Assembly (NCBI GenBank): GCA_003818505.1
Contig: RPRI01000041.1
Coordinates: 1 to 35,698 of the forward strand
DNA: 35,698 nt
Source of the DNA: Desulfobacteraceae bacterium
Lineage (GTDB): Bacteria > Desulfobacterota > Desulfobacteria > Desulfobacterales > RPRI01
Reading direction: 5' to 3'
The position numbers and the translations under genes are program-made. The notes under the pieces are model-generated. The model was not told the origin of the DNA. It saw only the letters and a program-made list of their open reading frames with translations, and did not search any database. Shown in pieces: positions 1 through 35,698 of the stretch (position 1 is its first letter; the number at the start of each line of letters is the position of its first letter).

Positions 1-927
1 AATTATGAAAAAGCAATAGAGGTATGGCAGAGTTACAGAAACAGAGTCCAGCCCCTTATTGAAGGAGAAATCAGGCGGCAGCTTACATTGCTTCAGATTG
101 CTCATAGCCACAAGGTGGCTGCCAAGGTTCTGGCTGAAGAAAAAAAACTGTCGGCGTTGAAACCGGATTCAAATACAGTTGCTGTTTGTTATTACCAGGA
201 TCTTTCACCGGATAAGAGCCTTCGTGCTTTCCAGAAAGGGCTTGCATCTATGGTAATAACTGATCTGTCAAAGATTAAATCCATCAAAGTCATTGAAAGG
301 GTCAGGTTACAGGCATTGTTAGAAGAGATGAAACTCGGGCAGACTGGTATTGTGGATCCGAAAACTGCTCCAAGAGTAGGCAAGCTTCTTGGGGCTGAAA
401 ACATGATAGTCGGAAACCTCTCTTCCGGAAGTATAAGAGCTGTAACTACACTGGCTTCCTCAGGAAAAGGAAATATTAAAGGATCAGCTTCCGTTTCTGT
501 TGATAAGGATAAATTTTTCGAGCTTCCGATGATCATTGTAAGGGATACAGCAAAAATCCTTGGGATGACTTTATCCGATTATGAAAGCAAAGAAATCGGC
601 GTTCCGCATACAAAAGCATATAAGGCTCTGATTTATTATGGTAATGCTCTTGATGCCCTTGATTCGGGAAATTGGAAAGAAGCAAAAGACTTTTTCGCCA
701 TGTCTCTGAAGGAAGATCCTCTTTTCATCCTTGCACAGAAGGGAGCCGATTCATGTCCCGGATCAGGTTCTCCGGGTGTGGGCGCAATATCAGGCATGTC
801 GGCTGCTCAATTTTCAGCGGTTTCTGAAGCAGGATTAAGCGTAGCCGAGACTTCTCAAGCAGCTTCCGATAAAGAAGCTGCGGACGCAGGCAAAGGCGGA
901 GGTGGAGGCGGAGGCGGAGGCCATTAA
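1..927 (+). CDS. CsgG/FlgO-like protein with TPR-like segment and poly-Gly tail (5' partial)
   Basis: The frame is open from the first base, so the N-terminus lies outside the window; a TTG at 88 is in frame but has no reason to be the start. The core runs from a VAVCYYQDLS-type strand through VITDLSKIKSIKVIERVRLQALLEEM and GKLLGAENMIVGNL, the usual pattern of CsgG/FlgO-like domains (curli secretion channel or related periplasmic lipoproteins). It is followed by a short TPR-like helical pair (YYGNALDALDSGNWKEAKDFF) and a low-complexity tail that is Ser/Ala-rich and ends in nine glycines and a histidine. The next two genes share the CsgG-like theme, so this is probably one envelope-associated gene set. 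The exact role is unknown. Family assignment is by pattern only; the tail is unusual for CsgG itself. Confidence 0.75.
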   Translation, partial: NYEKAIEVWQSYRNRVQPLIEGEIRRQLTLLQIAHSHKVAAKVLAEEKKLSALKPDSNTVAVCYYQDLSPDKSLRAFQKGLASMVITDLSKIKSIKVIERVRLQALLEEMKLGQTGIVDPKTAPRVGKLLGAENMIVGNLSSGSIRAVTTLASSGKGNIKGSASVSVDKDKFFELPMIIVRDTAKILGMTLSDYESKEIGVPHTKAYKALIYYGNALDALDSGNWKEAKDFFAMSLKEDPLFILAQKGADSCPGSGSPGVGAISGMSAAQFSAVSEAGLSVAETSQAASDKEAADAGKGGGGGGGGGH

Positions 928-949
928 TGGAATAATTCCATGGTTAATG
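922..949 (+). terminator. Stem-loop overlapping the stop codon of the first CsgG-like gene
   Basis: The arms CATTAATGGAAT and ATTCCAT-gg-TTAATG can pair over 12 or more positions with a 2-base bulge and a one-base centre, starting inside the last codons. No T-run follows, so it may be a 3' stabilising structure or weak terminator rather than a classical intrinsic one. Confidence 0.4.
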
Positions 950-1052
950 AAAGCCGGAAAAAATAAGGATAATCTCAAAAAGAATTGTTGATTTTTATTG
1001 GGATTCAAAGATTCAAATGCAATGTAGTGAAGCATAAGCGCTCAATGATGAA

Positions 1053-1073
1053 TATATTGCCTAACAATATAAT
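1053..1073 (+). promoter_or_regulatory. Inverted repeat overlapping a -10-like box before the second CsgG-like gene
   Basis: TATATTG and CAATATA form a perfect 7-base inverted repeat with a 5-base gap. The right arm runs into TATAAT at 1068-1073, 15 bases before the ATG and upstream of a GAAGGAAG Shine-Dalgarno. No good -35 box is seen. It could be an operator on a promoter, or only an AT-rich hairpin. Confidence 0.35.
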
Positions 1074-1088
1074 ACGAAGGAAGCTTTA

Positions 1089-1811
1089 ATGAATAGACTT
1101 TGTATGCTTGCCATTATAACCATTCTTTTTGTTATTATCCTTTTTGTCGGATGCGCCGGAGTAAAGAAGGAGGATATTAAAGTCAAAGATGAGCTTGCAG
1201 CCGTTGTGAATCAGGTTCCTAAAACAATGGCGGTTCTGCCTTTTGAAAACAATTCGGTGACTGATCCGGATCGGCATGCCCCTTTAAGCAAGGGCCTTTC
1301 GGCCATGCTTATTACAGATCTTAAAAACAGCAGCACATCGCTTCAGCTTATCGAAAGGGATAAGATCCAGGCCCTGTTGAAAGAAATTGCGCTGAGCCAG
1401 AGCGGAAGCGTGGACCAATCAACTGCGGTAAGAGCCGGCAAAATACTAGGCGCGCAATCGATTGTTTTCGGTTCTTTCATGGTGCTTGGAAATCAGGTGC
1501 GAATGGATGTAAGGATCATAAAAGTTGAAACAAGCGAGGTAGTAATGGCGGAATCTATTGCGGGAGATAGCGGCGGTATTATTAATTTAGCCATGGAGCT
1601 CGCCGGAAAGATAGCTAGATCAATGAAAGTGACTTTTAACCCTCCCTCGGTAAAGAGTGAAGGGGATATAAATGCCGCCCTTTATTTTTCGAAAGGACTT
1701 GATGCACTGGACCGGGGTGATAAGAAGGATGCAAGAAGATTGTTTTCAAAATGTATTGAACTTGACTCTGCATATAAAACGCAGGTTGATAATGTGAAAG
1801 GTTTAAACTGA
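1089..1811 (+). CDS. CsgG-family lipoprotein
   Basis: 240 residues. A hydrophobic signal peptide ends in the lipobox VGCA (Cys near residue 22), so it should be lipid-anchored. The body (about residues 45-190) has the CsgG-like pattern MAVLPFENNSVTDPD, GLSAMLITDLKNSS, LIERDKIQALLKEIALSQSG, RAGKILGAQSIVFGSF and VRMDVRIIKVETSEVV. A TPR-like helical hairpin (ALYFSKGLDALDRGDKKDA) closes the protein. CsgG proteins form outer-membrane export pores, and shorter relatives such as FlgO sit around the flagellar base; which applies here cannot be told. A good Shine-Dalgarno (GAAGGAAG) precedes the ATG. The stop overlaps the next start in TGATG, showing translational coupling. It resembles the preceding gene over its whole length, so the two look like diverged paralogues. 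Confidence 0.8.
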   Translation: MNRLCMLAIITILFVIILFVGCAGVKKEDIKVKDELAAVVNQVPKTMAVLPFENNSVTDPDRHAPLSKGLSAMLITDLKNSSTSLQLIERDKIQALLKEIALSQSGSVDQSTAVRAGKILGAQSIVFGSFMVLGNQVRMDVRIIKVETSEVVMAESIAGDSGGIINLAMELAGKIARSMKVTFNPPSVKSEGDINAALYFSKGLDALDRGDKKDARRLFSKCIELDSAYKTQVDNVKGLN

Positions 1812-2938
1812 TGAAAAGACTAACCTTACTTATATCTGTATTTGCTGGATTGCTGATCTTTTGCGGATGGGCTTTTGCTGAAGACAAGTTAATCGAGACA
1901 GAAGGTACAAGTTCCATATCGAGGGACGATGCTATACGCCAAGCCCAGCGTTCGGCAGTCGAGCAGGCAGTTGGTGTCTTTATCAATTCGCAGACAGAGG
2001 TTGAAAATTTTGAACTGAAAAAAGACAAGATATTTTCCAAAACACAGGGCTATATAAAAAGATTTTCGGTTTTAAAGGAAAAAAAAGAAGGGGACCTTTT
2101 CAGGATAGTCATAAATGCAACCGTTTCACTTGATAAAATCAAAGATGACCTTATTGCGATGAAGATTCTCCTTGATAGCATGGAACGCCCGAAACTCATG
2201 GTTCTTGTCGAAGAGGATTATAAGAGCATGGACAATCTCGGAATGGGCATTGCTTCAACCGAAATGTCCTCAATGCTTGGAGCAAAAGGTTTTGAGCTTG
2301 TGGATAAGTCTCAGGTCGATGCTGTCATGCATAATAACCAGGGAAGACAGGCACTGGCGGGGAATGCAAACGCAGCCAAGGCTCTCGGGCTAAAGTTCGG
2401 GGCTCAGTATGTTATTGTAGGAAAGGTGGTTGCCCAGGATGCGGGAGAAGCCTATCCCGACTCGGGGTTGAAATCAATACAGGCAAGTCTCCAGTTAAAG
2501 GTTATCCAGACACAGACGGGACTTATTCTGGGTTCTGTTGTGAAAAACGGTGTTTCAGCTCATATGAGCCCTCTTACCGGAGCTACAAATGCCATACAGA
2601 TGACTGTTCAAAAAGCTGTGGATGAATACATAGTTGATGCGATAACAAATTCCTTCCAGGGTTTCCTCAATAACGGATCTCCTCTTAAGCTGCATATAAC
2701 AGGAGTAAAATCTTTCCAGGACTCAAAAATGGTTATTACAACCATTGAAAAAATGGAAAAAGTTGCGAGCAGTAAAAAAGAAGGATGGAATAAAACCGGC
2801 GGCGTTCTTGTGCTCGATCTCCTTTACAAAGGGACAAGCGAGGAGCTTGCGGAAGTTCTCGACGGGAAAAAAATTGGCAGCGGAAAGATAGAGGTCGTTG
2901 ATGTGGCTCCAGAAAGACTCGACTGTAATTTAAAGTAA
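1811..2938 (+). CDS. FlgT/LPP20-like periplasmic protein with CsgG-like second domain
   Basis: 375 residues with a cleavable signal peptide (LLISVFAGLLIFCGWAFAED). Residues about 26-110 (EGTSSISRDDAIRQAQRSAVEQAVGVFI, then TQGYIKRFSVL and FRIVINATVSLDKI) match the pattern of the N-terminal FlgT/LPP20-type domain. From about residue 130 a CsgG-like fold follows (LMVLVEEDYKS, MSSMLGAKGFELVDKSQVDAV, AAKALGLKFGAQYVIVGKVV). FlgT in Vibrio shapes the flagellar H-ring; here no flagellar genes are in view, so a flagellar role is not supported. It is translationally coupled to the preceding gene by a one-base overlap (TGATG) and probably works in the same envelope complex. Function unknown. Confidence 0.7.
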   Translation: MKRLTLLISVFAGLLIFCGWAFAEDKLIETEGTSSISRDDAIRQAQRSAVEQAVGVFINSQTEVENFELKKDKIFSKTQGYIKRFSVLKEKKEGDLFRIVINATVSLDKIKDDLIAMKILLDSMERPKLMVLVEEDYKSMDNLGMGIASTEMSSMLGAKGFELVDKSQVDAVMHNNQGRQALAGNANAAKALGLKFGAQYVIVGKVVAQDAGEAYPDSGLKSIQASLQLKVIQTQTGLILGSVVKNGVSAHMSPLTGATNAIQMTVQKAVDEYIVDAITNSFQGFLNNGSPLKLHITGVKSFQDSKMVITTIEKMEKVASSKKEGWNKTGGVLVLDLLYKGTSEELAEVLDGKKIGSGKIEVVDVAPERLDCNLK

Positions 2939-3074
2939 AATCTGATGAGCTCGTAAAAGAATAATTTTATTCTGTTGAAATATATCTGATCAATGGCCAT
3001 AACACAACACGGCGGATGTCAGTTATTCGCAGATCCCGCATCAGGCTGGCGGGGAATATGCCAGCTCTTTCGGT

Positions 3075-4703
3075 TCAGGGATCTAAAACCTTGATACTTC
3101 GAATTGCGTCGGAATGGACTGGAACAAATTCAGGAACATTTGCCGCATAACCCTGATCGTTGAAACGTGAGAGGAGGACTGGCTGTGTGTCTTTTCCTTC
3201 CTCATCAACATGGGTAAGAAAAATTTCTGTATAGGGCCCGTTAACCTTGGAACTGAACAGAAGCCATCGGCCGTTAGACGACCAACTGTGCCAGGAATTG
3301 AAAAAATTCCGGTTACACTGCATCTGCCTTGCCTCACCTCCTCCGGCGGGAACGATCCAGAGATTGCTGTCCGGCTGGAGCATTATCCCCGAACGGCTCT
3401 TGGTATAAACGACCCATTTCCCATCCGGAGAATAGCGGGGAAAGTAATTGCTCATGCTATTTCCGGATGCTCCTTTAATGGGTTCGGCGGTGCCGCCACA
3501 CCCATTATTAAATGGAATTCTGTAAAGATCGAACCGGATGTTGTAAAGTTCATTCAACTGGTGAATATTTCTGTTCTCGAACACTGTCGTAACGTTCCGG
3601 ATGTTACTGTGCAACTCGTTTTTCGTCTTTGCCTGGCAGAAGAGAAGGTGCTTCTCGTCCGGGCTCCAGACCGGGTTTGCCTGTACATAGCTGTAATCGC
3701 TGGCACCAGGTAGAAGTTGTATCGAACCGCTGACTGAGTCATATATTGCAATAACACCGAAAGTTGGGAAAAAAAGCTGCGAATATGCTGCGTCATTCAT
3801 CACTGCAGCGTAAGAAATCTCGTTCACAGACGCGGCGGCATATCGGCCAGAAGGAGACATACGGCCAAAAAGTCCCCGCGTAGGAGGTATGACACCTCTC
3901 CTCGGAAAATCGCTCCATGTAAAAAAATCCTCTTTCTTAAGAATGATTTCTTTACGGACTGGCGTAATAAACTGGGCGCCATTGTCGTTACCGTAATTAT
4001 ATTCCATGCTTAGCCATTTCCCATCGGAAGAAAATACATGGCAACTGGCACAGACGGATATACCTGTCATAACTGTAGCCGGTTTTTCGTAAGAGGAAAT
4101 GTCGCCGAGACGCCACCGGGTCTTCTCAAAGCTCTTGCTTGCAACAGCAAAAGGGATGGGAATCTGACGGAAGAAAACGGAATCGCCTACAGAGTCCTTG
4201 GATGTTCCTATTGAAATAGCGTGTTCGGATAGAATGATTCCCGATTCTCTGTCCGTGAGGCTGTAAACGGAAAGGATCGCCATCTTTTCCTTTGAATGAT
4301 CTTTAATGGTTTCCCAGGTTCTCCTTTCGGGCATCCATGACCGTTGATTCGTCAGAATGAAAATGGGTTTTCGCCCATCCTCAAACTTAATGGAAACGAG
4401 CCAGAACCGGGACCGTGGATCCTCATCTTTCCACGTGACCGTCGGGGAAGCAATCTCCGGAGGAAAGATAGAACCGTTGTAAGGATAAGTTATAAGAAGT
4501 GTCCCGTCGGGAGGGGAGGCTTTTTTCGAAGTTGTTTCCACACGTGAGGCGAGGGCTTCAAGTTCATAATAATAAAGACCTGATTCTTTTTCACCGCTGT
4601 CCCATAAAGCCACTTTTTGAAAAGAGCACTGGAGAAGAAAACATACAAGAAAAAAAGAGGCAGCAGTTAAAAAAAACTTTTGATATGTAATTTTATTTTT
4701 CAT
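3075..4703 (-). CDS. Lipoprotein with single heme c motif and WD40/TolB-like beta-propeller
   Basis: The frame extends further upstream, but ATG at 4703 is preferred because it opens a clean lipoprotein signal peptide with lipobox LLQC (Cys26); 542 residues result. A single CASCH heme-binding motif lies at residues 218-222, directly followed by SSDGKWLSMEYN. The rest is a run of propeller blades with the PD40/TolB signatures NPVWSPDEKHLLF, FPRYSPDGKWVVYTKSRSG, NLWIVPAGGGEARQM and WSSNGRWLLFSS. It should face the periplasm or outer surface and carry one c-type heme, so an electron-transfer or redox-sensing part is inferred. It is divergent from the toroid/DUF362 pair with a 146-base shared promoter region, which suggests a joint task. 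No specific substrate is visible. Confidence 0.7.
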   Translation of the reverse strand: MKNKITYQKFFLTAASFFLVCFLLQCSFQKVALWDSGEKESGLYYYELEALASRVETTSKKASPPDGTLLITYPYNGSIFPPEIASPTVTWKDEDPRSRFWLVSIKFEDGRKPIFILTNQRSWMPERRTWETIKDHSKEKMAILSVYSLTDRESGIILSEHAISIGTSKDSVGDSVFFRQIPIPFAVASKSFEKTRWRLGDISSYEKPATVMTGISVCASCHVFSSDGKWLSMEYNYGNDNGAQFITPVRKEIILKKEDFFTWSDFPRRGVIPPTRGLFGRMSPSGRYAAASVNEISYAAVMNDAAYSQLFFPTFGVIAIYDSVSGSIQLLPGASDYSYVQANPVWSPDEKHLLFCQAKTKNELHSNIRNVTTVFENRNIHQLNELYNIRFDLYRIPFNNGCGGTAEPIKGASGNSMSNYFPRYSPDGKWVVYTKSRSGIMLQPDSNLWIVPAGGGEARQMQCNRNFFNSWHSWSSNGRWLLFSSKVNGPYTEIFLTHVDEEGKDTQPVLLSRFNDQGYAANVPEFVPVHSDAIRSIKVLDP

Positions 4704-4773
4704 GATGTCAGGTTCCAAATTTCTGTTACTAATAAGCATAAAATGAATAGCTTTATGTGTCAATGACATATAT

Positions 4774-4783
4774 CCGATATCGG
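4774..4783. promoter_or_regulatory. Palindrome in the divergent promoter region
   Basis: CCGATATCGG is a perfect 10-base palindrome in the middle of the 146-base gap between the divergent heme-propeller and toroid genes. A TTGACA lies at about 4805-4810, but no convincing -10 follows. It is a candidate operator by position only. Confidence 0.3.
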
Positions 4784-4849
4784 TGTATTTCCAAGAATAT
4801 TTATATTGACAGAAAAATACATAAATATTAGCGTCTGTTAGGAATAAAT

Positions 4850-5737
4850 ATGGATTCGGATAGACTAATTCCAAAATGCATTGATATAATTATAAGTCGG
4901 TCGTTGAAAGGAGGAGGGTTTGCCCAGCGGCAAAATGGCAAGTTCCGGCCTGACGTGACTGCATGGAGCATCCTCGCTCTGTCTACAGGAAATATTTACC
5001 GGAATTTAATTGGAAATGCGTGCAATCGTCTTGCTGCGAGTCAGCTTATTGATGGCAGCATACCAGTAGCTGAAGATTTAGAGAATGCTTATTGGCCCAC
5101 CGCGTTGGCCGTTCTGGCATGGAAAAGAACCGGGGGGTACGAAAATGAAATTAAACGTGCAGCCAAATTTCTGATCAAAACATCGGGCCTTCACTTTCCC
5201 AGGGAGAAAAATTCTCCTTACGGACATGATACTTCAATACGGGGATGGTCCTGGATTGAAAACACCCATTCATGGATTGAGCCGACATCAATGGCGATCC
5301 TTGCATTGAAGGCAACTGGCAACGCAGGTCATGACCGCGTTCAGGAAGCGGTTCGAATGATTCTGGACAGAAAGCTCCCCGCTGGCGGATGGAACTATGG
5401 TAATCCTACGGTATTCAACCGGGAACTTTCACCAACGCCGGAACATACAGGTCTGGCGCTCAGCGCATTGTCGGATTTTGTTCACTACTATGAAATTGCG
5501 AAAAGCATAGATTACCTAAATAAAGAATTATCAATTCTGCAAACGCCTCTTTCGCTCTGTTGGGGGATTTTTGGTCTCGGGGCATGGTCAGTTAAAATCA
5601 GAGGTAAATGCGAGCGCATTTTGAATTCTTTATCATTACAGCGAAGATACGGCCATTATGATACTTTGCTGCTATCGCAGTTGGTAATTGCGTATAATAC
5701 GGAAGGTAATCTTTCGTGGTTTATAATGCAGCCGTAA
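4850..5737 (+). CDS. Squalene-cyclase/prenyltransferase-like alpha-alpha toroid protein
   Basis: 295 residues, no signal peptide. At least four toroid repeats of the squalene/hopene cyclase and prenyltransferase type are visible: GGFAQRQNGKFRPDVTAWSILAL, DGSIPVAEDLENAYWPTALAVLAW, GWSWIENTHSWIEPTSMAILAL and GGWNYGNPTVFNRELSPTPEHTGLALSAL. The protein is less than half the length of a hopene cyclase and lacks the DxDD acid motif that starts cyclisation, so a triterpene cyclase is unlikely. It may bind a lipid or glycan, or have a lyase-like role. It is followed 36 bases later by the DUF362 gene (probable operon) and is divergent from the heme-propeller gene. Function unknown. Confidence 0.7.
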   Translation: MDSDRLIPKCIDIIISRSLKGGGFAQRQNGKFRPDVTAWSILALSTGNIYRNLIGNACNRLAASQLIDGSIPVAEDLENAYWPTALAVLAWKRTGGYENEIKRAAKFLIKTSGLHFPREKNSPYGHDTSIRGWSWIENTHSWIEPTSMAILALKATGNAGHDRVQEAVRMILDRKLPAGGWNYGNPTVFNRELSPTPEHTGLALSALSDFVHYYEIAKSIDYLNKELSILQTPLSLCWGIFGLGAWSVKIRGKCERILNSLSLQRRYGHYDTLLLSQLVIAYNTEGNLSWFIMQP

Positions 5738-5773
5738 TTTGCCGGAGATCTCAAAATTTCGAAAGTACTGGAA

Positions 5774-6826
5774 ATGGACGATGAGTATCGGGTGATAGAA
5801 AATTCACCTGAAATTTGGACAAGACGCAAGTTTCTGAAAGTGGCTGGTGCAACAGCAGTATCCGGTGCTGTGATAGCTGCTGGTGCTGCTGCAGAAGGTA
5901 TCATACCGGGGTATTTTACAGGAAACAGAGAACTCAGAGCTTCAGTTTTTATCGCTTCGGTATCCGGCTATGATCAGAATATTCGCAAGGTAATTCTTTC
6001 CGGATTCAGGGAACTCGGGATACGCACGGAGGTGATAAAGGGTAAAAGAATTCTCTTGAAGCCTAACTTGGTTAAGCCTCAAAAGCATCTTGAGCACATC
6101 TATACTCACCCATTAGTCATTCGCGGGGCAGTTGAAGCGTTTTTGAGCATGGGAGCGGCTGAAGTTTTTGTTGCCGAGGCCTCCGGACATGGACGTGATT
6201 CATTTATTGATCTCGAAGAATCCGGGCTTGCAGATATATTATATGAAGACAGAATTCCTTTTGTGGATTTGAACGAGAGTTCAGTTGTTAAAGCCAGAAA
6301 TCAGGGTCAAACATCTCAATTGGAATATTTTTATTTCCCTGAAGAGATTTACAAAGCGGACATTGTTGTATCAATGCCCAAAATGAAAACCCACCACTGG
6401 GCAGGAGTGACACTGTCCATGAAAAACATGTTCGGCGTCATGCCGGGTATCGTTTATGGCTGGCCAAAGAATTTGCTGCACTGGGCCGGCATCAATGAGT
6501 GCATATATGACATCAATGCCACTTTCAAGCCACAGCTCGCTATTGTTGATGGAATTGTCGGCATGGAAGGCGACGGCCCGATCATGGGTGACCCCATCCG
6601 TTCGAATGTAATTATTATGGGACTTAACTCTCCGGCTGTTGATGCCACCTGCACCAGAATCATGGGCATAGAACCAAATAAAATCCGCTATCTGAAATAT
6701 GCTTCCGGGAAAATCGGTCCCATAAGCGAGGCAGAGATTGAGCAGCGTGGAGAGACTGTTACAGGAGTTCAGAAGTACTTCAAGCTTATTGAAAGTATCC
6801 CTGTATTAAATGGGTTAAGACTATAG
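5774..6826 (+). CDS. Tat-exported DUF362 protein
   Basis: 350 residues. The N-terminus carries a twin-arginine signal (TRRKFLK, Arg17-Arg18, followed by an Ala/Gly-rich hydrophobic stretch), so it is predicted to be exported folded, often a sign of a cofactor. The body matches DUF362: KRILLKPNLVKP, HPLVIRGAVEAFLSMGAAEVFVAEASG, ADIVVSMPKMKTHHWAGVTLSMKNMFGVMPG and VDGIVGMEGDGPIMG. Many DUF362 proteins carry a ferredoxin domain with two CxxCxxC clusters; none is present, so any cofactor is not a classical 4Fe-4S. It is probably co-transcribed with the toroid gene. Biochemical role of the family is not established. Confidence 0.8.
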   Translation: MDDEYRVIENSPEIWTRRKFLKVAGATAVSGAVIAAGAAAEGIIPGYFTGNRELRASVFIASVSGYDQNIRKVILSGFRELGIRTEVIKGKRILLKPNLVKPQKHLEHIYTHPLVIRGAVEAFLSMGAAEVFVAEASGHGRDSFIDLEESGLADILYEDRIPFVDLNESSVVKARNQGQTSQLEYFYFPEEIYKADIVVSMPKMKTHHWAGVTLSMKNMFGVMPGIVYGWPKNLLHWAGINECIYDINATFKPQLAIVDGIVGMEGDGPIMGDPIRSNVIIMGLNSPAVDATCTRIMGIEPNKIRYLKYASGKIGPISEAEIEQRGETVTGVQKYFKLIESIPVLNGLRL

Positions 6827-6903
6827 ATAGTCATAAGGCGCTGCGGGTGCACCAATGGATCTTAACGGGTTATTTTATGTATCAAGATATCTCTGGTTAG
6901 CAA

Positions 6904-6923
6904 TAACCTATAACCATAGGTTA
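6904..6923. repeat. Perfect stem-loop downstream of the DUF362 gene
   Basis: TAACCTAT and ATAGGTTA are perfect 8-base arms around an AACC loop, 77 bases after the DUF362 stop. No T-run follows on either strand, so this is either an operator-like palindrome or a weak terminator. The rest of the 284-base gap (6827-7110) shows no gene. Confidence 0.4.
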
Positions 6924-7110
6924 AAGTGTGTCAACGGTTAAAACGCTCGAAGAAACGCTGCAGGAGCGGCAGAAGTATTGTTCGGCCTTTCCAAAACATC
7001 GACCACAGCATGAAATGCCTTGTTAATCTTGACATACAAGCCGATTAATGCAATGCATGCTGCAAATCGTAAATAGCAAATTCATATTCATCAATCTTTC
7101 GTGAACCATA

Positions 7111-8616
7111 ATGGCTGAAAAAATCAAAACCAACTGGCGACCGGCTAAAAAGGCCCGTGCCGACATTTTTAGAGACATTGAGCGCCTGGCCGACCGTTTC
7201 CAGGATGCCATTTACCACTACGATCTGGAATCCCGGAATTTTCTTTTTCTGAACAAGGCCTTCAGGGAAATATTCCGCCTGCCAGCAAAGGCTGGACGCC
7301 GGGTTTCCGCCGAAAAGGTGATGCCGAACATTCACCCTGATGATCGCGACACAGTTCTTAATGCCATTTGTCAATCGATAGAAGTTGGTCTGAGTAAGGG
7401 CGAGGTGCAGTACCGCGTGGCCTATCCAGATGGGACAATTCGCTGGCTCCAGGACCGCTGGATTGTCCTGCGCGACCGCAAAGACGGCCAGCCCCTGTCA
7501 CTTGAAGGGGTCATTCGTGACAACACCGAAATGCGGATTGCCGACACACAACTGATCCAAAGCCGGGAAAAGGCCTTGATAGGAAGCTACATTGTACAGG
7601 ATGGAAAATTCCGATACGTCAACCCGGAGTTTGTCCGCATCACAGGCTTCAGTGAAAACGAACTGATGGGCACCGATCCTATGGATTTAGTACACGAAGA
7701 CTACCGCGACTACGTACGTCAAAACGCAGTGTCAATGCTCAAGGGTTACAGCGACACACCATACGTGTTTTGTGTGAGGGATAAAAACGGACAGACACAC
7801 TGGGTGCTGGAAACCGTTACTCCGGTGGCCCACGATGGCAGGCGCGCAGTTCTGGGCTATTTCATGGATATTTCCGAATTACGGCGCATGCAAGGCAACC
7901 TGTCGGCCCTGGGCCTGATGATCGGGACTATCTCCCACAGTCTCAAGGGCTGTCTAACCGGCCTGGATGCCAGTCTCTACCTCATCGAAACCGGCTTTTA
8001 CCGCAACAAACCGGCACGTATCGAGGAAGGTATCGATGTCACCAAACTTATGATTGACCGGATCCGCAAGCTCGTACTGGATATTCTCTATTACTCAAAG
8101 GAGAGGGAGTTAAAGCTGGAGAACCTTGAAGTGTGGCGCTTTGCCAAGGATCTGGCCGAATCCATGGAGGCACGGATCAGGGCTGCCAACATTGCCTTCG
8201 AAACCGATTTTTCAAAAAAAATCGGAAAATTCCGTGTTGACAACGATATCCTGCGGCCGGCCCTGATTAACATACTGGAAAATGCCATGGAGGCGTGCAT
8301 CGAAGACCAGCGATCCATTGAGCACCGTATAAGGTTTTGCGCCCACGGTGATGCAGATCAGGTAGTATTAGAGATTTCAGACAACGGTCCGGGCATGGAC
8401 GATGACCAGATCCACCGTATTTTTCAGCTTTTCTATTCTTCCAAAGGGACTAAAGGCACAGGCATAGGACTTTTTGTCACCCGCAAGGTAATCCGACAGC
8501 ACGGGGGATGCGTTACAGTGGAATCCAAACCCGGACATGGAGCGCGATTTGTTATCACACTGCCGCGCCATATGGTTGCCGCAGCCCTTCCTTTAAATGT
8601 TCAACAGACGAATTAA
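7111..8616 (+). CDS. PAS-PAS sensor histidine kinase (no receiver domain)
   Basis: 501 residues, soluble, no membrane segment. Two PAS domains: about residues 25-140 (PAS with PAC end EGVIRDNTE) and 155-255 (FRYVNPEFVRITGFSENELMG, GYFMDISELRR). The phosphoacceptor is His276 in ISHSLKG, an atypical H-box since the usual H-E is H-S. The HATPase part is complete: N-box NILENAMEA, G1 DNGPGMDD and G2 GTKGTGIGL. A cytoplasmic sensor is predicted. It has no receiver and no response-regulator neighbour, so its partner lies elsewhere. Codon use here is visibly richer in G+C (frequent CTG, GCC, CGC) than in flanking genes, which suggests separate origin. No clear Shine-Dalgarno precedes the ATG. Confidence 0.85.
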   Translation: MAEKIKTNWRPAKKARADIFRDIERLADRFQDAIYHYDLESRNFLFLNKAFREIFRLPAKAGRRVSAEKVMPNIHPDDRDTVLNAICQSIEVGLSKGEVQYRVAYPDGTIRWLQDRWIVLRDRKDGQPLSLEGVIRDNTEMRIADTQLIQSREKALIGSYIVQDGKFRYVNPEFVRITGFSENELMGTDPMDLVHEDYRDYVRQNAVSMLKGYSDTPYVFCVRDKNGQTHWVLETVTPVAHDGRRAVLGYFMDISELRRMQGNLSALGLMIGTISHSLKGCLTGLDASLYLIETGFYRNKPARIEEGIDVTKLMIDRIRKLVLDILYYSKERELKLENLEVWRFAKDLAESMEARIRAANIAFETDFSKKIGKFRVDNDILRPALINILENAMEACIEDQRSIEHRIRFCAHGDADQVVLEISDNGPGMDDDQIHRIFQLFYSSKGTKGTGIGLFVTRKVIRQHGGCVTVESKPGHGARFVITLPRHMVAAALPLNVQQTN

Positions 8617-8697
8617 GCGTATGAAGATAAAGAAGCGTCTGAGAAACGGTCAGAGAAAGATCCACATGCCCGAACGTTCGGAATGATATTATTTAAA

Positions 8698-8878
8698 TAG
8701 TTTCCATCCGGAAATGGCCCTTTTGAGCGATCTCTATGTCAATCTGTGGGATTTCTTGTGCGATATACTATGCGTATGTCTCCGCGCAATCCCTTGATTT
8801 CCTTGAGCTTGCCCAAAATTGCCTATTTCCGAATTGGAAACTTAACTGTGTCCGAGCTTGGTTTCCGGATGGACACTA
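8698..8878. mobile_element. MITE-like or REP-like element with 17-base inverted ends
   Basis: The left end TAGTTTCCATCCGGAAA and the right end TTTCCGGATGGACACTA are inverted repeats of each other with one mismatch in 17 bases, enclosing about 150 bases without a convincing gene. No clear target-site duplication is visible. A further partial match to the end sequence, TTTCCGGATGG, occurs at 9333-9343. The size and the inverted ends suit a non-autonomous mobile element or an intergenic repeat family; copies elsewhere in the genome would decide. Confidence 0.5.
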
Positions 8879-8910
8879 AATAGAATCCTGCCGGTGTGGG
8901 AACGAGCACA

Positions 8911-9047
8911 GGTTTACAGTTTGCATGCATCGCCTAGTCTCCGGTCTTACATCTTGCTGGCGCCGTATTCGTTTCGTCTCATGTATTTTTCCCTTGAATG
9001 GCCGATAACCTGCGATTTTCATTTCCTTTGTGCAACCGGTACTGAAG
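8911..9047 (-). pseudogene. Truncated, frameshifted 3' fragment of the ARMT1-like gene
   Basis: This stretch is closely similar to bases 13438-13602, the 3' end of the ARMT1-like gene, in the same orientation and including the TAA stop. It keeps FSTGCTKEMKIA, then loses 33 bases and gains one (after 'ataacctgc' on the plus strand), so the downstream codons shift frame and the original C-terminus (IGPSREKFMRRNEYGVGKMY) is read out of frame. Similarity stops abruptly at about 9047. It is a decayed partial duplicate, not a functional gene. Confidence 0.8.
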
Positions 9048-9223
9048 GAGGGCAGGGATGGGAATTTTTTCAAACAGAAGATATGCGCTACATTTTCTCT
9101 TGACAAAAATAAGTATGACCTCATTGTAGTGATACATCACCCGCAGAGCGGGTAGCCTCAGGTAGCCCCTCATGGGGGAGCAGCGGGAAAGCTCAGTTGG
9201 AGCAGTATATAATTTATTTCAAA

Positions 9224-9353
9224 TCAAGTTCTCTTTGTTGATGATCAGCATGGTATTTGCAGTCCCATCGAACATGCGATAAACTTCCCCAATCATGCGT
9301 AGTTTCATCTTCCGATCTGCCCTTTCGAGACCTTTCCGGATGGTGAGCCTATA
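9224..9353 (-). pseudogene. Possible C-terminal coding remnant
   Basis: On the minus strand a 42-codon open stretch (containing KMKLRMIGEVYRMFDGTANT and ending INKENLI, then TGA) has protein-like composition but is closed by an upstream TAA and has no start signal. It may be the tail of a lost gene, perhaps of a mobile element. I do not recognise the family. Confidence 0.25.
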
Positions 9354-9523
9354 TTATTTTACCTGGATCGTTAGAACCTCAAAGGTCACTCCACCAAAGG
9401 TGGAGGGTTTAAATAAAAACAAAATAATGAACCGTCACCGAAGATCGCGGGGCTTTCCGGCCATTTAAGATTTTCCTGATTGCTATTAAACGGCATCCAT
9501 ATCAGATCTTACCCTTTAATTTC

Positions 9524-9553
9524 TTGACATAGTAGAAATAAATCGCCTAATAA
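9524..9553 (+). promoter_or_regulatory. Possible promoter for the cyclase operon
   Basis: TTGACA at 9524-9529 is a perfect -35 hexamer; TAATAA follows after an 18-base spacer as a poor -10. It would give a leader of about 140 bases before the cyclase start. Confidence 0.3.
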
Positions 9554-9696
9554 GATACTTGTGTGGCAAAAATAAAAATTGTGGCGCCGGATTTATTTAA
9601 CTATGTGAAGCTAGGCATTTAATAACGCTCCCTTTATCTGGTCAAAATTGAACGTTCTTCAAAAGTTCCGAAAAATAAAAAGCGACAACATATGTT

Positions 9697-11133
9697 ATGT
9701 CACCAGAACTGAAGGAATCGCATATTCTTCAAAAGAAGCTGCCGTTTAAAGATAGACTGTCATATTCTCATATGCCGATTCGTGTTAAACTTGCCATTGC
9801 CATTACACTTATCATCCTGTTGACCATAATAATTTTAAGTTACATTGTTCTGACAAAGCAGAAGGAAAGTCTTTATCAGCATACAGTAAAAACGGGCAAG
9901 ACCAGCCTTAACTATTTCGTGAATAACGCACGCCACCCATTGGTAAAAGAAAGCATCCTTGAATTGAATACCCTGATAAATGAAGCTGCCTCAGTAGAGG
10001 GTATTCTCTATGCACTAATAGTCGATCGGAAAGGTGTCATAAAGGCGCATACCGATATTGCCATGGTAGGCAAACCTTACCAGTTACTTGAAAAAATAGA
10101 TAATTATAGCACAGAGGATGACGTAACGTATTTCAATTACACTAATAGCGCAGGTTCGAAAGTCATTAATTTATCGCGGCCCGTAGCTTTCAAAAATGTG
10201 GAACTCGGTATTGTGCATGTAGGCATATCGCTGGATTTTATTGAAAAGCAAATCCGCAAAGAGAGCGTGTTTATTTTAGTTTTGAGTTTGTTTATGGTCG
10301 TGCTCGGAATCGTGAGCGCTGTTTTGATAGGTGTCCAATTCGCCCGTCCGATATCCAAACTGGTTATGGCGACAAAGGAAATTGGTAAGGGTAATTTACA
10401 GTACCGGCTTGAGATGACAAGTAGAGATGAATTCGGCGACCTTTCAAATGCGTTCAATTTTATGACACAGGAACTTTGGAAGAATTCGATTATGCAGAAA
10501 TCCTTCGGCCGTTACGTTTCTCCGGAGGTAGTAGATATGATTATGGCTCATCCGGAAGAATCATGGCTAAAAGGCCAGCGCAGTGAAGCAACGATAATAT
10601 TCTCTGATATCAGAGGGTTCACCGCCTATTCAGAGGGCAGGGAGCCTGAAGAGGTGGTAGAAGCGTTAAATGAATACTTCAGGATCGCCACCGAATTTAT
10701 TCTGGAATACGGAGGATATGTTGATAAATTTATTGGCGATGCGGTCATGGGTGTTTTTGGAGTTCCTATTTTCCGGGCCGATCATGCCGAAAGGGCGGTG
10801 AGAGCAGCTTTGGCAATGCAGAATAAATTTATTACAGCCGGAAAGAACGGAAATAAGATTTTAACGGAAATCGGCATAGGAATTAATTCCGGTATTATTG
10901 TTTCCGGCAATCTGGGTTCAGATATTAAAATGGAATACACGGTCATAGGAGACAGTGTTAACGTGGCATCACGTTTAAATAGTTTGGCCGGCTCCGGAGA
11001 AGTCATCATAAGCAGAAGTGTCTATGAATTAACCCGGGCGATAGTTACCGTTGAACCAATTGCGCCGCAAAAATTAAAAGGAAAATCTGAACTTGTTGAG
11101 TCTTTTAAGGTGACAGGCATTTCGAGCCTGTAG
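9697..11133 (+). CDS. Membrane adenylate/guanylate cyclase with HAMP domain
   Basis: 478 residues. Order: membrane segment (about 26-50), extracytoplasmic single Cache-like sensor (about 50-185, with GILYALIVDRKGVIKAHTD), second membrane segment (about 190-212), HAMP (FARPISKLVMATKEIGKGNL, about 212-265), then a class III cyclase domain. Catalytic features are present: metal Asp in IIFSDIRGFTAYSE, second metal Asp and the base-contacting Lys in KFIGDAVMGVFG, EYTVIGD with a Thr in the second base-selecting position, and the Asn/Arg transition-state pair in VNVASRL. It should convert ATP (less likely GTP) to the cyclic nucleotide upon periplasmic signals. No strong Shine-Dalgarno is seen before the ATG. 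The deacetylase gene follows after 32 bases, probably in one transcript. Confidence 0.88.
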   Translation: MSPELKESHILQKKLPFKDRLSYSHMPIRVKLAIAITLIILLTIIILSYIVLTKQKESLYQHTVKTGKTSLNYFVNNARHPLVKESILELNTLINEAASVEGILYALIVDRKGVIKAHTDIAMVGKPYQLLEKIDNYSTEDDVTYFNYTNSAGSKVINLSRPVAFKNVELGIVHVGISLDFIEKQIRKESVFILVLSLFMVVLGIVSAVLIGVQFARPISKLVMATKEIGKGNLQYRLEMTSRDEFGDLSNAFNFMTQELWKNSIMQKSFGRYVSPEVVDMIMAHPEESWLKGQRSEATIIFSDIRGFTAYSEGREPEEVVEALNEYFRIATEFILEYGGYVDKFIGDAVMGVFGVPIFRADHAERAVRAALAMQNKFITAGKNGNKILTEIGIGINSGIIVSGNLGSDIKMEYTVIGDSVNVASRLNSLAGSGEVIISRSVYELTRAIVTVEPIAPQKLKGKSELVESFKVTGISSL

Positions 11134-11165
11134 TACAGAAGGGTGCTGTGAAAAGGAGATATAAA

Positions 11166-12209
11166 ATGCAAAATTGCGGCAGTTATTATCTTTGCATGCT
11201 TATCATGATTTTCGCTTTGATTTCAGGGTGTGCTACACCCGAAGTGAGGGTGAGCCGGTCTGTTGAGCCGTCTGATGTAAAAGTACTTGGGCCGTCTGAT
11301 GCAAAAGTAAAGGTATTCCCAGGATATACGGCTGTCATCACTCAGGAAGGCGATACTCTTTCTTCCCTTGCTGGGCAATATCTTAATGATTCAAACATGG
11401 AATGGCTTATTGCCGATTTCAATGGCATCAGCTGCGTGACCCCCGGAATGGAGATTATCATACCCCTTATACATTATGAAAAGGGAGGGTTGACATACGG
11501 AGGATATCAAACAGTACCTATACTCTCATATCATAATTTTTCACTCGATAAGACAGACAAAATGACCGTAACCAAGTCATCCTTTGAAGATCAAATGCAG
11601 TTATTAAAGGACAGAGGGTATCGTGTTCTTTCACTGGATCAGTTGTTCGATTTTTTCGACTTCAAAAAACAGATTCCATCGAAATCAGTAGTGATAACGA
11701 TTGATGATGGCTGGAAATCGGCCTATGAAATTGCATTCCCTGTTTTGAAAAAGTATGGTTATCCAGCAACGCTTTTTATATATACCGATCTGATCAAAAG
11801 CGCCAGAAAAGCTATGACGTGGGAACAGGTAAAAGAGTTAGCCGACAACGGGATTGATATCCAGTGCCACACCATAACCCATCGTGACCTTTCAGTTGCC
11901 CAGGAGAAGGAATCTTTCAATGAGTACTTCAATGCGGTCGAAAAAGAAATTGTACAATCATCAAATATCATTAAAAAGCATACCAATAAAGATTGCAGAT
12001 ATCTGGCTTATCCCTACGGAAAATCAAGCAACATAGTTGTTGCTATGCTTAAAAAGAACGGTTTTCGCGGCGCATTTACCGTAAGACAGGGCAGCAGTCC
12101 TTTTTTCATAAACAATTACATGGTCAACCGCTTCATGATCTACGGAGAGTATGATCTGAAAAAATTTGAAAAGGTATTAACTGTGTTCGATGACAGGGCG
12201 ATTAAATGA
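11166..12209 (+). CDS. LysM-polysaccharide deacetylase (NodB-type) lipoprotein
   Basis: ATG at 11166 is chosen over the in-frame GTG at 11148 because AAGGAG lies 7 bases upstream of it; 347 residues. A signal peptide ends in lipobox LISGC. A LysM module (about residues 56-101, QEGDTLSSLAGQYLNDSNMEWLIADFN) should bind peptidoglycan or chitin-like glycan. The NodB domain (about 115-340) has the metal Asp motif TIDDGW, the His pair in HTITHRDLS and the LAYPYGKSS motif. It probably removes N-acetyl groups from a cell-wall or surface polysaccharide. It overlaps the following gene by four bases (ATGA), implying translational coupling. Confidence 0.85.
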   Translation: MQNCGSYYLCMLIMIFALISGCATPEVRVSRSVEPSDVKVLGPSDAKVKVFPGYTAVITQEGDTLSSLAGQYLNDSNMEWLIADFNGISCVTPGMEIIIPLIHYEKGGLTYGGYQTVPILSYHNFSLDKTDKMTVTKSSFEDQMQLLKDRGYRVLSLDQLFDFFDFKKQIPSKSVVITIDDGWKSAYEIAFPVLKKYGYPATLFIYTDLIKSARKAMTWEQVKELADNGIDIQCHTITHRDLSVAQEKESFNEYFNAVEKEIVQSSNIIKKHTNKDCRYLAYPYGKSSNIVVAMLKKNGFRGAFTVRQGSSPFFINNYMVNRFMIYGEYDLKKFEKVLTVFDDRAIK

Positions 12210-13330
12210 AAGTTATATTTTCGAATACGCCGGGCGTATTGTATCTTACAGCTTTTTCATTGATCCTTTTTGGTACAGGATGTGCGACGGTTACCACGTC
12301 GTCTACCACGCCAAATACCATTACCAAGGCAAATACAATTTTTCAGGAGAATGATCGATTATTTAACACGCTTATCACTATGCACGAGGAAAAGGCCGTT
12401 GAGTATGAAAAAATGGGTGATTTGCGAAAGGCTTTGCAGAGCCTGAAAATTGTGAATGACTTCAAGCCGAATAACGAGACAGTATTAAATCAGATAGTAT
12501 ATCTTAAGAGTCAGATACAGAAGGTTGCTTCTGATCATTATGATAAGGGTGTTTCGTATTATCAGAATAATTCCATGAAGGCTGCCTTAAAAGAGTTCCT
12601 GCTTGCGCTCAGCTTAAACCCTGATCATAAAGAAGCGCTGGACTATGTCAAACACAGGATGACCGGTGATGAGAATATTGTCTATGAAGTGAAGAAGGGT
12701 GATACTGCAAAGGGAATTGCACAGAAGGTATACAATGATTCCTCAAAAGATTTTTTAATAGCCTATTTTAATGACCTTAATAAAGAAACTCTTGCGCCAG
12801 GGATGACCATTGTGCTCCCTTCTCTGAAAGCGATTCAGGTCGCGCCTGAAATAACTCCTTCCTATGAAGAACCGACTGAATACATAAATGTAAAACAGGA
12901 GATTCGTAAAGCACGTTATTATTTTTGTTCAAAAAAATATCAGCAGTCCGCCTGCACATCTGAAAAAATTCTCGAATATGATCCTGTCAATAAAGATGCC
13001 ATAGATTTAAAAAATGCGTCTTATTATGAAATGGGAGGTATGTTGAAAAACCAGAAAAAGTACGCTGAAGCTTTGGCTGTGTTCAACAATGTTGATCCCG
13101 ATTATAAGAATGTCCGACAAATTACTGGTTTTCTTAATAATATTAATAAAAACAAGGGTCGTGCTGTCGAGCATTATATGAGTGGTGTCAATTATTATAT
13201 GAATCAGGATCTCGATAAAGCTATAAAGGAGTGGGAAACAACCCTGATTCTGGATCCTAATCACCCGAATGCGAAGAAAGATATTGAAAATGCGCGCAGT
13301 TTTCTAGAAAAGCTGAATAAAATCAAGTAA
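12206..13330 (+). CDS. TPR- and LysM-containing lipoprotein
   Basis: 374 residues. Lipobox FGTGCAT follows a short signal peptide. TPR units are visible before (YEKMGDLRKALQSLKIVNDFKPNNETVL; DKGVSYYQNNSMKAALKEFLLALSLNPDH) and after (KARYYFCSKKYQQSACTSEKILEYDP; MSGVNYYMNQDLDKAIKEWETTLILDPNHPNA) a central LysM domain at about residues 153-198 (VKKGDTAKGIAQKVYNDSSKDFLIAYFN). It is probably a scaffold that holds partner proteins at the cell wall. The LysM is similar in pattern to that of the preceding deacetylase, with which it is translationally coupled. The gene ends 107 bases before the convergent ARMT1-like gene; no clear terminator is seen there. Confidence 0.82.
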   Translation: MKVIFSNTPGVLYLTAFSLILFGTGCATVTTSSTTPNTITKANTIFQENDRLFNTLITMHEEKAVEYEKMGDLRKALQSLKIVNDFKPNNETVLNQIVYLKSQIQKVASDHYDKGVSYYQNNSMKAALKEFLLALSLNPDHKEALDYVKHRMTGDENIVYEVKKGDTAKGIAQKVYNDSSKDFLIAYFNDLNKETLAPGMTIVLPSLKAIQVAPEITPSYEEPTEYINVKQEIRKARYYFCSKKYQQSACTSEKILEYDPVNKDAIDLKNASYYEMGGMLKNQKKYAEALAVFNNVDPDYKNVRQITGFLNNINKNKGRAVEHYMSGVNYYMNQDLDKAIKEWETTLILDPNHPNAKKDIENARSFLEKLNKIK

Positions 13331-13437
13331 CTGTACAAGCAAGATAATAATCGCCGGCTATTAATTAAGTTGCTCTTATGCGTTTTCGTTTTTTTCAAGC
13401 TTAGACAGAGGCCTGAGTCGGGTAGAAGGGATCCGGT

Positions 13438-15252
13438 TTAGAGTTTACATATGTTGCCCAGTCTCCTGTCGTACATCTTGCCGACGCCGTATTCGTTTCG
13501 TCTCATGAATTTTTCCCTTGAAGGACCGATAACCTGCATTTCAGGGTGCTTTTCAAGGACTTCACATGCAATTTTCATTTCCTTTGTGCAACCGGTGCTG
13601 AAGGTTGCGTCTTTTCCTACCCATTCAGGAGGAACCTTTCTCCCCATTATCTGAAAGGCTTCAGCTATGTCGTTATATGTCTGGAACCTCCATATGTCTA
13701 TCAATCCGCTTCGCTGCACCATTTCCCACATATACATGAGATCGTCGGCATCCATTCCCGATTCGTAATACTCGGACGGATTTATTATGGATGTCATCGC
13801 AAACTGCTCCTTGAGACGCTGTATAAAAACCGACATGATTTTTTTTGCCGTTCTGATTTTACCGGGAACCGAACCTATTATACCGCTGTAAAATATTACA
13901 GTCATGCCTTTTTTCTTGGCATCCGCCATCTGATCAATAATTATCCTTGCCTTTTTTTCAAGGTCTCCATAGGAAAACTTGATCACCGAGGGATGTTTCG
14001 GCTTGTAACTGATATCTACAGAATCGTTCTCACCCTCGGAGATGTTGAAAATATCCTGTGTGAACTGAAAATGGGTGTCAAAAAATCTTCTTTTCTGGTC
14101 ATGCCCTCTCGAAACAACAAAATCTGCTTCCTTAAAAAAACGGGCAAAGGTGGTTGATGTCAGTAGAAGATTTATGTTCTCACTTATTCCGTCCGATATG
14201 GCTATTATGTCGTTGTCACTGCGGATGATTCTGATGATCTCGTTTTTTCCAAGGTTCTTCTCCCTTATGAACATAGCCCCTTTGAGTTCATCTGCCAGCG
14301 TGTCATCTTCCAGTGCGTCATAAAAATCGACTTTTGTGAAAAGCGGCCCATCCTTGAATACTACTATAATCTTATGGCCGAGCTTAACAAGATACTTAAT
14401 TATAGCCATATCTGCCATAACTTCGCCTGCTTCGTCGGTAAGCCATAAAATCTTTTTCCGCGCTTCCTGCGATTCTTTATTTCCCCTTATGCACAACAGA
14501 TCAAAGAGAAGATCGGCTCCGTTACCGGTGAAATTACGGGCGAATATATTCAGGAAATCCTCTTCCGAATATCCCGCAGATTTGGCGGACATCCACAGTG
14601 AGTTTTCCACGGAAATGGTAAAAAGTCTTTTCATTTCAAGACAGTCGGTAAGTTTCCTGATCTCTGATATCGTTTTGGGAGGTTCTTTCAGGTGCGATGA
14701 ATCAATCAAGTTTAAGGCGTTATTGAAAGGTTCAGACTTCATGGAGGTCACCGCCGACTTGTTACGGAAGGCTTTTTCGCTTAAGAAAGGATACTGGATA
14801 TGCGAGTGGTTAATGAATACGCGCAGCAGCCTCTTTTCGAGACGTGATGGAAGCATTATCACATCCCTTGTTTCGTGCATGAACTTTATTTTTACTAGGG
14901 CTTTAAGAAAATCATTTTCATTTTCATCTTCTATCTGCGTATCAATGACATTAAGAATTCGCCTGAGCACATCATCATATTTTGCCTGTACGAATTCCGG
15001 GTTATTCCTACTCATTATGCTTTCAAACATCCTGTCCGAACACGGATAAAACCGTTCATCCTCTTCGGTATATACCATGAACCGAACCTGTTCGGGAGTT
15101 GCAACCTGTTCCGGATAGGAATTGTGATCAAGATGGTTTTCAATAAAAAAAACAGTATGCCAGGCATCTTTCTCCGGATTTTCACCTTCAGTGTAGGTGG
15201 TGTTTGGTTTTGTTACTGGAGGATTTATCGGCTGATGATGAAAAAATGGCAT
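13438..15252 (-). CDS. DUF89/ARMT1-like domain protein
   Basis: 604 residues, soluble. The central part (about residues 245-430) shows the DUF89/ARMT1-like pattern: ILWLTDEAGEVMADMAIIKYLVKLGHKIIVVFKDGP, then DNDIIAISDGISENINLLLTS and FKEADFVVSRGHDQKRRFF, matching the TDNaGE..D and aDlViaKG..N blocks of that metal-dependent phosphatase family. The N-terminal 240 and C-terminal 170 residues are unassigned; the C-terminus has MTVIFYSGIIGSV and CTKEMKIACEVLEKHP. ARMT1-like proteins dephosphorylate small metabolites; the substrate here is unknown. An AGGAAA Shine-Dalgarno precedes the ATG. A decayed copy of its 3' end lies at 8911-9047. It is 275 bases downstream of the kinase/phosphatase/FHA genes and may share their control. 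Confidence 0.7.
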   Translation of the reverse strand: MPFFHHQPINPPVTKPNTTYTEGENPEKDAWHTVFFIENHLDHNSYPEQVATPEQVRFMVYTEEDERFYPCSDRMFESIMSRNNPEFVQAKYDDVLRRILNVIDTQIEDENENDFLKALVKIKFMHETRDVIMLPSRLEKRLLRVFINHSHIQYPFLSEKAFRNKSAVTSMKSEPFNNALNLIDSSHLKEPPKTISEIRKLTDCLEMKRLFTISVENSLWMSAKSAGYSEEDFLNIFARNFTGNGADLLFDLLCIRGNKESQEARKKILWLTDEAGEVMADMAIIKYLVKLGHKIIVVFKDGPLFTKVDFYDALEDDTLADELKGAMFIREKNLGKNEIIRIIRSDNDIIAISDGISENINLLLTSTTFARFFKEADFVVSRGHDQKRRFFDTHFQFTQDIFNISEGENDSVDISYKPKHPSVIKFSYGDLEKKARIIIDQMADAKKKGMTVIFYSGIIGSVPGKIRTAKKIMSVFIQRLKEQFAMTSIINPSEYYESGMDADDLMYMWEMVQRSGLIDIWRFQTYNDIAEAFQIMGRKVPPEWVGKDATFSTGCTKEMKIACEVLEKHPEMQVIGPSREKFMRRNEYGVGKMYDRRLGNICKL

Positions 15253-15464
15253 TATTTATTTCCTATATAATCAGGAAGATACAAAACGGTTGCATTTATC
15301 GGAATGGGCCTGATGTAAAGAAACAGGCAAAAACAGATCAACGAGCGAAAGAAAAACAGACATTACTACTTAACCCCGATAAACGGGATAAGTAAGCTTA
15401 TGTGATTATTTTCTGTCAGAAAAAGACGGGAAATAACCTCTTACTTACTTAGGTCAAACCCACC

Positions 15465-15492
15465 CTCATCCGCCAAAGGCGGATAGAGGAGG
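15465..15492. repeat. Intergenic hairpin between the ARMT1-like and FHA genes
   Basis: ATCCGCC and GGCGGAT pair perfectly around an AAA loop, flanked by purine-rich sequence. It resembles the CTCCACC-AAA-GGTGGAG hairpin at 9389-9405 in size and loop. No T-run follows, so a REP-like intergenic repeat is more likely than a terminator. Confidence 0.4.
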
Positions 15493-15527
15493 AGAGCTTC
15501 AATTTATAATGAACACTAAAAAGATAA

Positions 15528-16250
15528 CTATTTTAAAAAAAAGTGCATTTTAACGGAACCTATTTCTATAACATCAAAATCCTTAAGCTGAACGGATTCG
15601 CTTACAGAGTTTCCGTTAACTTTGGGTTTTGAACCACTTCCTTCATAGCTTATGAAATAACCACCCGGTCTTTTGCTTATTGTGGCGGCAACCTGGCCGA
15701 CCATAAATCCGCCTACTACTATATCATTGGTAGATGCCTTTCCGATCTTGAAAAGCTTTTTTAATATTTCCTTTTCTCCATCACCGCCGGATACGAAGGA
15801 TAAAATCCCAACAGGCTCTTTCTCCTGGGGTTTTGCAGCCGGTGAAGCTGAAGCAGTACCGGGTGAGCTCTTAGCCAGCATTGACTTATACGAGCTTGTA
15901 TCCATGACCATGGTTTGATCCATGTCTTCTGGGCCGGCAGCTTCAGTTCTGGCCTCCCCTTCCTTGTATTTAAAAACAAGAGTATGCTTGCCAATTGTTA
16001 TGACATCGCCGTGTTTGAGCCAATGCGAAGAGACAAACTGCTCATTCACAAAGGAACCATTTTTGCTCTGAAGGTCTGTCAGCAAAAAGCCGTCTCCAAC
16101 GGAGTCTACCTTGGCGTGGTGTCCTGATACGGCGAGATTGTCGATAATGATATTGTTATCTTCCCGCCTTCCGATATTGAGTGATTTTTCCTTCTCAAGA
16201 ACATATTCGGAAATAACAGAATCTTTGAATTTAAGTGTCAAAGTCGGCAT
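15528..16250 (-). CDS. Double FHA-domain protein
   Basis: 240 residues. The N-terminal FHA (about 8-100) has its key residues: Gly27-Arg28 (LNIGRRED), Ser43-x-x-His46 region (VSGHHAKV) and Asn64-Gly65 (SKNGSFVNE), so it should bind phosphothreonine. A Pro/Ala/Ser-rich linker contains TMVMDTSSYK, a Thr-containing stretch typical of kinase-target segments. The C-terminal half (about 155-240) is a second, degenerate FHA (LFKIGKASTNDIVV, KPKVNGNSV, KDFDVIEIGSVKMHF) without the Ser/His contacts. GAGGT lies 6 bases before the start. It sits 22 bases after the PP2C gene. It probably is the reader of the phosphorylation made by the neighbouring kinase. Confidence 0.88.
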   Translation of the reverse strand: MPTLTLKFKDSVISEYVLEKEKSLNIGRREDNNIIIDNLAVSGHHAKVDSVGDGFLLTDLQSKNGSFVNEQFVSSHWLKHGDVITIGKHTLVFKYKEGEARTEAAGPEDMDQTMVMDTSSYKSMLAKSSPGTASASPAAKPQEKEPVGILSFVSGGDGEKEILKKLFKIGKASTNDIVVGGFMVGQVAATISKRPGGYFISYEGSGSKPKVNGNSVSESVQLKDFDVIEIGSVKMHFFLK

Positions 16251-16272
16251 TGCATTACCTCATTAATTTAAC

Positions 16273-17109
16273 CTATTTGAAAGAAAAGTTATAAACAATA
16301 TTCCATATTTTTGATAGCAACCCTCTTAATGCGCCCTTTTTATTTTTTTTGTCTTTAACCTTTAAAACAATGACGGTCACATTATCGTCGCCTCCCCGCT
16401 CATTTGCAAGATCTACAAGGGCCTGGCATGTTTTCTGAAGTTTCTCATTTTTCACCGTTTCAAGTATCTCTTCAGGGGTAACCTTGTCGGATAATCCATC
16501 GGAGCTCAATACCAGTATATCTCCCTTGAAGCAAGGAGTTTCACATACGTCAGGCTTGAGGGTCAATCCTATACCGACTGCCTGGGTAAGCATATGCCTG
16601 AAATGAGGGCCTAATTTTCTTGCCCCTTCGGGATCAATAGCCGCCTGTTCGGCAAGAACAGTATGCGGCACAGAAAGAAGCTCTATGCTGCCGTCATGTA
16701 TCAAATAAATGGGACTATCCCCCACATTTGCGGCTATCAGGTTCTCTTCCGTGAAAAGTACCGCTGAGACGGTAGAACCCATTCCTTGGTATGATTCATT
16801 GGTTTGGGATAAACCGTAAATTCCTTTGTTGGCGAGATGTATGCTTGAAACAAGCCTGTTGGCATATTTCGAAAGGGAGTTGTCAGAATCTTCCAGTTCT
16901 TCAACTTCGCTGCTATTATCATTAAAACGCTTCATGTAATCATGGATGGTCTTGACTACAATATTGCTGGCAACCTCTCCAGCCTTGTGTCCACCCATAC
17001 CATCTGCAACAACAAAAAGATTCATTGAGTCATCAAGGAGCAGGGCATCTTCATTGCCTTTTCTTTTTCTGCCAACATCACTGATGCCTGTTGATTCGAT
17101 TACTAGCAT
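16273..17109 (-). CDS. PP2C-type Ser/Thr protein phosphatase
   Basis: 278 residues, full-length catalytic domain of the bacterial PP2C (Stp/PrpC) type. Metal-ligand motifs are all present: GNEDALLLDD (Asp21), VVADGMGGHKAGE (Asp36-Gly37), LSSDGLSDKV and the final GGDDNVTVIVL. A short basic C-terminal extension (KKNKKGALRGLLSKIW) follows and may touch the membrane. It should remove phosphate from Ser/Thr on the kinase encoded just upstream and its targets. A promoter-like site lies about 80 bases upstream, and the FHA gene follows after 22 bases. Confidence 0.92.
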   Translation of the reverse strand: MLVIESTGISDVGRKRKGNEDALLLDDSMNLFVVADGMGGHKAGEVASNIVVKTIHDYMKRFNDNSSEVEELEDSDNSLSKYANRLVSSIHLANKGIYGLSQTNESYQGMGSTVSAVLFTEENLIAANVGDSPIYLIHDGSIELLSVPHTVLAEQAAIDPEGARKLGPHFRHMLTQAVGIGLTLKPDVCETPCFKGDILVLSSDGLSDKVTPEEILETVKNEKLQKTCQALVDLANERGGDDNVTVIVLKVKDKKNKKGALRGLLSKIWNIVYNFSFK

Positions 17110-17189
17110 GTAAACTATGTTCCCTATACCGACGAATTAAAACACCGCATGAAATGGCTTAGGAAATGATCCGATATTAATTTTTTTCT

Positions 17190-17218
17190 AATATATAATA
17201 AAAACTTATTGCGGTCAA
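17190..17218 (-). promoter_or_regulatory. Promoter before the PP2C-FHA genes
   Basis: On the minus strand TTGACC (17218-17213) and TATATT (17195-17190) are separated by exactly 17 bases, a good sigma-70-type match, about 80 bases before the PP2C start. It would let the phosphatase and FHA genes be transcribed apart from the kinase. A CTTTGC-GCAAAG hairpin (17248-17266) just after the kinase stop could separate the units. Confidence 0.5.
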
Positions 17219-17275
17219 GTATTTAAAGTCGAAACGATATATTAAAGCTTTGCATTTCGCGCAAAGAAGAATGTG

Positions 17276-19822
17276 CTAATTACTTCCTGATTTCATCTTT
17301 GCGAGAGCAGCTTCGATCCTTCTGCCGACCTCCCTCAGGTCTGCCGCCATCTGGGATGCCTTCTGGTAACGTTTTCCCCGGTTTTTTTCAAGAGCCTTGT
17401 CGATAATAGTTACAAGGGGCTTTACGATTTTAGGGTTGATCTGTTTCGGATCAGGATGTTTAACGTTCATTATCTGGTTCATGAGCGCTGCAGGGCTTTC
17501 CCCGAAGAAGGGAAGCCGCCCGGTTAAGAGCTGGAAAAACATTGTTCCCAGGGAAAATATATCGGATCTTCCGTCAACTTTTTCTCCGGAGAACTGCTCC
17601 GGGGACATGTAATAGGGTGTGCCTTTCACAACACCGGTCTGTGTCTGAGAAGTTGCCGTGATTCTTGCGATGCCAAAGTCGGTAATTTTAACCACGCCGC
17701 TTTTTAAGAGCATTATATTTGCAGGTTTAATATCCCTGTGCACGATTCCCTTCTGGTGTGCGTAATCCAACGCTTCAGCGATGCTTGCAACATAATCGAT
17801 GACTCTTGGTATCGGAAGAAGATTTTCCTTTCGGGTATATTTTTCAAGATCCTCCCCCTCAAGGTATTCCATGGCAATGAAAGCCAGGTTTTGATCATCT
17901 CCGGCATCGTAAATAGTTACTATGTTCGGATGGGAAAGAGTTCCGGCGCTTTCCGCTTCCCTGAAAAATTTCTCTTTCATTTTCTTCACTTCTTCAGGTC
18001 TCTGTTCTTCGCTGAACCGGAAAGTTTTAATGGCGGTTGTTCGGTTTATTCTGGGGTCCATCCCCAGGTAGACGATTCCCATGGCACCTTTCCCTAACTG
18101 TTTTTGTATCTCATACCTACCAAGCGTGGGTTTAGTTCCAGTGCCAGTAGCAAGAAATCCGTCTGCCGACGGAGCGGATCCAAGAGTTCCGTCTCCGAAG
18201 ATCATCGTATCGCTTGCCTGTATTAGCTTCTTTTTTCTTTCGGTTACATCCTTGAATTTGCTGTCATGCTCTTCCACATATTCATATACCGATGCCGCTT
18301 TGTTGAACTGCCTCTTTCTTTCGTAATCAAGCGCAAGGTTATAAAGAATATCCTTCATCTGGTCATCCACGGGAACACGGCGGAATTTATCGAAGGCCAT
18401 GTCGAGCATTCCCTGTCCCTGAAAAGAAATCCCCAGCATGCGGTTTGTTTCTGCTGATTCGCCTTCGATCTTCTCTTTTTTTGTTTCGGTTACAAAATAT
18501 TTAAGGCTTATTACTCCTATATAACCGATTGTCAGTTCAAGGACAGGGTATATTGTGCGAATCCAGTTTCCGTTCGATATAAAAAAGAAAAGGGAACTTC
18601 CTATAAGCAAAATAAGAATCGAAATGAAAGTCACGCCTGCCGACATAGCTTTAAGTTTCGGGAAAAGGAAGGTGATTAAAAGACCGAGTATAAGAATCGT
18701 GATTAGCTCGGCTACAGGACTCCAGTATGGCTGTTGAATGAATTTATTATTGAGTATTGCCCACATGGTATGTGCGGAAAACTCGCCGATGGACATGGCA
18801 GAATCAGTGGGCGTGCTTATTGGGTTCATAAGCCCGGATGCCGAAGCGCTTACGAGAACAAGCTTGTTTTTGAAAACATTGGGTGGGATTTTATCGTTGA
18901 TTATGTCGAAGAATGAAAACCGCTTGAAAGAGCCGCCCGGACCTTTGAAGTTAATCAGCAGTTCGGAAGTTGAGGTGGTGGGTATTTTCAGCGTGCCCAG
19001 GTTGACGTTTGAACCTAATTCGGCCGATATTTTTTCCCTTGGAATATTAAGATAAACAGATGCAAGTTTTAAAGTGTATGACGGGAAGAAGAGACCTTGG
19101 TATTCATAAACAAGCCGCTCCCTTCTTGCAATACCGTCCATATCACTGCCGAAATTTATATGGCCTAAACCGGTTGAAGCTTCAACAAATGAAGGTATCG
19201 GGAGTACTATTTCATCAGCACGGTAGTACTCGGCACCGGCTGGACTTCTTATCTTCTGGATCGAATAGGCAGTTAGGGAAGCATCGGCTTTTTGTATTTC
19301 TCCGCCTCCAGCCATGGTTTCCCTAAAAAAAACCGGTAGAACGACTTTCCCTGATTCCCTTATTGCTTCAGCAAGTTTTTTGTCGTTATCAAGCCTTTCC
19401 ATGGTGTTTTGCAGGGCCTGAAGATATGATATGCCTTTTTCGCCGGCTTTATCCGAAAAAGTTGCCGTAAAAAGCGTTTCCAGCTCCTTAACCGTTTTTA
19501 ATCCGGTGCTTTCTTCGGGTTCGCTCAGTATCAGGTTAAGCCCTATTACCTTCGGTTCTCCCGAATTTATTTTTTTTATACCATCTGCCAGTATGTTGCG
19601 TGGCCAAGGCCAGCGCCCTATTTTTTCAATCGAGTCATCATCTATATCAACGATTATAATATCGCTTTGTGAACCGGGGTCACCTCGTAACCCAACCATT
19701 ACATTATAAAGTTTGAGTTCAAGGATATCGAGAAAATCCATGCGAATCAAACCTAACCCCAAAAACAGGATAGTTATTCCAATTCCCATAAAAAGCATCG
19801 GATTTTTTTTAAAGAGATTCAT
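17276..19822 (-). CDS. CHASE2-domain transmembrane Ser/Thr protein kinase
   Basis: 848 residues. Order: N-terminal membrane segment (about 9-27), CHASE2 extracytoplasmic sensor (about 30-355; IIIVDIDDDSIEKIGRWPWPR is its hallmark), three membrane segments (about 365-440), a short TPR-like region (about 465-530), a Thr/Ser-rich linker with DTMIFGDGTLGS, and a Hanks-type kinase domain (about 565-835). The kinase keeps all key residues: LGKGAMGIVYLG loop, Lys in AIKTF, HRDIKPANIML, DFG in ITDFGIA, SPEQF and a Thr-rich activation loop (TATSQTQTGVVKGT). An active enzyme that reports an envelope signal is predicted. Upstream GGAG lies 9 bases from the ATG. It opens the kinase-phosphatase-FHA block. 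Confidence 0.92.
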   Translation of the reverse strand: MNLFKKNPMLFMGIGITILFLGLGLIRMDFLDILELKLYNVMVGLRGDPGSQSDIIIVDIDDDSIEKIGRWPWPRNILADGIKKINSGEPKVIGLNLILSEPEESTGLKTVKELETLFTATFSDKAGEKGISYLQALQNTMERLDNDKKLAEAIRESGKVVLPVFFRETMAGGGEIQKADASLTAYSIQKIRSPAGAEYYRADEIVLPIPSFVEASTGLGHINFGSDMDGIARRERLVYEYQGLFFPSYTLKLASVYLNIPREKISAELGSNVNLGTLKIPTTSTSELLINFKGPGGSFKRFSFFDIINDKIPPNVFKNKLVLVSASASGLMNPISTPTDSAMSIGEFSAHTMWAILNNKFIQQPYWSPVAELITILILGLLITFLFPKLKAMSAGVTFISILILLIGSSLFFFISNGNWIRTIYPVLELTIGYIGVISLKYFVTETKKEKIEGESAETNRMLGISFQGQGMLDMAFDKFRRVPVDDQMKDILYNLALDYERKRQFNKAASVYEYVEEHDSKFKDVTERKKKLIQASDTMIFGDGTLGSAPSADGFLATGTGTKPTLGRYEIQKQLGKGAMGIVYLGMDPRINRTTAIKTFRFSEEQRPEEVKKMKEKFFREAESAGTLSHPNIVTIYDAGDDQNLAFIAMEYLEGEDLEKYTRKENLLPIPRVIDYVASIAEALDYAHQKGIVHRDIKPANIMLLKSGVVKITDFGIARITATSQTQTGVVKGTPYYMSPEQFSGEKVDGRSDIFSLGTMFFQLLTGRLPFFGESPAALMNQIMNVKHPDPKQINPKIVKPLVTIIDKALEKNRGKRYQKASQMAADLREVGRRIEAALAKMKSGSN

Positions 19823-19961
19823 CGCAACTTACTCCAGTGCTTATGTTGGCCAGGCAGTTAGCAAGCAAATTAAAACATTTTATGAAATTATTGTCTTTAA
19901 TATTCTTACGGAGAGAATTTGTCAAATGGTATCTCTTCACAATTGTTGGAAAAATTGTGTT

Positions 19962-20657
19962 TTACAGTACACCGATATATTTTGCAGGATCTTTCAAACC
20001 TGCTTCTTCAAAACCTTTTATTCTTAAAAAACAGCTGTCGCAAAGGCCGCAGGCCTTTCCTTCATGATCCGGGTCATAGCAGCTGTGGGTAAGCGAATAA
20101 TCCACCCCTAATTTTATACCTGTCTTAATAATCCGGGCCTTTGTCATGCTGAGCAATGGAGTTCTGATCTTTAAACGTGTTTTGCTTTCAATACCTGCTT
20201 TTGTTGCAAGATTTGCCATCTGCTCGAATGCGGCTATATATTCCGGCCTGCAGTCGGGATATCCGCTGAAATCTATTGCATTCACACCTATGAATATATC
20301 AAAGGATTTAATGACTTCGGCCCATGCGAGCGCATGGGACAAAAAGATTGTGTTTCTGGCCGGGACATATGTTATAGGTATCTCTCCGGTCATTGAAATA
20401 AGAGTTCTCGATTTAGGCACTTCAATGTTATCAGTTAAAGCCGACCCGCCAATTTTGTCAAGATCCAGATTTATTACAAGATGCTTTGTCACTCCCAATA
20501 CTTCCGCAACTTTTTTTGCGGCATTCAGTTCATATGAATGGCGCTGACCATAAAAAAAACTCAGGCTGAACAGTTCAAATCCCTCGTTTTTTGCTATAGC
20601 CATTGCCGTGGTTGAATCGAGACCCCCGCTTGAAAGAATTACCGCTTTCTTTTTCAT
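19962..20657 (-). CDS. queC: 7-cyano-7-deazaguanine (preQ0) synthase
   Basis: 231 residues from the preferred ATG at 20657 ([15 protein letters not shown]); an in-frame ATG 45 bases upstream would add 15 poorly conserved residues. The ATP-binding P-loop [12 protein letters not shown] opens the protein, and the zinc Cys cluster [17 protein letters not shown] lies near the end. QueC turns 7-carboxy-7-deazaguanine into preQ0 with ATP and ammonia, in the cytoplasm, on the way to queuosine. Length matches the family. It lies 164 bases downstream of queE on the same strand, so both are likely co-transcribed. Confidence 0.95.
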
Positions 20658-20821
20658 TATGGAATTGTTCCTTTCATACTGAGACCTTTGTTGAACATAC
20701 AATTTTGGCCAAGTACAAGGAAGGCGATAATTTTAACCACAGGAATACAATTTAGTATTTCGAGGATTAAAATTTGAGCCTGACACAGTAATCGGGCAAA
20801 AGGGGGTGTTATTCAAAGGTT

Positions 20822-21466
20822 TCAAACTCCTCTGTTGATGTCCGGCCAGATAATCTTATGCAATTGAATATGAAACCTTACCATCAGTTTGTCTTCCAAT
20901 ATCCGGTTTACAAGATCTGAAAAATCCATTTTGCCTGGTACAGGAGAGATAAGTATATTTTCTCTTAAAAACCCGACGGGAATTTGTTTTATGATATCTT
21001 TTGCATATTCATAATCTTCATGGTTGCTTATTACAAATTTGACCTGATCTTTGACGTTAAGTCTGTTCAGGTTATCAAGAATGTTTTTTCCTGATTCACC
21101 GCTTCCCGGGCATTTGATATCGACAATTTTAATACACCTTTCATCAATATGGCTTATGTCTATTGTTCCGTTAGTTTCCAGTAGTACAGTATAGCCGTTT
21201 TCAATAAGATTTATTATAAATAGCGGTGTTTCACTCTGGATCAAAGGCTCGCCGCCGGTTATTTCCACCAGAGGGCACTGATAATCTGAAATTCGCTCCA
21301 TAATTTCTGCGATGGTAAGGCTGGTACCCTCCATATAAGCATATTTTGTGTCACAGTAAGAGCACCTGAGATTGCATCCTGTAAGCCTTATAAAGGTGCA
21401 CCTGAGTCCTGTGTACAAGGATTCTCCCTGTATGCTGTTAAATATTTCATTGACAATCAGCGGCAT
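20822..21466 (-). CDS. queE: 7-carboxy-7-deazaguanine synthase (radical SAM)
   Basis: 214 residues. The radical-SAM cluster is C31-x3-C35-x2-C38 in TGCNLRCSYCDT, preceded by the QueE signature NEIFNSIQGES and followed by the SAM-contact motif VEITGGEPL. The enzyme contracts 6-carboxytetrahydropterin to 7-carboxy-7-deazaguanine, the step before QueC. A strong AGAGG Shine-Dalgarno lies 8 bases from the ATG, but can be locked in a hairpin with an upstream CCTCT. queD and the GTP cyclohydrolase gene are not in the window. Confidence 0.93.
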   Translation of the reverse strand: MPLIVNEIFNSIQGESLYTGLRCTFIRLTGCNLRCSYCDTKYAYMEGTSLTIAEIMERISDYQCPLVEITGGEPLIQSETPLFIINLIENGYTVLLETNGTIDISHIDERCIKIVDIKCPGSGESGKNILDNLNRLNVKDQVKFVISNHEDYEYAKDIIKQIPVGFLRENILISPVPGKMDFSDLVNRILEDKLMVRFHIQLHKIIWPDINRGV

Positions 21467-21919
21467 CTTTTATTCCTCTGAAAAACTTTATAGAGGTAAA
21501 AAATCAAATGGCAAGCATTCAGCGACAGAGCTTTACGTAACATCTTATTAAAGGGCAGGCAAAGGTAAAGGGTTCCGCCGTTAAGTAAGAACTATATCCA
21601 AACTCAGTCAATGGCAGCAGATCCGCCCTTTAAGCCCTGACAGCCCCAGTGGTATTCGCCCACGAAGCAGTTATTGAATCTCTGCCTGGTCTATTTATTG
21701 ACAACCAGGGAGCGTAGTTATGTTTATAAAAAAGTTCTTCCAAAACAGCAGAAACCATTACAAATGCCGATCCCAAAGAGCATGTTACGCAAAGGTTTCG
21801 ATAACCAGGGCGGTTATCCCCGGCTTTCTCTGTCTACATATCCTGACTTTTCTTATTATACCAGCATGGTTACAGATTGCAAACAGCAAGAAACGGCATT
21901 TGCATAGATTGCCAGGTTA
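21467..21919. other. Intergenic region between divergent queE and manA
   Basis: No convincing gene. A 67-codon ORF at 21720-21923 (plus) has an upstream GGGAG 8 bases from its ATG, a basic start and a hydrophobic stretch (IPGFLCLHILTFLIIPAW) that could span a membrane, but its codon use and lack of a recognisable family make it doubtful. TTATTGACAA occurs twice, at 21695-21704 and 21918-21927; the first copy sits inside an inverted repeat CCTGGT...ACCAGG (21685-21709). Confidence 0.4.
21475..21496 (-). promoter_or_regulatory. Hairpin sequestering the queE Shine-Dalgarno
   Basis: On the minus strand CCTCT (21496-21492) can pair with the queE ribosome site AGAGG (21479-21475) around a 12-base loop (ATAAAGTTTTTC). 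The segment CCTCTATAAA resembles the 3' part of preQ1-I riboswitches, but the upstream AGAGG arm and the loop expected of that aptamer are not seen, so it is not called a riboswitch. Confidence 0.3.
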
Positions 21920-21949
21920 TTGACAATCGAGGATAGATAATATTAGAAT
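21920..21949 (+). promoter_or_regulatory. Promoter for manA
   Basis: TTGACA (21920-21925) and TAGAAT (21944-21949) with an 18-base spacer, 66 bases before the manA start. It fits a sigma-70-type promoter well. Confidence 0.5.
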
Positions 21950-22014
21950 AAATTCAAATAAATATTTTATGGTTTTAACAGGGAAAAAAGAGCTATACCG
22001 CCAGAGAAATTATA

Positions 22015-23214
22015 ATGAACAGGATCAGATTTTTAAAAAACATTATTAAAGAGTATTCTTGGGGTTCTTATACTGCAATACCGAAACTTCTTGGGATAAA
22101 GCCGCCTTACGATAAACCTCAGGCCGAACTCTGGATGGGAGCTCACCCTTCAGGATCTTCCATGATAAGAACTGAAGTCGGATGGGAAAACCTCTCCGGC
22201 CTCATAAGGAAATATCCGGGTAAGATTCTCGGTAAGAATTGCGCAAAAAAATATGGAGAGGAACTTCCTTTCCTTTTTAAGGTAATTGCGGCTTCGGAAC
22301 CTCTTTCCATACAGGCTCACCCGAACCGGGCGATGGCAAAAGAGGGCTTCATGAGAGAGAACAGACAGGGCATACCTTTTGATTCTTCCAAGAGAAACTA
22401 CAAGGATGAAAACCAAAAGCCGGAACTTGTTTGTGCCCTGACCGATTTCGAAGTTTTGTGCGGATTCCGAAAAGTATCTGATATTGTTGTTTTATTTAAA
22501 AAAGTTTGTCCCAAAAGCCTTGCAAAAGCTATAACCGCTCTTGGAAATAAACCGGATTCATCCGGACTTAAAATATTTTTTTCTTATCTGATGAGAATGG
22601 GTTCAGACCGGAAAAAAAGAGTTCTTTCCGAAGCTGCCGGAAATGTCAGAAAATTTACTTATGATGAACCGGCCTATGGGCGTGTTGCGCAGTTTATTGA
22701 AAAATATCCGTCCGATATCGGTACGTTGTCTCCTCTTTATCTGAATCTTTTCCGCTTGAATCCCGGACAGGCCATTTTTCTTCCGGCCGGGCTGCTTCAT
22801 GCCTATCTGGAAGGAGTAGCGCTGGAAGTGATGGCTGGTTCGGACAATGTTATAAGGGGAGGACTTACGCAAAAGCACATCGATCTCCGGGAGCTTTTGA
22901 ATATTGTGAATTTCAGGGATCGCCGGGTTAAGGTTATTTTGCCGGTTAAGAAAAGGGATGAGTATATTTACAAGACACCGGCCAGAGAGTTTACTCTTTC
23001 TAAAATATCCATCGACCGCGGCAGAACATATGCCGGTTCTCAAAGAAGAAATGCTGAAATTATTTTATGCACCGAGGGAAGGGCCGTCATTACAGGTTCG
23101 GAAGGCGACCCGTTGAACATGTCTCAGGGGAAATCAGTTATTGTTCCGGCTTCGGTAAAGAGTTACCGCATAGACGGAGAGGCGATCTTATACAAAGCGC
23201 GAACACCTTTATGA
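22015..23214 (+). CDS. manA: Mannose-6-phosphate isomerase, class I
   Basis: 399 residues, the usual size of class I (cupin-type) phosphomannose isomerase. Signatures include EYSWGSYTAIPKLLG, ELWMGAHPSGSS, the zinc-ligand stretches SIQAHPNRAMAKEGF and DENQKPELVCAL, and the C-terminal LFRLNPGQAIFLPAGLLHAYLEGVALEVMAGSDNVIRGGLTQK. It interconverts fructose-6-phosphate and mannose-6-phosphate, feeding GDP-mannose and surface polysaccharide synthesis. A promoter-like site lies just upstream. The downstream cupin gene starts 14 bases after its stop, so the two form an operon. Confidence 0.93.
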   Translation: MNRIRFLKNIIKEYSWGSYTAIPKLLGIKPPYDKPQAELWMGAHPSGSSMIRTEVGWENLSGLIRKYPGKILGKNCAKKYGEELPFLFKVIAASEPLSIQAHPNRAMAKEGFMRENRQGIPFDSSKRNYKDENQKPELVCALTDFEVLCGFRKVSDIVVLFKKVCPKSLAKAITALGNKPDSSGLKIFFSYLMRMGSDRKKRVLSEAAGNVRKFTYDEPAYGRVAQFIEKYPSDIGTLSPLYLNLFRLNPGQAIFLPAGLLHAYLEGVALEVMAGSDNVIRGGLTQKHIDLRELLNIVNFRDRRVKVILPVKKRDEYIYKTPAREFTLSKISIDRGRTYAGSQRRNAEIILCTEGRAVITGSEGDPLNMSQGKSVIVPASVKSYRIDGEAILYKARTPL

Positions 23215-23228
23215 AGGAGGCTGCAATA

Positions 23229-23564
23229 ATGAATGATAAAGATGTAATATCAAAAGGTGTGCCTTTTAATCTATCTGATGATGTCACATATGCCATCGGT
23301 TCCGTTGTAAGCAAAACACTGCTGAAGAAAAACGTAGGCAACCTCACTCTCTTTTCATTTGATCAGGGGCAGGGTCTCACTGAACATACTTCGCCGTTTG
23401 ATGCGGTAGTTTATATCCTCGGTGGAAAAGCTGAAATAACGATAGGAGGAAAGCCTAAAACTGTTAAGGCCGGTGAAATGATTATTATGCCTGCCGGAAT
23501 CCCTCACGCGCTTAACGCGGTTGAACGTTTTAAGATGCTGCTTATAATGATACGCGGCAAATAA
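23229..23564 (+). CDS. Small single-domain cupin
   Basis: 111 residues. ATG at 23229 is chosen because AAGGAGG (23214-23220) sits 8 bases ahead; another ATG at 23211 overlaps the manA stop but has no ribosome site. A single cupin barrel is visible: LFSFDQGQGLTEHTSPFDAVVYILGGKAEITIGG (motif 1) and KAGEMIIMPAGIPHALNAVERFKMLLIMI (motif 2), with His and Glu-like metal positions partly kept. Such proteins are often metal-binding sensors or small enzymes; the substrate is unknown. Coupling to manA suggests a sugar-phosphate context, but this is only positional. Confidence 0.85.
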   Translation: MNDKDVISKGVPFNLSDDVTYAIGSVVSKTLLKKNVGNLTLFSFDQGQGLTEHTSPFDAVVYILGGKAEITIGGKPKTVKAGEMIIMPAGIPHALNAVERFKMLLIMIRGK

Positions 23565-23617
23565 CGAAGGTTTCATATCTGCCTTTGAAGATCCGAAACT
23601 TCAGGAAGGAAAATAGC

Positions 23618-23719
23618 TTGGAAATCAGAATCCTGCTGAGATTGAACAGCGTAGAATCTATTCCGGGGAAGGCGAGGTTTTTTTTAACGACTATTGAAAA
23701 AATGCTTGACATGCGATGA
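23618..23719 (+). CDS. Possible 33-codon small ORF before the aro leader
   Basis: A TTG start is preceded by AGGAAGGA about 8 bases upstream, then 33 codons (beginning LEIRILLRLNSVESIPGKAR as written, first residue read as Met) to a TGA that lies just after the TTGACA box of the aro promoter. The ribosome site is good but the family is unknown. It may be a truncated gene remnant or chance. Confidence 0.25.
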   Translation: MEIRILLRLNSVESIPGKARFFLTTIEKMLDMR

Positions 23720-23734
23720 GGGGCAATATAGATG
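23706..23734 (+). promoter_or_regulatory. Promoter for the aromatic amino acid operon leader
   Basis: TTGACA at 23706-23711 is a perfect -35 hexamer. The -10 is either TATAGA (23727-23732, 15-base spacer) or TAGATG (23729-23734, 17-base spacer). Transcription would start about 45 bases before the leader peptide ATG. Confidence 0.5.
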
Positions 23735-23785
23735 ACCTAAAATAAAATTGAACGGACAAATAAAAAAGGGCCCTATACAAAACAG

Positions 23786-23860
23786 ATGAATAAATTCACA
23801 GGCAGCTTTTTCGGTTTTTATTATTATTACTTTAGCACCGGTCTGCCTGTGGTGCGTTGA
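23786..23860 (+). CDS. Phe/Tyr-rich leader peptide of the aro operon (attenuator)
   Basis: 24 codons, ATG to TGA. Codons 8-16 read Phe-Phe-Gly-Phe-Tyr-Tyr-Tyr-Tyr-Phe, with another Phe at codon 4: five Phe and four Tyr in 24 residues. A short peptide stacked with the end-product amino acids of the operon that follows is the hallmark of ribosome-mediated attenuation (compare pheL of enterobacteria, which is Phe-rich). The aromatic codons lie between the two arms of a perfect 9-base stem (23797-23805 with 23843-23851), and tandem terminators follow. No strong Shine-Dalgarno is seen; AAGGG is about 15 bases upstream. That the peptide is translated is inference, but chance clustering of this kind at this exact place is unlikely. 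Confidence 0.85.
   Translation: MNKFTGSFFGFYYYYFSTGLPVVR
23797..23851 (+). promoter_or_regulatory. Attenuator hairpin 1:2 enclosing the Phe/Tyr codons
   Basis: CACAGGCAG (23797-23805) and CTGCCTGTG (23843-23851) are perfectly complementary. A ribosome stalled on the Phe/Tyr codons would cover arm 1 and free arm 2. Arm 2 (GCC-T-GTGG) can pair, with one bulged base, to CCACGGC in the right arm of the first terminator, giving a possible antiterminator. Confidence 0.65.
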
Positions 23861-23880
23861 GGTAGTTACATACTAAGCGC

Positions 23881-23917
23881 AAAAAGCCATGGGTGGATGA
23901 ACCCACGGCTTTTTTTG
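23881..23917 (+). terminator. Intrinsic terminator 1 of the aro attenuator
   Basis: GCCATGGGT (23886-23894) pairs with ACCCACGGC (23901-23909) with one mismatch and a GGATGA loop, flanked by AAAAA and followed by seven T. It is a strong rho-independent terminator 20 bases after the leader peptide stop. Confidence 0.85.
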
Positions 23918-23921
23918 TTTT

Positions 23922-23956
23922 AAAGGCCGTGGAGAGAAAAGCTTCACGGCCTTTTT
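23922..23956 (+). terminator. Intrinsic terminator 2 of the aro attenuator
   Basis: GGCCGTG (23925-23931) pairs with CACGGCC (23945-23951); flanking AAA/TTT and inner pairs lengthen the stem, and TTTTT follows. It lies only 10 bases before the Shine-Dalgarno of the first operon gene. Its left arm can instead pair with the right arm of terminator 1 (CCACGGC with GCCGTGG), which would break both terminators. Confidence 0.8.
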
Positions 23957-23977
23957 GCATTAAAAAAGGAGTTGTAC

Positions 23978-24775
23978 ATGACAATTATGGGCAAGCAGAT
24001 CAGGATGGAGCGCATTATCAACCGCAACACGGGCAGGACTGTTATAGTTCCGATGGATCATGGCATTTCCGTTGGGCCTATTGCCGGCCTTGAGGATATG
24101 AAGCGTGCGGTGCAAATGGTTGCCGACGGCGGTGCGAACGCCATAGTTGAACATAAAGGGCTTGTGGGGGCGGGGCACAGACGAAAAGGAAAGGATATAG
24201 GACTTATTATTCACCTTTCGGCATCAACAAGCCTTTCTCCTTATCCGAACGCAAAGACACTGGTATGTTCTGTCGAAGAGGCTATAAAGATCGGCGCGGA
24301 TGCCGTTTCCATACATGTAAATCTCGGAAACGGCGGTGAAAAGGAGATGCTGAGAGATTTCGGTATGGTCAGTTATGAAGCAAAAACATGGGGCATGCCG
24401 CTTCTTGCCATGATATATCCGAGGGGTGAGAAGATTAAAGATGAATACGACGTAAATGTCATCAAACATGCAGCCCGTGTCGGAAATGAAATGGGAGCGG
24501 ATATAGTAAAAGTATCCTATACAGGCTCAGTTGAAACATTCAAAGAGGTGGTGGCCGGGTGTTCGGTTCCGGTAGTGATTGCAGGCGGCCCGAAGATGGA
24601 TTCGGACAGGGAGATACTTGAAATGGTAAAGGGTGCAATTGATGCCGGAGGCGCGGGCGCTTCGATAGGCCGCAACGTGTTCCAGCATAAAAACCCGACG
24701 AAGATGGTGCAGGCTATATCGGCGATAGTTCACGACGGCGCGAGCGTGGAAGACGCACTTGAACTTCTTGGTTAG
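23978..24775 (+). CDS. 2-amino-3,7-dideoxy-D-threo-hept-6-ulosonate synthase (AroA', DhnA-type aldolase)
   Basis: 265 residues from ATG 23978, set by AGGAG six bases upstream; a TTG two codons earlier is less likely. It belongs to the class I DhnA/FbaB-type aldolases: PMDHGIS (Asp27), MIYPRGEKI (Tyr147) and the Schiff-base Lys178 in [10 protein letters not shown]. With a DHQ synthase II gene directly downstream, the archaeal-type role is preferred: it joins 6-deoxy-5-ketofructose-1-phosphate and aspartate semialdehyde to give ADH, replacing DAHP synthase. A fructose-bisphosphate aldolase role is the alternative, less likely given the operon. It is the first gene after the Phe/Tyr attenuator. 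Confidence 0.88.
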
Positions 24776-24886
24776 ACACTTTGTTTGTGAGGCAGGTTCA
24801 GCTGCTGCCGGGATTTTACGAAGACGATATAGTCATGACGTTTTATAAAAAGATGTGCTGTTCCGGTCTACATAAAGGATAGGATA

Positions 24887-25879
24887 ATGCGAAGAATATG
24901 GGTGAGGGCTGATCCATGGGACAAGGAAATCGTTACCACCGCTCTTGAAGGCGGAGCGGACGGAATCGTTGTTCCGAAGGGATATTCCGAAAGAGTAAAA
25001 GAACTCGGTAAAATCCTGACGATTTCGGAAGACGGGGATTTGAAAACCGGGGAAGATGTAGTATTTTTTACCATGACAAGCGGCAAAGACGAGGATGAAA
25101 TATTAAGACTTTGCGCGAACAGGAAAGTAATTCTTCAGTGCGGCGACTGGACGGTGATACCCCTTGAAAACCTTATAGCAAAGGGAGCTGATGTAATCGC
25201 CCAGGTGCACAGTTATGAGGAAGCCTGTACCGTATTCGGCATACTTGAAAAAGGCGTGCGGCATATTCTTTTTTATTCGGATGATATCGCACAGCTGAAG
25301 AAAACATTGTCCATAGTCAATTCGGAGTCGGAGAAGGTAAAACTTCAGGAGGCCGAGATTGTCGAGGTCACTCCCGCGGGAATGGGTGACAGGGTATGTG
25401 TTGACACATGCACATCAATGGTGCAGGGCCAGGGACTTCTTGTCGGCAACAGCAGCAGCGCGCTTTTTCTTGTTCACGCTGAAACTGTTGAAAATCCATA
25501 CGTGTCGCCGAGGCCCTTCAGGGTCAATGCGGGCGCGGTTCACGCCTATACGAGGGTTCCGGGCGGAAAGACGAGATACCTTTCGGAGCTTGCGGCAGGC
25601 GACCGGATTCTTATTACGGATTACAGGGGGAACATGACCGGCGGTATTATCGGGAGGCTGAAAATTGAAAAGCGTCCCCTGATGCTTGTGAAAGCGGCGG
25701 CCGGAGAGAGGCAGATCACGACAATTCTGCAAAATGCCGAAACAATAAGACTTACAAGTCCGGACGGAACTCCCGTTTCAGTCGTCAGTTTGAAAAAAGG
25801 GGATAAGATCCTCATTGCCGCGGAAGAGAGCGGAAGGCATTTCGGCCATAAGATAGACGAATCGATAACGGAAAAATAA
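24887..25879 (+). CDS. 3-dehydroquinate synthase II (AroB')
   Basis: 330 residues, typical of the archaeal-type enzyme. The start MRRIWVRADPWDKEIVTTALEGGADG and the central signature GDRVCVDTCTSMVQGQGLLVGNSSSALFLVHAE followed by RPFRVNAGAVHAYTRVPGGKTRYLSEL are diagnostic. It oxidatively deaminates and cyclises ADH to 3-dehydroquinate with NAD+, replacing AroB. An AGGATAGGATA ribosome site precedes the ATG, 111 bases after the AroA' gene. Together the two genes supply the first cyclic intermediate from aspartate semialdehyde. Confidence 0.93.
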   Translation: MRRIWVRADPWDKEIVTTALEGGADGIVVPKGYSERVKELGKILTISEDGDLKTGEDVVFFTMTSGKDEDEILRLCANRKVILQCGDWTVIPLENLIAKGADVIAQVHSYEEACTVFGILEKGVRHILFYSDDIAQLKKTLSIVNSESEKVKLQEAEIVEVTPAGMGDRVCVDTCTSMVQGQGLLVGNSSSALFLVHAETVENPYVSPRPFRVNAGAVHAYTRVPGGKTRYLSELAAGDRILITDYRGNMTGGIIGRLKIEKRPLMLVKAAAGERQITTILQNAETIRLTSPDGTPVSVVSLKKGDKILIAAEESGRHFGHKIDESITEK

Positions 25880-26190
25880 GAATCAGGGTGCAGGGTTCGG
25901 GTGTTAAAGGATTCAAGCAGCCGGAAACCAGGCGGCGTGAGGCGGGCCGCCTGCGGCGGTAAAAGGGAAAAGGTGTAAGTCGTAAGGCGTGAGGCAAAAC
26001 GACTGTAAAAGGTAAAAAGTAAAGGATTCAAGGATTCAAGTGGTCAAGGGTTCAAGAGGTCAAGTAACCAGAAACCAGCAACCATGAGAGCCGAAGATGG
26101 AAAAGCCGTAAATCGAATATCGAAATTCGGGTATCTGACTGCCGCATATAAAGCCCCGGATCATTTAACAAACGTACAGTGCGAAGAATT
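25880..26190. other. Repeat-rich gap inside the aro operon
   Basis: This 311-base gap between aroB' and pheA is low in complexity, purine-rich on the plus strand, with reiterated AAGGATTC, GGCGTGAGGC and GTAAAAGG words and a GC-rich palindromic patch (GGCGGGCCGCCTGCGGCGG, about 25940-25960). No gene is seen. It may be a spot where a gene, for example a dehydroquinate dehydratase, was lost or where repeats expanded. Confidence 0.5.
26022..26064 (+). repeat. Tandem 8-base repeat
   Basis: Five consecutive 8-base units, AAGGATTC, AAGGATTC, AAGTGGTC, AAGGGTTC and AAGAGGTC, plus a final AAG. Partial matches to the unit lie a little upstream (AAAGGATTCAAG at 25908-25919). Confidence 0.85.
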
Positions 26191-27351
26191 ATGGATAAAA
26201 TAATCATGAATAAAAAAATAAAATCAAATGCCGCAGAAGAGGGGATTACGAATATCAGGCATTCCATCGACCGGATTGATGAAAAAATTCTTTCCCTCAT
26301 AAACAGGCGGCTTCTTCTGGCAAAAAAGATAGGCAGATTAAAAGAGAAAGAGGGAAACAGGGTTCTTGATATCGCCCGTGAAAGCACCCTGATACAAAGG
26401 CTTAACAGCATAAATGAAGGGCCGCTGAGTAAAAGCGCCCTTCATCATGTGTTCGCGGAAATTATCGCGGCATCGCGCGAAATCCAAAAGAATCATTCGG
26501 TTGCTTATCTTGGTCCCGAGGCTACCTTTACTCATATAGCCGCCATAAATTACTTCGGGCAGTCTGTCAATTACGCGCCTCAGGTGACAATACGCGACAT
26601 ATTCTGCGAAGTGGAGAAAGGAGCCTGTCATTACGGGGTTGTTCCTGTTGAGAACTCCATTGAAGGTTCGGTTAACTATACGCTGGACCTTTTTTTTGAA
26701 TCGGATTTAAAAATATGCGCTGAATTATACCATCCGATATCCCACGATCTTCTGTCAAAGAGCGACTCTCCGGGGGAAATAAAAACCATTTATTCACATC
26801 CCCAGGCCTTTGCCCAGTGCAGGAAATGGATAGAGAAGAAGCTTCCGGGAGCCGTGCTTGTAGAAAGCGACAGCACCGCTCATGCAGCGCGAAAAGCTGC
26901 CGATGATCCGAAATCGGCAGCTATCGCAAGCAGCAAGGCGGCGCACATCTATAATCTCCAGGTAATGGCATCAAAGATTGAAGATATATCGCGGAACACA
27001 ACGAGGTTTCTTGTTATCGGAAAAGATGATATTAAAAGAACAGGATCGGATAAAACTTCCGTGATGTTCGTGACTTCTCATGTTCCGGGGGCATTATACA
27101 GGGCGTTAAAACCGGTTGCCGAAGCGGGTATAAACATGGTTAAACTTGAGTCAAGGCCTACAAAGCATGAAAACTGGAGTTATTTTTTCTTTGTTGATCT
27201 TGAAGGTCATGCTGAAGACAAGATTGTTGCCCAGACAATAATGAAAATGAAAAAACTCTGCCTTTTCTTAAAATGCCTCGGATCATACCCGCTGGCAAGA
27301 GAAGGCATTTACGGATCTGTTACAAAACAGTCAGGAAAGCTTATAAAATGA
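26191..27351 (+). CDS. pheA: Chorismate mutase/prephenate dehydratase (P-protein)
   Basis: 386 residues from ATG 26191; an in-frame GTG at 26179 and ATG at 26206 are alternatives, none with a strong ribosome site. Order: AroQ-type chorismate mutase (about 20-100, RHSIDRIDEKILSLINRRLLLAKKIGRLK), prephenate dehydratase (about 105-285, VAYLGPEATFTHIAA, VVPVENSIEGSVNYTLDL and the catalytic NTTRFLVIG), and a C-terminal ACT domain (about 295-375, GALYRALKPVAEAGINMVKLESRP) for Phe feedback inhibition. It converts chorismate through prephenate to phenylpyruvate. Its place in an operon with a Phe/Tyr leader explains the regulation. Its stop overlaps the aroE start. Confidence 0.95.
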   Translation: MDKIIMNKKIKSNAAEEGITNIRHSIDRIDEKILSLINRRLLLAKKIGRLKEKEGNRVLDIARESTLIQRLNSINEGPLSKSALHHVFAEIIAASREIQKNHSVAYLGPEATFTHIAAINYFGQSVNYAPQVTIRDIFCEVEKGACHYGVVPVENSIEGSVNYTLDLFFESDLKICAELYHPISHDLLSKSDSPGEIKTIYSHPQAFAQCRKWIEKKLPGAVLVESDSTAHAARKAADDPKSAAIASSKAAHIYNLQVMASKIEDISRNTTRFLVIGKDDIKRTGSDKTSVMFVTSHVPGALYRALKPVAEAGINMVKLESRPTKHENWSYFFFVDLEGHAEDKIVAQTIMKMKKLCLFLKCLGSYPLAREGIYGSVTKQSGKLIK

Positions 27352-28172
27352 GATTCGATACAGACAGTTCGGTTTATGCCCTCTTCGGTGATCCGGTATC
27401 CCATTCCTTAAGCCCTGTCATGCATAACAGTGCTTTTGAATTTACAGGCTATAAAGGCTTATATCTTGCCTTTGAAGTCAAAAACATAAAAAACGCTCTT
27501 ATCTCGGTAAAGACTCTCGGCATAAAGGGCGCTAGCGTCACCATTCCGCACAAGATAGAGGTGATGAAGCATCTGGATGTAATTGACGATATGGCCGTTA
27601 AAATCGGCGCGGTAAATACGATAATAAATATCGGAGGATATCTCAAGGGATATAACTCCGATGGACTTGGCGCCGTAAAAGCCCTGTCCGAAAAAACCTT
27701 GATCAACGGAAAGAAGATTGCCGTCATAGGAGCAGGCGGCGCCGCCCGCGCTGTTGCGTTCTGCCTGAAGAAAGAAGGCGGAAGAATAACCGTCATAAAC
27801 CGGAGCAGGGATAAGGGGGAGCGGCTCGCGGAGGATCTTATTTCAGATTATCGTCCGCTAAACGATACAGGCAGCATGGATCATGATATTTTAATCAATA
27901 CGACTCCTGTAGGAATGACACCCCATACGGAAGGAATGCCCATTGAAAGAAGGTATCTTGAAAAGGGCATGGTTGTGATGGATATCGTCTATAATCCGCT
28001 GAAAACACTTTTTCTATCAGAGGCTGAAAAGGCGGGATGTGTTACTATTGACGGTCTTTCGATGTTTGTGCACCAAGGCGCCTTTCAATTTGAATTATGG
28101 ACCGGAATAAAAGCGCCGGTTGATATCATGAAAACGACGGTTTTAAGCGCCCTGCAACCCCTTGAACTCTAA
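27348..28172 (+). CDS. aroE: Shikimate 5-dehydrogenase
   Basis: 274 residues. ATG at 27348 overlaps the pheA stop (ATGA), showing translational coupling, and opens the conserved substrate motif VYALFGDPVSHSLSPVMHN. Further signatures: NTIINIGGYLKGYNSDGLG, the NADPH-binding GAGGAARAV with INRSRDKGERL, and NTTPVGMTPHTEG. It reduces 3-dehydroshikimate to shikimate. There is no fused dehydroquinate dehydratase domain, so that step must come from elsewhere. Confidence 0.95.
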   Translation: MRFDTDSSVYALFGDPVSHSLSPVMHNSAFEFTGYKGLYLAFEVKNIKNALISVKTLGIKGASVTIPHKIEVMKHLDVIDDMAVKIGAVNTIINIGGYLKGYNSDGLGAVKALSEKTLINGKKIAVIGAGGAARAVAFCLKKEGGRITVINRSRDKGERLAEDLISDYRPLNDTGSMDHDILINTTPVGMTPHTEGMPIERRYLEKGMVVMDIVYNPLKTLFLSEAEKAGCVTIDGLSMFVHQGAFQFELWTGIKAPVDIMKTTVLSALQPLEL

Positions 28173-28194
28173 ACGATAAAGAATATATAAGCAT

Positions 28195-29463
28195 ATGATA
28201 GAAATATTTCCGGGAATCAATAACCGGTGCGAAGTCAGTGTCCCGGGATCAAAGAGCTATACACATAGGCTTTTGATTGCCTCTGCGCTGTCGGACGGGA
28301 TCTGCACGATAAAGAACTGCCTCAGGAGTGAAGATACTCTTCTTACTCTTGAAGCTTTGAGGAAAATGGGCGCGGATATCGATGATTCTGCCGGTGAAAT
28401 TACCGTTTGCGGCACAAAAGGGGATCTTAAAGCCTACAATGAACCGGTATTTCTCGGAAATTCCGGGACATCAATGCGCCTGCTTACGGGAGTAGCCGCG
28501 CTTGGAAGCGGCTGTTATACACTGACCGGGGCCAGCCGCATGTCCGAGCGTCCGATCGGGGATCTCCTTGACGGTTTAAAAAGCCTTGGAGTCGACGCCC
28601 GGTCTCTTAATAATAACGGATGTCCTCCCCTGGTAATAAAAGGCGGAAAAATAATGGGAGGCAGGATCGGGCTGAAATGCGGTTTAAGCAGCCAGTTCCT
28701 TTCCTCGATTCTTTTAATAGCTCCGTACACCGAGAAAGGTGTGGAAATAAAAGTTGTTGAAGGTCCGGTATCAAAACCATATATAGACATGACGATTGAT
28801 ATAATGGCAAAATCCGGTGTCAGTGTAAAACGGGACGGATATTTAAGATTCAGTGTCAAAGGAGGCGGGTGTTACAGGGCGGGAAATCATTATGTTGAGC
28901 CGGATTGTTCACAGGCAGGGTATTTCTGGGCAGCGGCGGCAGTTACAGGGGCTGAAATTAAAGTCAGAGGAATTACGAAAGACTCACGGCAGGGGGATCT
29001 TAATTTAACCGGATTGCTTGAGAAGATGGGGTGTAAAATAATATCCGAAAAAGACGGCATTTCTGTAAGGGGCGGATCCCTTGTTGCTATTGAAGCTGAT
29101 ATGGCCGATATGCCCGACATGGTTCCCACCCTGGCTGTTGTCGCTTCCTTTGCGAAAGGAACCACCGTAATAAAGAATGTGGGGCACCTCAAGGAAAAAG
29201 AGAGCGATCGCCTCCTGGCCGTTGTAAATGAACTGTCAAAAACAGGCATAGAAGCCGGTTGCACGGAAACGGATCTGTTTATAAAAGGGGGAGCTCACCG
29301 GGGCGCCGAAATCGACACATATAACGACCACAGAATCGCCATGAGTTTCGCAATAGCGGGACTTAAGGTCCCGGGCGTATTCATCAAAAATGAAAAATGC
29401 GTCGAAAAGTCTTTCCCGGATTTCTGGAAAGTGCTTGAGGCTCTCGGCCGGCAGACAGGCTGA
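28195..29463 (+). CDS. aroA: 3-phosphoshikimate 1-carboxyvinyltransferase (EPSP synthase)
   Basis: 422 residues, full length. Signatures: VPGSKSYTHRLLIASALSDG, FLGNSGTSMRLLTGVAAL, LKCGLSSQFLSSILL, the catalytic Asp in DMPDMVPTLAV, KNVGHLKEKESDRL and YNDHRIAMSFAIAGL. It joins shikimate-3-phosphate and PEP. The motif LGNSGTSMR has Ser-Gly-Thr-Ser where many class I enzymes have NAGTAMR, a class II-type feature. It starts 22 bases after aroE. Confidence 0.95.
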   Translation: MIEIFPGINNRCEVSVPGSKSYTHRLLIASALSDGICTIKNCLRSEDTLLTLEALRKMGADIDDSAGEITVCGTKGDLKAYNEPVFLGNSGTSMRLLTGVAALGSGCYTLTGASRMSERPIGDLLDGLKSLGVDARSLNNNGCPPLVIKGGKIMGGRIGLKCGLSSQFLSSILLIAPYTEKGVEIKVVEGPVSKPYIDMTIDIMAKSGVSVKRDGYLRFSVKGGGCYRAGNHYVEPDCSQAGYFWAAAAVTGAEIKVRGITKDSRQGDLNLTGLLEKMGCKIISEKDGISVRGGSLVAIEADMADMPDMVPTLAVVASFAKGTTVIKNVGHLKEKESDRLLAVVNELSKTGIEAGCTETDLFIKGGAHRGAEIDTYNDHRIAMSFAIAGLKVPGVFIKNEKCVEKSFPDFWKVLEALGRQTG

Positions 29464-29519
29464 AGGCGGATAGATTAATAGAGACAGTCTTTTTCTGTTT
29501 GGACCAAATATTTTGGAAT

Positions 29520-30050
29520 ATGAATATATATCTGATCGGATACCGGTGCACTGGAAAAAGCATAGTCGGGAAACTTCTTGCCGTAAAACTCGGTATGAAA
29601 TTTACTGACGCGGATGTTGAGATTGTGAACAGCGCCGGAAAATCTATTTCCGAAATTGTTGAAAAAACAGGATGGGACGAATTCCGGAGAATCGAGAAGA
29701 ATATCATCAGGGAACTTTCCGCTCTTAAAGGGCATGTTGTCGCAACAGGAGGAGGGGCGGTTCTTGACGGCGATAATGCTGAATATATGAAGAATACCGG
29801 AATCGTAGTCTGGCTCAGGGCGACATCTCCGACGATAAGCCAAAGAATGAAAACGGATCACGGAACAAAAGATTTCAGGCCGGCTCTTACCGTAAAAGGA
29901 GCGATAGGGGAGATTGACGAAATATTATCCGCCCGTAAACGCTTTTATGAAAAGGCGATGGATTTTTATATTGATACGGATAATCGCGATATAAGCGCTA
30001 TATGCAGTGATATTATAAATCTGGTTGGAAATGTAAAGGAAAAACAATAA
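29520..30050 (+). CDS. aroK: Shikimate kinase
   Basis: 176 residues from ATG 29520; a TTG seven codons upstream is unlikely. Walker A motif GYRCTGKSIVGKLLA, the acidic shikimate-binding DADVEIVN, GWDEFRRIEKNII and the VATGGGAVLDGDN loop are all present. It phosphorylates shikimate with ATP. The final TAA overlaps the aroC start in TAATG, so the two genes are translationally coupled. Confidence 0.94.
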   Translation: MNIYLIGYRCTGKSIVGKLLAVKLGMKFTDADVEIVNSAGKSISEIVEKTGWDEFRRIEKNIIRELSALKGHVVATGGGAVLDGDNAEYMKNTGIVVWLRATSPTISQRMKTDHGTKDFRPALTVKGAIGEIDEILSARKRFYEKAMDFYIDTDNRDISAICSDIINLVGNVKEKQ

Positions 30051-31105
30051 TGCCCGGAAACTCTTTCGGAACATTGTTCAGAATAACAACCTGGGGAGAA
30101 TCCCACGGTGAGGCGGTTGGCGTTGTCATTGACGGATGCCCGCCGGAGATACCGCTTAATGAATCGGTAATCCAGGATATGCTGGAGAGGCGAAGGCCCG
30201 GAGGGTCTTTCGTGAGCAGTTCGCGAAAGGAGCCTGACAGGGCAATCATCATGTCGGGCGTTTTTAAAGGTATGACGACCGGGACTCCTGTAATGATAAT
30301 GATAAAAAACAGCGATGCCCGTCCGGAATCGTACGAAAAGATATCGGATCTGTTCAGGCCGGGGCATGGTGATATAACATACCAGGCGAAATACGGAATA
30401 AGGGACTGGCGGGGCGGAGGAAGAGCTTCGGCAAGAGAGACTGTTTCGAGAGTCGCAGCGGGCGCCGTGGCGAAAGCTGTCCTGGAACATGAAAAAATAT
30501 ACGTATCCGCATGTACGGTCGAGCTTGGAGGGATAAAAGCCGTAACGCATGATCCGGATGCCGTATCCGGAAACATCTTCATGTGTCCCGATACGAAGGC
30601 CGCTCTCAAAATGGAAAAACTGGTAAAGGATGTCAAAAAGAGCGGCGATTCTGTCGGCGGCATAGTCGAGATAACCGCAAACGGCGTTCCGGTCGGCCTG
30701 GGGGAACCTGTTTTTGACAAGCTTGACGCCGATATCGCAAAAGGCCTGATGAGCATAGGCGCAGTCAAGGGAGTTGAAATCGGAGTCGGTTTTAAAGCCG
30801 CGATCCTGAAAGGTTCTGAAAATAATGATCCCATAACACGCCGGGGCTTTTTGACCAATAACGCAGGAGGAATTCTTGCCGGGATATCAAACGGAGATGA
30901 AATAGTGGTTCGCGTCGCGGTCAAGCCGATTCCTTCCATTGAAAAAGAGCAGAAGACGGTCGATCTTTCCGGAAAAGAGAGAACAATATCCGTCAGGGGA
31001 AGACATGATGTATCCGCCATACCGCGGATTAATGTTGTTTGCGAGTCGATGGTAAGCATTGTGCTGGCGGATCATTTATTGAGGCAGAGGGCTGTCGGGA
31101 GATGA
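30050..31105 (+). CDS. aroC: Chorismate synthase
   Basis: 351 residues. Signatures: SFGTLFRITTWGESHGEAVGVVIDGCPP, the flavin/substrate loops FRPGHGDITYQAKYGIRDWRGGGRASARET, and SVRGRHDVSAIPRINVVCESMVSIVLADHLLRQ near the end. It forms chorismate from EPSP and needs reduced FMN. It is the last recognisable gene of the operon; its start overlaps the aroK stop. Confidence 0.96.
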   Translation: MPGNSFGTLFRITTWGESHGEAVGVVIDGCPPEIPLNESVIQDMLERRRPGGSFVSSSRKEPDRAIIMSGVFKGMTTGTPVMIMIKNSDARPESYEKISDLFRPGHGDITYQAKYGIRDWRGGGRASARETVSRVAAGAVAKAVLEHEKIYVSACTVELGGIKAVTHDPDAVSGNIFMCPDTKAALKMEKLVKDVKKSGDSVGGIVEITANGVPVGLGEPVFDKLDADIAKGLMSIGAVKGVEIGVGFKAAILKGSENNDPITRRGFLTNNAGGILAGISNGDEIVVRVAVKPIPSIEKEQKTVDLSGKERTISVRGRHDVSAIPRINVVCESMVSIVLADHLLRQRAVGR

Positions 31106-31185
31106 ATGAAGAAACAACTGTGAAAACATCGGTAAATTTTTCAAAGATTCCTGCAAAGAGGCGCTCAGAGAAAGCAATAAAATAA
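31102..31185 (+). CDS. Possible 27-codon ORF coupled to aroC
   Basis: ATG at 31102 overlaps the aroC stop (ATGA) as do other junctions in this operon. The 27 residues (start MNEETTVKTSVNFSKIPAKR) are basic at the end and match no family I know. It could be a small protein, a truncated downstream gene, or chance; a TATCT/AGATA hairpin follows shortly after. Confidence 0.25.
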   Translation: MNEETTVKTSVNFSKIPAKRRSEKAIK

Positions 31186-31255
31186 TAAACTCTATCTTTA
31201 GATAACATAAACAAAAGATTATAATAGTTTTTAATTTTGCTGAACAAGTCTTTAC

Positions 31256-31397
31256 AGTGATTGTAAAAATAATGTTACGATTGTAATGTGTTAAACTTAT
31301 TCGCGTACGTCCCCTTAATTTGACCTTGCGGTTAATTGTGTGGTAAACGCTTCAAGAGATTTATCACGATAGTGATTGTCAAGATAATGTTCCGATT
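31256..31397 (+). repeat. Pair of 27-base direct repeats
   Basis: Bases 31256-31282 and 31371-31397 match at 24 of 27 positions (both begin AGTGATTGT and end CGATT, with ATAATGTT in the middle), spaced 115 bases apart. They may be binding sites or the relic of an insertion. Confidence 0.7.
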
Positions 31398-31507
31398 AGA
31401 GCATGATTAGATTGTTTGGGAATAGATTTATGACATTGACTATAATATTTTTTCCATGCCTCTTGTGAGTTGAAAACTGCTTTCTGTGTTTTCATATCCC
31501 TTAAAAA

Positions 31508-31579
31508 GGTACTGAAAAGAGTGGCAGAAGATATATTGTTAACTCACCTGCACCCCTTGAGGGGGGTACTGAAAAGAGT
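31508..31579 (+). repeat. 15-base direct repeat before the hybrid kinase gene
   Basis: GGTACTGAAAAGAGT occurs exactly at 31508-31522 and 31565-31579, 57 bases apart, the second copy 30 bases before the ATG. Placement fits a regulator site or the ends of a small duplicated segment. Confidence 0.75.
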
Positions 31580-31608
31580 CCTATTTATCGGGGTTCGGGA
31601 AACGCTCT

Positions 31609-33582
31609 ATGCCTGAATATTTCTCAAATGAAGAGTTTCAAGCGGAAGTCGAAAAGCGCAAACATGCCGAAGCTGAGCTTCGTGAGTATGTTGATAAGTT
31701 CAATGACCTGGCAGAGGCTTGTGCGGATGTAGTTCTTTATCATGATCTGCAGGGCAACATAGCTTTTATAAACGAAGCCGGGCTTAAATTTACCGGTTTC
31801 ACCAGGAATGAAGCTCTCAGGGCGAATATTATAGACGTGATTCCGGAGAAATACCTTTTACCGATGCTTGAAAGACAGAAACGAAGAAAAGCAGGATATG
31901 AGAAACGAAATGTATATGAAATCGCATATGTAAACAAGAATGGCGCATCGATTCCTCTTGAAGTAAATTCCATCATGGTTAAGGATAAAGGAGTTCCTTA
32001 CATACTTCTGGTTGTTCGCGATCTGAGGCTTTACAAGCAAAAAGAAAGGGAGTTGTCTGAAAACAGGGAAAAATTTCAGAATATACTTAACAGCATAGAA
32101 GACGGTTACTATGAGGTTGATCTGAAAGGCAGAATCGTTTTTTGCAATGAATCTCTTTGCAGAATACTTGGTTATTCCAAAGACGAGGTTACAGGAAAGA
32201 GCTACCGCGAAAGTGTTGATGAGGAGAACGGGAAGAAGCTCCTTGAGGCGTTCAATAATGTTTTCAAAACAGGCGGAACTTCGAAGGTATTGGACTGGGA
32301 GGTAATCAGGAAAGACGGCTCGAAACGTTTTGTGGAGGCTTCAATAGCCCTTGTCAAAGACCCTGAGAATGTGCCGGCAGGTTTTCGGGGATTAGTCCGC
32401 GATATTACGGAACGCAAACAGGCCGAGGAGGAACACAAAAAATTCGAACTTCAGATGCGGCACGCGCAGAAAATGGAGGCTATCGGCACTCTTGCAGGAG
32501 GCATTGCCCATGATTTCAACAATATTTTGATGAATATTCAGGGCAACGTGTCGATTATGATGATGGAGATTGATCCTGCCGATCCGTTTTATGAAAACCT
32601 CAAAAAAATTGAGGATTCGGTTGAAAAGGCCTCGGGCCTGACAAGGCAGATACTCGGATTCGCGCGGGGCGGTAAATACGTTATAAAGGAGATAGACCTG
32701 AATGAACTTGTTGGCAGAACAGCACAGCTTTTCGGCCGAGCGCGAAAAGAGATAAATATTCAGACGAAGTTTCAGGATAACGCATGGTCCGTTAAGGCGG
32801 ATCAGAGCCAGATAGAGCAGGCGCTTTTGAATATTTATTTAAACGCGTGGCAGGCAATGCCTTCGGGAGGGAATCTTTATATTGTAACAGGTAATGTCCT
32901 GATAGATGAAAACTATATCAAGAAATTTGCGATAACGCCCGGCAGATATGTCATGATATCAATAACGGATACGGGCGTTGGAATGGACGAAGCGACCAAG
33001 CAGAGAGTTTTTGATCCTTTTTTTACCACCCGTGAGATCGGGAGGGGCACAGGCTTAGGCCTTGCGTCTGTTTATGGAATAATAAAGAATCACGACGGAT
33101 TCATAAATGTATACAGCGAAAAAGGAAAAGGAAGCACGTTCAATATATACCTGCCGGCCTTCGGGAAGGTTAAGGAAGAGAAAAAGAAAGAAACCGAGAG
33201 CCGTATTCCGGGAACCGGAACGATTCTGTTTGTTGATGATGAGCAAATGATAATTGATGTGGGGCAGGCGATATTAAAAAAACTGGGATACAATGTTATT
33301 ATAGCAAAAGGAGGTCAGGAGGCTGTAGATCTTTATACAAAAAACAGGGATAAAATAGACCTTGTCGTTCTTGATATGATAATGCCGGATATTCCCGGAA
33401 GCGAAGTATTTGACAGAATAAGGGAGTTGAACCCGACGGTGAAGGTTTTACTCTCAAGCGGATATGCTCTCGACGTCCAGACTTCCGGAATAATGGAAAA
33501 AGGCTGTAACGGTTTTATTCAAAAGCCCTTTAATGTTAAGAAGCTTTCGGCCAAACTCAATGAAATTCTCCATGGGCAATAA
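31609..33582 (+). CDS. PAS-PAS hybrid histidine kinase with C-terminal receiver
   Basis: 657 residues, soluble. A short coiled start (EVEKRKHAEAELREYVDKF) leads into PAS 1 (about 30-142) and PAS 2 (about 153-270, ending GLVRDITERKQAEEE). The phosphoacceptor is His301 in GGIAHDFNNIL, the NtrB-like H-box. HATPase motifs: NIYLNAWQAMPSGG, TDTGVGMDEATKQRVFDPFFTT and GTGLGLASVYGI. A receiver follows (about 535-655) with phosphoacceptor Asp589 in LVVLDMIMP, the acidic pair in VDDEQ and Lys in IQKPFN. A cytoplasmic sensor with intramolecular relay is predicted; no output domain or separate regulator is nearby. The btuF-like gene begins 61 bases after its stop. Confidence 0.92.
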   Translation: MPEYFSNEEFQAEVEKRKHAEAELREYVDKFNDLAEACADVVLYHDLQGNIAFINEAGLKFTGFTRNEALRANIIDVIPEKYLLPMLERQKRRKAGYEKRNVYEIAYVNKNGASIPLEVNSIMVKDKGVPYILLVVRDLRLYKQKERELSENREKFQNILNSIEDGYYEVDLKGRIVFCNESLCRILGYSKDEVTGKSYRESVDEENGKKLLEAFNNVFKTGGTSKVLDWEVIRKDGSKRFVEASIALVKDPENVPAGFRGLVRDITERKQAEEEHKKFELQMRHAQKMEAIGTLAGGIAHDFNNILMNIQGNVSIMMMEIDPADPFYENLKKIEDSVEKASGLTRQILGFARGGKYVIKEIDLNELVGRTAQLFGRARKEINIQTKFQDNAWSVKADQSQIEQALLNIYLNAWQAMPSGGNLYIVTGNVLIDENYIKKFAITPGRYVMISITDTGVGMDEATKQRVFDPFFTTREIGRGTGLGLASVYGIIKNHDGFINVYSEKGKGSTFNIYLPAFGKVKEEKKKETESRIPGTGTILFVDDEQMIIDVGQAILKKLGYNVIIAKGGQEAVDLYTKNRDKIDLVVLDMIMPDIPGSEVFDRIRELNPTVKVLLSSGYALDVQTSGIMEKGCNGFIQKPFNVKKLSAKLNEILHGQ

Positions 33583-33643
33583 AGAGCCTTTTCACCGTAA
33601 ACAATTTCACCAAAAACCGCGGGTTTCCATCAATATCCGGAAC

Positions 33644-34549
33644 ATGAAATTATTTTTCCACCTTATGATTTTCCTGATAGTTATTCCGCTTTGTCATTCA
33701 GGCTTTTCCGAAGTATCTGCCGGGATAGTTACTGATCCGCTGGGACGAAAGGTAAATGTCCCCCGGAATCCGCGAAGTATAATATCTCTGGCGCCCAGCA
33801 TTACTGAAATTATTTTTGCCCTGAATCGCGAGAACCTCTTAAAGGGTGCGACTCTCCATTGCGATTATCCGGCCGGGGCAAAGCTTCTCCCGAGAGTCGG
33901 CTCCTATGTCGGACTGGACTTGGAAAAGATCATATCTTTAAAGCCTGATCTCTGCATTGCGATAAAGGACGGAAATCCGCAACATGTTATTGACCGGCTG
34001 GCATCTTTCGGAATACCGGTTTATGCAGTTGATCCGAGAAACATTGATTCTGTGATGAATACTATTCTCTCGATCGGCGGCCTTCTTGGCGCAGATAAGA
34101 GAGCGGAATTTCTGGTTAAAAACATGCGGTTGCGCATAAGGCATTTAACGGAGATGGTCGCAGCAACGCCTCACAAGCCAAGAGTATTCTTCCAGATAGG
34201 GACAGCGCCTGTCGTCTCTGTGGGAACCCGGACATATATTCATGAGCTGATTCTGCTCGCAGGGGGCATAAATGTAACGGCGGGAGATACACCCTATCCG
34301 AGCTTCAGCCGTGAACAGCTGATCGCCTTTTCACCGGAAATTATCATTATCACCTCAATGGAAAAAAGCGATGCGTTTGAGCAGGTTCTGGCGGAATGGA
34401 ATAAATGGCCGCAGATTGAGGCGGTCCGCAATAAGCGTATATACGTGGCCGATTCGGACCTTTTTGACAGACCTTCACCGCGCCTCATTGAAGGCCTTGA
34501 GCTGCTTGTCAGGTTAATTCATCCGGAACTGTTCGGGAATAATAAATAA
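33644..34549 (+). CDS. btuF: Periplasmic cobalamin/iron-chelate-binding protein of an ABC importer
   Basis: 301 residues from ATG 33644, which opens a signal peptide (KLFFHLMIFLIVIPLCHSGFSEVSAG); the frame is open further upstream, overlapping the kinase gene, but that extension is not conserved-looking. The body is a class III (helical-backbone) binding protein: VTDPLGRKVNVPRNPRSIISLAPSITEIIFALN, GSYVGLDLEKIISLKPDLCIA, and AGGINVTAGDTPYPSFSREQLIAFSPEIII. It delivers cobalamin or a siderophore to the permease encoded next. BtuF versus FecB/FhuD-type cannot be told from sequence alone. Spacing of 2 bases to the permease gene shows an operon. Confidence 0.85.
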   Translation: MKLFFHLMIFLIVIPLCHSGFSEVSAGIVTDPLGRKVNVPRNPRSIISLAPSITEIIFALNRENLLKGATLHCDYPAGAKLLPRVGSYVGLDLEKIISLKPDLCIAIKDGNPQHVIDRLASFGIPVYAVDPRNIDSVMNTILSIGGLLGADKRAEFLVKNMRLRIRHLTEMVAATPHKPRVFFQIGTAPVVSVGTRTYIHELILLAGGINVTAGDTPYPSFSREQLIAFSPEIIIITSMEKSDAFEQVLAEWNKWPQIEAVRNKRIYVADSDLFDRPSPRLIEGLELLVRLIHPELFGNNK

Positions 34550-34551
34550 TT

Positions 34552-35553
34552 ATGGGATCAGGTTTTCTTAAACGACTCATGCTTGTTTTATCCCTCCTGT
34601 CGATTCTGCTGGCGGGAGTCATGTACCTTGGTATTTCCGTCGGATCGACCGGCTGCAATTTCGGCGATTCAATGCGGCTCTTGATGACCGACAACAGCGC
34701 CGGTTCCGTTCAGGAAGCAATCATACGCCAGATCCGTATGCCGCGTGTGGTGCTTGCGGCCCTGGTCGGGGCGGCTCTCTCTTTGGGCGGCCTTGTTTTC
34801 CAGGCTCTTCTGCGAAACCCTCTTGCTGAGCCTTACATACTGGGAATTTCAGGAGGTTCGGCAATAGGCGCCATTTTCGGAATTATTCTGGGGTTCTCAT
34901 ATTTCCCCGGGGTGAGCATTATGGCTTTTACCGGCAGCCTTGCCACACTGCTCCTGCTTCTTCTGATGTCGTCCGGGCAAACTCTTTTTAAAAAGGATTC
35001 CCTCCTTTTATCCGGGGTTATGGTGAATGCCTTTTGTTCCGCCGTTATCATGTTTCTAATATCGATGGCCCGTGACGCAAGGCTGCACAACATTATTTTC
35101 TGGCTCATGGGAGATCTCTCATCCGCGGATGCAGGCGGGGTAGTGATCCTCGCGGTGGTCATGCTGCCCTGTTTTATTCTCCTTTTCTGGCTTTCGAATA
35201 CGATGAACCTTCTTCTCATGGGCAGAGACATGGCTCAAACCATGGGGGTGAATATAAAGATGGTAACAGTTACGCTGCTTGTAGTCACTTCATTCATGGT
35301 AAGCGCCACTGTAAGTTATTGCGGTCTGATCGGATTTGTGGGGCTTGTCATACCGCACGTATTCCGGATCATTCTGGGCTCCGACCATCGAATTCTTGTG
35401 CCTGCCTGTCTGCTTGGCGGAGGAGCATATATGGTTTTTTGTGATATTCTGGCAAAGGTTCTCCCATCGCAGGGCGAAATGCCGGCCGGAGTAATCACCG
35501 CTCTTGTCGGCGCGCCGCTTTTCATATATCTGCTCAAAAGGTCCGACCGATGA
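34552..35553 (+). CDS. btuC: FecCD/BtuC-type ABC permease
   Basis: 333 residues, about nine to ten membrane segments. The family motifs are present: [50 protein letters not shown], then the region [10 protein letters not shown] and the ATPase-contact loop [22 protein letters not shown]. It moves cobalamin or iron-chelate across the inner membrane with the ATPase encoded next. The stop overlaps the following ATG (ATGA). Confidence 0.9.
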
Positions 35554-35698
35554 AGCCGGTAATTACCGTAAATAATCTGAATTATTCATACGGAAAGATC
35601 TCTGTACTGAAAGATATTTCTTTCAAGGTTCAAAGAAGTGATTTTTTCATAATTATCGGTCCCAACGGATCGGGTAAAACCACTTTACTTCGTCTGCT
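35550..35698 (+). CDS. btuD: ABC importer ATPase (3' partial)
   Basis: Only 49 codons are in the window. The start [20 protein letters not shown] and Walker [17 protein letters not shown] mark an ABC ATPase of the cobalamin/iron-chelate class. It is coupled to the permease gene by a four-base overlap. The rest of the protein is beyond the edge. Confidence 0.88.

Follow-up and report, generated by a model that had tools for sequence, protein, structure and literature searches.

The region upstream of the aromatic amino acid operon described here is, judging from its sequence and conservation, highly likely to be a working ribosome-mediated transcription attenuator controlling aroA'-aroC. This attenuator would very probably sense charged tRNA-Phe and tRNA-Tyr, so that the operon is on only when these amino acids are scarce. 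The window (the whole stretch of DNA that was analysed, 35,698 nucleotides of contig RPRI01000041.1 from a Desulfobacteraceae bacterium) carries a short ORF rich in Phe and Tyr codons upstream of a seven-gene operon in the order aroA'-aroB'-pheA-aroE-aroA-aroK-aroC. This order, already proposed in a sequence-only reading of the same DNA, was recovered with NCBIfam models. The first gene starts at ATG 23978, preceded by a ribosome site at 23966-23971. The operon genes, all on the plus strand, are:

23978-24775, plus strand: aroA' (2-amino-3,7-dideoxy-D-threo-hept-6-ulosonate synthase), first operon gene; TIGR01949, 379 bits, cut-off 299
24887-25879, plus strand: aroB' (3-dehydroquinate synthase II); NF002627, 493 bits, cut-off 392
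26179-27351, plus strand: pheA (chorismate mutase / prephenate dehydratase); NCBIfam
27348-28172, plus strand: aroE (shikimate dehydrogenase); NCBIfam, start inferred, mechanical ORF from 27273
28195-29463, plus strand: aroA (EPSP synthase); NCBIfam
29499-30050, plus strand: aroK (shikimate kinase); NCBIfam, every match below the curated cut-off
30050-31105, plus strand: aroC (chorismate synthase); NCBIfam

Two other gene groups of the window were noticed by eye. Adjacent genes for an FHA-domain protein, a PP2C-like phosphatase and a CHASE2-like Ser/Thr protein kinase (15528-19822, minus strand) likely form a phospho-signalling cluster, and the genes at 33533-35553 resemble those for the periplasmic binding protein and permease of a cobalamin/siderophore-type ABC transporter.

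The leader combines a promoter-like site, the short ORF and six RNA arms that can form five mutually exclusive hairpins between neighbours (1:2, 2:3, 3:4, 4:5 and 5:6), two of which, 3:4 and 5:6, are intrinsic terminators. Its features are:

23706-23732, plus strand: promoter-like site, -35 TTGACA at 23706-23711 and -10 TATAGA at 23727-23732, with a 15-nt spacer
23786-23860, plus strand: leader peptide ORF MNKFTGSFFGFYYYYFSTGLPVVR, ATG, 24 codons and UGA, sensor codons mainly 8-16
23797-23805, plus strand: arm 1, which in folds pairs with 23843-23851 of arm 2 around the aromatic codons
23841-23853, plus strand: arm 2, with arm 1 or arm 3 as partner (folds, pair counts)
23854-23880, plus strand: small hairpin within the antiterminator (folds), its 5' side overlapping the leader end
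23886-23898, plus strand: arm 3, in its antiterminator pairing with arm 2 (2:3; -26 kcal/mol for 23838-23900)
23881-23916, plus strand: terminator T1, hairpin 3:4 (23881-23894 with 23901-23914) and U run
23903-23932, plus strand: relay hairpin 4:5, T1 3' arm 23903-23913 with T2 5' arm 23922-23932 (-16.6 kcal/mol)
23922-23956, plus strand: terminator T2, hairpin 5:6 (23922-23934 with 23942-23954) and U run

The sequence-only reading had described this layout well. Its ORF proved exact to the codon (Tyr at codons 12-15, Phe at codons 4, 8, 9, 11 and 16, UGA at 23858-23860), the promoter-like site that it placed upstream of the ORF is present, the stem that it saw around the aromatic codons folds, and its two terminators were found again. 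As expected of an attenuator leader, the ORF is short and rich in codons for end products, its translation being predicted; by eye, it has no strong Shine-Dalgarno sequence. The coordinates place the stop codon where a terminating ribosome can cover arm 2. Our promoter pattern scan accepted spacers of 16-18 nt only, which leaves the TTGACA-15-TATAGA site outside its list; we set aside the scan's own matches and used the TTGACA-15-TATARA site instead. TTGAC[AT] recurs in 81 of the 83 upstream regions of sufficient length, with a TATAAA-like consensus 15 nt downstream of it. A terminator consensus scan listed T1 only in part and did not list T2. In the 80 aligned sequences introduced below, the T1 U tract is present in 77 and the T2 U tract in 76, after five leaders with no clear T2 had been set aside.

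Eight aromatics within 10 residues occur in a single one of the 682 short ORFs (12-50 aa, both strands) of the whole window, and the folding z-score of 23770-23980 is -5.2, none of 200 shuffles being as stable. One could still imagine a chance ORF ahead of constitutive terminators, as the stretch is T-rich and 4 of 5000 first-order Markov resamples of 23700-23971 contain a stop-ended frame equally rich in aromatics. The conservation, the reading frame and the co-variation found across the 80 aligned sequences nevertheless make this explanation hardly credible.

The arms suggest how the attenuator would work. Under amino acid-replete conditions, the ribosome would reach the UGA just beyond arm 2 and cover this arm; arm 3 would pair with arm 4 to form T1, arm 5 with arm 6 to form T2, and transcription would end. 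Upon starvation, the ribosome would stall on the aromatic codons within the loop of 1:2, so that this hairpin could not close. Arm 2 would then capture arm 3 to form the antiterminator 2:3, which would free arm 4; free arm 4 would in turn capture the emerging arm 5, disarming T2, and the polymerase would pass both terminators. A second, independent terminator would halt the transcripts that had escaped the first one, a problem that the 4:5 pairing, which is absent from the sequence-only reading, seems to solve, and we consider it likely, from the sequence comparisons, that 4:5 is a functional relay.

Folds of the growing transcript follow this order. With everything before 23841 masked, as for a stalled ribosome, 2:3 forms at transcript end 23898 (-25.2), and at ends 23934-23946 the best structure is 2:3 plus 4:5 (-44.0 kcal/mol). 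With everything before 23873 masked, as for a ribosome at the stop codon, 3:4 forms first, and then 3:4 plus 5:6. The same behaviour is predicted for the relatives: in the stalled state before arm 6 exists, 2:3 plus 4:5 is formed in 79 of 80 sequences (the exception being L055), and the replete state yields 3:4 in 74/80, 5:6 in 74/80 and 4:5 in 6/80. In the stalled state, 3:4 is ahead of 2:3 by about 2 kcal/mol at ends 23916-23922, and 3:4 plus 5:6 is again more stable at ends 23952-23964, so that read-through would depend on kinetics and require trapping. We infer that the leader is translated, that ribosomes stall in it, that 2:3 and 4:5 are kinetically trapped and that read-through responds to the amino acids.

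The leader is widely conserved. AroB' (PF01959) was detected in 35 of 59 relatives and not in the other 24. Of the 28 loci where an aroA' start could be reached, present genome included, 27 have an aromatic-rich leader, the exception being L029 (AroA' 64% identical); L002 and L018, with no aroA' in reach, were dropped. The scan of named genomes used the best 80 of 150 loci, and once 14 duplicate upstream regions had been merged, 94 distinct regions were available in all. Most named-genome loci carry titles such as Desulfobacterales, Desulfobacteraceae or genera like Desulfonema and Desulfosudis; several are titled Proteobacteria or Deltaproteobacteria only, and one (L049) Candidatus Falkowbacteria. 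Counting the present locus, 86 of the 94 regions reach at least 400 nt; the eight shorter ones were left out (L043, L065, L079, L082 and L102, under 200 nt, and L064, L016 and L029), of which L064 and L016 have leaders. A short ORF with at least five aromatics in 10 residues is found in 84 of the 86 regions. At least six occur in 82/86, as against 10/480 control windows taken from the same loci on both strands and largely coding. Among the distinct regions, the leader is absent from L029, L066 and L075 and odd in L049. Without these four and the five shortest, 85 regions remain, chosen for at least five aromatics in 10; the presence of both Phe and Tyr in 85/85 leaders is thus conditional on this selection. 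Trp is present in 56/85.

With a covariance model built on the leader, matches were obtained in 217 of the 242 genomes of the order at E <=0.001 (142 of 147 among the better assemblies) and in 104 of 297 genomes across the phylum at E <=1e-5, order members included, with E-values that are rough and weak matches counted without inspection one by one. Ninety further AroA' loci (30 best and 60 hand-picked among the matches listed, some genomes contributing more than one) gave 55 upstream regions with at least six aromatics in 10. Four of these loci come from the order itself and are all positive; outside the order the count is 51/86, often with different peptide ends. Aromatic-rich leaders were seen in none of 10 loci of family f82 and in one of five of f103. 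The ORF and its aromatic codons are therefore kept in the order and beyond, contrary to the lack of conservation that the sequence-only reading had named as grounds for refuting it.

Co-variation was studied in an alignment of 80 sequences (79 distinct rows) from which five leaders without a clear T2 by eye (L034, L068, L100, L104 and L110) were excluded, so that all figures for T2 and 4:5 describe leaders that have T2. Arms 1 and 2 lie inside the ORF, flank the aromatic run and correspond in most relatives to SGR and GLP codons. A few extra leader codons are found in some relatives. These arms are 30 to 66 nt apart, a distance divisible by three in 79/80 sequences, unlike the lengths of two non-coding spacers, which spread over all three remainders. 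Standard pairs fill 90.6% of cells for 1:2, 86.7% for 2:3, 89.2% for 3:4, 95.3% for 4:5 and 95.0% for 5:6. Changes on both sides of a pair number 14, 13, 57, 23 and 45, respectively, with shuffle means of 3.6, 4.6, 19.6, 7.4 and 9.7, and for each helix none of 500 shuffles equalled the observed count; in 1:2 they occur at four of the seven pairs. Sliding the partner by columns lowers the paired fraction for all five helices: 2:3 slid by one column still gives 13 both-side changes, as in the true register, but only 39.7% of cells are then paired.

Because such shuffles ignore relatedness, we added an arm-swap test that compares the pairing energy of each arm with its own partner and with partners from other sequences. 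Pairing energy is lost on exchange for all five neighbouring helices (0/2000 permutations as good), and also with 45 and with 37 divergent representatives (0/5000 for each helix). No significant effect was obtained for the non-neighbours 3:6 and 1:4 in both runs, or for 2:5 and 1:6, which were run with divergent representatives only; 3:6 comes nearest (492/2000, 343/5000 and 302/5000). Since one tree is common to all arm pairs, relatedness alone does not account for 4:5. The five neighbouring helices thus co-vary by both approaches, as the sequence-only reading had expected of stems in relatives, and the conserved ORF, the frame and the helices together support the pheL-type logic that it had assigned to this locus.

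The same data bear on a rival explanation, a classical four-arm attenuator of the pheL/trpL type (1:2, 2:3 and 3:4) in which T2 is a plain back-up and 4:5 has no function. The three helices that it needs are each supported, and T2 is absent or unclear by eye in the five excluded leaders, while the few f94 and f61 leaders that were folded appear to have a single terminator, which indicates that T2 is dispensable somewhere. A plain back-up, however, would also halt the antiterminated transcript, and 4:5 is among the best-paired helices, with three times the both-side changes of its shuffles, and co-varies in the arm-swap test where 3:6 does not. Column 206 points the same way: its pair with the T2 partner is G.U in 47 sequences, and with its T1 partner it forms C-G in 60 and U-A in eight. 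Moreover, in L023, L025 and L047 (alignment) and in L135 and L139 (by eye) the U tract of the first hairpin is incomplete, yet the hairpin is retained; its only possible action there would be to hold arm 4. On the 4:5 pair counts and the arm-swap test we rejected a plain back-up role for T2, and the four-arm explanation as a whole seems to us unlikely.

A different objection concerns the sensor. The leader might encode an arrest peptide that senses free amino acid, or a peptide acting in trans, rather than respond to slow codon decoding. Its TGLPGVR-like end is well conserved within the order, and a trans-acting attenuator leader peptide, peTrpL, is described in PMC7298713. The conserved SGR and GLP codons, however, are also RNA arms 1 and 2, which co-vary; other families share the aromatic run with unrelated ends (CASTFKSP, ACGRGEVR-like); and the number and order of the aromatics vary. 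We therefore regard a peptide sensor as quite improbable. Still less probable is an RNA that binds a ligand or tRNA (riboswitch or T-box) and contains an ORF by accident. A leader and terminator ahead of an amino acid operon would suit it, but neither the window nor 20 related loci gave a match at gathering score to any Rfam family, riboswitches and T-boxes included, and reading frame and codon content are conserved. Ribosome-mediated attenuation remains the reading that we prefer for this leader.

Which aromatic amino acids are sensed appears to differ between leaders. There is no Trp in the leaders of L001, L008, L028, L032, L007, L017 and L021, so that the sensor here and nearby would be Phe plus Tyr. 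The Trp codons of the 56 leaders counted above indicate that in many relatives the sensor probably responds to all three aromatic amino acids, tRNA-Trp being probably sensed where such codons are present. The joint sensing of Phe and Tyr put forward in the sequence-only reading thus holds for the present leader, but not for many of its relatives, and a Phe-only or Phe/Tyr-only reading of the whole family was discarded on the same Trp counts. The proposed placement on the entry genes of the DKFP pathway likewise stands at this locus without being exclusive. We opened 20 hand-picked matches of the covariance model, and 14 of them precede DAHP synthase (NCBIfam), among them all six from genomes without detected PF01959; the remaining six precede pheA, aroE, trpE (two, one named by eye), aroA' and an aroK-like gene. 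The six AroB'-less genomes with DAHP synthase downstream rule out a strict tie of the leader to DKFP genes.

Ten genomes were then picked for having several matches, and 26 of their 48 listed matches were read, four of these being also among the 20 hand-picked ones; three were already known, and several of the other 19 duplicate a site on its opposite strand. Of the 26 read matches, one lies at a contig end and the other 25 are all followed by paaK or an aromatic amino acid gene. The genes following the 25 are aroA', DAHP synthases of two kinds, aroE, aroK-aroB, aroA, trpE, trpD and paaK, the scores of trpE and paaK being mostly just under curated cut-offs. Sensor codons often follow the downstream gene. 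A WWW, WWWW or WCW leader precedes all six trpE loci read. A WWWW leader also precedes a DAHP synthase of the TIGR01361/PF18152 kind in two relatives (L276 and L271), which suggests a Trp-dedicated isozyme under control at the RNA level; a third synthase of this kind (L275) has a Phe-rich leader instead. Phe-rich leader-like ORFs lie before three of five paaK (phenylacetate-CoA ligase) genes (L274, L270 and L281), suggesting Phe-controlled synthesis from phenylacetate at these loci. No clear leader was read before paaK of L277 and L279, and no Trp leader before trpD of L278.

Sister leaders are present in the genome studied here. On contig C78 (locus L254), a leader with Trp codons, MENFMNKLFDNTIGEYGIRVWCWRAYIQGLAGRTLLR, precedes trpE (47.5 bits) and its fold shows tandem terminators. 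On contig C163 (locus L255, reverse strand, about 3745-3950), a Trp-rich ORF, MSFNLWCWWRQEF, precedes iorA-iorB-paaK. It scores 32.7 bits (E 0.008) with one terminator seen, and its folding energy is only 2.2 standard deviations below that of shuffled sequences, a level that 5 of 200 shuffles also reach. It may thus be a sister leader too, less surely so than the trpE leader, and its Trp codons hint that the indolepyruvate oxidoreductase and arylacetate-CoA ligase encoded there could serve aromatic amino acid synthesis under Trp control. Between the trp attenuator and trpE of C78 (reverse strand, about 4046-3903) lies a segment whose ends are inverted, GAAGTCATTTCAAAACC ... GGTTTTGAAATGACTTC; it resembles a small mobile element or repeat that has inserted 3' of the terminators.

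Taken together, these observations lead us to favour, on balance, the following joint picture. The element would be a relay attenuator in which the 3' arm of T1, once freed, becomes the antiterminator of T2. It would represent a standing regulator of aromatic genes in Desulfobacterota, behind which the entry enzymes have been exchanged (AroA'/AroB' or DAHP synthase) and whose codons have been retuned gene by gene: Phe, Tyr and Trp for the common pathway, Trp for trpE, some DAHP synthases and ior, Phe for paaK and at least one other DAHP synthase. In this picture, the leaders also assign the ior-paaK genes to the making of aromatic amino acids from arylacetates. This would provide a candidate regulator of aromatic amino acid supply for a large and little-studied group of anaerobes, and a case of a regulatory RNA kept in the same place although the pathway's entry enzymes encoded behind it differ. 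With two terminators coupled, shut-off could be tight and yet leave induction unblocked, and codon content could help to assign functions to ambiguous genes, iorAB and paaK among them.

Searches at Rfam E-values up to 10 returned only sub-threshold matches to the leader. The leader scores 17.6 bits against Phe_leader (RF01859), whose gathering score is 55, and so falls outside this family; a weak match of the stretch to the trpB ncRNA motif (RF04312; 20.2 bits, gathering 59, E 1.5) likewise does not make it a member, and His_leader is not among the matches listed with E-values up to 10. In the enterobacterial pheA leader, pheL, a Phe-rich leader peptide with hairpins 1:2 and 2:3 and a 3:4 terminator precedes a Phe operon. 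The leader described here follows the same logic, with the three hairpins mutually exclusive and 3:4 an intrinsic terminator, but differs in having Tyr codons (and Trp codons in many relatives), common-pathway genes in its operon, two terminators instead of one and the 4:5 pairing. The his leader of Escherichia coli and Salmonella offers another parallel, with segments A-F that form A:B, C:D and E:F or, alternatively, B:C and D:E; to our knowledge, E:F is its sole terminator. The chain of alternating hairpins is alike, and 4:5 and 5:6 are predicted from pair counts, folds and the arm-swap test to correspond to the D:E antiterminator and the E:F terminator. C:D of the his type is not known to be a terminator itself, whereas 3:4 here has its own U tract in 77/80 sequences, and the sensor codons are aromatic instead of His. 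The sensing of several end products of a shared pathway by one leader peptide is found in the ilvGMEDA attenuator, for Ile, Val and Leu there and for Phe and Tyr (and Trp) here.

Proteobacterial attenuation was reportedly surveyed by Vitreschak and colleagues in 2004. Our literature search, which covered sources outside subscription papers, found no printed aromatic attenuator in this group, which leaves its absence unproven. Two terminators in series do occur in a delta-proteobacterium, as PMC545781 describes tandem THI elements, each with its own terminator, before thiSGHFE in Desulfovibrio; its main text mentions neither leader peptide nor aromatic, tryptophan or phenylalanine. Those are two riboswitch elements, whereas a single sensor would here serve two interlocked terminators. 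Leader-peptide attenuation as a kind is already known; what we call new is the sensing of several aromatic amino acids for the common pathway, the coupling of tandem terminators and the use of one leader before different entry enzymes.
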